From assembly GCA_003116875.1 (NCBI GenBank), contig BCKT01000005.1, positions 1,302,001 to 1,366,000 of the forward strand: DNA of 64,000 nt, in the 5' to 3' direction. Below, piece by piece: positions 1-64,000 of the stretch (position 1 is the first letter of the stretch; every line of letters starts with the position of its first letter). Under the pieces are notes generated by a model that saw only the letters and a list, made by a program, of their open reading frames with translations, made no database searches and was not told the origin of the DNA. Origin of the DNA: Takashimella koratensis. Its lineage: Eukaryota; Basidiomycota; Tremellomycetes; Trichosporonales; Tetragoniomycetaceae. Both the position numbers and the translations under genes were made by a program.

Positions 1-2346
1 CTTAGTCGAAGGCCGGCCAAAGACTTTACTGTACGGGCCCGACTTTGATGGAGTCTGAGGGACCTCATTGTTCCATTCGATAACCTCGACGTCCACACTC
101 CCTTGTCGACTGAGACCATCTCCGCTCTTTTCGAGCTCGGTGTCGAGTCCTCGCCCACTTGACGGAGACGTCTCCAAGCTGCTCGAGTCACCCGACTCTG
201 ACTCGGTCCCAGCGGACACAGAAACTGATGCCGTTCCAGTTCGCCTAGTTGAGGTCGAGTTGGCGTCAGGTTTCGACCCGGACACTAGATTTCCTGATTT
301 CGGTAACGTTGCTTTCGTCCCTTGGGGGCTACCGGCAGCCAAGACGGCAGAGAACGAAGTTGCTGGTGTCTTGGTCCGAGCAACAGGCGAACCGTCGACT
401 CGCCAAGGGCTCGCCACCTCAGCAGACAGAGGCGCAGGGACGGCTCCGGCTCCTTTATCAGGCAACGGGGTGGCGCTGAAAAGGTCCGGCAACGACGCAA
501 TGGTGGCGGAGAGTTGTCTAAGATTTTCGGAAAGATCGGTGCAGCCCTTGAGAAGGACGACGTCGGTATCGTGGGCGGCTTCTAGTCTGTACGGGGACGG
601 TTCAGTGACTTTTCGTAGGTGTCAACAATATCACTCACGTTGCGGCAGTCTTGGGACCGTCGTTGCTGCCCAGACCCAAGACAATGTTCGCACACTGCTT
701 GTTACTCAGATACAACTTGAGGTGCTCTGCAGGGTTAGCCTAAGTCAGGCATTGGAGCTTGACCCACCGTTGATCTTGGCGTCGAGGACGTCTTTACTTT
801 GTCCGACATCGATGACTAAGTCTCTGTCAGCTCATCCGAAATCGTTGTCAGATGAGAACTGAACCCACCTGTGAAGAGCCCGTGCACTGATGAAAACCCT
901 TGCCAGAACGCATCGTACACACTCCACGATGGGACAATCCCGGCCTGTATATCGCCATCAGTATCACCATCCAACTGTCTGTCCATTCTTGGTGCGCACC
1001 TTTACAAGAGCCGAGCCCAGTCCTTGCTTGTTGATAAAAACCTGCACCATGACCGCCTGCTTTTGATTCATACCCTCAGGAACGTCAACGACCTCGCCCG
1101 TGACCGAAGTAACCACGCCGTTTGCCAGAATCACTTCGGGGGTGTTTGGCGAGACGACCGCGATGTTGAGTAGGAAGGGAAGAGAGGAGGTGAGCATGGT
1201 TCCTGCCGTTTGACCGCCTTGGAATCCTTGCTGAAGGAGTTGGTCGTGGAACTGTGGGACAAAGTTAGCGAATGGGTCTAAGGGCTTGGGGCAACAAGGT
1301 TCACCAACTTACCACCATGCTCTCGCCGTCAATGAGGACCGCGGTGAACTTTGGTCCGGGAGATAACTGTGTGGCGTCAACTCAACTCTCAACAATTTAA
1401 TAGCTCAACTTACCAGATCCTTGTTCCCACCAGTAAACGCCAACTCTAACCTCTTTCGCTCTCGCTCGCACCCCGCCCATTCGGCGCGCCATAACTCTGC
1501 ATCTTTTTTCAACTTTTCATTCTCCTCACCCATCTTGATCAACGGTCCGAGCAGGCTCTGGAGGGATGTGAGATGATGCGATGCGTTGTGGGCGACGTCG
1601 TTGGTGATCCCGAGTGCCGCGCTGAAGCTGAGGGTCGGGGACGTGTTGACCCCTGTGGCGGGCAGAGGGGGAGCGGAAGGCGCTTTGTGAGCGCTGGACG
1701 GTGTCTCGAGGGCGGACTGGTAGCCGAGGCCGGGAGGGAGAGATGGTGCGGTCGATGAAGGCGGCGGGGCAGGGGTGGGCGGCGCGCCGATGGGCTGAGG
1801 AATGTACCCAGGTGTCCCGTTGCGCGGGCGGGAGATGGGGGACGGGAACATGTCGCCTATGGCTGTAGGCGGGGCACTGACAATCCCTCCTTCTGACATT
1901 TCCCTGCGCATGGTCTGGGCGCGTTTCCCCCACTCGGTCGTCGGCCATTCGCGAGCGTTGCTGAAGACGCTCCCGTTGGTAGCTCCGAACCCCGTGGCTG
2001 TGCCGTTACCCAGGCCCAGGCCTCCACCGAGTCCGCCAAGGTTGAGCCCACCAGCTGTAGCTGTGCCGGGGCCGCCTGCGCCAAAGAGGTTGCCGTTAGC
2101 GTCGCCACCGAGGAAGAACGCGAGGTCGTTATCGAGCGCGTCGGGACCGGGTGTGCGGACACCCTGAGTCTGGGTCGGTGTGAACGACGCGAGGGAAGGG
2201 GAGAATGGGCGGGCGGACATGATCGAGGCGGAAGGGAGTGCTTCGCCGATAGTCCCGTGGGGGTTTTGTTGGGATGTGGGGGGCATTGAGAGGGTGTCCA
2301 TGGGGTCGTCGCCGGAAAGGAGGTCGGCGGTGTAGATTGCTGTCAT
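1..2346 (-). CDS. CCCH zinc-finger/DUF7923-like protein, partial (3' end beyond the left edge)
   Basis: Seven exons fit: 2346-1414, 1366-1313, 1251-1000, 944-869, 815-768, 726-639 and 586 to the edge. The first 311 residues are Gly/Pro/Ser-rich and end in a short coiled coil (EENEKLKKDAELWRAEW). Next comes a Rossmann-like domain with FTAVLIDGESMV, FHDQLLQQGFQGGQTAG, VMVQVFINKQGLGSALVK, YDAFWQGFSSVHGLF and VIDVGQ, which I recognise as the fungal domain found N-terminal to CCCH zinc fingers (DUF7923). The order and the LIDG...DQLLxQGxxGG signature support this; the fingers themselves would lie outside the window, so RNA binding is inferred. The tail is Ser/Thr-rich. The start is the first ATG after a pyrimidine-rich leader; an upstream open frame (2343-2834) looks like leader. 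Exact function is unknown. Confidence 0.7.
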
Positions 2347-3468
2347 TGGGCGAGAAGTAAGAGGAAGGCAGTTGGGTTAGAGCGGGAGTTGGGTAGATGG
2401 GAGGATAGGTGGGATCCCCGGTGGTGGTCGAGGCAGGGACGTGAAGGGTGATGATGCGGGGTGTGATGAGTTGGCGTTGGGGTTGGGATGGTCGTCGTCG
2501 ACAAAGATGAAAGGGTTTGGAGAAGCGAGGGTGTATAATTTAGTGGTTGAATAGGCGAAGGATTCGGTAGAGATGGAAGAGAGGTCGAGGTCGGAGTCGT
2601 CGTCAGTGTCGAACCCGAGGGAGATGGAGAGGGAGGAGGAAGGGGTGGAGGAGGAGGGAGGGGTGAGGGTGAGGCGTGGAGACAGTATCGTGGGCGGAGA
2701 AGGTGATGGTGAGGTGAGGGTGAAAATTTCGAGCGAGGATGAGGGTGATAGTGAGGGAGGGGGAAGGACGGTTTGGATTGATCAATCACTGATGATGGAT
2801 CACGAGGGGGTGAGGTAGTGCTGTATGTGCTCACGATAAGCTAGACTAGATGACTAGATGAGAGAGTGGGCGATAAGAAGGGGGCCAATGCTACCTCAGG
2901 GGGTATAAATCACCACCGGCGGACCCAGTTGCAAGAGTGTCAGATCCCCTGTCCTTGCGGTAGCAGCGGCACTTGCCTGGGGGTTGGCGCCGTACTGATT
3001 CGTCAGCGATAGGCGCGAAGGCGAGAAGAAGGGTGGGCACGGACGTCGGGGCGTGGAGTGAATGAATGGAGAGAAGAGGGGAGGAGGCGAGGGGGGAGGA
3101 GGACGAGGAGAGAGGGGTTGGATGAGCGCGGTGAAGTAGAGGTTTGACTAGCGGAATGAACGGAGAGGGTGAAGGGGAAGAGGCAGACGAGGTGGTGAGG
3201 GCCAAGGTGGGTGAATCAGGCAAGAGCACTCACGAGGACGACCAAGGGGTGCACTACGCACTACACGTACTCTGTGGCGAGGGCCAAGTATCGAATGGCT
3301 GGTTGCTACGTACACTTGTTGCCTTGACTCGCGAATCGTTGGCCGTGTGTCTGTCTATGAGGGTTGCCGTTGCCGACGGTGCACGCTGCAACGTGAGCAC
3401 TAAGCCGTCCTTTGATCAGGGCGCAGAGGAGGTGTGTGTTTGGGGATGCAGAGGGGAGGGGGGAGGGG

Positions 3469-3565
3469 NNNNNNNNNNNNNNNNNNNNNNNNNNNNNNNN
3501 NNNNNNNNNNNNNNNNNNNNNNNNNNNNNNNNNNNNNNNNNNNNNNNNNNNNNNNNNNNNNNNNN
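3469..3565. other. Assembly gap (97 Ns)
   Basis: A run of 97 Ns flanked on both sides by GGGAGGGG/GGGGAGGGGGA purine repeat. The flanks suggest an unresolved polypurine tract, so the true length may differ. Confidence 0.99.
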
Positions 3566-3779
3566 GGGGAGGGGGAGAGGGGGAGAGGAGAGGAAGAGGC
3601 GTGAGGAGCAAGGGCGCGAATCAATACAAGGGTGATTGATGAGAGACGGTTTGAGAGTCAAGCGAGCAGTGGTAGAAAGGAGGGTTGGCGTAGGGAGAAA
3701 CAGCCTAGAGAGGTGATCCGCGCCGAAAGGAGGGGCGTGGTGAACTGGCCTAGGAAGGGAGGAGAAGAGGAGAAGAGGA

Positions 3780-3840
3780 GAGGAGGAGGGGAGGAGGGGA
3801 GGAGGGATGCAGGAGAGGGAGGGAGGGAGGGAGGGAGAGA
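3780..3840. repeat. GAGGA/GGGA purine simple repeat
   Basis: Near-pure purine run made of GAGGAGGGG and GAGGGAGG units, of the same composition as the sequence on both sides of the gap upstream. Confidence 0.8.
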
Positions 3841-4560
3841 CAAACAGCGGCAATGGACATCAAGGCCACACTCAACATCTCTCATCGATGAACCCACCGC
3901 TTGGGTAAAAATTTCGTATGCGGGTTCCTATCCAGGATCTGGTAAGATTCCAAGCGAGTGAAAAAAGTACTGCCAATCAACTCATGACGTGAAACGTCAG
4001 GGAAAGCGAGCGGCGAGGTTGCGAGTTGCGAGTTGCGGGGGATGCGGGGTAGTCACGTGGGTACTGAGGGGTATCAGCTTGCTGTCAGTAGATTGACTCT
4101 ATTAATCCCACGTCATGCTGGTGTATTCGGAGACGAGGGTATCGATGGCGTGATGGATGGGACCTGACCTGTGGCGTGGCGGCTATCCTCTGGCCTCTGT
4201 GCTCTGTGCACCGTGCGCCCCTTGTTACAGTAATTCGTAGAAACCGGCCCCCTCGCCAATCACACCATCGCAAGCGATCTCATCCGGCAGTGTCGTAACC
4301 CACCTACTGTACCCACCGCCTACTCTCGTCCGGAGAGGGTGTCTGTCATGTTGGTCGATTGCTGGCGTGCTCGTTGCTCACCCTCCACTCCGGCTATGGC
4401 TATGTACTTTGGGATGATGGCTGAGATGCATTGGAGATTGCACATAAACCCGACGTGGATCCATTCTCCCCCTTCCCCTTCCCCATCGCCCATTAACCCA
4501 CTCATCACCCAACCTACTCACCACTCCCCACCACTCCCTACCCACCCCAACACAATCACA

Positions 4561-6724
4561 ATGGCTCTCCGACTTGGTGACACCGCTCCCGACTTTACCG
4601 CCGAGACCACGCACGGTAAGTTGGTTCACCCCACCTACCTACCAGCTCCACTCGCTCATCTTGTTAACCTTGACTCATCGCTGATATAACCTAGGCACTT
4701 TCAAGTTCCACGACTACGTCAAGGGCTCGTGGGTCATCCTCTTCTCGCACCCGGACGACTACGTGAGTGCCGGATCCCCAAATTATCACAAGTACACCAG
4801 CCAGTATCCAACAACTGGCGAGTGTCCCAATGAACTCGTTTGGTTATCCCAGCTCTTTTCGGCGACATCACTCGTACTGACCACTCTCAGACCCCCGTGT
4901 GCACTACCGAGCTTTCGGCCGTCTCGCTCGCTGCTCCCGACTTTGCCTCGCGTGGAGTCAAGGTGAGCTCACAGTCTCCGTCCCAGTCCCAATCCCCATC
5001 CCAGTCTCCGTCCCAGTCGAATCTTCGCCCAAACTCGAGCCATTCGCTTCCATTCCCTTTTTCACCTCTCTCTTCTCTTCTCTTCTCCACCATCTCCCGC
5101 TGACACTCGCCTCTCGCCCAGCTCATCGGTCTCTCCGCCAACGATGTCGCCTCGCACCATGGCTGGATCAAGGATATCAACTCTCTCGCTGGTGGGAACG
5201 TTGATTTCCCTATTATCGGGGACAAGACTCGTGAGGTCGCTACTCTTTATGGGATGCTCGATAACCTCGACAAGACCAACGTCGACGCCAAGGGTGTGAG
5301 TCAGAGTTTGGTGGTTACGGCGGGATCGGTGTGGGAGGGAGGCGAGAAGTGGTTGGGTAGAGGGAGGTGTCGGTTAGAGCTCGGTGGTCGGGTAATGGCG
5401 TTTGGGTGTGTCAGAAGCTGACTTACCACGTCGTCGTTGCTTGAACCCCGCTTCTTCGATTCCCGAAACCTCATATCCACTTGACACGTCCACATCGCTT
5501 CAACCTATCTCAAACCTCGCTACAACGCCTCCAACCATCGCTTGATCCTCGCTTATCGCTTATCTTTACTCTTTTCACATATCGCGGGCGCGTTACTACT
5601 TTAGCTCCCTTTCACCGTTCGCAGCGTTTTCATCAGTACGTCTCCTCTCTCCCCTGTCCCCTCTCGACTCCACACACCTCCTTCCACCTCTTCTTTATCC
5701 CATACGCACCCTAACCATGTCTGCGTTACGTCCACTCTTACTCGAACTTGCGCTGATACTCCACAGTCGACCCCCAGGCCGTGATCCGCACCATCATCAC
5801 CTACCCTGCCTCCACCGGTACGTCTCCCTCCCCCTTCCCCCTTCCCCCCCCCCTTCTCTCCCTCCCTCCTTTTACCCCTTCCAACCCATTTCCATCACTT
5901 CTTTCTTCGATGAAAACATCGCTCACACCACCGTTCAGGCCGCAACTTTAACGAGATCCTCCGTGTCATCGACTCGTTGCAGCTCGGAGACAAGTACAAG
6001 GTGAGTCGAGACCGAGTATTTCCGAGTCGGTCGCGCGGAAGAATCTTGTAGAAAATCGATGGTCATGAGGGGAGGTGGTTTGAATTCGTCGTTTCTTGGT
6101 GGTGTTGCAAAGTACCACAATGAGGCCTGTGATTTGATCTCTGATGAGATCGGTCAAGCTCTCATGGGCTCTATTGGGCTCGTTCGGAGTCTGAGACGCT
6201 CACCTGAGCTCTGGTGTGGTCTGCATATCATCTTCAAAGGAATTTAAGAGCACTCGCTGACATGTTTGTCCAGATCACCACCCCTGCCAGTGAGTCCTCC
6301 ACTTGCTTTTCTTTCTAGTCCGACCCATCCACCCACCCTCGAAATCTTTGCCCCGTTCCCGCCTCATCCCCCCTCAGTCCCCTATCCCTCACATTCCAAA
6401 GTCTTCTTCCACTTCACCCCCAATTTCGGATCGAAACAATAGCTGACATGTAAATACAGACTGGCAGCCTGGAGAGAAAGTTATTGTTCACCCTGCGGTT
6501 CAAGGTGATAAAGTCAAGGAGCTTTTCGGTGACGACGTTGATGTTGTTTACGTGAGTTGAGCGAGCGACAGAGGGAGACAGCGAACGCTTAAGCGCTTGG
6601 CCAATGCTTTAGCGCTGAGCGAACGTTGCTTGGGTCTTGGAGAAGAGAGATGGAGCTGATACTTTGGATTTTAAAGCCGTACCTCCGTTTCACCCCGGAC
6701 CCGTCCAAGAAGGCGACTGCCTAA
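4561..6724 (+). CDS. PRX1: 1-Cys peroxiredoxin (Prx6/Prx1 type)
   Basis: Thiol peroxidase that reduces hydrogen peroxide and organic hydroperoxides. Ten exons give about 222 aa: 4561-4615, 4695-4762, 4891-4962, 5122-5295, 5605-5635, 5767-5817, 5939-6000, 6274-6289, 6460-6551, 6677-6724. The peroxidatic cysteine is Cys45 in FSHPDDYTPVCTTELSA; no other cysteine occurs, which defines the 1-Cys class. Also seen are PFTVRSVFIIDP, YPASTGRNFNEILRVIDSLQ and the C-terminal VVYPYLRFTPDP, all at family positions, and the length matches. The start ATG follows a CCCAACACAATCACA leader. No clear mitochondrial presequence is visible, so a cytosolic or nuclear site is more likely than for yeast Prx1. Exons of 31 and 16 nt are notable. 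Family call is firm; the symbol is by analogy. Confidence 0.95.
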
Positions 6725-6950
6725 ATCGTGTTCTGATACGACTGGAGGTTTATCGGTGGGTCATGAGCAGGGACCGATCGGGAACGCGACAGAGAAAAGG
6801 AAAGAGATAAGAAGGTAGAAAGAGTACCAAAAGAAAAAGGAAAGAAAAATAAAAACTCAGCGATGCGGGAGTTTGGAGGTACCGAATTTGTTGAAGATGC
6901 ATCTTCGTGAACAGACCAAGACCAAGACCGAGACTGAGACCAAGACAGAA

Positions 6951-6996
6951 GATTGCAGATTGCAGATTGCAGATTGCAGATTGTAGATTGTAGATT
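6951..6996. repeat. GATTGCA heptamer tandem repeat
   Basis: About six copies of GATTGCA/GATTGTA in direct tandem, just downstream of the peroxiredoxin stop codon and therefore possibly in its 3' UTR. Confidence 0.85.
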
Positions 6997-7238
6997 AAAC
7001 ACTGGACGAAGGCACGTGGTCACGAAGACAGAATTCCAAGACTGAAGAGAGAAGAGAGAACAATAACGATCTCTGATTACTCGTATAAACTCAGTGAGAG
7101 AGTCGCGACACTTGATTACGATAACCCCCCTCGTTGGTTGTCGAAACCGGAGTCCATCCAATACCGTTCTGTAGTTTGTAAGTATGAAAAGAACTCCATG
7201 TCAAGCTCATATGACACTCATTATCAAGCTACGTCAAA

Positions 7239-7263
7239 CATCAACATCAACATCAACATCAAC
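7239..7263. repeat. CATCAA hexamer repeat
   Basis: Four tandem CATCAA units in the convergent intergenic region. Confidence 0.8.
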
Positions 7264-8338
7264 TTGACTAACCAACTCTACATGCACCATCATATTCCAC
7301 CTCTTCTTCCTCCTTGATCCTCCTCTTCCTCGTCTTCTTCTTCCTGCGGGTAGTAGTGGTAATACTTCTCACGACCGTCGTCTATCCAGGTCGCTAAAGC
7401 CGTCGGGCGGGGAGAGGGGTAGGTAGGTGGGTGAGTGGGTAAGGGGCGGGATGGTATATCTGTGTGTTGTTCGCATTTTGTCGTCGACCATGAATTGTTG
7501 AAGTGTTGAATTGTTGGGTTGGGTGTATGATAGGTGCGAGCGGTGAGGGCGGTGGTGGCGGTGAGGGCTGTGGATACCGGCGTTTGAAGAAACGCCCCCG
7601 GGGGAGGGGGGGAGGAGGGGTGGTAGGGGGGTAGGGGCGTAGGAGGGTAGCGCGGTGGTGGTGGGGTACTAAAGATGGTGGTGGTAGTGAGAATGACGGA
7701 CCGGCGGATCGGCGGATCGGCGGACCGGCGCGGGCGGTATCGACCCCTCGTTAGAAGGGGATGGGGAGATAGAAAGAGACTAGACTAGGCTATGATTTGT
7801 GCGGACCATGGGGACTACCAAGATATCGAAAACGTAGATGAGATGTATACGAACGAGCACGAGAACGGGCACGAGAAGGAGCGCGGGGACAAGAGACGAG
7901 AGACGAGAGATGAGAGATAAAGATAGAGAATGAGAGAATTGGAAATTAGAGTAAGAGAGAAGATTGAACCAAGGATGAAGAAAAAATGGAAATTGAAGAA
8001 AAGAGGGGGAGATGACCAAGAGGAGAGAGCAACGACTGAGAGAGGAAGAAGAAGAGAAAACTAGAGAGAAAGAGGAACAGAAAAAGAAAGAGGAAGAGAG
8101 ATAGGGAGATAGAGATAGAGATGGAGATGGATGAAGAAAAGACTTTATTGGGACCCCGATGAACGCCCAAATCAAAGAGACCAAGTTCGGATCGCCTCGT
8201 CTTCGACTCGTCCTCGCCGTGTCGTCTGGCGGTGGTGACATCCATCCCCTCGGCTACCTCGGCTACCTCACTTCACCTCGCCCGCCTCACCTACCTCACC
8301 TCGCCTCGGCTTCGGCTGCGGCTGCGACTCGATTTCCC

Positions 8339-11300
8339 TCAAACTCGTCGATAGAACAACAGATACGCACATTTCTCTCTGCCCGCTACACTCCCCGCGA
8401 CCCCTTCTTTTGCCTCTTCATCACTAACGACCACTTGGTCCACTGGGACCGCAGTGTTCACGCTCTCATCATCGTAATGGACCCAACCGGACCCGTCTTG
8501 TCGAGAAACAGAGACGGTGTAGTGTCCGCCCGAAGCAGAGGAACCGTGGTGGTAGTCGACTAATCCAGTCAGCTTTCAACCGTACGAGCAAAGCAAGCTT
8601 GGGATGATAATGGTGATGATGAGGATACAAAATATGGAATGGAGAGAAGGAATTAGGAGAGGGAGTGTACATGGAAGAATGGTTAAGAAGGACTTACCGC
8701 CAAAGAGCTTGTACTTGACTGGCGTACCCCGTCGTGCTGGCGATATAATCTCTGCAAGTCGTCAGCTCCCACTCTCTCCTCTCCCTTCTTCTCTTCTCTA
8801 CCTTCTACTCGGTTCACAATCTGATACCCGATCACTCACCTTGGGGAACCACGAGATCAACTCCATACGCTACCGGTTTTGACCTCTTCACCACGTTCCT
8901 CTCTTTACTATCGTACACGAATCGTTTCAAATGAAGGATCAAAACAGGTGGGAAAGTATCCACATAAACCTGTTTAGTCGCATCCACTTTAACTCCCTTT
9001 TGACTGACGACTCCCGGTACGATTTCCGGTTTCGCTAGTTGCCTTAGAGCGTCGGTCAGGGTGAGGACCTCCGGTGAGTCGATATCCAGTTGTAGAGGCT
9101 GATAAGGTTCAAGAGTTACGGAATCTTTTTGACCAGGAGTATGGAGGACGGAACGTAGTGTACCACCAAAGATACGAGAGATGGCGGATTCTCGAGATTC
9201 AGAGAGACGGACAGCTTGGGTACGCTGTTTACGACCCACTTCGAGCCAGCCTTCAGTAGGTGAAACAGGTCGATCAACGCGGTCGACGTCAGAGGAAGAG
9301 TCGAGGTCGGCGTGGTCAGGACTAGGAGGCATCGTCCCGTTGGCTAAAGGTCGGGAAGGAGGTTTCGACATCCTCGAGTGGAGAGCGAGAAGTTCTTCGT
9401 GTAGCGTATTGAGGAAGAAACCGAGGTACTCTTCCGCGTCTTCTTGGTATCCCCTCTGCACCTGGTCAGCAGGCGGCCTCGCCATGTATGCAGACAGAGA
9501 CGAATATCTCCACCAAGCAAGGAATGCAGTTGAGAACAATGACTCACTCGCATCGAATCAAACCGTTTGTTCTCCTTCATCGCATCGTACACGTTCTCAG
9601 GAACAAACGCATCTCGCCTCTCTTTCCCCTCCGCCTTCTCTTTCCCCTTGCCCGTTCTTGACGGGGTGGAAGTGATCGGGCTTGCGGTGCCGTTGGCGAG
9701 TGATGATGGTCCCGGTGCAAATTCACGAAGGAAGATGATCCTGTGAGATTGTCAGCGCTCAAAATCGGATTGCCCTTTGTACAACCAGCGACTACTCGTT
9801 CCTATGTCATTGTGTGTGACACTTACATAGCCTCGAGAAGGGGTGTTCGTCTAGCCAAATCCGCCTTGAGCCGCTTCCCAAGCTCCTCGAGGAGTTCCGC
9901 AAATGGTGGGCAATAGACAAGCACCTGCAGGATCTATAATCTTGTTAGCTCGCGACTCCTTGTTCATTCTCTGCCTCATCACTCCCCACAATTGCCTCCA
10001 TCACCGCTCCGCATACCACTCCCCACTTGCACCTCACCCCAACCCAACCACTCACCGTGTTCGCAAAACACATGTTACCCGTGTTCACCAAACCCCTTGG
10101 CAACGTAACGACCGGTTCCTTCTTGCCTCTTACACCATCTACCAACAATCTCCCCAACTCGTCTGGTCCCAGTGCCCCTGGCGCACTCGGGACGCCTGCA
10201 CCTGTGGCACCAGCCCCACCTCCTGCCGCTGCGGCGTAGTTGAAGCTCTTCGGAGTCGCCGGGGCCGGAGGGAGCGCCGCGGTCGTTGATTTCGGGGTCG
10301 TCGCGCCTGATGCAGCTGGAGTTGCGATAGATGATTCAGGAAGTGGGAGGGAAGAGGCGGGACGAGGGGAAGGAAGGGTAGAGGATGGTGCGATGGAGAG
10401 GGTATCGGGAGTTCCGGATTTAGAAGGTCCAGCGACGAGCGCGGCCCAAGTCGATGCCGCGCGTTGGGGTTTAGGAGCAGGTACGGAGGCAGCAGGTGTG
10501 ATCGGGGCAGGGGCGGGGGTGATGTCGGGGATAGTGTCGATGGAACCGAAGACGAAACCCGGTTCGGCCACCTTTTTCTCCTTCCCCGTCTCAAACTTGA
10601 GCCCCTTGGGCCGTGGAGTCTCAAAGTCACGCTGAACGACCCTCCTCGCACGCCTCGGTCCAGGCTCGACCACCCGTCCCACCGACGCCGGAACCTGTCG
10701 CGAAAGGGTAGAAACAAATGACGCCGCTTTTGCCGTTGACAACTCCGGCCGCCGAGACACAAGCTGCAGGGGTTCGTCCTTCTTCCCTGCCGGGGTCGCT
10801 GACGTCGTCTGCGCTGCAGTCTTGGACACTGGGGAGAGGGCAGCTGAGCTTGTGAATTTCAACTGAGAAGCAGAGGTTGGTTTGGGTGGTGCGGTGGCGG
10901 AGGTGGAAGTGGTTGCAGCAGGCGCGGTCGACGCGGCGGCGGAAGAGATCGAGGAAGATAGAGAGGTGTCGGCTGCGGAGGGGAAACTCGTGTTGTTCGT
11001 AGAAACGTCTGCAGAGGTCTGAGAAGATGTGAGGTCGGTAGGTTTTGGCGTCGCCTCGGCGTCCCCGTTAACCTCGAGACCAAGCGAGAAAGGCTCTGGG
11101 TGTCCATTGGCGATCGGCGCGGCACTCGGAGCTGCAGTTCCGGATTTAGACGGCCCGTTCACCACTGCAGGCGTCACCTTGGGTGCTGGAGGCTGGAAAG
11201 ACGCTGGGGATGCCGAGAGTGACCGTGGTTGTAGATCCCGAGCGTGCGGGGCATAGTGGAACCCCTGAGCTGCCGGGTTGAGAGTTTTTGTCGGACGCGG

Positions 11301-12383
11301 GTGAGTCTCTGAGCTGGCCCCCGTCGTACCCGTCTCGTTACTCGATAGCGCCGGCGGTGGCTGCGGCGGCTCGTGCATGGGCACTCCGTACTCCCCGCCC
11401 CCGCCATAGTACATCCCGTTGACAGGCGCGCCGTAGCCCGGGTAGCCTGCGCCGTGGGCGTACGGGTGATTGGGAGGGTACATCCCCATGTTGAAGTGCT
11501 GGTATCCCCCACCGAGATGTTGCGGTCCCTGGTGGTGGTTGTGCGGATGGAATGAGGGCGGGCCTGGTGGTGGGTGATGTTGGAGGTGAGAGTGGGGCTG
11601 GTGAGCAGCCGCTGCTGGGTTGAAGTGAGGAGGTATAAGACCAGGACCGACACCACCATACCCGTTACCGGCTGCAACGGCCAGATCCGTTTCGTCCTCG
11701 CGATCGTACCCATACCGTCCGCCGTTGGCATTCGCACCTCCATTCGCACCCGCTCGCCCGTCGTAGTACGCATTCTGCATCGTGCCCGGACCTGGGCCTG
11801 GGTAACCGTAACCCCCGTAGGAGTAGTAGTACTGTGCGGGGTATTGCATAGCGTCGTACCGCATCGGCATGTTGCTGCTTCCCGGGGCGTTGGGGTGGGC
11901 GGGGGCGGAGGCACCGGGGCCAGGAGCCGAGCCAGATGCACTGGGTGCTGGTGTTGGAGCAGACCCGTTGGCGTTCACAGCTGGGCCCGTGCCCGAGTAC
12001 TGGCGCGGGTAGGAAGGGTAATAGGGTTGGGTCTGTGGGTAGTAGTGAGAAGGGTAGGACGGGCCGGGGATAGGTTGAGTTGGAGGAAGGGTGGATGAGG
12101 CGGCGGATTGGGCCGATGCGATTTTGGGGGCGGGTGTGGACGTTGCGGAAGGGTTGGAGGAAGTGGTGGATGGTGGGTAAGCGAGGGAAGGGTATGTTGG
12201 TTGAGGTAGGGAAGAAGGTGGTGGGGGTTGTTGTTGTTGTTGTGGTGGTGGTGGTGGTGGTGCAGTCCTGTTGCCGTTCATGTGGGCGTGCGGGTGAGGA
12301 TGGGAGTGGGGGTGATGAGAGAGCGGGTGGGAGTGAGAGTCTGGGGGTAATTGAGCCATGGCTGCGTGCTCTGCCTTGAGCAT
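8339..12383 (-). CDS. UBP3: Ubiquitin carboxyl-terminal hydrolase, USP10/Ubp3 type
   Basis: Cysteine protease that removes ubiquitin from substrates; the yeast homolog Ubp3 works with Bre5 in vesicle traffic and ribophagy. Six exons (12383-10056, 9933-9827, 9740-9548, 9461-8840, 8751-8698, 8559-8339) give about 1174 aa. Residues 1-750 are disordered and rich in Pro, His, Gly, Tyr and Ser, with polyHis, polyPro and polyGln runs. The catalytic domain begins with GLVNTGNMCFANTILQVL (Cys772, split by intron 1), then QEDAEEYLGFF, FPPVLILHLKRFVYDS, GGHYTVSV (His1114), WVHYDDES and CAYLLFYRR near the C-terminus, all diagnostic. The start is the first ATG of the MLKAEHAAMAQ context; the frame is open upstream but reads like leader, and the second Met is also possible. 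It shares a 570-bp divergent promoter with fibrillarin. Confidence 0.93.
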
Positions 12384-12953
12384 GGCGCGGGGGGGTCGGA
12401 GTGGTGGGTTTGGGTCCGAGTGTCGCGCGGAGAGTCTGGAGGTGGGAGTCGGGAGAGGGGTGGACAAGGGAGGTGTGGAGGTGAAGGCGAGGGTGGGTGG
12501 TGGTGGGTATGGGATATGGTAATGACAAGACCAGTGACCAGTGACCAGTGACAAGTGACAAGTGAGTGAGCACGCCGCGACGACAGAGCTCTGGACCGAA
12601 AAAAAGCCAAAGGAATCGGGAAAGTAGGAAAGGGGGTCAACCAGGGATTAGGATGGGGTGATTACAACGTATTACAAAGTCTGCTTGGGGAGATTACAAC
12701 GGCGAGTGTTACATAAGCCTGAACCGAAAGTCGATTTTATCTGACACTCTCGGGCATGCAATGTCACGTGCTCTGGGGCTCTCAAATGCCACGTCATTCC
12801 CCCGATCTATTTTCTAGGTCCCAGCTGGAAAAAAATTATCCACTTGCAACGAGCACCAGCGCCAGTCATCCACATCTACAACTACAACCTCTGCCATTTC
12901 TCATCTCTCATCCATCCATCCCTCACCCTACTTCAACTCCCAACTACAACACA
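12384..12953. promoter_or_regulatory. Divergent promoter of UBP3 and NOP1
   Basis: The start codons of the deubiquitinase and fibrillarin lie 570 bp apart on opposite strands. The interval contains a CACGTG palindrome at 12765-12770, a TGACGT-like element in reverse near 12792, two GATTACAACG direct repeats (about 12660 and 12691) and a pyrimidine-rich NOP1 leader. Regulatory roles are inferred from position only. Confidence 0.5.
12529..12568. repeat. Heptamer tandem repeat (ACCAGTG/ACAAGTG)
   Basis: Three copies of GACCAGTG-type units followed by two ACAAGTG units and GAGTGAG, lying in the UBP3 5' leader region. Confidence 0.75.
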
Positions 12954-14365
12954 ATGGCATTCGGTATGTTCGCGCCGCCTTGTCTCTCCCAGCTTTCTTC
13001 TTCGCCTTTCTCCCGTCTCCCGATCGTCTTCCTGCTTCTCTTGTGTCACTCATTCCATCGCTCCATCTTAAACACACTGACAATTCCACAGGTGACCGAG
13101 GCGGACGCGGCGGCGGCGGTCGTGGTGGCGGGCGTGGTGGCTTTGGCGGTGGCGGCCGAGGCGGTGGCCGTGGTGGTGGATTCGGCGGTGGTGACCGAGG
13201 CGGCTTTGGTGGTCGTGGTGGTGGTCGCGGTGGTGGCCGTGGTGCTCCCGGTGGTGGCCGAGGTGAGTGACGCTCTCCTGGGTCTTATTTGGTCTTTTCC
13301 TCGTTCCAGTTCTCTACTCGAACCTCATCTGATATCCTTTACTAGGTCGCGGCGCACCCCGAGGCGGTCGCGGTGGAGCCGCTGGCGGACGCGGCGGCAA
13401 GGCTGGTCTCGGCAAGAAGGGCCCCGGCGCGGTTACCATCGAGCCTCACCGACACGCGGGCGTCTACATCGCCAAGGGCAAGGAACACCTCCTCGTTACT
13501 CGTAACATGACCCCGGGAGAGAGCGTGTACGGCGAGAAGCGAATCAGCGTGGCCTCGGTCAACGATGCGGGTGAAGAGGAGAAGATCGAGTACAGGGTTT
13601 GGAACCCGTTCAGGTCCAAGTTGGCCGCTGGTATCCTCGGTGGTTTGGACAACATCCACGTGAGTCGAGACGTCGAGACGTGGAGACGTTGGAAAGGTGT
13701 AGTCGATTGAGGATGGAAATACTCGAGTGAAGATTATGGCAGCAGGGACTAAGCTGATCCCCTCTTAGATCAAGCCAGGAGCCAAGGTTCTCTACCTCGG
13801 TGCGGCGTCGGGTTCGTCCGTGTCCCACGTCTCCGATGTTGTCGGTCCCGACGGTGTTGTCTACGCTGTCGAGTTCTCGCACCGTTCCGGCCGTGACCTC
13901 ATCGGTATGGCCAAGAAGCGCACCAACGTTATCCGTAAGTACACTCATTCATCATCTCATCAAATGTGTAACACTTCTAACACCACCTTAGCCATCGTCG
14001 AGGACGCTCGTCACCCGCAAAAGTACCGCATGCTCATCCAGATGGTCGATGTCATCTTCGCCGACGTCGCTCAGCCCGACCAGGCTCGTATCATCTCGCT
14101 CAACGCGCACCACTTCTTGAAAAATGAGGGAGCTATCGTCATCTCCATCAAGGCCAACTGTATCGACTCGACCGCCCCGGCCGCTCAGGTCTTCGCGTCC
14201 GAGGTTAACAACATGCGCAAGGAGGGTATCAAGCCAAAGGGTGAGTAGACCTGGAATGGGGTTAGGGTAGAGTCATGGCTGATTCATGAAACAGAGCAAC
14301 TTACACTCGAGCCGTACGAGCGTGACCACGCGATTGTCGTCGGTGTCTACCAGCGCCACACCTAA
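12954..14365 (+). CDS. NOP1: Fibrillarin, C/D snoRNP 2'-O-methyltransferase
   Basis: Nucleolar methyltransferase of box C/D snoRNPs that 2'-O-methylates pre-rRNA. Six exons (12954-12963, 13092-13262, 13346-13659, 13769-13934, 13992-14240, 14295-14365) give about 326 aa. Exon 1 is only 10 nt (MAF plus one base). Residues 4-80 form the glycine/arginine-rich domain (repeated GGRGGG, GGFGGG), the usual arginine-methylation target. The catalytic domain shows [23 protein letters not shown]-binding [47 protein letters not shown], the DST-containing IKANCIDST and the terminal [11 protein letters not shown]. Length and order match the family. The gene is divergent from UBP3. Confidence 0.98.
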
Positions 14366-14758
14366 GCGCTGGTCGAGAAAGTAGCGAGAGGGGTGCAGAT
14401 AGTCGTGAAAGTAAAGAAAAAAAACCCGAGACGGCAACGTCCCCTCCCCTCCATCTGCCTATCTGTCTTTCCAAGCCCGCCCCTTTTTTGGCTAGACTCA
14501 TCCGTTGTTCAACCTCTACCTTTTCTTCAACCTTCGTATATTCTCTTCTTTTACCTGTTCTGGTTCTTGTTCCGTATCGACATGTACTGCGATTTGAATG
14601 ACTGGGTGTTTGAGAAGTGGAGTTTTGTGGACTGGGTTGTTGCAGAAGAAAGGAGTGGAGGTGGTCTACGTTTTCGTGAATTTCGTTGTACCTCTTGACA
14701 ATCAGCTAGCTTTAACCAACTTGACCACACGTCGACAACTCTCTTTGTCCAGCTCGCA
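14366..14758. other. NOP1 3' flank and promoter of the next gene
   Basis: About 390 bp, pyrimidine-rich after 14450, with no recognisable gene. It should carry the fibrillarin 3' UTR and the start region of the downstream spermidine-synthase-like gene. Confidence 0.5.
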
Positions 14759-17700
14759 ATGAGCTCGAGGTCTCGTCTACGCCGCCCTGTCGACAGGAGT
14801 GGCCCCGTCTCGCCAATCTCTGCAGCCGAGTCATCAACGTCCGCTCGGTCCAGGGCGTCAGGAGCATCTAGAGCGTCCGACCGGGACGACCCGTTTGACC
14901 TTGAGCCAGACCTCGAGACTCCTAGTCGATCTGAAAGTCTAGACGACGACTACGACTACGAGAAGGTACGGAGGAGTCTCGAAGAGAGCGCAAGTGGTCG
15001 GCATCGAGAAGAAGTCGATGAGGATGAACGAGACCGAAATCGGTCGGACAAGGAAGGAGAGGAGGAGGACAAGGACGACAGAGATTATGATAGGGAACCC
15101 AACGATGACGATCTCGCTAGTCCTAGACGGGATGACCGGGCGGGCGAAGACTATGACGAAGATGAAAAGGGGAAGAATTCGAAGGATGACGGGGATAACG
15201 CAGAGGTCCAGTTGGGTGAGAACACCGACAACGACATGAAAGATGATCGTGATGAGCCCTCAGGCGGACTAGTCGACGAGTCTGAAGACTTGACTGGGGC
15301 CAAAGTGTCTCGGAATCGCCGATCTTCGTCTCGAGACTGGAGACAACAGCTCGTCCGTCTCCTATCACTTTGTACGTACCTCCTCCGTTCCTCCACTGCT
15401 GCCCTCTCCGTTCCTCGGCTCTCCACCTCGCCAATTTCCTCTCATGACTCTTACTAACTCCGTACATCTCTAGACCTCATACCGGTCCTCCTTATCGTCC
15501 CCATCTCACTAGTCCTTCACCTCATTTCTCGCCTCCTTACCCCACTCTACAACTCTCTTCCTCTCCAACTCCACACTCCAGTCATTTACCTTCTCTGGGC
15601 ACCTATCGTCCCCCTCTTCCTCATTGCGCACCACACCCTCTCCCCTCTCTTCCCTTCCCCTTCTTCAACTTCCCCGACGGACAGCGACCGAGATGCGACG
15701 AGCGATATCACGAGCAGGACGCCAGTGGGACTCGCGATCGACGCGAGGACGTGTTTGACTCTCACGGCGATGGGAGGGGATTTAGTTTCTGTCTACGCAA
15801 GGGATATAGGAAGTGCCTGTGGCCAGGTATTGGGCCCGATCTTTGGCGCCGCTGCGGCGAGGTACCTCCTAGGTGCGGGGCTGGTCACTGGACTCACGGC
15901 GTTCGCACTGCTCTGCTTCGTAAGTCTACTCATCCATCTCCCTTCAAACGTAACGTCACCACGTCGCCACGTCACCACGTGTACATCTACTCTGGCTGAC
16001 TAGATCGTGTAGGACCACGCCTCACCACTACCCGTTTCCACTCCTACATCGAAACACAAACCGACCAAAGGCGCTACGAATTCTCACAAGCTCAGCACCA
16101 TCGATATCCCGCTCTTCCTTGGTGCGCTATTGAGGTGCGCCGTGTTCCTCGCGCATGTCTGGGTTGGCGAACGGACATGGGCGCGGGTCCTCGCTCCTTC
16201 TGCACATGGCAACTTTCTCGCTACGTTGCTAGTGAGCCATGCCGAGACTTCGGTGAGCCTTTCTTGTTATACTTTTCATTACATGTAACCTATCTCTGAC
16301 CTTCGTGTTTGACACTCGCAGATCCTCTGCGTTTCCGTCCTCCTCACCATTCTCACCCTCTTCCTTCGCCCCTCCCCCTCTCCGATTCTCCCCTTCCCCA
16401 CCCCCCTCCTCCGCCTCCTCCCTCCTTCCCTATCTCACCTAGCCTCTCCTACCCTCCTCGTCCGCTTGCCCCTCCTCATCCTCGCGATCAGACAACACCT
16501 CTTCCTCCGCCCTCTTCCGCCATTCACCACTCCCTCAGGCGACTTGCGCGTCCTCTCTTCCACACAGAGCCTCACGGGCAGGATCGTGGTTGCCGAAAAC
16601 CTGAGAGATGGGTATAGGTTCCTAAGGTGTGATCATTCAATACTGGGTGGGAATTGGGTAAAGGTGGATCCGAAAGGACAAACTCAATTGGGAGACTCGT
16701 GAGTTCATGTACTCTGTTGCCAATTTCTGGGTCGTACAGGTGCACAGCCGGAACATGCTAATGAATGCAGAATCTTCGCGACCTTCCCACAGCAGGAAGT
16801 CGCGGTACTTGTCGATCCCGGACCTTTGGACCTTGGTGCGCGGCGAACGATTGAGATCTCAACAGGCCTCGAGATCCCACCAGATACCCAGGACGAAACA
16901 ACGACCATCCAGCGAAAAGGGAACGACGAACCCAAGCGAACCCTTGTATTGTGAGCTCCGACGACCGATCTCCAAGCGTTGAGCTGACACCGTGGACAGA
17001 GGACTCGGGGTTGGGATTGGAGCTGTATCTTTCTCTCGCCGGGGGTACGCCGTCGACGTTATAGGTGCGGTCTCAAGGCTACACAACGCTCGGTTTGCCT
17101 AGCCGCTGACGCAAGCAGAGATCGATTCGGCGGTATACAACGCTGCCAAGATGTACTTCCACATGAGCACGACACCACCAGACACCGTCCACCTCGTTGA
17201 CGGAGCGGCGTTCATCCATTCGGCCGCGAACGTGTCACGGTCGCTTCGGTTGCGTCCTAGTCCGATTGAAGAACGCGAAGATGGCGACGAGGCTGGTAGC
17301 GAGAAGCGCAAGACAAGCAGCGATCTGAAGAGTGAGATGGCCAAGGAGGGGGTTGAGAAGGCCCAGAAGTGGAACGTTGTCGTGCAGGATTGTTACAGTG
17401 CCGGTTCTGTCCCTTTTGAACTATTCACCAAAGAGTTTTGGACCGACGTTGTCGAAGTTCTCACCTACGACGGCTTAGTGGTAGTTGTGAGTAAATGTTT
17501 TCTGAGCTTCTCTCATTCAGCTATGCCCACACATTCTGCCCCTACTCGTTCTGTCCGCTTGAGGCTGACGTTGACTCTGACACTCGTTGGCAGAACTACG
17601 CGGGCGTATTGGCCACTCAGTCTGCGAAGATGGCGTTCACTACTCTGCTTTCAGTGTTTCCGCAATGTCGAGCGTTTAAAGATGTCATGGAACGTGATTT

Positions 17701-18248
17701 AGGTCCTCGAGACTTATCCAACCTAGTTCGTCCAACTCTCTCACCCCGATTCTTCCCTTCACCATCTCCACTTTCTTATCAGCTCTCGCCTACCCACTTG
17801 TAACTCATCTGACTTCTTATCAGGTAATAATCTGCTCCCATCGCCTCGACCCATTACTCACTTTCCGCCGCCCCACGGCTCCAGACGTACTTCGCTCTCC
17901 GATACGGTCACACGTCTTCTCGACTTTCCTGAGGACAGAGGTATCGTTGAGTGATTGGGCGGAGATCGGGGAAGATGGGGAGGTGGATGAGGGGATGGTT
18001 CTGAGGTCGAAAAAGTGGGTGGGTGTGAGTGAGGAGGATGGAGAGGGTAAAATGGGAGAGGGGGGAGAGAATATGGTAGGTATGGAGGAGGCAGAGGGAG
18101 AAGAGGATGGGTGGGGGGAGAAAGAAGGGAGAGAGGTGGCGGCTGCTGCTTGGAGGGCTATGCAGAAACGTGAGTAGGACTTGGAGAGCTCGGGGAGTTG
18201 CTGACGCTGGCGGCAGTGTTGACCCCGGAAATGTGGAAAGCGTATTGA
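14759..18248 (+). CDS. Membrane protein with C-terminal spermidine-synthase-like domain
   Basis: Ten exons give about 932 aa: 14759-15371, 15474-15919, 16013-16252, 16322-16698, 16771-16950, 17000-17064, 17119-17486, 17594-17725, 17824-18169, 18217-18248. Residues 1-200 are charged and very acidic (DDYDYEK, DEDERDRNRSDKEGEEED). Hydrophobic segments follow (LIPVLLIVPISLVLHLISRL, YLLWAPIVPLFLIAHHTL, LGAGLVTGLTAFALLCF, VSVLLTILTLFL), predicting an integral membrane region. The soluble domain has the aminopropyltransferase-fold SAM motif (GLGVGIG, residues 620-626), acidic EID at 641-643, and VVVQDCYSAGSVPFELFTKEFW, equivalent to the VDAFSxxxxPxxLLTxEF block of atypical spermidine-synthase-like proteins. 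Whether it makes a polyamine is not shown. Residues after about 840 are acidic and low-complexity. The 17725 donor (GTTCGT) is unusual. Confidence 0.8.
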
Positions 18249-18640
18249 GCCGTAATTACAATGCTCTTGTCAGGTATGACATCTAAAGAGCGTGACGGGC
18301 ACGCAACAGCGACGATAAGGGATGGATTGACTACTGTACATATCTGATATTGTCAATCTTACCATTGTTTTGGTCTTTCCCTTGTATCTCGCGTGAATAA
18401 CGGATGTCGGTCTGATTCGACGTTCAACCCTTTGTGTCTCCCCTGTTGCAGACATGTCAAATACTACATGTCCTACCGAGTCAAACCTTTGTGATTAGCC
18501 CTTGTGCACTCCGCAATTGGCTAGCTGCCTGACATTTACTGTACTCTATATGTATGTCTCTTCACCACCATTTCTTTCCCCTCTTCAGTGATCGTCACAT
18601 TACACGCACTACCGTAATCTCACTTTACACATCAAACACC
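18249..18640. other. Upstream region of array copy 1
   Basis: No gene seen. It contains a possible TATA-like CTATATGTATG at about 18545-18555, 90 bp before the copy 1 start codon, in a CT-rich leader. Confidence 0.4.
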
Positions 18641-19360
18641 ATGGCTACCTCCAACGCCGACGCCGAATCCGCCACAACTCTTTCCTCCCATACGGGTATC
18701 CTCATCGCCTCGACCGATGCGTGCGGCTCCGAGTCCGACTCCGCTGCTCTCCCCTCGAATTACTGCATCACCTGGGAGGGCATCATTCCTACCTCTGAGA
18801 ACCAAGCAGAGAAGACTCACCAGTGGTCTCTATTCATCATCAAAGACCCTCACCCCCGGATCGGCGCCACGACATACTCGAACTACAAGGGCATTTGGTC
18901 GGGATCGCCTGATTCGGACAAAGTGACGAACCGGATCGTCAATCATCTCTCGGACATCAAGTTGAAAGACGAGGTATGCGGAACCGTCAATTACGTCGTC
19001 CGGAACGGGCGTGATTTCCGATGGGCCACGAACAAGCCTCGTTTGGGAGACATTTGGGATTTTGGTGCTCGACCCATATACCAGACGCGAGATGACAAGA
19101 CTCTCGTCGATCTACCCAGCTTGGAATTCCTCACGGCAGAAAACTGGGACAACGCTACCCTTCCTCCTCAGCTGATTGCGGTCATCGAAGAGCAAGTCAG
19201 TCTTGTACGCATGCCCCTCGGAGACATGACTTTTGACCCTCAAGCCACAGCTCTTCTCGAGAAGATGCGTGACGAAAAACCGACTCTCCCTCTCGATTTC
19301 GATCGCTCAAGGCTCATTGCGGTACTGAAGGACGACAACGGCCAGTGGAGTGTTTGGTAG
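18641..19360 (+). CDS. Uncharacterised array protein, copy 1 (intact)
   Basis: Single open frame of 239 aa with no recognisable intron; I do not recognise the family. It is alignable by eye with copies 2, 3, 4 and 6. Shared blocks are an N-terminal strand (HTGILIASTDACGSE), an LPSNYCITWEG block, HQWSLFIIKDPHPRIG, LEFLTAENWDNATLPPQLIA, VIEEQVSLVRMPLGD, a LLEKMRDEKPTLPLDFD block and the extreme C-terminus GQWSVW. There is no signal peptide, membrane segment or cysteine pattern, so the protein is probably a soluble, compact domain. The ATG was chosen because it is the first in-frame ATG, sits in a CACCATGG context and aligns with copy 2. An intact frame and conserved blocks argue for a functional gene; the role is unknown. 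Confidence 0.8.
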   Translation: MATSNADAESATTLSSHTGILIASTDACGSESDSAALPSNYCITWEGIIPTSENQAEKTHQWSLFIIKDPHPRIGATTYSNYKGIWSGSPDSDKVTNRIVNHLSDIKLKDEVCGTVNYVVRNGRDFRWATNKPRLGDIWDFGARPIYQTRDDKTLVDLPSLEFLTAENWDNATLPPQLIAVIEEQVSLVRMPLGDMTFDPQATALLEKMRDEKPTLPLDFDRSRLIAVLKDDNGQWSVW

Positions 19361-19437
19361 TTCACAATACTGTGGGGTGGTCGTTGAGCGCGATAGTGGA
19401 TATCGCAGAAGGGACACGGAGGCAAATGTCTACTGTT

Positions 19438-19500
19438 GAGAGGATTGATGTATATGACTGTGATAGGTGTTCTCTGTCAGCCGATGCATGGTATTGTCGA
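19438..19500 (+). repeat. Conserved 3'-flank block of array copy 1
   Basis: Begins GAGAGGATTGATGTATATGA and ends CCGATGCATGGTATTGTCGA. The same block, with a few substitutions, follows copy 2 (20707-20769), and its first 21 bases follow copy 7. It lies 78 bp beyond the stop codon, so it is probably part of the duplicated 3' UTR. Confidence 0.75.
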
Positions 19501-19802
19501 AAGAGCTGTCTTTGTTCAGCAATTCTCATGATGCTCTGAAGCTAGACTTGGAAGGCTTATTGACGCGTGTACACCTACCGCGTCATATGACTGCCATTGT
19601 CATTCAAAGGATCGATCTGACGTTTTGTCCTCCTCTCCAGATGTCAACCCTTTATGGTCACCGTTTTGAAATCCGATGGTGTGACAACGTGACGCAGCCT
19701 CCTCTGATCATGGGAAACACGGTCGTCCTTTGTATCTGCTGACGTGCAACTGCTGTTGCCTCACACGCGCAGTCCAGACGCTGTACGTGCGGCTCTCCCA
19801 CA

Positions 19803-19812
19803 CATATAAAAC
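19803..19812 (+). promoter_or_regulatory. TATA box of array copy 2
   Basis: CATATAAAAC lies 110-117 bp before the copy 2 ATG, in a spacing typical of a TATA promoter with a leader of about 80 nt. It is the clearest core promoter in the array. Confidence 0.55.
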
Positions 19813-19919
19813 CTAGTCCCCTCGCCGCCTGATTCCAACTCCACGCAAATTTCTACCTCTTGGCTAACTATCATTTTTTTCAAATATACACATAGCAAGT
19901 TCAATACTTACCGCTCCTC

Positions 19920-20636
19920 ATGGCCACCCCTGACAATGAATCCGACCTACATGTGATTTCACATGTACGAATACTCGTTGCCTCAAGGGACGCATGCGGC
20001 TCCGAGGATGTCGCAGCCCGTCTCCCGAGCAGTTTTGCTCTTAAATGGACCGGCACAAAGCCCGGCCCTACCTCCACTGAGAGGGAGACTCATCATTTCA
20101 CCATGTTCATTCTCAAAGACCCACGCCTCCGCATCGGTGTTGCGACTGCTGAAACCCCGGAAGGACTCTGGTGTGGATCGCGCGACCTCAACGAGAACAC
20201 GATTCGGGTAGAGCCAGACGCCAAAAAGGTGCTGGAGGACCGTATGGACATCGCCACGAGCGATGCTATCATAGCATCCGCATGGTCTGACAGTAGCTCA
20301 AGGGAGCTAATCGAGTCCCAATACACGGACAACATCTCGTGCCTCTACCAGAAGAGAGAAGATGGTGACTTCACCATTACTCCTCCCAAGTTGGAGTTCC
20401 TCACTGCAAACTCTTGGGACAACCTTCCTCCTCACCTGCGCGCCGTTATCAAAGACCAAGTAAGTTTCAAGTTTCAGCCACTTGAAGACCCCACCAAAGT
20501 GTGGACTATGAACGCCGAAGACACGCAGCTTCTGAAGAGGATGGCAGATGACACATCGTCTCTCTCCGCTGATTTTGATCATTCTAAGATCCTCTTCACT
20601 CAGGAGAATGACAAAGGCAACTGGTCGATTTGGTGA
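19920..20636 (+). CDS. Uncharacterised array protein, copy 2 (intact)
   Basis: Single open frame of 238 aa, same unrecognised family as copy 1. It shares VRILVASRDACGSED with GILIASTDACGSE of copy 1, then LPSSFALKWTG, HHFTMFILKDPRLRIGVAT, KLEFLTANSWDNLPPHLR, AVIKDQVSFKFQPLEDP, QLLKRMADDTSSLSADFDHS and the terminal GNWSIW. The centre (residues 75-150) is divergent between copies while the N- and C-terminal blocks are conserved. No intron, signal peptide or membrane segment is seen. The start aligns with copy 1, and a TATAAAA element lies upstream. The 3' flank is homologous to that of copy 1, so the duplicated unit extends beyond the coding region. Function unknown. Confidence 0.82.
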   Translation: MATPDNESDLHVISHVRILVASRDACGSEDVAARLPSSFALKWTGTKPGPTSTERETHHFTMFILKDPRLRIGVATAETPEGLWCGSRDLNENTIRVEPDAKKVLEDRMDIATSDAIIASAWSDSSSRELIESQYTDNISCLYQKREDGDFTITPPKLEFLTANSWDNLPPHLRAVIKDQVSFKFQPLEDPTKVWTMNAEDTQLLKRMADDTSSLSADFDHSKILFTQENDKGNWSIW

Positions 20637-20706
20637 TCAAACGTTCTTGCTGTCGTACTTGAGATAGTTATCATAGCGAAGGATCACCGGAGGAGGTCCC
20701 CGTGTC

Positions 20707-20769
20707 GAGAGGATTGATATACACGGCTATGATGGGTGTGGCGGATGAGCCGATGCATGAGATTGTCGA
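20707..20769 (+). repeat. Conserved 3'-flank block of array copy 2
   Basis: Begins GAGAGGATTGATATACACGG and contains GAGCCGATGCATGAGATTGTCGA, matching the block after copy 1 at most positions. Confidence 0.75.
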
Positions 20770-20929
20770 GCAAGACTGTGATCGCTGAGAAATTCCCAAT
20801 GCCCACACCTGAAACGTGCGAGCCGGGACGAGGGTTTCCAATGATACCTTATTCGCACGCGCCATGTGAATGCTATAACAACAACGGATAGATCGTCAGT
20901 GGGTGTGAACTGTCTGCAACAAGCCGGAG

Positions 20930-21072
20930 ACTGCTTTAGGTCATCTTGTCTATCTTTGATGTGAACATTCGAGAAGATCATCAGCGACGACTCGACCACC
21001 TCTGCAAGCTTCAGCTCGTCAATGCATATCGGGTTGGAAAAGGGCGAAGGCGGGAAATGGACCATGTGATAA
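20930..21072 (+). pseudogene. C-terminal relic of an array family member
   Basis: Translating the + strand gives SIFDVN in one frame and, after a frameshift, FEKIISDDSTTSASFSSS followed by IGLEKGEGGKWTM and a stop. This matches the C-terminus of copy 3 (VFDVNETGLVQTIVSDESN, then LIGVKKTEDGKWTVR). No N-terminal part is found upstream. It is read as a decayed duplicate, which makes the array longer than its open frames suggest. Confidence 0.7.
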
Positions 21073-21699
21073 CCCATTCCACTTCACCAATGCACCAAGG
21101 GTCGTGCATAAGTGAATGAGACCAGTGGGATGGAATGACGCAACATGGTCAGAACATGAGGCGGATGTTTGCAGTGAGCTGAAGGGGAGAAGAGTACTTC
21201 CTGATGCGCGGACTGTCATCAGTCAATAATCAGTGGAGCGATAGAAATGTATTAAAGGATGAGTTCTTATCGTAAAAACATCCACACCATTCTGACAAGC
21301 GTATTGTTGAAAATTCGCTAGATTGGGCTGGATCATGTCCCTCGTAGCACTGACCGATTTGGTGTACCACCGTACTACATTTTACCCACGTAAACTCTGA
21401 CTGTTCTATGTACAGTACATAAGCAGCCCTCTTGTACAAATATTCCTTTTGAGCTGTTGTCTTCAACTCTTTGTCCAGCTGCCTTCCAGGAGCGGGGACT
21501 ATTCCGCTACCGACTCGGCTGTCGTGGAAGGCGAGTCAGGAATACCTCACAACTGCCTTCTACTTGCGACATTTTGGTGTTTTCGCCATTCTGCGAGCCT
21601 GTATAGCTTTCGACTAGATTGTTTCTTTTGTACTACTCTCTCCTTTTGAAAGTTTGTCTCCGAACCGCAGATAACGACGGCTAGTCGAAAATGTTTTTC

Positions 21700-21711
21700 T
21701 GTATATATGTA
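21700..21711 (+). promoter_or_regulatory. TATA-like element of array copy 3
   Basis: TGTATATATGTA lies about 135 bp before the copy 3 ATG. The core promoter appears intact even though the coding region has a premature stop. Confidence 0.4.
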
Positions 21712-21839
21712 CAGATACACACTGCTCTCCTCTTGTCTGCTTGACTATTCCACAAGACAGTCTTTGAGTCGTATACACTGAACCCAACACAGTACAAGAA
21801 CTCATTCGCCACCTACACAACAGCCTACTACCGAACGTG

Positions 21840-22571
21840 ATGTCTAGCAGCCTCCGCAGTTTGTTTGGGTCTCGAAAAAGACCCAACACCACTTCGGAAG
21901 ACATAACTGAGCATGTTGGTGTACTTGTTGGCACTAAGAACCTCTTAGGCCCCAATGACATGTTTGACAGCTTTGTTGTCAGCTGGGACGGCTGGGACTC
22001 TGTTTCGGGCCAACACAACTGGAATTCGCTTGTCATACCGGACCCACGGGCTTAGAAGAAGCAAGACAATTTTGATGACGAAACTCTCACTTTGAATCGT
22101 TGGCTGGGCAAGAGCAACAACATTGGGGGCCCATACAATACCAAGACTCTCGGTGAGGCTGTCACGGAAGTTCGTTCGAAACTGCAAGAAAAGATGGTTT
22201 CTCGCGGCTATGAGACTTCCGCGGAACAGAGCTTTAAATGGGCTTACAAAGACCACGTCGGTCAGCTTTATTCGACCGCCGCCGAAATGGGAGGCCGTCG
22301 CATGGTTTTTTTGGTTCCCCCTAACTTGACGTTTCTCGACGACAAGACTTGGAATTCGCTTGATTTACAGCTCCGTTCGGCTCTCAAGGATCAGATCAGC
22401 CTCCAGTATCCGCCTGCGGAAGAAGCTAACAAAGGCTGGGTATTTGATGTCAACGAGACGGGCTTAGTCCAGACGATTGTCAGCGATGAATCAAATCTCT
22501 CGGTCCGCTTTGATTCCTCAGAGCTGATCGGAGTGAAGAAGACCGAAGACGGAAAATGGACCGTACGGTAG
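21840..22571 (+). pseudogene. Array family copy 3, one in-frame TAG (codon 72)
   Basis: The frame is open from ATG 21840 to TAG 22569-22571 (243 codons) except for a single TAG at 22053-22055. Upstream, VGVLVGTKNLLGPND, FVVSWDGWDSV and HNWNSLVIPDPRA align with the N-terminal blocks of copies 1 and 2; downstream, LTFLDDKTWNSLDLQLR, SALKDQISLQYPPAEEANKG and DGKWTVR align with the C-terminal blocks. The stop falls just after the IPDPR block. No intron spans it. Either a very recent pseudogene, a sequencing error, or a readthrough gene; the first product would be 71 aa. It has a longer basic N-terminus (LRSLFGSRKR) than copies 1 and 2. Confidence 0.7.
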
Positions 22572-23645
22572 CACCCCATACTCTATTTGTACGTCTTTTC
22601 TCGAGTAAATGTGGTAGAATGAACGGATTGGTATTTTCAAAGAGGGTGTGAGTGTTGACCAGAGTGCGAGCAGTTTGAAGAAGAGGTAAGAGATGGTTTG
22701 TCGGATCAGCCAATAGTGATAGCTAGAGAGAGGGCTGGTGACATGCGAAGATGAGAAGGAGACTGGCAGTACGGTGTGACCAGATTACTATTCTATTCCT
22801 TTGCGATGCTAGCTATCATTACAGTTATTCAGCGATACATACTTGCAATTCAGTGCTCTTTAGAGGCATGAATGGTGGGAGAGAACCCGGTCGATGATGG
22901 GGAATCGAGCATGATGGAGGTGATAAGTCTCACAACGTGCAGATTGTGAAGTTTCTGCAATTGCAACAAAGCTTTAATACAAGGGGGACCAGAAAACAGA
23001 CTATTTGGTTGACACCCGCTATACCTCCCAAATCTCTGTCTTCTTCACTCGATCTAAATAGAATTTGAGTCCCCCTATCATGAAATCTGCAAAGTATTCT
23101 GCCCCAAGGGATTTTGGACTTGACGGTGGTTCTGGAATCACATGTTTCACGGGACTACAGTACAGTACCACCGGACTACAGCTCATACGGCAACCTCAGT
23201 TGCGTTGGAGGAGCGCTAGTGTGCAGAATTACTATGAGGCTGGACTGCACAGTGGGCTTGAGACCCTACGAGCTTGAGCTGCTGAGAGATATTTGTCACC
23301 GAGTCGTCTCTCGGTTGAAGGGATTTCTGGCAGTCTCATTGCAAAATGTCCATGCCATTGTTCAAGATAATCCTTTTGTCCCACATCCCTTTGAAAAACT
23401 GCCGCCGAGGAGAGGAGCCGGAGTTTCTGGCAACAGTCTTTCCTTGTTGTTGTACTTTTATCCTACATCCTTTCCAGCAGTTGTTTTCGAGTCTCAAACG
23501 TGGGTCAATCCAGCGTTGGTCTTTTGTATGATATACGCTGAAGCCCCCTCTCTTTCCATTCCTTTCCTCCCCAACGACAGTACACCGTATCGTTTTCAGC
23601 TCTCCCCCCCGCTTTCACTCACCCACTCGATCGTTGCCATACAAG
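22572..23645. other. Spacer between array copies 3 and 4
   Basis: About 1.07 kb, moderately AT-rich. A frame at 23114-23710 is open but overlaps copy 4 out of frame and has no family similarity. No TATA box as clear as those of copies 2 and 3. No gene supported. Confidence 0.45.
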
Positions 23646-24293
23646 ATGCCTGGCAATCCGAAGATCCTCTCAGACATCGACATTATCACTGTCGCTACGG
23701 TACTCGCTGATGACGACATCTGCAGTCCCGATCAGTCGGCCCGCGGTCTTGAGTCGAACTATGTTTTAGATTGGAGATCCACTGTGTATGATTCAACTTG
23801 GAAAGAGGTGGGATACCCTCGTTTTACCTTGTTCGTAATCAAGGACCCGCGCGTGTGTCGTGAGCAGCCATCTGCTGAACTCTGTAGCAATACTCAGGAT
23901 AACTCTAAGGAACTCAGCAAGATCCGAACCACTGAGGGGCCTTTCACCGATATGACCCTACTAGCGAGCCTGAAGCAGATTCGCGAAAGGCTGCAAATCG
24001 GGCTATCCAAGCTCCGGAAACCGTCCGATCAAGACGAAATGCATGCAGTTTATACTACGCACGTTTGGCGCCTGTACTCCCTGCCTAGCGACAAAGAGGT
24101 ATTCCAGCCTCCCGAGTTGAAGTCGCTCACTACGCAGAACTGGGGATCACTTCCCTCGGGACTTCGAAAGAATATCAGAGACCACGTATGCAAGCAATAC
24201 CCTCCAGTCAAGGGAGGCATGATGTTTTGGACCTTCGATCCGAGGACTCAAGCTCTGCTCGACTGGATCGTCGAAGATGATTGTCAAGCCTAG
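23646..24293 (+). CDS. Uncharacterised array protein, copy 4 (C-terminally short)
   Basis: Single open frame of 215 aa. Family blocks are IITVATVLADDDICSPDQ, LESNYVLDWRS, RFTLFVIKDPRVCRE, ELKSLTTQNWGSLPSGLRKN, IRDHVCKQYPPVKGG and FDPRTQALLDWIVEDD. It stops about 25 residues before the position where copies 1-3 end, so the FD-S-LI and KW-V-W tail blocks are missing; the bases after the TAG do not encode them. The next-to-last block is intact, so the gene may still give a stable protein, or this may be an early pseudogene. The start is the first in-frame ATG (ACAAGATGC). Function unknown. Confidence 0.65.
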   Translation: MPGNPKILSDIDIITVATVLADDDICSPDQSARGLESNYVLDWRSTVYDSTWKEVGYPRFTLFVIKDPRVCREQPSAELCSNTQDNSKELSKIRTTEGPFTDMTLLASLKQIRERLQIGLSKLRKPSDQDEMHAVYTTHVWRLYSLPSDKEVFQPPELKSLTTQNWGSLPSGLRKNIRDHVCKQYPPVKGGMMFWTFDPRTQALLDWIVEDDCQA

Positions 24294-24711
24294 GACTCTA
24301 CGGATCAACTAACCAGCAAGTGGTTTCTCGTTTCACGCCGCTTCGCCTTTCTTCAAACATAGGACGAAGCTACACACTCAATTCTTGTAAAAATTTTAGG
24401 TACTGATTATGCAAATTTCTTCCTCTCAAGCCACCCATTAACGGGTCACTTTCGCGGAAGCACGTCATAATCTTGCCTTTTTGTGCCGCTACCTTGCGTC
24501 TACATTATCCTGCTCTTGTGACCTCCCTTTTCTTCAAGAACGGCACCAGCACCATGGGAAGGCCGGCGCCATTACCATCGAGTGAGGACTCTACATACGA
24601 GAACCCTGAGACGACTCGACCGGAAGCGACAACAAGTAAACGACTACCTTGCCCTCGGACCGAAATGATACCGGGACGACAGTTGCGTCGGCGTTCAAGG
24701 AAGGTGACATC
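24294..24711. other. Spacer between array copies 4 and 5
   Basis: No recognisable family N-terminus is found in any frame ahead of the copy 5 relic, so its 5' half is either deleted or decayed past recognition. Confidence 0.4.
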
Positions 24712-24995
24712 ATGGACGAATCTTCTCTCTACCCGCTCATGCTTGTCAGCAGCCTCTCGGGGTGCGCTTACTGGCTCAGCCTTCCCGACCAGCTACGTGC
24801 CCTCATCAAGGCCCAAGTCAGCTTCGAGTCTGTCGATCGAGAGCCGGACAACAGCGTCGTCGTCGCCGACAACTCCTCGTCAAGACCTTCACTCAGTACG
24901 GCGTAGGGCGGGCAGACCTTGCCGCCACATTCAACTACTCCAAGCTCCCAGGTGCTCTGCTGTAGAAGGAGGACGGCAAGTGGTCTGTCTGGTGA
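24712..24995 (+). pseudogene. Array family copy 5, C-terminal half only, frameshifted
   Basis: A frame from 24712 reads WLSLPDQLRALIKAQVSFES, matching the LPxxLRAxIKDQVSF block. The match then moves to another frame at about 24880 (ADLAATFNYSKLPGALL), meets TAG at 24963, and continues in that frame as KEDGKWSVW and TGA at 24993. One frameshift plus one stop and no N-terminal half mark it as a true pseudogene. Confidence 0.75.
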
Positions 24996-25976
24996 CAGCA
25001 CCCACCACACTAATCTGTGCATGTGAAGCAAGAGTTGCTAGGCGAGTCCTCTGCGTACCTTGGCAAGCCTCAGTTTGTACATATCTTTACAGTCATTTGC
25101 CGTTTGCTTTTCTCTTTCACTCCTTGTCCCCCTTCCACCTCACCAACTCCGCTACACTCTACCCTCCAGCACATTCGTCTTTGGATGCGTCTACCGCACA
25201 CTTTTACTTTCGACACCAAACAAAGGATAGCGCAATGTCAGAGGGCTATAAGCTCTGGTGTCTTTCACCACGACTGTTGACCGAGCTCTTTGTCGTTTCC
25301 CTGAGGTCTCCTCCCTTCTTATTATGACCATTTTGACCATTTTTAAAGCCTCTCGACACCTCGCTGTCATATATTTGTGTAAGTGGGCATGACTTCTGAT
25401 GTAGACTTTGGCCCTCTGCCTATGGTAGTCCTCCTTCTTTTCATTCCCCTTTGTATTCTTCGACGCTTTTGGATCTTCTAGGCTCAGGTCAGAGGCCTGT
25501 GGGGTCCCGCGCCCCGCGTCTTAGAAAGATATTGATAGGGCAGGGAGCTTCAAGTGTGACGTCCTGCTTGACAAACGTTTTTTCAGGCAGTTAATCCTTT
25601 CTAGTGGGCTGACTCACGGCGCTCTGAACGAAAATCCGTACTCTCCCGTCCTCAAGTCGAATTCCCTCGTCCTCGGCCCCCCTTTCCCCAGATCTCTCCA
25701 CTTTCTCTCTTTTTCATTACTCTCACGCATTCACTCCCTGTTCACCAACTTACATTTATCTCTACCCCCCTCGCCCCTCCTCTCGTATCTTCTGAAGTCC
25801 AGTTATTCACTGGTTTCCCTGCGCTCCTCTGCCACCTCCCCCTTCCCATCTCTCCGCATTCAAAGCATCGTCCCCCCCGACACACTACAACACCTTTTTG
25901 GGAAGTAATCGCTTTTTACCCAGCCATTCCAGTCGACCATCGTTGCCAGTCGACACTCGCAAGAAACATCAGCCTC
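24996..25976. other. Spacer between array copies 5 and 6
   Basis: Nearly 1 kb, pyrimidine-rich towards 25700-25900 as in a fungal promoter or leader. No gene, relic or long repeat recognised. Confidence 0.45.
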
Positions 25977-26675
25977 ATGTCATCGCAACGTACTGCCGGA
26001 TGGCGCTACATTTCACACGTCGGTATTTTGGTGGCTTCACGAGATCTTTTCGCCCACGGCAATGCTTCCGATGCTCCTTCTTCCAATCAGGTGATCGCAT
26101 GGAGCTCGGACATGGTCAATTCTTGCGACGCCACACACCATTGGGCATTTTTTGTCGTGACAGACCCCCGCGTTCATTTTACCGATGCAGCCGCATTGAT
26201 GTCCACTCACCCTCCGTGGACACAAGACTCCCCCGACGAAAGGAACGAGACAGAGCTCCTTACCACCCGCGAGTCAATGAGGTCAGGCATGCTTCTGGAT
26301 CACTCAGTCGCGCTTTCAACCAGCGGCATCAGGTCTTTATACAAGCAATAATTTGAGGACCTTTACACAGGCTGTTTGCCGATTTTGAAAGAGCTCTCCG
26401 CCCAAAACTGGGAAACACTGCCAAGACGACTTCGAGCAATCATCGCCGATCAAGTGCGTCCTGAATGGCCTTGTCGCCAGGGTTCCGAAGCGACGTGGAA
26501 TCTCAAGGACAGCGACAAAGCGTTTTTGGCGATGATCGGCTCCGATGAAGCGTCGCTTCCGACCACCTTCGACCGATTCACCATGCTTGACGCGAGGAAT
26601 CGACTCCAAGACCGGGATCGAGACCCGCCGTTGGACCCAGACACGCCAGAGTGGACACTCTGGACAGGGACTTGA
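25977..26675 (+). pseudogene. Array family copy 6, one in-frame TAA (codon 125)
   Basis: A frame of 233 codons from ATG 25977 to TGA 26673-26675 is broken only by TAA at 26349-26351. N-terminal blocks: SHVGILVASRDLFAHGNAS, SNQVIAWSSD and HHWAFFVVTDPRVHFTDA. C-terminal blocks after the stop: ILKELSAQNWETLPRRLR, AIIADQVRPEWP, AFLAMIGSDEASLPTTFDRF and TPEWTLW. The stop sits just ahead of the LxxLxAxNW block, where copies 1 and 2 have IYQTRDD and LYQKRED. No GT...AG intron removes it. Same alternatives as copy 3. Confidence 0.7.
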
Positions 26676-27918
26676 CGGAAGCGCATACCCTCCCTTTCCA
26701 GGGCGATGTGTCTAAATTATGCGGACTCCTGCCTCATCCAGTTCCAGCGCTGTCCCATTGAGGCCCATAGTGTCCTCATCCCCTTCCAGACAAGCGAGAC
26801 TGCCGTCCATATACTCTGCGTTGTACACAGCTTATCCCAGGGGGAAGCGGTGGGTGGAAAATTCATTTGCATGTTATGCAATCTGAGGGAGTTCTGTATT
26901 ACAAGACTTGTACCAGACCTGCTAGACCGTTTTCACGTTCCTTTCCCCTTTTCTCAGCCCTACTCACTCTCGTCCATCGCTATCGCTCCCTCCCTGGTCT
27001 CGCTCCGGCTTTCTTTAACATCACTACCATTGCTCTCTACATGGTTCACCGTCATTGCATCTGTACCCCCACGATCACCACGACCCTAGTTGAAGTATTT
27101 ATGAGTTCATACAGGATGCGAGCTCTCCTCCGTGCTGCTCTCCAGACATAGCAAAATTCTGGACCCCTCAATATACTGTACGAGGATGACAAGCTAGCTC
27201 CGAAATGTACGACAGATCTGAGGCAATGAAGACAGCGGGGTAGGGACTGAAGGAAAAGAAGGGGGAGCGAGACGGGGTGAGTTCCCCCATGATGCACTCA
27301 GAAAACCTATTTACGGCGAGTATTGTACCTTAGCGCCACCTACTTAGAGCATAGGAGGTCATTGCAGCCGGATCTCCTCACAGCAGCGAGTGCACCGATA
27401 ACCCTTTCCCCACTGCCGGCACCATTGGGCGACATTCATTGACAAAGGATCTTTCTACCTCCCAAGTTTGCTCGCAAATTCTTTCAGCCTTAGTCTAGTG
27501 GAAATTGATGTCATGCTGTGTTGCACATATCTTGATGTGTGGTTTACCGTGGGCCTTCGGTCGCTTTAACAAGGCCTCGTCGGTCAGGCATCAGATCCGA
27601 ACTCTGCTTCACCAGGAGCGATCGTTGAGCACAGTTTTGCCATCCACCACCCATAAGTAAGCGCACAAAGGGTCAAAAGATAAAAGAGGTCCAACTATGC
27701 GTTTCACTGTAAAGGTCTGTCAACTTGGCTTTGGTTAGACCTGGGCGCAGCACCAGAAGAACCTCACCTTTGTCCCGCAAAAAGGCCATTCGTCCAAGTA
27801 GTGAACCACTTCCTTGCCAGCTTTATGCCGGTTGTTGGCGTGCTGTGGCCGTGGGCCTTCGAGTGTCAGTCAGCACTGCCATATTTAACCGCAACCGCAG
27901 CAGCATCAGACATTACCG
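26676..27918. other. Spacer between array copies 6 and 7
   Basis: 1.24 kb without a recognisable gene. Frames at 26706-27151 and 27725-28138 have no motif, and the latter overlaps copy 7 out of frame. A TATTTAA lies at 27882, close to the copy 7 start. Confidence 0.45.
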
Positions 27919-29037
27919 ATGGTGGACAGTGAATCGGAAGGGTCATACTCTTCTGTCACCTCACAAGATGGCTTGGAGTCTGTGGTCGATGCCGGAGAAT
28001 ATGGCCGTGCATCCCCAGCTACTTCGGCAAGCTGGGAAGAGAGCGACCACGAGGACGATGACAATGACGACGACGATGATGACGAGGACGACGAGATCGG
28101 CGATGACGGCGTTGAGACCGCGAGCGACGTGGTCATAACGCCCGAGGAAGACTGGCGGAACGAGGCCGCGGCGGTCGATCTTGGTCGAAACCTGCCAGCG
28201 CTCGACAATACAGGCGCACGCGAGCCAGCTTTTCGAAGCAACCAACCCCTCTCAGCGGAGAGCATTGGCGATTTCGAGTTTTTTGACCTCAGGTGATTGG
28301 CGAACCATTCTAAGAATATCGGAACCTCTGACTTTCATTTCGCGTTCCTCTTGACTCCCGCCCAGCAGCTCGAAGATGGCACCATCGCCCACTGCTTTTC
28401 CACGGACCTTCTTCACTTTCAGTGGGCTTCGTTCAACACCACGACGAATCGAAACTCGGCGTTCACCCTTTACGTCGGGCACCTTTCCGAAACAAAATCC
28501 ACCATTGTCCGTCATGTTTCAGACGCCGACTACATCATCACCAGGCTACATGCTGTCGAGATGGACGTGAACAATGCCCAGAACATTGGCAACGATGACC
28601 ACACTCAAGCCCAAGAAATGGCGGTGGAAACAGAATCGACATTCGTGCATCCCAGCCACATCTCCATTCCTTTCTCCGACGCGGTGACGAAAGGCTACTC
28701 AACGCTCTTCCGAACCTCACCCAGTCTTCCAGTGACGGTCACTGAGCTCGACGACAAGATTTGGACTCGCTTTGCGGACGCCGATCCCGGCTCAAGCGCC
28801 AACAACGTGGGGCATTGGATTGCCTCACACATTGGGATGCAGTACAATCAGGAGGCAGAGGTTCGAGGAGACAATGCCGAGCAAGTGACGGACACTCGCG
28901 CTTTGCTCGACCGAATGATCGAATCGAACGACCCATCATTCGCTTTTCCGGACGGCATGGGAGATTCGTGCTGGTACATTAACAACTGGAAGGGGGGTGT
29001 TGCACGAGACAGCGGAAACGAGGAGGACACTGCCTGA
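27919..29037 (+). pseudogene. Array family copy 7 with acidic N-terminal extension, one in-frame TGA
   Basis: The frame from ATG 27919 to the stop at 29037 (373 codons) is broken only by TGA at 28294-28296. Residues 1-125 are very acidic (a DDDNDDDDDDEDDE run) and absent from copies 1-6. After the TGA come FHFAFLLTPAQQLEDG, LLHFQWASF, AFTLYVGHLSE, VTELDDKIWTRFADADP, VGHWIASHIGMQYNQEAE and DTRALLDRMIESNDPSFAF, in the same order as the family blocks but diverged, and closest to copy 8. The 3' flank shares GAGAGATTGATGCACACGGC with copies 1 and 2. Introns starting at the GTGATT beside the TGA would shift the frame. Pseudogene, readthrough or two-part gene cannot be told apart here. Confidence 0.6.
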
Positions 29038-29844
29038 GTGGTCGGTGGGTTTACTGTCGTACAATACCTTGGGGTGATCATTGTTCCATACTACTTGATT
29101 TGGTTCCATCAGAGAAGGAGGATTAAGAATCAGCGAGGAAGAGAGAGATTGATGCACACGGCTGCCATTTGCCAGCATTTCCACATGCTTCTGTTCCCGT
29201 TTACTTCTCTTATCTGTTTGACCGACCGCTCTACAAAGTGATATACTTATACGCTTTCTATTTTTGCATTATTAGCGACTCAAACTCTGGTGAGGAAGCC
29301 ATAGCAGTCATTCATGTCTCTCCACTTCTCTCCCCTCCTACCCCCGGCCACCCGAGACCCATGTCGGCTCTATTTGGCCTTTGGATTGTCCCATCCTTTG
29401 ACAGACATAACTCCGAAGGCAACGATGTCTCTCGGCCGACGTTGAGCACGTTCGCCCTCCCAGGCTTCATAAGTAGGCAATCACGGGGCTAAGCTATGAA
29501 AAGACGTCCAACTCGGTGTGTTTCGACTAGATAAAGTCAACAAGAAAGTTCCAATGTGCAACTTGTCCAGTCTGTGAAGATCCTTTGACTCTAGAGGGAG
29601 GGCGATTTTGACTTGCGTGTGGAGTGAGGATTCGCCATGGTTTGGTGGTAAGCCTTCGAGCATTTCTGGGAGGAGGTAGAGGGCGAGGGGTGTTCTTCCC
29701 TATGTTCCCTGTTTAGATACTACTGAGAGAGTACACCATCCCCTTCGTTTTCCTTGTCTTACCCCCTCCACCCCAGACTACCTCATCTCCCTCAGGTTCC
29801 CCATCCGTGCATTTCACTACCACACAGGACTTCGAAACTTCTCG
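29038..29844. other. Spacer between array copies 7 and 8
   Basis: Includes the conserved 3'-flank fragment at 29143-29163. Otherwise no recognisable gene. Confidence 0.45.
29143..29163 (+). repeat. Conserved 3'-flank fragment of array copy 7
   Basis: GAGAGATTGATGCACACGGC matches the 3'-flank blocks after copies 1 and 2, about 105 bp past the stop codon as compared with 70-80 bp there. Confidence 0.55.
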
Positions 29845-30810
29845 ATGGCCGACGCAGACCTTTCGAGACGGTCTTCGCCCGACCTTTCGGATGGCGGAAC
29901 CGTTTTCGAGCTGGATTTCGACCTCGAAGAGGTCACTGCTTCTCATGACACCCCTATGACTGGAATGTCTGACTTTTCCGGTGAGGAATCAGACGGTGAC
30001 GCCGACGACCCAGACGAAGACGAAGACTTGGACATTGGCACCGGCGACGACTCTTCTGACGAGGCTGTCGTCAAGTAAAAGGAGGGAAGATATCATCGCG
30101 AAGATTCACAACGACTTTGTCGAGGCTCGAAGACGTTACTTCTCGAACCACGATGTTTTCACAGCGGTGCTCTCCATCCCTGAGGAGCTCCTCGAGGATG
30201 ATCATGTCAAGTTACTCTTTGACAAGAAGGTTTATCACCTGCATTGGTCGTCGCGACATTCCTCAACCGGTCGATACTCGATTTGCAGCCTTTTCGTCGG
30301 CGACCTGTCTGAGATTGACATCCAGAGACTGCACGGCCTTGAGCACGAGTACGCAAACGGCGTCATCACAGCGCCGACTGGAGGTGAGGCTTCCAATACA
30401 AGCGCCGAAGTCTACCGCATGACGATCAGCAGCCTTGGTCGCCCTCGAAACTACCTACGATCCGACGCATCCCTTTGGATGACCGATTTCACCTTCCACC
30501 CATTCGATGGCCAACTGCTCAAAGTCCTTGCCGCTAAAGCTTTGAACACAACCACGACCAAAACGCCGTTGGCGACCGTCGCGAATTGGATTGCCAAGCA
30601 TGTTGGAAAGAAGCACTTTTCTTCGACGCACGTCATTGAAGACAGCCATGAGCCGCTCCGTGAACAAAGGCAACGGTTTTCGACTTCATTTCCAAGTTGG
30701 GCGACAGGTTGAGTCCCCTTTCCGGCGAGCTGTCCTTGCCTCAGTGGTCCGACTCCATCGCGCTGCGAGTCGCCGCCGCAGAGGAAGGGCGTGAAGCGGG
30801 TTCTATTTGA
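29845..30810 (+). pseudogene. Array family copy 8 with acidic N-terminus, two frameshifts
   Basis: ATG 29845 opens an acidic segment (DDPDEDEDLDIGTGDD) that stops at 30078. Family blocks continue in the +1 frame from about 30065: VFTAVLSIPEELLEDD, VYHLHWSS, SICSLFVGDLSE, LWMTDFTF and ATVANWIAKHVGKKHF, to a stop at 30712. The C-terminal match (VFDFISKLGDRLSPLSGE, then LPQW) returns to the original frame from about 30667 to TGA 30808-30810. The two shifts cancel. A 58-nt intron 30075-30132 would repair the first break but has a poor acceptor. Likely pseudogene; closest to copy 7. Confidence 0.55.
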
Positions 30811-31149
30811 GTGGCTGCTGGCGAGCGTTACCCGCATACAGATTTGCCGTCTGCTTGGTCATTTGCTGAATGCGCAGAGGAGGAGAGAAGAACAGAGTCG
30901 AGGATGGGTTCTCAGAGACAGATCTAATTATGATTGAAGACCGTACCATACCACGATACGTTCCTCCTCACATGCAGATCTCATTTATCTCGCTTGACTT
31001 GCTCTCGTATCGTGAGGATTCAATAAAGTACATGCTCATGAAGAGCCGAAACGCGAATAACCAAACATCAAAACAAACCGATCCCACCTAACCAACTCTG
31101 CCTCTCGACCCCACTCTGTCCCTTCCCATCAACTACGACCGAGCACAGC
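30811..31149. other. Convergent spacer, array copy 8 / gamma-tubulin
   Basis: About 340 bp, AT-rich in the middle (30920-31080), fitting two 3' UTRs. No gene seen. Confidence 0.5.
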
Positions 31150-33233
31150 TCACGACCCGTAATTGATATAGTTTGGGCTCTCACACGCCAGGTACTCATC
31201 CGCAAGCTCTGCTACTACCCTACGCGAGTCGTCAAACTCTTCAAGCCCGTTGGCGAACATGTCTTCTTTCTTGTATTGTTCGAGGAAGGCGTTTCGTTTA
31301 CGGAGTCGGTCGTATTGATCTATCATGCGTTTGAACAACTGTAACAAGGGATATCTGGTCAGCTGATATCATCACCAAGAATGCCACAGCTATGCACTCA
31401 CCGAAGCCATGCTAGTGTGATTGGCCATCATCACTCCGCTGACCCTATTCTGCGTCGTCTTTCGCTTCGTCAATGCGACTTGAATACTCGCCGGACCCCA
31501 GGGGATGAAGTTTGCGAGTTGACGTTCTCGGATTCGGAGCAGGGACTTGTGCACGTCGGTTGGGTCGACGTCACCTGAGATGATGTTGAGGCAAGAGATG
31601 TAGCAAGAGGATTTGGTAGAGGTTGTAGAGACCATGCGGTTCTTGGGTTGCAAAAGACGGCGCATGACGTCGAGTGTCGTGGTTTTCCGAATCGACTTGG
31701 CCTGAGGGTATTAGCGAGGAGGAAGTGAAGAGATTGTGATGAAAAGTGAAGCTGGGGAGCGAAACACACCTTGTCAATCTCGTCGCCGGTGAATGGGGTG
31801 TACGAGGTCATGAGGAAATGACACCGCGGTGTGGGGATAAGGCTCGCGATTATCCCGACGAGGTCGTTATTCATGTAGCTCGGGTAGCGTAGTGTGGTCG
31901 TGCTCGCGGCCATGACTGTTGACACCTGTGTTGGGCGACCCCGTCAGCTATCCTTCACCACGATATCTACCATTCTCTCTTCTCTGAGTCTCCCCTTGTC
32001 CTTTGCTGTTCAGCATCACTTACAAGTTGGTTTGTCTGCACAAAGCTCGGGTCCTGGATATGCAACCTGTCTGCCGCGATCCTCGTCAATGCCGCATTAT
32101 CAAGCACGACCACTGAATCGGCGTTATTGACCAGCCGTTTCATAGCGAGGAGTGAGTTGTATGGCTGGACGACGACGTCGGAGGATTCGGGGAAGACAGA
32201 GTAGGTCTGGATGAGTTTCTTTGGGAATCGGTCGTTGAGTCGTTCGAGGAGGAAAGAGCCGAGACCGGAGCCTGTCCCGCCCGCGATGGAATGGAGGAGC
32301 ATGAAGCCCTACGATCAGATGCAATTGAAGGGACAGAAACAGATGTGGAGTCAGTACGTTACGGTACAATGACGGTGAAAACGGGACTGCGCGAAGCTGG
32401 CTAGTGTCGTAGCTCGCACTCACCTCCAAACTGTCACTCCCATCCGCTTCTCGATCAATCATCTCCATGAGATCATCATAAACCCTCTCGCCTGCCCCGT
32501 ACCCTTGCGCCCAATTATTCCCCGCTCCGCCTCCATCCTTCGACACGTAGATGTTCTCGGGGTTGTACAGGCTTTTGAACGGCGAGGTGAGAATGGAGTT
32601 GATCACCTGTTGAGGTCATACCAAGTCACCGAAAGAACGGAAGATTGTGGGGAAGGCAGACATTGAGTCAGTGTCGGGACCACCGATGAAGAGAGGGAGA
32701 AAGTAGTCGCAAGACTCACCCTCGGCTCGAGGTCGATCAAGATTGCGCGTGGGATATAATGTTCGTCATCTGCTTGGTAGAAGAAGACATCTTTCCGATC
32801 CCCTTGGCCGCCTTCTGCTGCCCAATCTTCGAGGTTGCCCGTTGGTGAGATCCCATGTTCCGCACAAAGCTTTTGCCAGAACTGTGAGAGGTAGGAGAGG
32901 AAACGAGTACAGACGTTAGTGTGCGAAGGTTGGTTCGTGAAAGGTGATCAAGACTTACTTGCGCGCCGACTGGAGGTATCGAGTGAAGAGGTCAGCATTA
33001 CAGTCACGAGTCCAACGCGGCGATGACCACTACAGGATCAGTTGGAGTGGCTATTCACGCACTCTGGTTGCCTGCTTGTCCAGCCTGTGGTCGTCATCAG
33101 CACGAGTGTCTTTCATTTCGCACGCGCGTCATCGACCCTTGTTCATCCTCCTGCCCACACACCAAACCAGGAAGCACCGCCTCAGTCGTCAGCCGCAACG
33201 ACTTACCTGGAGCGAGATGATCTCGCGGCCCAT
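31150..33233 (-). CDS. TUB4: Gamma-tubulin
   Basis: Core subunit of the gamma-tubulin complex that nucleates microtubules at the spindle pole body. Nine exons (33233-33207, 33084-33063, 32969-32959, 32881-32720, 32606-32424, 32308-32024, 31925-31770, 31701-31402, 31338-31150) give about 444 aa, the usual length. The N-terminus [18 protein letters not shown] runs across three exons, the third only 11 nt. Also seen: [34 protein letters not shown], the tubulin signature GGTGSGLGS (from about residue 145), [34 protein letters not shown] and [36 protein letters not shown] is a typical gamma-tubulin C-terminus. The small-exon 5' end is supported by exact phase and sequence fit. Confidence 0.97.
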
Positions 33234-33505
33234 GACTCTGACTGTGAGCTGGCGTGCACGGTGGAGAGGTTAGATGTTGAGGTTGGGTGTAGTTGATGGA
33301 TGATGTTGAAGATGAGGACGGGGTCGAGTGAGATTTGTTGACGACGTTAACTAGTCCCCTTACGTAAACAAGCGCGTCGCGTCAAATCGGATGATTGCAT
33401 TCATCTGCTCTGTCTTTTTCTCTCTCTGACTCCCTCTCTCTCTCTCTCTCTATCGTATCTCTGTATACATGTACAGACTCCACTCTCATTCAGAAACCCC
33501 ATTCA
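33234..33505. other. Gamma-tubulin upstream region with CT repeat
   Basis: Gamma-tubulin promoter and the 3' flank of the first BCS1-like gene share about 270 bp. A (CT)n tract lies at 33417-33452. Confidence 0.5.
33417..33452. repeat. (CT)n microsatellite
   Basis: CTCTCTCT run interrupted by GACTCCC, in the shared spacer. Confidence 0.8.
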
Positions 33506-35882
33506 TCACCACTGGAGAGCGTTGGGCATCCACATCGGCGGAGCAGGCATCGGAGGGGGACACGAGGCGTCCGAGTCCGAGCCCGAGTGCGACTTGCGTC
33601 TGCGCGACTTCCTGGGTTTTGCGGCTTCGGCGATACCGTTGTTTAGCTGGTCGCGGAGGTACTTGATCTGGTCGGTGAGGACCTCGGCGAGTGACTTGGT
33701 CGAGCAGCCTGTGGAGATGGAAGCTGGAGCTGCCTTTTCATTCGCAAGGACCAGAAGGGCGTAGACACTGTGGGGATGTCAGCTTCGGTACAAGGAAAAA
33801 GCGTGAAGTGTGGTAGAAAACCAGTGCAGCCATGAAGGCTTGTCGATGAGAGATGAGGGGCCCATGAATACGCGACCTGACTCACAACGATTCCTTGAGG
33901 TAGCCGAACGAGAATCCGTCGGTCTGCTCGGCAAATTGATCGAGGAGCAAATCGGGGAACTGGATGTGCTCGTGGTCACGCAGCTTTTGCTGCCAGTACG
34001 TCGCGTACTGCCTCCTTTCGTCATTGGAGGGATTGGGGAACGGGCTGTAGGACGTGATCAGTCTTAAAGCTTCTGTGACGAGGCATGACAGGGGGGTGGC
34101 TGGACTGATGAAATGGGTTGTGAACGCACTACTTCCTGTCGAAGCGGGACGGGCGGCTGGACAGCGCCGGGTCAAGCTTTTCAAAATGGTTTGTGGTCCC
34201 GATCTGTCCCAAGAGTCAGTCATACGTCCGGCAGTTCCCAGGACCAGTCCCTGTTTGTCTGGTATGTAGATCAAGCACTGTTCTATCCGGACTCACCAGC
34301 AGCAATCCGTCATTGTCTTCTAGCCCATCGACTTCGTTGAGGAAGAACGACCTGTTATAGTCGGTGATGAGCGAGTCGAGATCTTCCAAGATGAGGATAC
34401 ACGGAGCCTCTGCCCGTGCGCGCGCAAACACCTGGCGGATACCGAACTCGTCCCCTCCGTGGGCTTCAAGTGGTGCGGTTTATTTAGCGTCAGGGAGGGC
34501 GTTTGGGGTACAGTACAGGGTGCGGTAGAGAAGGAAACGTACAGTGGAATGACTTGACGTAGAGAGCCGGGACATCGAGTTCGTTCATGATTGCCTTGAG
34601 TGTGATGGTCTTTCCGTTTCCCGGAGGCTGGAAAAGAGGTAAATAGCAAGTCATATGGCGTTTGGGCACAGGAAGACTCACTCCAAGGAGGATGAGACCA
34701 CGTTTCCATGGGACCCCGTACATCTTGTATGTCGCCTCTGAGTTGAAAAAGGAGCGGTAATCCTCCTGTAGCCTGGCTTTGAACTCTTCGTCAAGGATGA
34801 CATCGTCCCAAGACGCCTACAAATGTCAGCTTTGCCCAGCTTTTCCTCACACGTCGGTTCTCTCTGATTCTCGCCATGTCTCTTAGACCTGACGCGGTGC
34901 TCACCTTCTTGACTGCGCGGTACAGGTTCCTATCCTGCCTCCACATTCCTTGATCGAATACGAGGACAGTGTTCTTCGTTCCCGCCGACCAGGCGCAGCA
35001 ATCCTCAATGAGCTGGCGGGCGGTAGTAGCGGCTTCCTGGTCGGCCGCGACCAAGTGCCACTGGTAAGTGTTCTCGCCGCGGGATTCTTTCCACTGTCGT
35101 ATCTCGAGTCAGCGACGAGAGTACCACATGCATCTGGGTCAGGGCGGGGAGAGCCAACTCACCACGGCAAAGACAATGATCAAGTTCACATCGCCATAGG
35201 TCACATCAAAAGTTGCCAACCTGATTTGAACCCCGATCTGGCCCTTGCCGTCTCTTCTCTTTCTCGGCGGGGCGAAAACGATCTTCTCCACCCCCTCGGC
35301 GCGCTTCACGACCTTGAGTACCTTGTCGGTTGTAGGCGGCGGGAGCGAGTCATCATCCTCATCCTCCTCGACCTCCTCACCATCATCATCGTAGTCTTCT
35401 GGTCCGGGGTGGTCGAGATCTACAGAAACCATGTACGAGAGACCAATGGTAGCTCCAACGCCGGCAGCGGCGGCAACACCAGCCGCACCATCACTGGCGG
35501 TGGAAGCAGGTGCGGCTTTGTTGGCGTGCTTGTTGACGGCTTGCTCGTAGGAGAGAAGCTGGAAGAAGGGGTCTTGCGTGATGATCACGGTAGAACTTGG
35601 GTGGAGGTGCTCGATATGAGAGAGGAGGAAGAGGTCGGTATTGGCGATGGGCTCGGCGACTGCGCGATCGGCGGCGATATGGGGAACCAATGCCGAGGTA
35701 GGCGAGTTGTAAGGTGATGAGGAAGACAGGCTCTGTCAGTGCACGCAGAGGCAAAGGTGGCAAGTAAGAGCAGGATGATGGGAAGTGCGTGATAAGCTGG
35801 AAGAGGAAACCCACGTACAGTGCTGCATGTACCCCGACTTGATCGCCTTCTCGACTCCCTTGGCGGGAGTAGACTCGGTCAT
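33506..35882 (-). CDS. BCS1-like AAA ATPase, copy A
   Basis: AAA+ ATPase of the BCS1 family; yeast Bcs1 moves the folded Rieske protein across the mitochondrial inner membrane, but fungal relatives are diverse. Nine exons (35882-35819, 35659-35163, 35093-34905, 34816-34682, 34627-34543, 34463-34297, 34203-34133, 34044-33886, 33767-33506) give about 542 aa. BCS1-specific blocks: NTVLVFDQGMWRQDRNLY, ASWDDVILDEEFKARLQEDY, then Walker A GPPGNGKT (295-302), Walker B ILILEDLDS (about 346-354), NEVDGLEDNDGLLLIGTTN and the sensor arginines in SRPSRFDR. The tail is basic (KPRKSRRRKSH). No clear transmembrane helix precedes the BCS1 domain; an upstream ATG at 36029 would add an R/S/T-rich presequence. 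The intron 1 acceptor was chosen by matching copy B. Confidence 0.87.
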
Positions 35883-36582
35883 TGCGGCGTGTTTCTGGGT
35901 GATTGGTACTGTAGTTGAAGAGTGGCAAGGTTTTCGGGAAGAAGGAGTGTCGAAACCGGCGCAAGAGTATGTTTTAAGTAGTACTGGGTGACTGAGTTGT
36001 GTGGAACGAGTCGAGTCGAGTCGAGTCATGTACCTCGGTGATCAGGCGAGGCAAGGTAGAGGAGAAGCGGCGGCAAGGGCACGGCCAGCGGGCAAGTAGG
36101 TATCAGCCGCAAGAGGGAAAGCGAGACCAGAGATCTGGCCAAACCAGTGCCACGAGAATCAAGCCAAGGCGGCGATCAATCCATGTGGCCCCGGTTCTTC
36201 CACGCCTCCCACGCCATTCCCTCGCTCAACCCCATCATGATTCCTCACGCGCGTCTTGGATCTGTCATAGCCAGAATATCGACCAAATCACGCTTGGCAA
36301 GGCGATACCTGGTTGAGAGACAGAAAGGGGTTGCTCGGACCTCGGAAATCATGATGGTGATGGGCTATTGCATCGGGTTCGACTGCGCAAGTGTATATGT
36401 ACAGTATATGTGATCTTTTGGCCCTTTGTGCCAATTGACCTAAACTCACCAAGTCCAACATTGACCATGTTCGTGTCCACGTGCATGCCTTTTATGTTCA
36501 TCAAATCTTCTACTCTGCGGCCGCCTCAGCCGTTGATCTTGTCTGTGCTCGTGCTCGATTCCCTCGACTTCCAACTCCTTAT
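35883..36582. other. Spacer between the two BCS1-like genes
   Basis: 700 bp carrying the promoter of copy A and the 3' flank of copy B. A GAGTC pentamer repeat occurs at about 36008-36028 and a TGTATATGTACAGTATATG element near 36391. No gene seen. Confidence 0.5.
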
Positions 36583-39474
36583 TTATCCAGTTTGCGAAAC
36601 CCTCATCTTCTTCACCCCTTCCTGATCACCACTTGCTTCAAGCCGCATGACCTTCATCCCATTTCTGCCATTTACTCTCGCGCATCCATTTTGTCCATTC
36701 CCTCTTACCATCAGAGTGATATGGAGGAGTTCGGGGTTGCCGCTATCGAGCTGAGAGCGGAGGTACTTGATTTGGTCGAAGAGAACGGTGGTGAATGTTT
36801 TCTTAGGTTCAGAGGGAGGCGAAGGGGAAGGTGTCGAGTCTTGGCCCGCGAGAACGAGCAGGGTGGAGACACTGTCATCGATCAGTTCCTGGACTGGGAC
36901 GACTGGGACGTGCGGTAGAAGGGGGAGGAGGCGAGTAATAAAATTACTCACAACGCCTCCTTGAGATAGGCAAATGAAAAGTCCTCGGTCTTTTCGGCAA
37001 TCTCATCAACGAGCGAGTCTGGGAACTCAATATCATCGTGGGAACGCAACTTGCGCTGCCAGTACTGCGCGTACTGCTTCCTTTCGTCTTTGGACGGGTT
37101 GGGGAACGTACTGAGCCTCAGGTCAGTCTCTAAGCTTGGGCAAAACAGTGTGAAATTTGGAAAACGAGAAATCGACTGTGGTTGAATGCTGGGAGACTGG
37201 AAAACAGAATGGGTCTGGGGTTGAGACTGTGGAACAAAGGGAAAGAGTACTTACTATTTCCTGTCGAATCGGGACGGGCGGTTGGAGAGTGCCGGGTCGA
37301 GTTTATCAAAGTGGTTGGTCGTTCCGATCTGATCATGTCAGCGAGGTTTAAATACCACAATGTCCAAGTATCAGAGCAACCGATCGAGTCGTCACGAGGT
37401 CCAGGATCAACTCACCAACAACAACCCATCATTATCCTCCAGCCCATCGACTTCATTAAGGAAGAAAGACCTGTTCTGGTCCGTGATAAGTGAATCGAGA
37501 TCTTCAAGAACGAGAACACAAGGTGCCTCTGCTCGAGCGCGGGAAAAGACATTCCGGATCCCGAATTCGTCACCGCGAGGAGCTATGGCGTGTCAACAAA
37601 TTCAATCGTAGAGATGTTGAGCATGGAGGCAGTCTTTGGAGAACGAGAAGGAGAGATATCAAATTGAGGAGGGAGGGATGAGGGGTGCACAAGGTCCAAT
37701 ACCCACTGTGGAAGGACTTGACGTAGAGCGCAGGAGACTCGATGTCGTTCATGATCGCCTTGAGGCTGATGGTCTTTCCGTTCCCGGGAGGCTGTTGTAC
37801 GCAGGCCCAACCAACGGTCGGGGAAGCGTTGCCATAGGAACATGCGTACCCGATGAACGAATAGTGGCCGGAAAGGAAGTGACGGTAGTAGCAAAAAGAT
37901 CCACACGTCAGTAGTGAACAGTAACCTCATCGAGACCGGAAACAATTAAGATGGATGAGAAAGGACTACTCACCCCGAGGAAGATGAGGCCGCGTTTCCA
38001 AGGAATTCCGAGGTTCTTGTACGTCTCCTCGGATTTGAAGAAGGATCGGTAATCTGCTTGAAGGCGAGTTTTGAACTCTTCGTCGAGGATGACGTCGGAC
38101 CAAGATGCCTGAGCTAGTCAATTCGTCTCCCGGTTTATGTTTGCTGCTCCCTCCACTTCTTCGCCTCCGCGTCCTCTTCTCTTTCCTCATCGCTCTACCC
38201 ACTCCTCTATCTTAGGTCAAGACCGTGACCAACGACTTCTACTCGGACGCACCTTTTTGACAGACTGGTACAATCCCGGATCCTGTGCCCAGAATCCTTG
38301 ATCAAAGACCAGAATCGCATTGCGGACGGTAGCCGCCCACGCTGAGCATTCCTTGAAGAGCTTGCGTGCAGCCGCGGTGGAAGAAGGGGTGTCGGTGATT
38401 AGGTGCCATTGGGAGAAGATGGAGTATTGTTCTTTCCACTAGGGTATGTTAGCGCGACTCGGGGGAGAGCTTGGGAAGACCATGGTTGGTTGAGGAAGGA
38501 AGTAGGTGTGGATCTACTGGGTCGATAGGGTGAGAAGTGAAGAAGGGGCAAAACCCAGTCGAGAAGATGGGGGAAAGAACCGAGGTAGAGTGATAGCGAG
38601 AGTGAAGAACAGAGGAATCGTCGATGCCTACTCACCCTCGCAAAGACAGCGATAAACGCTTCGCCCTCGTACGTGACCCGATAGGTAGCGACCTGGATCT
38701 CATCGTTGACTTCCCCCTCACCATCTCTCCTCCTCTTTGGCGGGTTGAACGAGACCTTTTGAATCTGGCCAGTTTCTTCTTTCTCCACGACCAAAGTGGG
38801 CGAGGTTGTGCTGAGGTGGGTGGGGTCGTCGGTTTCGATGATGAGGTCGATGTCGATATCGATATTGTCTTTCTCGATCGCGTCACCGGTATCGGCAACG
38901 TGGACGCCATTGGAACCGTTGGAACCGTTAGAACCGTTGGATTTGGACTTGCGCGCAACACGGGCGAGTGACTTGGCGTACCGCGGGAGCTGGAACTGGG
39001 TATCTTGAGTGACGAGAATGGTGGTGTTGGGGTAAAGACGCTCGAGCTGGGCAGGGATGAAGATTTCGGTGTTTCCTAGCGGGGGGTCGACTAGGGTGTG
39101 AAGGGAAAGAGGATGAGGTGAGAGGTCGGTTAGGATTGGGGTGGGTTGGGACGAGGGAGGGTGGGAGAGGATGAGGAGAGGAGAGATGAGGTCAGCATGG
39201 GAAGAGGATTAGGCTCGTGCAGAGGGAGCAAGGAGGAGGGGGAGGAGGACCAAGGCAGAGGGAGGCGGGCAGGGGTATGAGGGATTAGCGAATGGTGTGA
39301 AGAAGGAACAAGGGAACACGACGTACAGTGCCCAACATAGACAGACTTGAAGTCGGCCAGCTTGTTACTAGCAGTGGTCATGGATGAGTTGTTGGCAAAG
39401 GTATGACTGGTGCTCGAGGAGGTGCCTAGTAGACCGAGGAAGAAGGAACTGGCAAGTTGTGGGATCCAGACCAT
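36583..39474 (-). CDS. BCS1-like AAA ATPase, copy B
   Basis: Paralog of the neighbouring copy A, with all eight introns at matching positions. Nine exons (39474-39327, 39090-38636, 38438-38253, 38108-37974, 37791-37707, 37582-37416, 37328-37255, 37110-36952, 36871-36583) give about 565 aa. Blocks: NAILVFDQGFWAQDPGLY, ASWSDVILDEEFKTRLQADY, Walker A GPPGNGKT (308-315), PALYVKSFH, Walker B VLVLEDLDS, LIGTTNHFDKLDPALSNRPS and SFAYLKEAFVSTLLVLAG. Unlike copy A, it has a hydrophobic N-terminal stretch (WIPQLASSFFLGLLG) that could be a short membrane anchor, and a different tail rich in Asn, Gly and Arg. The insert between N-terminus and BCS1 domain is acidic in A and Asn/Ser/Asp-rich in B. Tandem duplication is inferred from structure and order. 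Confidence 0.87.
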
Positions 39475-41366
39475 GTTGTGTGTTATTATATCAGAGAGTA
39501 GAAGTAATCTCGAATCGAGCACGCGTCTGAAGGGACGCGGGAAGAGGGTATCGAAAGACACGAGGATGCCTTTGAGTGTGTGTCTGTGTGTCTGTGTGTC
39601 GATGGGTGATGGATGAGAGGGTGATGTGAAAGACCCTCAATCACTAATATCGGACTGGATGATGGGGACTTGGATTGAAGATCGGCACAGACACCCCTGG
39701 GCAACGTGTCACCATCTCGCTTCCATCCTAGGCCTTCGGCTCTCTCGCCGTACCGTACCCCGTTCCTCGAGGCAGTCACGAGGCGCCCTGTGAATCTTTG
39801 CCGGATCGGAACAGAAAGGGACCCCACCTTGGGCGCTTCGACCGCCGCATGGTACGTTAAGCGTGACATTGCTCGGGCCTCGAAAGGGGGGTTTCTTACA
39901 TTCCGGTGCGACGGAATGGGGTGTAGTCTTGCTGTTGCCTCGAGGAGAGGAGAGAGGAGAAGAAGGCCAGAGCAAGTCGCCCGTGTGACGAGAGCGGGCG
40001 TTCGGGACGGCGGACGGGCAAAGGGCGACGTTGACATAGGCGGGAGACAGCAGACAGTAGTAGATCGTAGACGACGGCCGAGGTGCGGGGATAGGCGAAA
40101 CACCGCTTTGTGCCTGAATCACCCATCACCCAAATCACTCAACGCCAAGGACGATAACGATAACGCCTCATACTCGGTCGAGATTCCAAGCAGAGTCTCA
40201 GAAGTGGGTCTTGTCTGACCTCGCTCTGACCCTGGTAACCAACTACGTATACCACGACAAAAGGTATGAACCGCTACCCCGGAACCGGGTCACTAGTGTA
40301 TGCTTATTCGTACTGTACCTACCACGAAAAGTTCAGGTCAAGTCGCGCGTCGTGCGTTGTGTAACGTACAGTAAAGTACCGCGCCGATCCGCAGCGGTCG
40401 CGTGGTCATTCAACGCAAAGACCATGTTTGACGGTTCCAGACTCCAAACTAGGAGGTTGTGGTTCTCAACAGGAAACCATACGAACAAGTACATTGAACA
40501 AGACAAGACAAGACACGAGCTAAGAGGGAGACCAAAGCGGCGCTACGGGACTGTGCAAAGGGAGGGGGTTTCGTTCTGAGATGTATATGGACTTGTTGAG
40601 GAAGGGGGGGGGGGGGGGAAGAGGGGTTGAATAAGATTTGGGGATATGATATGTACGCATGGTCACGGCGTGGATGAGCACGCCCTCATGATCGCCGCTA
40701 GTAGTTCGGCTCCATCACGAACAGAGTTGGGACCTCTGAATCTACAAGGCAACATCAACGTGGTTCGTATGTCCTCGTGTCCTCGTGTCCTCGTGTCCTC
40801 GTGTCGGCACATCGATCACAGAAGCGGATCTGGACCGAGCCGAGAAAACACGTGTCCACTTGATCATCGTCGGACCGTCACGCGGCCATGGAGAGATGTG
40901 ACCAAAACGTGAAGACGATGAAGACCGGCGTCACGCGGTATGATGCGGGGTTGAGAATGCAGACAAAGTGACGGAATCGAATCAAAGGGAGGTGACAGCG
41001 AGGCAGTGCGACAGGTCGAGGTTGAGAAGATGAAACATGAGAGCATGAATTTGAAATAGAGCATGGCGTGTAGGTGTGAGTGTAGAGCGTAGCGCATGGG
41101 ACGTGGGAGGCGTAGGCGGAGGCGTAGGCGTAGCTGTAGGCGTGGAGCGTAAAGGGGCGTAGAGAATGAGGTGAGTTGGGGTCTTGAAAAGCGTTGCAGA
41201 GGCAGGAAGCAGGATGCAGGATGGGGATGGGGGCGTGGGTTGGGGGCGTGGACGGATGAGTAGTTTCGTAGGATTCGTTTCGGATGACGGTGATTGTGAC
41301 GGTGGCAATGAGGCGGGGGTATGGTTACTGAGGTTCTAATCTCAATCCACCCTTCTCCACGCCCAC
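39475..41366. other. Gene-free region between BCS1-like copy B and the RRM/R3H gene
   Basis: 1.9 kb with the promoter of copy B and the 3' flank of the RRM/R3H gene. Contains a (G)14 run near 40605, a TGTCCTCG tandem repeat, and GGCGTAGGCGTAG-type repeats at 41100-41165. Open frames on both strands (39486-40218) overlap each other and show no family motif. No gene supported. Confidence 0.5.
40771..40803. repeat. GTCCTCGT octamer tandem repeat
   Basis: Four tandem copies of GTCCTCGT in the intergenic region. Confidence 0.85.
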
Positions 41367-43544
41367 TTAAATATCCAGCTCCTCCCTTGTCCTCGCGCTC
41401 TCCTCCTCGTCCTCCTCACTGACTCTTCTACCCATAACCCCACTCCCGGCTCCTGATCCTGTTCCTCTCAGAATCCCACTTGCGCTATTCCTCAATACCT
41501 GCGGGGCGCCTCCTCCGACAGCTCCGAACCCTCGAGTCTCGCCTACGGGTCCGCGCGGGTTTCGAAGCGGTTGGTGTCCGGCTCCTTGGCCTTGCTGGGA
41601 AGATGTCGAGTCGGATGATGCGGCGTCCGGTGACGTGCCGGATCCATGTAGGGATGGCGACGTGGATGGAGCCGGTGCGTGCGACCCCCCGCCTATCGAT
41701 GCGGGAGTAGACGAAGGCTGAGGCAGCCCCAACCCAGCAGGAAGAGGAGGGACAGGAGGTACGTTCATTCCTGAGAAATAACCGTTACTACCCCCCGAAA
41801 TACTCCCGTTGAGTTTCCGGCCCTGCGATGCGCCCATGGACGAGTACTCTCTGCTCCCCATGGGTTCACGGAGGTTGCCTGATGATCGTTGCGGGTTGAG
41901 CGAGCGCGCCGGGTCACGCGCGACACCGGGGCTGTTGAACCCTCGCAAGTCCGGCATGGATTTCTTTATCCGTAGCGCCGAGGGAGAGAGTGGATCCGGC
42001 GGTGCAGGGGCGTAAGGTGAGAGGTAGGTCGAGGATGAGACGGTCGCGGACACGGAAGAGGTGAGTGTGGGTCGGAGAGGAGCAGTAGCGGATGTTGGCT
42101 CTTTTGTAACGACGACATGTTTCCCTTCGCCATCGCCCATGGTCACGCTCGTCAGGCCGAGTTTCTGCGCAACGAGGTGCACGATCCGGCGTTCAGTCGG
42201 GGACAGGTTCCGCGAGAGTGCGAGCTCGTCACGCATTCGGTCCTCTTTGAACATGTAAACTAGGTTGTAGATTCCGAGGGTCACGGGGTCGTTCAGGTCC
42301 AGCGCAACAGGGAGGTTATCCGAGTTAGTCGACGCCGCAGATCGAGGCGGGCTCCTATCCTCGCCGCTGTTCACATCGTAGTGTCCGTTTCTCGGTGCAA
42401 GGGTGAGCGGAGGCGGTGGTCCCATGGGTCCACCAGTACCATTCCCCGCAGCCGCTACCGCAGCGGCAGCGACGTTCTCCTGTCTCGCGCCGTCCAGCTG
42501 CATGCTCTTCATCCGTTTAATCGCCTTCTCGCGTTCGATCCGCTCCTTCTCCCCGGGCTGGAGTACCTTCTTGTATTCGACTCGCAACTTGCGGCCCTGC
42601 ACGTCATACCCGTTCAGCGCAGCGACGACGCGCGCGGCCTCCTCAGGCGCGCGGAAGTTTGCGAATGCCAGCCCCCGAAAGACACCATTGTCGTGGTGGT
42701 AGTTGAACGCGTAGGGCAATGGCGCGCCGAGGGATTCGATGATCGCTAACAGTGTTTCGCGGCCAACTGCGAAGGGGATGTTCTTGATTACAATGGCGGT
42801 AGGAATGACATCGTCGTCGACGCTCGACTGGATGGACCCGGATCCACCGATCGACCCGTGCGGGCCGTGCCCAAAGTTACCGCCGTGTGGTGCGGCCGTG
42901 CCGTTCCCGTACCGCCAAGCCGCGGACGCCGGGCGCATCGACGCGAGGCTCTGTGACCCGAACGCAGGCATCCCGCCCGGCGCGTAACCTGAGAGAACGG
43001 GCGCGGAACCGGCGGTGGGCAGGCCGTACATCATCGGTGGGGGAGGAGAAGGGGCAAGTCCGATCGGCGCCGGTCCGAATGACGACGGGTCGAGAGGAGG
43101 GTAGCCAGGCGTCGGCTGGTAGGAGGGGTAAGGGTGGGAATGGATCGTCGGGCCAGAGTGGGTCGAGGAGGGAGGGGATAAGGCAGGCGGGGACGGCGCG
43201 TCTCTCCGGAACGCGTCAAACGCGGATGTCGGAGCGGGCGAATCGCGGGGCGACGGGTCGTACCAGGACTAGGTGAGAGTTAACAGAGTTACACAGGGAG
43301 GTAGCCTCATACGCGGGGAGGGACTTACCGATGGCAGACCTGATCTGGAGGACCGCTTGTTCGGGCTCGCCGTCCATCCTCGCTGAGGCTGTCCGCTTCC
43401 AGAGGGCGTGGGTTGGGGCGGGCCGAATACACCGTTGTAGGGGTAGTCGGTCTGACCAGGGTAGACGCCGCCGAGGGAGAGGTTCTGCAGACTCGGGAGG
43501 ACGGGAGAGGTCGAGCCCAGCCCTGAGCCGTGGGTGGGGTTCAT
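41367..43544 (-). CDS. RRM/R3H RNA-binding protein, Pin4/Cip1-like
   Basis: Two exons (43544-43329, 43268-41367) give about 705 aa. The N-terminal 220 residues are Pro/Ser/Gly/Tyr-rich and disordered. An RRM follows at about 227-303: TAIVIKNIPFAVGRETLL has RNP2, and GVFRGLAFANF has RNP1, with LNGYDVQGRKLRVEYKK closing it. An R3H domain lies at about 400-460 (YMFKEDRMRDELALSR, then SPTERRIVHLVAQKLGL). RRM followed by R3H is the layout of fission yeast Cip1/Cip2 and budding yeast Pin4, which act in stress and cell-cycle mRNA control; the role here is by analogy. The rest is Ser/Pro-rich. The frame is open upstream of the chosen ATG with a protein-like stretch (PPYAAIQPPTFPAPLPRAT), so one more 5' exon is possible. 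Confidence 0.85.
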
Positions 43545-45049
43545 GGTAGGCGCGTAAGTTGCGCGAGGGAGTGGGGCCGGGAAGGTGGGTGGTTGGATGG
43601 CCGCGTAGGGTGGGCGGCGCGTGTAGTAGACTGGATGCGTAGGTTACGGTCGTGCTTGTTTCAAGTGTGTAATGGAACAATGGGGGTCGTACTTGTACGT
43701 GATGTCGGCCACGATTAGCGTGTAGTCGAGTTGTACGGTGCCAAAGTCAGACTGAATCGGTTGAGACGGTATGAGACAAGGTCGACGACAGTGATGGAAA
43801 AATGCTATGTGACTAGGTTAAGACTAGGTTGATGCGGTGCGTTACGTCGGTCTGTATGTCGGTCTGCCTTGGATCGTGGCTGGAAAACGAATGGCGAATG
43901 GCGAATTAAATTGATATAAAAAAAAACAAGGATGGATGGGACGCGTGGATGCTTGGGTAGTCGCGAGAGAGTAGCGAAGCGGGGAGAACAAGTGACCGGC
44001 GAAGAAGCTTGATCGGCGAAGAGTGGAGTAGGTGGAGTGTTGTGTATGTGAGTTTGGTGTGAGTGTGAGTGTGGATGTGGATGTGGATATGGGATGTGTG
44101 GATGAGTCGTGTCTTCGTTCTAGTCGTCACTGAGCTGTTTGTTGTTGTGCCGTCGGATGGTGGATGATAGATGGACGGGATGAATCTTGCTTGTATCTTG
44201 CTTTTCTTTTTTCTTTTTTTTTTCTTTATCTCTTCCTTGCGTGCGTGCCGTCGCTCCGTAGTGTCCTTATGCAGTTGGGGAGGGTGAAGATGAAGGATGA
44301 AGGTCGTAACGTCGTTGTTCGTAACCGAGACCGTGTGGGTGAGTGTGAGAGGAGGGATTGAAGATGAGTGAGATGACAAGAGATTGAAAGGGGATCGAGT
44401 AATACCAGGGCACACACACACACACACACACATACACACATACACACATACACACATACACACACACCACCCAGGACCCACACGACTCGTCTCCACCTTG
44501 TGTGTGTGCCTGCCTCGAGAGTAAAAGTTTGGCGGCGTCCTTCAGTGTTGCCGTAATGTGGCACTTTTCCGCTACCTACCCACCTCTATGTAATCCTCCT
44601 AATGAGCCGGTTGTTAATCCCTAATCACAGGGACTGGGTCATTCATTACCTGCCCCTACTCTGATGGTTCCTCACACTTTAGCTCGATTTCCCTGTTGAC
44701 CCAATCTTGTCTGCACCCCCCCTTTATCATATCCCTTCCTCCCCTTGCCACGTGACTTAACCATGACCGACCCTCTTTCCCTGACGTAATCTTGGCACAT
44801 TGTACACCGCATCTGGCCGTGTGCATCATCGGCATCCGTGTCATCCTCAGTCCCACTCCCACTCCCACTCCCACCTACAGTACTATCCATCTCCTTCACC
44901 GCCTCATCTCCACATCTCCCTTCTCTTCCATTCTTGATCTTATCGCCGCTCTTTCTCTGCGGCCCAATCCCCTCACCTCTCCATCTCTCTCAACCTTTTT
45001 CCACAACTCCCACCCACCCACCACCACAACTATCCCCACCTGAACCAAC
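43545..45049. other. Divergent promoter region, RRM/R3H gene and vWA gene
   Basis: 1.5 kb between two divergent starts. Contains a CA microsatellite, T-rich and A-rich runs near 44205-44225 and 43918-43927, and a TCCCACTCCCACTCCCACTC repeat at about 44851. Frames reading Cys/Val from the CA repeat are artefacts. No gene seen. Confidence 0.5.
44411..44468. repeat. (CA)n/(CACACATA)n microsatellite
   Basis: CACACA run of about 21 bases followed by CATACACACATACACACA units. Confidence 0.95.
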
Positions 45050-47492
45050 ATGGGCCTCGCATCCAAACTCGCTGCTGCGCAGTCGGGCGCTGGCGCTGCA
45101 CCCGCCGGAGGCGCCTACGGGTCCACCCAGCAATCTCAGTACGGCGCTCCTCCTCAGTCGCAGTACGGTGCACCCGCCGCGGGCGGGTACGGACAGCCTG
45201 CTGATCAGCAGTATGGCGCTCCGCCTGTCCCTCCTTCCCGGTGAGCTTACCATCCTTGCTGATCATCCCCCCTCCGCCAAGCCGAGTGATCTTGGCTTGG
45301 CTCTCGCACTGCTCTAACCACGACTAAAACTGACGAGCCCTCAGTCCCGGGCAGTCGGGCCAGCCGCAGTATGGACAACAGCCGCAGGGGCAGTACGGCC
45401 AGCAGTCGCAAGGTCAATACGGCCAGCAAGGTCAATACGGACAGCAGCCAGGCCAGCAGGGTCAGTACGGACAGCAGTCGCAGTACGGACAACAGCCTGG
45501 CCAGGGCCAGTATGGCCAACAGCCTCAGTACGGACAACAGCCCGGACAAGGTCAATACGGACAGCAGCCTGGTCAAGGTCAGTACGGCCAGCAGGGGCAG
45601 TACGGACAACAAGGCCAGCAAGGGCAGTACGGACAACAGCCGGGTCAAGGAGGCCAGTACGGCCAACAGGGACAGTACGGACAGCAAGGCCAGCAAGGAC
45701 AGTACGGCCAGCAGCCTGGTCAAGGACAGTACGGCGCCCCTCCAGGCCAGCCACCAAGCTACGGTCGGCCGCCCCAGGGCGCTCCCGGTGCCCCTGGGTT
45801 CGGAGCACCAGGTGCACCCCCCGCTGGAGGTGGAATGACCACCGACGCTGGGTTCTTGCTCCAGCAGCTTCAGAACTGCGTCACCGACGTGAGTAGTGTC
45901 GTATCCTCTTACAGCCGCCTTTTACCCCAACATGCTTTACCCTCATTTTCCTCACCTTCATCATTCCCTCATGATCGTCTTCGATACGTGGACATAGCTG
46001 ACAAAGTGTCTTCTCTTTCTTGCTCTGACCCGCGTTGGTGGTACGTCTATAGCAAAAGCTCCAGGCATTCTACCCGCCCGGAAGCCTCGACATGATCGCT
46101 GCACGCGTTGCGTCGTCGGGCGCTCTCGATAGGCTCTGCAACGAGTGGCGTATCCCGCGCGAGCTCGGCGCTGACCTCGTGAGTGGGAGTGTGGGGAGCT
46201 AGAGTTGCCTTCGCCCAAGAACCGAGCTGCTGGGGGCGACATAGTTGCAGAATTCAATGAGCGAAACAGAACTGCTCAAAGCTGATAACATGATCAGGTC
46301 AAGCTGTCCTTGTTCGACACGATCCTCTACGTCGACGATAGTGGCTCGATGGCGTTCGAGGAGAACGGCGAGCGCATTGACGATCTTAAGCTGTAAGTGG
46401 GGTTTTGGTAACCTTCTCTTGCCGCCTTGCTTTCGTTCGCTACCATTACATCAATGCAGTTCGGTGGCTGACGGATACAGTATCCTCTCCCGCGTGGCGT
46501 TTGCTACATCGTTGTTCGACCAGGACGGTATCGAGGTCCGGTTCATGAACTCGTCCCTTGAGGGTCGGGGCATCAACAGCGAGGCCGCGGTGAGTCCCGA
46601 GTCCAGCTTGACACCTCTTCATCTCTTCCTTCTTCCGTGTTTCTAGACTCCTCCACCCCAGTGCACTTCCCAAATCCATTTCTAAACCCTTCCCCCTTCC
46701 CATTTTTCTAATCCCGACCTTCACGCTTGACTAACACCGCCTAGGCAACCGCTCTCGTCAATCAAGTCAAGTTCTCCGGCCTTACCCCACTCGGTACCTC
46801 GCTTTGGAACAAAGTCCTCCAACCGCTCGTCCTCAACCCGGCGCGTTCAGGCCAACTCCAGAAACCCGTGCTTATTATCGCGATCACGGACGGGACGCCA
46901 GCTGGGGAGAACAAGGATGAAGTGTTTAATGTGATTATTCGTGCCGATCAAGAGTTGGGCAGGTCTAGGTATGGAAGGGACGCTGTTAGTTATCGTGAGT
47001 ACCACGAGCGTGCGACAGCGCGTGAGCGCCTAACAGTCTATGGCCGTGACTCAGGAAGTGATGAGCACGACTCAGCAGGCTGAGAGTAAGATAGGGAGCT
47101 GACATTATGGATTCGGCAGAATTCGCCCAAGTCGGTAACGATATGAAAGCGATGAAATTCCTTGAAGAACTTGATAACCACCCTGTGGTTGGTGGTCTCG
47201 TCGACTGCACATCCAACTTTGAAGCTGAGCAGGCCGAGATGCTCCGCAAGTCGGTAAGTCTATAGTATACTAAGGCGCCTCGGCCTGGGTCGAGCATCGA
47301 GAGGAGTGAGCCAAAAAAAAGGTTGGTGTTGATGATTTGAACAGGGTGTCAACCTCGAACCGGCAATGTGGATCACCAAGTTGCTCATGGGCCCGATCGA
47401 CTCGTCTTACGATACCAAGGGTGAGTGAGGGGTTTATGATTCGCTTTGTTTCTGGTTGCGATTCCGATACTGATTATCTTTTAGACGAGTGA
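45050..47492 (+). CDS. vWA-domain protein with QYGQQ-repeat prion-like N-terminus
   Basis: Nine exons (45050-45240, 45345-45888, 46053-46178, 46298-46392, 46481-46589, 46745-46994, 47120-47253, 47345-47420, 47485-47492) give about 510 aa. Residues 22-225 are low-complexity, with about 20 QYGQQ/QYGAP units built from Gln, Gly, Tyr and Pro, typical of prion-like regions. A conserved stretch ([40 protein letters not shown]) leads into a von Willebrand A domain: [15 protein letters not shown] has the MIDAS DxSxS (300-304), then [13 protein letters not shown] and [11 protein letters not shown] supply the remaining metal-site positions. The protein ends [13 protein letters not shown] with a last coding exon of 8 nt. 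The repeats also give a long Leu/Ala frame on the other strand, which is a shadow. Cellular role unknown. Confidence 0.87.
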
Positions 47493-47998
47493 GTGCAAGT
47501 TAGGGTCCAGCGTGAAAGATACAATAACGAGTTGAGAAATAAGGAAAATCAAGTTTAGCGTATCGTAGTGGTGTAGAATCGTCTACACGATTGGAGACGT
47601 GTCTAGGTTCGTGTTCTGAGCGGTTTGCGTAGGAAATGAAATCAAGTAACGTGGTGATGCAAATCAAGTAACGTGAATATGAAGGGTGTAGCCCTTCAAC
47701 GTGAAGACGAAGGGTGTAGTTCTTGAACGTGGTGATGAATGCAGAGGAGTAAGAGTAAAGTGTGCAAGGTGTGAAAGGTGTGCAAGGTGTGCAAGGTGGG
47801 ACGGGAATGCATGAGGGTTACATTGAAAACAATGAAGCGTCGTGGAATCTGGTAAAAAGTCGAAGAAACAAATTCATTCTTCCTCCCTTCTTCCCTCCAT
47901 TCGTCAAAAGCCTGAGGTCTGAGACCTGAATCTCAAGCTCGACCTCTGGCTCAGTCTCGCTTCACCTACGTTCGCGACGTTTCGCTCAAAGGGTTTCT
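47493..47998. other. Convergent spacer, vWA gene / MBF1
   Basis: About 500 bp with AAGTAACGTG and GGTGTGCAAGGTGTG direct repeats (47643-47795). Fits two 3' UTRs; no gene seen. Confidence 0.5.
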
Positions 47999-49645
47999 TT
48001 ACTTCTTCTTCGGCCCACCAAGCGGCTGTCCGATCGTAGCTGCCGCACCACGAAGTTTGACACCGACCACACGTTCGAGTTTACCCAAAAGCTGTTGGTT
48101 AGGTACCGCTCGACCCGATTCGATATCTGCGATCTGTAATTCCAAGCCCGCAAAAAAAAAAAAAAAAAAACAGGTCAGCGTCCGTACAAACTGCGTCTCA
48201 ACGATCAGGTTCGGTCAAGGTGCGATTATGACTACTTTATAGCTTTCACCTTCCGCGGAGGAGCGCGTCTCGCCAGCCAAGTTTGAGAGACCCGGCTCGA
48301 CTCGAGGTTTGGGATTTGGGGTTTTGGATTTGGAGTTGGGTTTTGGGTCCCGGATACTGGGGTAAACTTACGTCCTGCGGTTTGGCATTGACTGCCGTGG
48401 CCAAATCCTTCTGGGTCATGCTCTTCCCGTCTGGCTTTGTCTTGGCCTGTCGAGCAGCGGCTAGTGCGCGACCGACACTGTAAACGAGGTCGCGAGTGAG
48501 TTAGCACGAGGCTCAGGCATCAGAAGAAGGAAAAAAGGGGAGGAAGACAAGACAAGAGAAAGAAGTGGAACCTCTGGTTGCGCCATTTTCCTTTCTTCAA
48601 TCAAAGGACCGGCACCGGGCGCAGGTACAGGCCTTGGGTCGGGAGAAGGAATACTCACACAATGTCAACCTTCTCAGGCGGGGCGGGGGCGTCGTCACGG
48701 TCCAACTTGGCGATCCGCTGGTGGTCGGCGGCTAAGGCGAAAGGGTGGGGTGAGCATCCGAGCAACGGCCAACAGAAAGGGATTTTCATAGAACTTGAGC
48801 ATGGCGATCCAAGCTACCGCATCTCCAAAAGTGTAAAAACTGTACTCACGACCAGAAGCCTGAGCTCGGCCCTTGGCGCCAATATCAGAGATCGCACCGA
48901 CTCGTTGAGCAGCTATCAAAGTCCACAACGTCAGTGCTGTTCATTTTTTTCCTGTAGACGACACCGAAACCCAAAGACCAGAAGGCGGATAGACCGCAAA
49001 GTCCCGAGAAATAGCTCGGAGCTTGGCGAGGGAGGTAAGGAGAAAGGCAGGAAGGGGAGGTGGATGAAAAGCTGGACTTACTAGAGATGGCGTTGCTGCG
49101 GGTTTGGGCACCGTTGGCACCTGGCCCACGGCGCTGAGAGTGGCCGATGATAGTAGGTTTGTCGTCCCAGCCAGACTACGAGTGAAAAAGGGCCCGAGAG
49201 AGCGAGAGAGACGAAGGAGCGAGGAGGCAAGGGCACGAGCGACCGGGAGAGAGAGGCGAATAAGGGACGAGAGAACGAGAGAACGCGAGAAACAATACGA
49301 GTTGATCGAGGTAAGGTGAAAAATTGAGGAAGAGGACGAGGTAGAACGAGCGGCAAATGCAATATCAGCGTCAATCCTACAATCTCTCGAATAGCCCAAA
49401 CTTCCTCCCTCACAACCTCGATCTCAGCCCTCTAACCTCTAACCATATCTACGCCTCGCAAGTCTGCGCACCGACGTCTGCGACTCTACCCCATCCAGAC
49501 GACGCCAATGAGTCATCACCCCCTTTGTCCTCACCCTTCGGTTTTCTCACTCAGCTCCACCCTCCCTCGCTCCTTGGCTTACTTCTTACTTCGCACCAAC
49601 TTCTCCCCGGTCGAACGTTTCCTCACTCGATGCTTGACTTACCAT
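47999..49645 (-). CDS. MBF1: Multiprotein bridging factor 1
   Basis: Transcriptional coactivator that bridges TBP and bZIP activators, also linked to ribosome-collision quality control in yeast. Six exons give about 157 aa: 49645-49643, 49175-49082, 48912-48850, 48731-48659, 48477-48372, 48133-47999. Only the ATG lies in exon 1, separated by a 467-nt intron. The N-terminus ([17 protein letters not shown]) is the MBF1 domain; the helix-turn-helix follows from [17 protein letters not shown] through [40 protein letters not shown] and VKLRG. The end [10 protein letters not shown] is usual for the family. The exon 1 assignment rests on ATG followed directly by GTAAGT; alternative leader exons cannot be excluded. 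Intron 5 has an A19 tract near its acceptor side. Confidence 0.95.
48152..48170. repeat. A19 homopolymer inside an MBF1 intron
   Basis: Nineteen consecutive A on the + strand, which reads as a polypyrimidine (T) tract about 20 nt before the last MBF1 acceptor. Confidence 0.9.
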
Positions 49646-49991
49646 GTTGATAGCGTGTGATTGAGAGGGGAGGTGGTGGTAGTGGTGATGAGTGACTGTC
49701 GAGTGAGCGATCGATGATAGTTGTTGGTATAAGAAAGAGTGCAGTGTTGAATTGACCCGATGGAATTCGGTGGAAACTGACCGCATACAGAGTATGACTC
49801 GTGTGACGTCTATCAATGTGGCACCCAACACCCTAGGTTTTACCCTTCCGAGTTTGCCTGAATACAATGCATCTACTCGTATCTACTACCTCTTCTCTAT
49901 GCACAAGACGCTGCTTGTATCTCTCATACCTCTAACCCCTCTAACTCACACCTCACACCTCAGACCGTACCCACCACCACACCTCTCACAC
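49646..49991. other. MBF1 promoter and hydrolase 3' flank
   Basis: About 345 bp between MBF1 and the next minus-strand gene. Contains GTGGTGGTAGTGGTGATGAGTG-like repeats in the MBF1 leader. No gene seen. Confidence 0.5.
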
Positions 49992-52038
49992 TTACAAACC
50001 CTGCAACGTCCCTTGTCCTTGTTGACCCACCACCACCTCCCCTTCCTTCAATATTCTCCATCCAACTTTCCCTTCTCCATGTCCCTCTCTATCCAGCTCT
50101 CCACCAACGACCCATTCCCACCCTTCCTCATGCACGACCTCCACTTTGGCTCCATGCTGCCCCACTCCCCGTTTCGCGGCAGTCAAGAACTCGCTCATGG
50201 GTTTGAGAACCCAACGGCGTTTACTCTCTGTTCGGCTGAAGAAGGGACCATCGAACCAGCCGAGGTGGCCGCCGCCGCCGGTGATTGCTGCGTAGACGTG
50301 GGACGAACTTTGGAATTCAGGAATAGGTAAGGCATCTAAAAAGAGAATGATCAATCCCGCTCCAAATATAAGGAATGGAGAATGGGAAAAGCATGATAAT
50401 AGAGTGATTGATCAATTCGTGACTCACCTCCAGCGACAACCGGGTCGTCAAACGCGTTGATCGCAAGCACAGGCCTAAAGCACATCAGTATTCCCGCCAG
50501 AATCATCACCCAGCCCTACTCACACTTTGATATTCTTGATGAGTTTATTCGGACTGGCCCACTTGTAATAATCCTGAGCCGTCTCAAACGGCCAAGTCCC
50601 TTTCCCTTCTGGTCCTCCAATCTTCGTAACCATCACATCGTCTACCTCTCTCAACCTAACCTTTCCACCTCTCCTACTCCTCTTATTCAAGGCATCTATC
50701 TCGCCTATCCACGGTTCCATCCGACTCCCCTTTTCCCTAAAAATGCGTTTATCCACGTTATCGTGTTTATTGAAGAGCGCGAGGAGGTTTTGAGCGAGTG
50801 TGGAAGAGTAGACTCGGGATCGGAACCAACCGTCTTCGAGCCGCCGAGCCATGGCGACTAGGTCCCAGGGGCAGCCGAGGACAAGACCGGTAGAGAGGAA
50901 CGAAGAGGAACCGGATTCGCCCAAGTACCGGGCAAGGACAGAGGCACCGAGGGAGAAACCGGCACCGTGAAGAGGGGAGGAAGGGTACCGGTTTCGGATA
51001 AAGTGAAGGGCAGTGTGGAGGTCGACAGTAGTTCCTGCAGAGTAGAACTGACACGACGTGAGGGGAGTCCCGGCACATCCTCGGAACTGTGTTCGTCAGC
51101 AATAGTCATACTGTAATCGTAGTCATAGAAGGGATCGTAGGCAACGGTCACACTCACGTTCACGACAATTCCTCGGCCGCCCATCCCACCTTCCGAAACA
51201 GGCTTGATCACCCATGCCAACAGATTCCTAACATAGCTCTCGTGGCTTCCACCTGTGAGGCCGTGGCTCACAACGACTGTCGGAGCCGTCGGGTCCAGCT
51301 CGGCATGGTGTTTGGGCGCAAAGTCGAGAGCGCTAGGAAGTGTTAGAGACGCTCGACTTTGGGGTGATCAGGCTGGAGAGGAAGAGAGCAGAGGAGGATA
51401 GCTTACATGGTGCCGTTGTCTGGGAGACGAAGGTAGGTTCTGTCCAAAGTCAGCTAGAGAACATACTGGCAAGGGATAAAATTAGACTGAGAATTGAAGT
51501 AAAACTCACCGCTCGTACTCGATTTGATCAACTTTTGTGAAATCCGCTCCGACGATGTAAAACGTCTGCAAATGTCCACTAGTCTCTCGTCAGCTCGTAG
51601 ATCATCTACCTTCTCTTTTCTCCCAAGTTTTACTCACTTTGGTAACCACCAACTCGGTGTGAATCCGCCTTTCAAACTGGGCACGTTCTCTTCGATCCAC
51701 TGATTGATCGAAACCTTTTCCTCCCCTTCATCACCTTCATCTCCTCGATTGGTCTCTGCATTCGTTACTCTATTGACCAACCCGTTCGAGCGTGACCCTG
51801 CACGACCTGAGCGGCGGAGGGTGACTTGACCCGGCCGTTTAGGGATCGCACGTACGATCCCCCTGGCGAAATGAGCGAATCCGAATAAACCGGTGATGGC
51901 GAACCAGATCTGCGCAGGGAGAGACCAGAGTGATTCGAGTACCGTCCGGGAGAGGTAGAAGGATTTGACGGGGACAGAGGAGTAGGAGGACGAGGACGAG
52001 GGGTGGGACGAGGGGTGGGAGGGGTGAGAGGGGGTCAT
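49992..52038 (-). CDS. Alpha/beta hydrolase, YheT/ABHD1-3 family (yeast Eht1/Eeb1/YMR210W-like)
   Basis: Seven exons (52038-51638, 51578-51510, 51439-51407, 51332-51158, 51086-50524, 50474-50428, 50335-49992) give about 543 aa. An N-terminal hydrophobic segment (SLPAQIWFAITGLFGFAHFA) may anchor it to a membrane. Family blocks: PSWWLPNGHLQTFYIVG, VVVSHGLTGGSHESYVRNL, FRGCAGTPLTS, nucleophile elbow HGAGFSLGASVLARYLGE (Ser271), AFDDPVV (Asp423/424) and GGGGHLGWFDG (His453). Yeast members make medium-chain fatty acid ethyl esters or act as lipases; the substrate here is not known. The ATG at 52038 follows a leader-like stretch; an in-frame ATG at 52224 would add 62 residues with a basic, mitochondrial-like start (MSIARLLKRYKKAARGVRFW). 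Confidence 0.9.
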
Positions 52039-55000
52039 GAGGATAGAGATGTTGAAGATAGGAGGAGGAGGAAAAGTTGAAGCAATCGAGACAAACAGCA
52101 AGAGGCGATGACGACGTTGGACGGAAAGCCACGTGGTCGTCGCAGTAGTGCCAGATTCGTTCGACCAAAACCTCACCCCTCTCGCAGCCTTCTTATACCT
52201 TTTCAATAATCTCGCTATCGACATTTCACAAGCTCCTTGACCACTCCTCTCCGTCTTTCTCGGCGCACATCTCGGGCTTAGTGCAATTGTTCACTCCTTC
52301 ACTGGAACTTTTGTCACATTCGCACCCCAAAGCCTGGGGAAGTGAAGCAATTCGAACCAATGCCTCCGTTCAAGGGCCCCGCCCGGCGACGGGGACGCCG
52401 GATAAGGATGTAGCAAAAGACGGCCCGTGCTCATTTCCGCTTCCACAGGTTGAGGGTCAAAGAAGGCTGATGATGGGAATGGAGTTGCCACAGTCGCAGT
52501 CACTGATGATTGATATGAGACACGATACACGAGACGAGGGTCGAGCTTGCATGTCCCAGGTCGAGGTCGAGGTCGAGGTCGAGGTCGAGGTCATGGGCCT
52601 CATTGTCCAAAGGATGCACACGGCACACACGGTACACACAGAGACACACGCCCTCTACACGCCACACAGACCGACAGGGCGTCATCACTCCCTCCCTCCT
52701 TCCTCGCCCCTCCCCTCCTTTGACCACCAAAGGCCCTGTTTCCACCTCGCTCCTCGTTCCTGTTCCTGTGCCGGGCGCAGTACATCGTTGATGTTGATGT
52801 CCACAACCAGGACCGGGTCGACCCACCCCACCTGCGCGGCGCTCATACCGCGGCATTCATAACATAGCGGCGATAGCAACGGCGACGGAGATAGCCACGG
52901 ACGGTGAGCTGAGCTGTGGTGGGGTTGGGTGGCGTGGGTGGAGGTTGGCTGGGGAGGTGTCCCTTGATCGATGAGCATGACACGGACCTCGAGCTCCGTG
53001 CGTCAGTATCTCTGTTGAAACGTACTGCGCATTCACACGTTTAGCCATGACCGGATTCAGCTTTGATCGAGCTGTCTCTGGCCTGGCCGTATCGCCGTTC
53101 CTCCGTCGTCTAGGTAACGCAGTTCCTCCCTCCCCTTTCCCAAACGGTCGGCTAGAGCTCTCCCACTCTTCACAGGCGCGCGTGTGACGTCGTGCTCAGA
53201 CTACAGAGATACCAGAGTCACACACAAAAGTCCGCATCGTCCGCCCGCGCGACGCTCACGCCGTTGTTTCAGGTATCAATTCCGAGATTGCAGGAGAGAA
53301 GCGTGCGCGCCGTCGTCGTCGTCGCCGTACATCTCCGGTCCACCGCGAGGTCAGCGGCGACGTTCGAGGGACTGATCAAGTCTTGGCCCTCGGTCTGACC
53401 CAAGTCATTTGTTCATGCCCTGCGCCCATGCGACTCTCTGCTTACTGATTACTGCTTACCTCCTGATGCACCTTCTCACTCGAACTCATCTCCCATCCTT
53501 TCATTCTCACCACGTCGTACAGCAAGCCGGCTTGCTCCTTGCCCCTGTCCCTCCCTCCCTCCCTCCCTCTCTCCCTCCTCTCCACGTCCTTTACAGGGCG
53601 CAAGCGCCTTCGCACGCTTCTCACCAACGATCGTCGCTCATTAGAACCAACCAGCTCCACACCACCTGACCCACGTCCACACCACCTATCACCTACGGCC
53701 GACAGAGCGCCGACAGCTGGCTCACAGACCATCGCCGTAGCGTCGACACTTCTCTTCATTGCCCACGGCCACGCACTCATCAACTGCGCACGTCGGCCGG
53801 GGGGGTCGGGTTCTCACCATCACCATCACAAAGCAAACAGCTCGGCGCGCCCCACTGCCCTCCTTTTGTCGCTTCTGTCGACCCCGCCCTAGATCACCCT
53901 TCCCACCTTGCCCTTCGCCCACCCTCTTATCGCCTCGCCTCCACTTTCACAACGGCCGCAGTACTCGTCGCTGGCGCCAACGGCTGTCACGTTCGTCCTA
54001 CCTATCTCCCTCTCTCTTTGCTTCGATCTGATCGGCTGGTCCGTACACCGCCCTCCTTCACCTGTGCGCCCTCACCTTCACCTGTCACCGCGACGTACTC
54101 GCTGTTCGTTCGCAACCTACCTCGGTCTTTGCTACCCGTCACCGCCTTGCCTTTACGACCGGCGGTCGACTGGAGGACCCCCTTTCAAACGTCTCCTCCC
54201 TCACGCCCCGTGTCGTCGACGACCACGGCCTACCTTGACGCCATCTTTACGCCATTCAGCACCCACCACACGTCCCACCTGCTCACGGTCCTTTGCGATC
54301 TTACCCGGCCGCCGTAGCGTCGTTGCCTCCGGCCTTGCGGGTAGCGAGTTGCGGGTCTGTGCTGTCTCATCCTTTGACGCGCGAATCCTTCGCCTCCACA
54401 TGCTTCCTCTACCTTGACCCTCGCTTACGCCTCGTCGCTCTCCCTCGCGGGCCTCGTACACCCACGGCCTCCACCTCTCCGAGCGTAGGGTGCAGGCTTT
54501 GAGCAGCGCCCCTTGTCCAGCGCCAGCGTTGATGACAGTGGCGACAGCAACGACCTAGTGCCGTCAAAGGACAGAAGGGACGGTGTGAGAAAGGTAGGTC
54601 GGATGCGCTTGGGGTTCCTGTTTCCACTCTCGGTATGTGGTACCGCACCATCACATCAGTACGGGCTCTGCCACCTGAGCTACCCATATGGGCTGCTGCG
54701 TGGTTTCTTGAGGTCTACGATAGCCTTGAGCTGACGCTTAGGCGATGATTTACACTGCTATCGTGTCTGCCTCGTCTGCGTCGCTCCGTCTCCCGTCCTC
54801 GTCGTTCCCATCCTTGTCCGCCTTGTATCAAGACGAGCGCCGTGTCCCGGTCAAACGAGGCACAATCATTCCGGTCCTGTCTCTCTCTCTGTCTCTCTGT
54901 CTTTGCCTTGTCTGCTCTATCCCCACCCTCGCCACATCAGAGCTTGTCTCCTCAGTCACGGGTTCCTTTGACTCTCCTCCTCTCTTCTCCCCGTGCCCTC

Positions 55001-55884
55001 TGACCTCTTTCCCTCCTTTGCATTTTATCTCTCTGCGCCTCTGTGCCTCTTTGCCTCTGGCGCCCTCACCCTCGTCGCGACCGATCAGACACCACTACCT
55101 CTGCCAGACAAAGACAGGACCCCGGTCTTTGTCTCTGCCTCTGTCTCTGTCTCTGTCGCACGGGACCTGGTCCCCCTCCTTCCTCCCTTCTTAGCCCCAC
55201 TCTCTGCTCACCTGCTCGCGCCTCTCGCCTCGTCCGGCGGTAACTCCCTTGCAGCAGATACTACTTCTCGGTACAAGGTACGAGGAAGAAAGAGGACACT
55301 CCGCACATACGAGGAGAGAAAAAAGAGAGAAAAAAAGGTTCAAGAGCAACTCTGGTCGCTCTGGTCGCAACCACCCCTACCCCCTCGCCGCCCCTCTCCG
55401 TCTGTCCGTCTCTACGTCTCCCACCCTCACACTCGCTTCCCCTCATATCCTATCATATAACGTCGACCTCGACTCAATCCTTCAGCCCACAGACCACTTT
55501 TCACCGCCTCGCAACCTTCTCTCAACCTCAAACACCCCCTCCCTCCGATATTTTCACCAAATTACAATCGTCGTCTCCCCTATCGCGACGCCTCCTCCTT
55601 GGTTCTTTCTTCGCTTCCATTGTCCCAACCCCGACGTCAATCGCTTCGCTTCCCCGTTTCGGGCACTCGTGATACGTCCACGTCGGTTCAGACAACGCGG
55701 GCGTCGGCTTCTCTCTCCCAACTTTACTCATCGCTCCCAGTCGGTAACGTCGACAATCGCTTCCTGTCCGTCCTTTTCTGTGACGCCCACCTCTAAAACA
55801 CGAGAGGAGACCATACATATACCCCAATCAAACCAACCATCTCCGCCGGCACTCCTTACCTCCTCCTATCTCCACCCTGCCAAC
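52039..55884. other. 3.8-kb gene-free region upstream of the homeobox gene
   Basis: Divergent promoters of the hydrolase and the homeodomain gene. From 53.4 to 55.9 kb the + strand is strongly pyrimidine-rich (TCTCTGTCTC, CCCTCCCTCC), as expected for a very long promoter or 5' leader. Many overlapping frames occur (for example 53908-54417, 54745-55460) but all are Ser/Pro/Arg/Leu simple translations. The frame ahead of the homeobox ATG is open from 55249 but has no ATG. No gene recognised. Confidence 0.5.
52558..52592. repeat. (GAGGTC)n hexamer repeat
   Basis: Almost six tandem GAGGTC units. Confidence 0.9.
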
Positions 55885-58800
55885 ATGATCCCCGCCACCT
55901 CGGTCGCGTTCAACATGGCGTCGAACGAGGAGACAGATATGCCCCTGCCCGGGCGCGGGTACGACAGGGGCAACCCTTCGTCGATCCTAGGGCAAGGTCA
56001 CGCGCTCTGCTCCTCCCCATCCCCTCAAGACTTGTATTTCCCTCACCGAAATGATGCCGGCCTACACCCAATGTACCCTCCCTCCGCCATGTCTCACGGT
56101 CTCTCGACCACGCCGCCTCCCACCGCTCCCTTGCAGTCACCTTTTGCTCAACCCCACCTCACCGATTACCCCTTCCCGTCCACGACCGACCCTACGCCCT
56201 GGCACAACCTGCCTCCGGGTTCACCTCATACCGGTTTGGCCGTCTCGATGGACGCAGTAAACAGATCTCGCAGTGGGGCGCAAACTCGTTCAACCAACTC
56301 TCTCTCGGGGGAGGTGGAACTTGGCTATGCTCTGACAACACCAACCACTGGCCTGTTGTACACTGCACCTCAGCCCGAGACATCCAGCCCGGACGAGGAC
56401 ATGGACGTCGTGGCGAACGAGATGAGGGCGGGGAATGGAGGCGAGTGGACGTCCGACTCGGCACACAAGCTTCGCGCCCTCGATCAAACGCCCACCCCAA
56501 ATCAAGCGCCCGCCAGTATCGAGATTGATCAACATCATCAACTCTTCGCTCAAACTGGGTTAACACCATACCTCGCTGCTTTCCCAGACGGAACCGCAAT
56601 TGCCCCGCTCAAATCGCAGAGCAGCAACCCATCTAGACCGGGTCCCCTCCGCACGCTCTCGGCCAGTGCGTCGCTCCCGTCTCGTCGACACAGGTCGTCG
56701 ACGTCGTTATCTATCGCCTCGGCGTCACCCGTGCCCGCTCCAGCCTCGGCATCGGTCGTAGGCCAAGGAATGCGAAACTCGATCGGTATGAGCCTAGGCA
56801 TGACTCCAGCTACCGCAATCCCGCACGTCTACTCGTCCCAACCGTACCCGTACCAATTCCCTATGACCCCTGTCCAGCCTGATCAGTCAGCCGACACGAC
56901 CGGCGCCAACAAGCGCGTCATTCATCCCAGCCCTTCGTCGTCGGCTTCCAACGGTGAGCGCACGGGACGGTCATCCCTGGATGCGCAGGGAGACAAGCCC
57001 CCGCTCAGCTTGGGCTTGACGATCGGTCGTGGTGTCAGGAGCGCGAGCAGTGCGAGTTCCGGCACCGGTCTCGGATTGGGAAGCGTGGGATTCGGGTCTG
57101 GGCAAGCGACGGGGACCGCGATTGGACCGAGGCCAGGAGACGGCAAGCCGCCAAGGTTCAAGCCGACCAAGGAGCAGCTTGATGTTCTGATTGCTACCTA
57201 CGAGGGTAACAAGTGAGTCAATTTGCTCAGAGGTTGCGAAATACAAGCTGATGAGATCAGGAACCCAGATGCTCCGACGAGAGAGGCGTTGGCGAAACGC
57301 CTCGGCCCTGATATTCGACCCAAGACGCTCCAGATCTGGTTTCAGAATAGGTAAGTTGCATGTTATCAAAATCAGGCCATCGCTAACGGATGTACCATCC
57401 TTCAGACGATCGAAAGCCCGGGCAAAGGAGCGCACGGAGCATGGCGACGGGGAGGGTCACCACGGCGCCAAGCGTGGTCCCAAAGCCGGCAAAGAACGAA
57501 TCGCCCCGAAACGCTCTTCTTCCGACACGTTCCGCCGAGTCAGCTACGAAGCTCTCCGGGCCTTAGTTCATGACGAAGACCCTCGGCTTGAGCTCGTCCC
57601 CGTCAGCGTGGTGATGATCTCTAATTGGACGCGTGTGCTCACTCCTGGTTCTGGTTGGACGAAACCTGATCTCGGAGTGTCGTTGCATCTCGACACCGCG
57701 TGGTCAACGTCAACGTCGTCGATGTCTGCGTCGGCCTCGGCCTGCGCATCGCGCCCGTCTGCATCACCACCTATGATGCCGAGCACCAGCTTGAACCCAC
57801 ACCCAGCCGCGGGAGGGAACATGGTCTTGCCTTCCCCGTCAGTCCAGACCGGTCCACCGCAATGGATGGGTCCGTCTTTGAAGATCCACGTATCGCACAA
57901 CGACGAGGCGTTTAGGATCACCATCCCGCTTGCGGTAGGAACGGTCGACGGCGTCCGAATGAGCAACAAGGTCTTTCCGGGATCTCACCCGCACCACTCT
58001 GGGGGTGGGGACGATCGACCTTTTGGGGCCGATGGGGAACAAAATGGACAAGGTCGGAAATGGTCAGTTGCGACAAACCATAATGTCGCAGCAGTGGAAT
58101 TTGTCATCGCGCCTTATACGGCTATCTTTCATCGTTGGAAAGGTGGGGAGTGGTCTATACATGGCGACTTCACGGGAGGCGGTGCGAGTGGAGGTGGAGC
58201 GTGCGAGATTTCAGGTGACGCAGAGGTGAGTTGTTGCCTTCAGTCTCATCCCCGGATACAATGTTCTTCAACACCTTGTCTGACTTTGTCCAGGTCATCG
58301 CTTCGCTGTGCATCAAGATGCAGTCGATCCTCGTCTCTTCACCCTACTCGCCGTCGCTCTCTGGTCTATCCGGCGTCTCTGGCGGCGTTCCCAGCCTTGA
58401 ATACTTTTACCCACTCGACATGACCAAAGTCAACGCCTCTGGATTCCCCGTCGCCCCTCTCTCTGCGCCACAGCTGTACGCCGCCTCCTTGTCGAGCCAG
58501 GTCACTCTCCCTCCGGGACTCTCTGGGTTCAGCCACGGGCACACTAGGAAACGAAGTATTTCTCAGCCTGTTCCCGTCGGGTCCGCTCTAGACGCAGGCG
58601 AAAGTATGGACGTGGCAGAATACGACCCCGACTCAGGACGAGTCACCGCTTACCCTGCTTGGCAAGGAACGTACCCCGGTCCACCGCCAGCAGCACACCC
58701 AGCGACATCGTTATCGGAAGACGGGCATTCGCAGCCGTGGTCGTACCCTCCGAGCCAACAGCTCCCAACCTGGGTAGCAGATTGGGAGGCGGTGTACCCT

Positions 58801-59517
58801 TACCAGCCCCTCTTCCAGGTACCTACGTACCAGCCCGCACCTGTTTCGGGGGACAACTACGGCGGGGTCGGGCTAGGCCTTGGACTGGGCGTCGAGGTCG
58901 ATGGTGGCGCACGTGTCGATGTGGCAGGCGGTCAAGAGGTTACAACGGGTGGGGCGGCAATGACAATGTCGACATCGTTCGGATCGTCATCATCGTCATC
59001 GGACGGAGGTAGTGGCGGACACGAAGACCACTCAACGAGGTATAACACCCACGAAGAAGTGCCAAACCTCAACAACGAGACCCCAGCTGTCTTGTCGACT
59101 TCAGCACCGATGATGCACTTGCCAATGCAGATGCCCCCACCGATGGGGTTATCGATGTCCATGCCGATCAACATGCCGATGGGGATGCAGTCGCCACCCG
59201 TGCCCGTGCCTGTCCCCGGAGTCGGAGTCGGGGTTGTTCCAGAGGCGCAGCAGGGTGGGGCACAGAGTATGCAGGGCTTAGTGGGGATGACAGAGGCGGT
59301 GGGGGTGCCGGGTCAAGTGCAGGCAGCTCCGGGGATGTACAACTCGTTTGAAGAGGGGGCCGGGACGTTGCCCACGGGTGGAGGAACAGGTGGGACGAGA
59401 ATTGCAGGAGAGGGTGGAGCGGAGAGGGGAAGAGAGAAAAGTGGGAGTAGGGTGGGAGAGGTGGGAGGGGTAGGTGATCCGTTTGGATTGGCTTATGGTG
59501 GGCAATTGCCCAATTGA
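55885..59517 (+). CDS. Homeodomain transcription factor
   Basis: Four exons (55885-57212, 57261-57350, 57406-58225, 58294-59517) give about 1153 aa. The homeodomain spans about 424-483: FKPTKEQLDVLIATYEGNKN, APTREALAKRLG, then helix 3 in RPKTLQIWFQNRRSKARAKE, with W469, F470, N472 and R474 of the recognition helix conserved. Both introns fall inside it, one before helix 2 and one within WFQNR|RSK. A second conserved-looking region follows (SYEALRALVHDEDPRLELVP, VSVVMISNWTRV, LKIHVSHNDEAFRITIPL, AVEFVIAPYTAIFHRW), resembling the extended region of fungal Phx1/Pho2-like homeobox proteins. The remainder is Ser/Pro/Gly/Met-rich and disordered. The start is the first ATG in frame, in a CCAACATGATC context. 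Target genes are unknown. Confidence 0.92.
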
Positions 59518-60975
59518 TCTTTTCCAGATGAGGGAATACAAGGGGAAGGGGAAGGGAGGCAGGAGACGTGGACGACGAACGGATCATTGGCGAGAGGTGA
59601 AAGATATCGAACCCCATGATAACGACGGATGGGATCGAACAAAGTGAATATAACGAAGCGTCACACGAATCACGAACCACGAGACAACAAGTCAATGAAT
59701 CAAAAATCTGTAGATACGAACTCGAAAGCCGGGTGGTGAAGGGAGAGAGTAGAGAGAAAGGAAGGGAAAGAAATGAGAACGGGAGTTGGTGAGAAAAGAG
59801 AACAAGCATGCCTCGAACGTCATGTCTCAAACCCCTCATCAATGTCTTGTCGACTATATCGTCAATGTGGGAAACCTGTACTTTACTTGCCAAGTTACCT
59901 TCTTCCATCTCTCTGTCTTTATATTCCTGTTTCAACTCGGGATTCTGCACGTTTCCAGTTACTTCTTACGCCTCCTCTCACCCCTCATCTTTGATATCTC
60001 CTTCCTCTATCTGTCCCTCTCTCTCTCTCTCTCTCTGTTTTCTCATTCTTATCGCCTTTGTCAGTGTTCGTTGTACTTCACAGTATACCCCTTGGGATCG
60101 TTGTGAATTAGTCAAAGTAGGTTTGTTCATCGACGTGTTATGTGTGGTGGTACATACCGAGTCGAATCTTTTATTCAAGTATTTGCCTGAGTTCCGCCCC
60201 AAAAAAACAAAAAAAGTTGCGCGATGGATTCGTGATTGACTCCGAGATGGGGACTTGGCACGGTGACGGAAAGAGCTGAGCTGGTGACTTGTTGTCTTCG
60301 AGTACAGGCTCCCTTAAACCCCGAAGCAAAAGAACATGCTTTTCTTTTCAATCGTGGCTAACATCTCGGGCTCATTCAAGTACGACAAAGCAAAAAAAAA
60401 AAAAAAAAAAAAAAAACGTGATTCAGTCAGTATACGTATTGGGCGAGGAGGAACAAGAGAAAGTATATAAGAATGGGATAAGGGGAAGGGTAAGGGTAAG
60501 TGGGTATCTGCAAAGAGGAACGAAAAGGCCGGGGAAGGGAACGGATGTAGGCAAACGGGGGATAGATAGATAGGGTATATAACTTGGAAGTTTTAGTTTG
60601 AGGGACGACGAGGAAAAGAAGAAGACGACGACTATAACCTGAAACCCAGACCTGGATCTGAGAAAGTAGTAATTGTGATACCGAGGGTTAGGCAGAGTGG
60701 AAACGAGACACAGGGAGGAACGAAACGATGGGTAAACGGAGGGATAGATCAAGCACACGACAAGAGACCGGAACAGATGAAACAAGAGCTAAAAAGTCAG
60801 AAAAGATTTTCAAGGTGTGAAAACCAAGAGACCATACTCGAAACGAGCGGGATCCAACAACGACCACAGGGAATCGCAACAGTCCCTTTTTCCCTCCTTC
60901 TCGTAAAGGACTTTCGTTGACTCGTGAATAGGCAAGAAAACGCCCGCGGTGGGTTTAGCGCCGATGGCCTGACAT
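59518..60975. other. Convergent spacer, homeobox gene / RasGAP
   Basis: 1.46 kb expected to hold two 3' UTRs. Contains a (CT)n run near 60023-60040 and a 25-A run at 60392. No gene recognised; frames here lack motifs. Confidence 0.5.
60392..60416. repeat. A25 homopolymer
   Basis: Twenty-five consecutive A between convergent genes. A poly(A) remnant of a retrocopy was considered, but no gene relic lies beside it. Confidence 0.9.
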
Positions 60976-63900
60976 TTATCGTCGTTTCGTGAACAGCTGC
61001 ATCGATAGTCAGTACACACGATCACAAGCGTTTGGGACCGAGGTATGATGAATAAGCCAGGAAAAGCGAGCGACCAGGGGGAAAGAGGGCAAGAGAGGGA
61101 GGGAAGAGGTCGTTCGAGATGGGGAATAGGATAAATGGCAAATACGTAGGAATCAGTACGTACCTTGTTGAAGAGACCGAGGACCTTGGGGACGTTGAGT
61201 TGGACGTACTCGAGGTCGAGCGCGGCGTCGTTGTCTTTTTGCTACGAGTTGGAACAAGTAGGATATCATCAGCACAGACTTTGACCAATCGATCACTAAT
61301 CTCCCCTTCTCACCCCTACACCTTCTTTGTTGTTGGCTAAGCGCCCCACTCACCTTTTCGAGCAAATCATCAATCTTCAAATCCATCTCCAAAATCGGTT
61401 TCTCCCTCCCCTTGAAGTGCAAAGCGATAATAAACGTTCCTGGCGTTGGCGAGAGAATATTAAAGAAGATATTCGCTCTTCTATTCTCGGGGACGTTACT
61501 CTCCATAATAATCCCTTCTTTCTCAAATTGAGCATGAGTAAACCTATAAGGACCCAAGATCTGAGGTTTGGCAGGTTTCTTTTCTTTCCCGTTAACGGAG
61601 ACGACACCGACCCCGCCTGATCCTTTATCTTTCGTCATCATCATTCGAGAATTGGCGAGGTAGGCTTTGTATTGCTCGATCTGAGACCGGAGGTAGTTGT
61701 TGTGATCGCAGATGGTCTTGAATACCGCATCGAGGGATCGGGTCTCCAATAAGACTTTTTCCCTAGCATTGCCGAGATGGACCATCTCCGCGGCAACTTC
61801 GTCCTGCATCACCCTGAACCCATCGGTCTTGTCGATGACTCCCGCGGCCTCGAGTTCAGAGAGGAGAGACTGGACTTTGATCCCTCGGCGAACGAGCACG
61901 GGGTCCTTGGACGTCGCAGCCCGCTCAGCAAGCGCAGGTAAGTCGATAGGTCGTCGGTCCGCGAGCTGTGGGATGGATCGGAGAAGCTGGACAAAGATCG
62001 ATTTAGCTTCCATAAAGTTGATGTCATTCTGCGTGATGCTGTCGGACATTAGAGCGGTAGAGAGGTCTTGAATCGGGGTCTCCCATCGCGAATAAAGCGG
62101 AAGCTCGATTGATCGGTTCTCGGCACGCGGGACTTGGGCAGGCGCCGCACCGAGCTCGTCGAGGAGGATTCGAAGGTGTTGTCGCTCGTTCGGGGACTAT
62201 GGGTCGGGTGTCAGTTGCAGCTGGGTTCGAGCGGAGGAGCGCGGGCGCAACTCACCAGAGTGTCAATGTGCTGCATGAGCAGCGCGTGCGTGTTGTACAG
62301 CTCGTTGAGGGTGATGCTGATGTTCAAGTCCTTCTTCGATAACGCCATGTACTGGTCAAGCTGTGTCCATGCGTCAGTCACTGGTCGCTCATCCTCACAC
62401 GACGGACGACGGACGCCGAGCTGGTCTCTCGGTGTAGCAGTCTCCCGATGGACACCTCTCCGCTCCACTCACCTCGAGCGACTCGTAAAAGTCTCCAACT
62501 TCACAGAGGTTGTTGAGGAACTGGTTCATGATCGTCTTGTTGTTCTCAACAAACGGGTTGAGAGACATCATGTATTGCTCTTTTGAGTAACTCGGTTTGT
62601 TCGCGAGGTTCTGCAACATCTTGGCGATCTGCGCGGTAGAGATCAGTGACTATCCTGAATTGCGGAGTGCAATGTGACTGGTGTATGCACAGAGGTGATA
62701 GGGGTAAAGGAGGGCCAGGTAATGGAGGGATGAAGCGGTGATAGCCACTTACGAGGGTGAGCGTTCGACGAGGGTGTTTAGCGGGGACACCGTCGACGAG
62801 CATGTAAGCCTGAGGCGTGACGATGGCTGGGTTGATAAACCGCAAGAAGAAGAAACCACCGATCAACGAGCAGATAGACGCGTCCGAGGCGTCCGGGTAC
62901 TTTCGCTGTGACATGTTAGACGTGATCACACTCTTCGCTAGGCTCTCTGCACCCCTGCCTCCCAAACCTCTTTGATAAAGGCTCATCGCCCTTTGCTCAT
63001 TCCACGAACACGTCCACTCACCCTGGTCAAGCTCCTGATCTGCTTACAGATCCATCGAATACCGTACGGGACGGATTCCATACTCTCGATAATCGTGACG
63101 AGGAAAGTGTTGGCAATCTCCATAAGCATGGCGAGTCGGGGCTGGATAATGGCTTGGACGTCGGCGTTGGCTGCTGCGACCTCGGGAGGGACACCACGAG
63201 GGAGAGAAGGAGGGAGGGCACCGGTGTCTTCTTCGATCTGGAGGATCATCTGCTCGTATACCTGTATCGCAAGCAATCAAGACCAAGTCAAGGATCCCCG
63301 TCAGCGTCCAGTATCAACATCAGAGAGACTTCCAACTCACCTTGAGCGGGTTGATTTCGAGGTTCAGATCCTTGTGCTCAATCAAGCTGTTGATTCGCTC
63401 AGCCAAGACGTTCTTGAGGTAACTCTGACCCGGTCCACGGCGCGTGTACGTGGTCATCATACGAGAGACGGGCGTGTTCGCGCGAAGCAGGGACCCGAAC
63501 TCGGTTGTGTTTTCAAACTGGGCAGCGAGCACGCTCTGTAAAGTTGAGCCCGTTAGCAGGCAAGTTTTAACGAGGTGACAGATGGGTACGTGGGAAGAGG
63601 GCGCGTGCTCACCTGGAACATGGTGAGGAGGAGATGCTCTTCACGCTGCTCGTACTGGTTACCGTAAAGCGTGAACATGACGGTCTGAAGCAAAACGTCA
63701 ATCTCTGCGAGACTGACGAGCCTACAGAGACTCGCGACATGCCTCGGTTCCGATTGAAGCAGGAAGAACAGATTCGAGTACTGTCCCAACCTCTTCTCAT
63801 CGGGATACAAACCACTCTCATCGTCTACCTCCTCTAGGGTCTCCTGTACCTGCCTCTGCTCGTCCGCCGCGATTCGGTTCTGGATGAGCAGCCCGATTCG

Positions 63901-64000
63901 GCTGTCGAGGTACCGTACGTCTCGTTCAAGGACAAAGTTTTTCTTGGACTGCGAGGAGATGCGTGACTTGAGATCACGTAGGCGCTTTTGGGCCCGCGCA
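60976..64000 (-). CDS. Ras GTPase-activating protein with RasGAP_C domain, partial (5' end beyond the right edge)
   Basis: Stimulates GTP hydrolysis by Ras-type GTPases. Nine exons are visible (64000-63613, 63535-63341, 63261-63022, 62905-62753, 62628-62473, 62360-62256, 62196-61354, 61241-61164, 60996-60976). The GAP domain opens with [20 protein letters not shown], has [20 protein letters not shown] with an arginine where RasGAPs carry the catalytic finger, and the signature [17 protein letters not shown]. The C-terminal RasGAP_C region reads [47 protein letters not shown] and ends LFTKRR. This domain pair occurs in fission yeast Gap1/Sar1, Aspergillus GapA and IQGAPs; the retained arginine favours the Gap1/GapA type. 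The N-terminus would decide whether CH/IQ motifs exist. Confidence 0.92.

Follow-up and report, generated by a model that had tools for sequence, protein, structure and literature searches.

A tandem array of nine units, all on the forward strand, occupies positions 18641-30810 of the window, the 64,000-nucleotide stretch analysed here (C5:1302001-1366000). The array is real, and its units share one orientation and a common order of blocks, as the first-pass annotation had described. We favour, with moderate confidence, the explanation that it represents an orphan, lineage-restricted family encoding proteins that are small, soluble and intracellular; tandem duplication would have expanded the family, most of which is now decaying in a birth-and-death process; the anatomical part of this explanation is held with high confidence. 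By our tally, the array comprises five recognisable copies, two relics and a pair, c7 and c8, of probable kinship. Of the eight copies and one relic proposed earlier, c7 and c8 were not confirmed as equal members.

The genome comprises 25.1 Mb in 24 contigs. The array is flanked on one side by a spermine-synthase-like gene, whose score falls just below the Pfam cut-off (21.9 versus 22.9 bits), and on the other by a tubulin gene, which matches Pfam Tubulin and may be read from its sequence as gamma-tubulin. Of ten open reading frames picked from the rest of the window, five matched Pfam families at E ≤ 0.01 (UCH, Spermine_synth, here below its cut-off, Tubulin, R3H with RRM, and RasGAP_C); these five neighbours look like housekeeping genes. 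Elsewhere in the window, an open reading frame at 45334-46095 contains a long low-complexity repeat run, and a run of N covers 3469-3565.

Homology among the recognisable copies is clear. In Smith-Waterman alignments, all 10 pairs formed by c1, c2, c3, c4 and c6 outscored every one of 300 shuffles, with z from 16.7 to 65.2, and so came through the shuffle control that the first-pass annotation had suggested; amino-acid identity among these paralogues is 20-37%. Compared with c1 and c2, the pieces of c5 in its two frames scored z 2.8 to 6.9 and z 6.5 to 7.1; with some of the other copies their scores were at chance level. A further copy survives as a C-terminal relic at 20965-21066, where the stretch 20971-21066 matches c3 (E 0.039; 32 residues at 50% identity). 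With the relic c5 at 24555-24995 this makes two relics; the earlier description had not located the one at 20965-21066. The closing W-x-W motif, described earlier as common to the family, is found in c1, c2, c5 and c6, has changed to WTVR in c3 and to WTM in the 20965 relic, and is missing from c4.

Only c1 (18641-19360, 239 residues) and c2 (19920-20636, 238 residues) are complete and open, each as an intronless open reading frame, and they match each other at E 1.3e-39. The remaining units carry stops, truncations or frameshifts or are relics, which bears out the strong decay noted at first reading. Both c3 (21840-22571) and c6 (25977-26675) are full length with one in-frame stop (TAG at 22053-22055 and TAA at 26349-26351, respectively), c4 (23646-24293) is an open frame of 215 residues that stops short of the C-terminal D-F-D / W-x-W block, and c5 is frame-shifted. 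In c7 (27919-29037), an acidic N-terminal part and the core lie in one frame interrupted by a TGA at 28294-28296. In c8 (29845-30810), an acidic N-terminal part is followed by the core in the next frame (30077-30709) and by the C-terminal block in the first frame again, an arrangement accounted for either by two frame changes or by a 58-base intron at 30075-30132 and one frame change. The N-terminal parts of c7 and c8 are very acidic, with a pI of about 4. Ahead of c1, c2 and c3, TATA-like words were seen within 300 bases of the start codon (at -94, -115 and -138, approximate window positions 18547, 19805 and 21702), and none was seen ahead of c4 to c8.

Introns that would remove the stops of c3 and c6 were considered, and no convincing one was found; the alignment fits without them. 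The scanned stretches hold 26 (c3) and 4 (c6) GT-AG pairs with a length divisible by three, and the branch-site pattern sought occurs in none of these pairs. An intron in c7, with the core starting at 28369, was rejected: the core frame runs on upstream, and no right-phase GT-AG pair joins donors in 28240-28299 to acceptors in 28330-28419. Repeating the kinship tests of c7 from 28297 instead of 28369 left their outcome about unchanged. The in-frame stops could be assembly errors.

We then compared substitutions between the copies, a measurement that the first-pass annotation had proposed. Between c1 and c2, amino-acid identity is 37%, with dN 0.64 and dS 1.47. In all 10 pairs pN is lower than pS, which suggests constraint on the encoded proteins; since the protein-guided alignment lowers pN, this reading as purifying selection is a rough one, and synonymous sites are near saturation, with dS infinite in 3 of the 10 pairs. 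The same comparison did not show diversifying or positive selection. Judged by these sequences, c1 and c2 are probably still under purifying selection, and c3 and c6 would have passed through long constraint followed by later loss. That the whole array is a non-functional graveyard, in which c1 and c2 also lack a role and are open by chance or youth, would agree with 7 of the 9 units being broken, truncated or relics. However, c1 and c2 are distant from each other at synonymous sites and yet both have kept a frame of about 239 codons open, and their pN is lower than their pS; we regard a graveyard as distinctly unlikely. Under the birth-and-death explanation that we prefer, c1 and c2 would be expressed and still selected for function, putatively inside the cell. 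The variable centre reported at first reading was confirmed: c1 and c2 share 30-34% of nucleotides in the centre, compared with 64-67% in the C-terminal block, so that a middle which can hardly be aligned lies between conserved ends.

Likeness between c1 and c2 extends beyond their coding sequences. Parts of their 3' flanks (19392-19534 for c1, 20663-20802 for c2) are identical at 103 of 136 aligned bases (75.7%), compared with 13 of 29 fourfold sites, a contrast that selection of the best local stretch may inflate. A 32-base pattern built from these two flanks occurs genome-wide only at those two places, with up to 3 mismatches allowed, and Rfam at gathering thresholds found nothing in 17000-32000. 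A two-sequence fold offers too little for an argument, and the flank was not accepted as a conserved element.

The position of c7 and c8 is less certain. They match each other (z 12.4), and genome searches with their cores recovered one another (E 0.31 and 0.0013) and none of c1 to c6. Pairwise scores of c7 and c8 against c1, c2, c4 and c6 were at chance, as were 9 of the 10 scores against the five copies; the c3-c7 pair was marginal, with 4 of 300 shuffles attaining its score in one test and 6 of 500 in another. Also in favour of a tie between c7 and the array, an hhalign comparison scored 20.2, against 13.6 for the reversed control; 3 of 200 column shuffles attained this value. In profile tests, counting the shuffles that scored, c7 was reached by 118 of 1731 and c8 by 887 of 1663; against a c7/c8 profile, the corresponding figures were 782/1400 for c1, 489/1509 for c2, 186/1258 for c4 and 964/1430 for c6. 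These scores of c7, c8, c1, c2, c4 and c6 all lie within those of the shuffles. The score of c3 against the same profile was reached by 11 of 1394 shuffles. As a further hint in favour, c3 and c7 share a 19-base in-frame match with 1 mismatch, found in 0 of 1000 codon shuffles and picked after being seen.

The 3' flank was also tried as proof of c7 membership and rejected. Five of the 36 flank pairs exceeded z 3 (c1-c2, c1-c7, c2-c7, relic-c5 and c5-c8), the scores of c1-c7 and c2-c7 being reached by 1 and 0 of 200 shuffles, respectively; among 28 upstream pairs, c4-c8 attained z 6.2, with 0 of 200 shuffles. Flank likeness was therefore not counted for c7, because pairs with no reason for likeness score in the same range. 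Taken together, the sequence comparisons make c7 a probable member of the array family and c8 a probable member by way of c7; the link of this pair to the other copies is only suggestive, and both may lie outside the family.

We searched for relatives of the array proteins in several collections. At the curated cut-offs of Pfam-A, 0 of 9 array proteins or pieces, then 0 of 3, passed, the best sub-threshold hit being Pex24p (E 0.069) with a piece of c3. Neither NCBIfam nor PHROGs nor PDB sequences gave a significant match, and among 5.8 billion proteins, neither c1 (202 candidates) nor the five-copy alignment (2623 candidates) had a match at E ≤ 10. No relative of c1 or c2 was found in bacterial, archaeal and viral collections, and none of c7 in the viral one. 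The first-pass annotation, which could place the array in no known family, was in this respect upheld by all these libraries. A control search with the RRM/R3H gene that lies 10 kb downstream, at 41-43 kb in the window, recovered 1964 proteins at E ≤ 0.001. At the head of the best 120 of these 1964 stand Cryptotrichosporon argae, with 61% identity across 79% of the query, Kwoniella and Naematelia. The database therefore holds Tremellomycetes, and the fungus studied here most likely belongs to them. Judged by this one gene, it holds no close relative, so a fast-evolving family could be invisible in it, and the orphan status may in part reflect missing close relatives. Nothing relevant stood in the starts of the abstracts listed, and we make no claim of absence from print.

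Within the genome, six single-protein searches (with c1, the c7 core, the c8 core, c2, c4 and the second part of c3) led to places inside the array. The lone place outside, on contig C9 beside a membrane-protein-like open reading frame (E 0.169), was taken as chance. The genome-wide count called for earlier thus yielded convincing members only within the array, and in the rest of the 25 Mb genome the single-copy searches revealed no convincing further member; the search scored the best candidates only, so diverged copies may escape it.

The two intact proteins are acidic (pI 4.8-4.9) and of about 27 kDa. No 19-residue stretch of c1 or c2 has a Kyte-Doolittle mean above 1.0, and crude hydropathy and inspection of c1, c2 and c4 revealed no obvious signal peptide or membrane segment. 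Since they lack both, c1 and c2 are placed, putatively, inside the cell. Structure prediction and a fold search, also proposed at first reading, were run. The two models are weak (mean pLDDT 58.9 and 47.0), with the lowest confidence in the variable middle; the order of elements is nearly the same in both, and the fold search with them matched no fold. A low-confidence model overlapped weakly, over nearly its whole length, with the HORMA domain of ATG101/ATG13. The array might be a branch of some known fold family, HORMA-like or otherwise, that diverged so fast as to escape sequence methods, a reading that we consider rather doubtful.

Ends that stay constant around a middle that varies point to a possible scaffold carrying a specificity region. 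The N-terminal strand-helix-strand-strand unit, the C-terminal helix (F-L-T-A-x-x-W-D-x-L-P-x-x-L-R) and the closing W-x-W strand pair would form the stable scaffold, and the variable middle would be a loop or helix pair setting the binding partner of each paralogue. Because the models are weak and least confident in the middle, this idea leans on the alignment more than on structure, and a partner-binding scaffold with a variable specificity region is a tentative proposal that we hold weakly. It is very unlikely, in our estimate, that the array represents a new fold, that is, a small intracellular recognition family of one fungal lineage whose scaffold is constant, whose middle varies and which is tuned by tandem birth and death.

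Local expansion, decay and a variable centre had led the first-pass annotation to think of self/non-self, effector or conflict genes. In such an intracellular conflict family, the variable middle would recognise different non-self proteins and losing copies would decay, which would fit these same three features and the absence of a match to any known family. Several results argue against this reading. The N-terminal signal peptide expected of secreted proteins was not seen in c1, c2 and c4 by hydropathy and inspection, no Pfam family rose above its cut-off in the scanned array pieces, and no defence domain was found in the ten other open reading frames chosen from the window. PADLOC, run on 4 proteins, gave a single match, between a cyclase model and 33 residues of c7 (E 0.0054), which we attribute to chance. 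The nearest contig end is about 415 kb away from the array, and the array is not linked to STE3, whose 7 exon matches are all on contigs C2 and C15, whereas the array is on C5. Furthermore, the pN-pS comparison showed no positive selection. We conclude that the conflict reading, as first proposed, is without support; the self/non-self or effector idea is a guess that we consider unlikely.

Other observations touch on mating type. The STE3 exon matches form two sets close together at C15:465003-468970 and one set at C2:2043636-2044573, with one TGA inside a match. A homeodomain match of 27.2 bits lies at 57253-57351 of the window, inside a long open reading frame about 26 kb from the array; of the 4 homeodomain matches in the genome, C5 carries 3, and the two besides this one are more than 350 kb away. 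This match could not be tied to mating type.

Decaying tandem families of this kind are common in fungi. The present array resembles tandem birth-and-death families in its single locus and single orientation, in its homologous and clustered paralogues, and in its mixture of intact, truncated and relic copies; unlike the general kind, it drew no significant match from the libraries that were searched. Should c1 and c2 prove to be expressed, they represent an apparently undescribed protein family, and the array would preserve, at one locus, a well-kept record of duplication and decay usable for the study of orphan gene birth and death. A recognition role, if true, would raise the value of the family.
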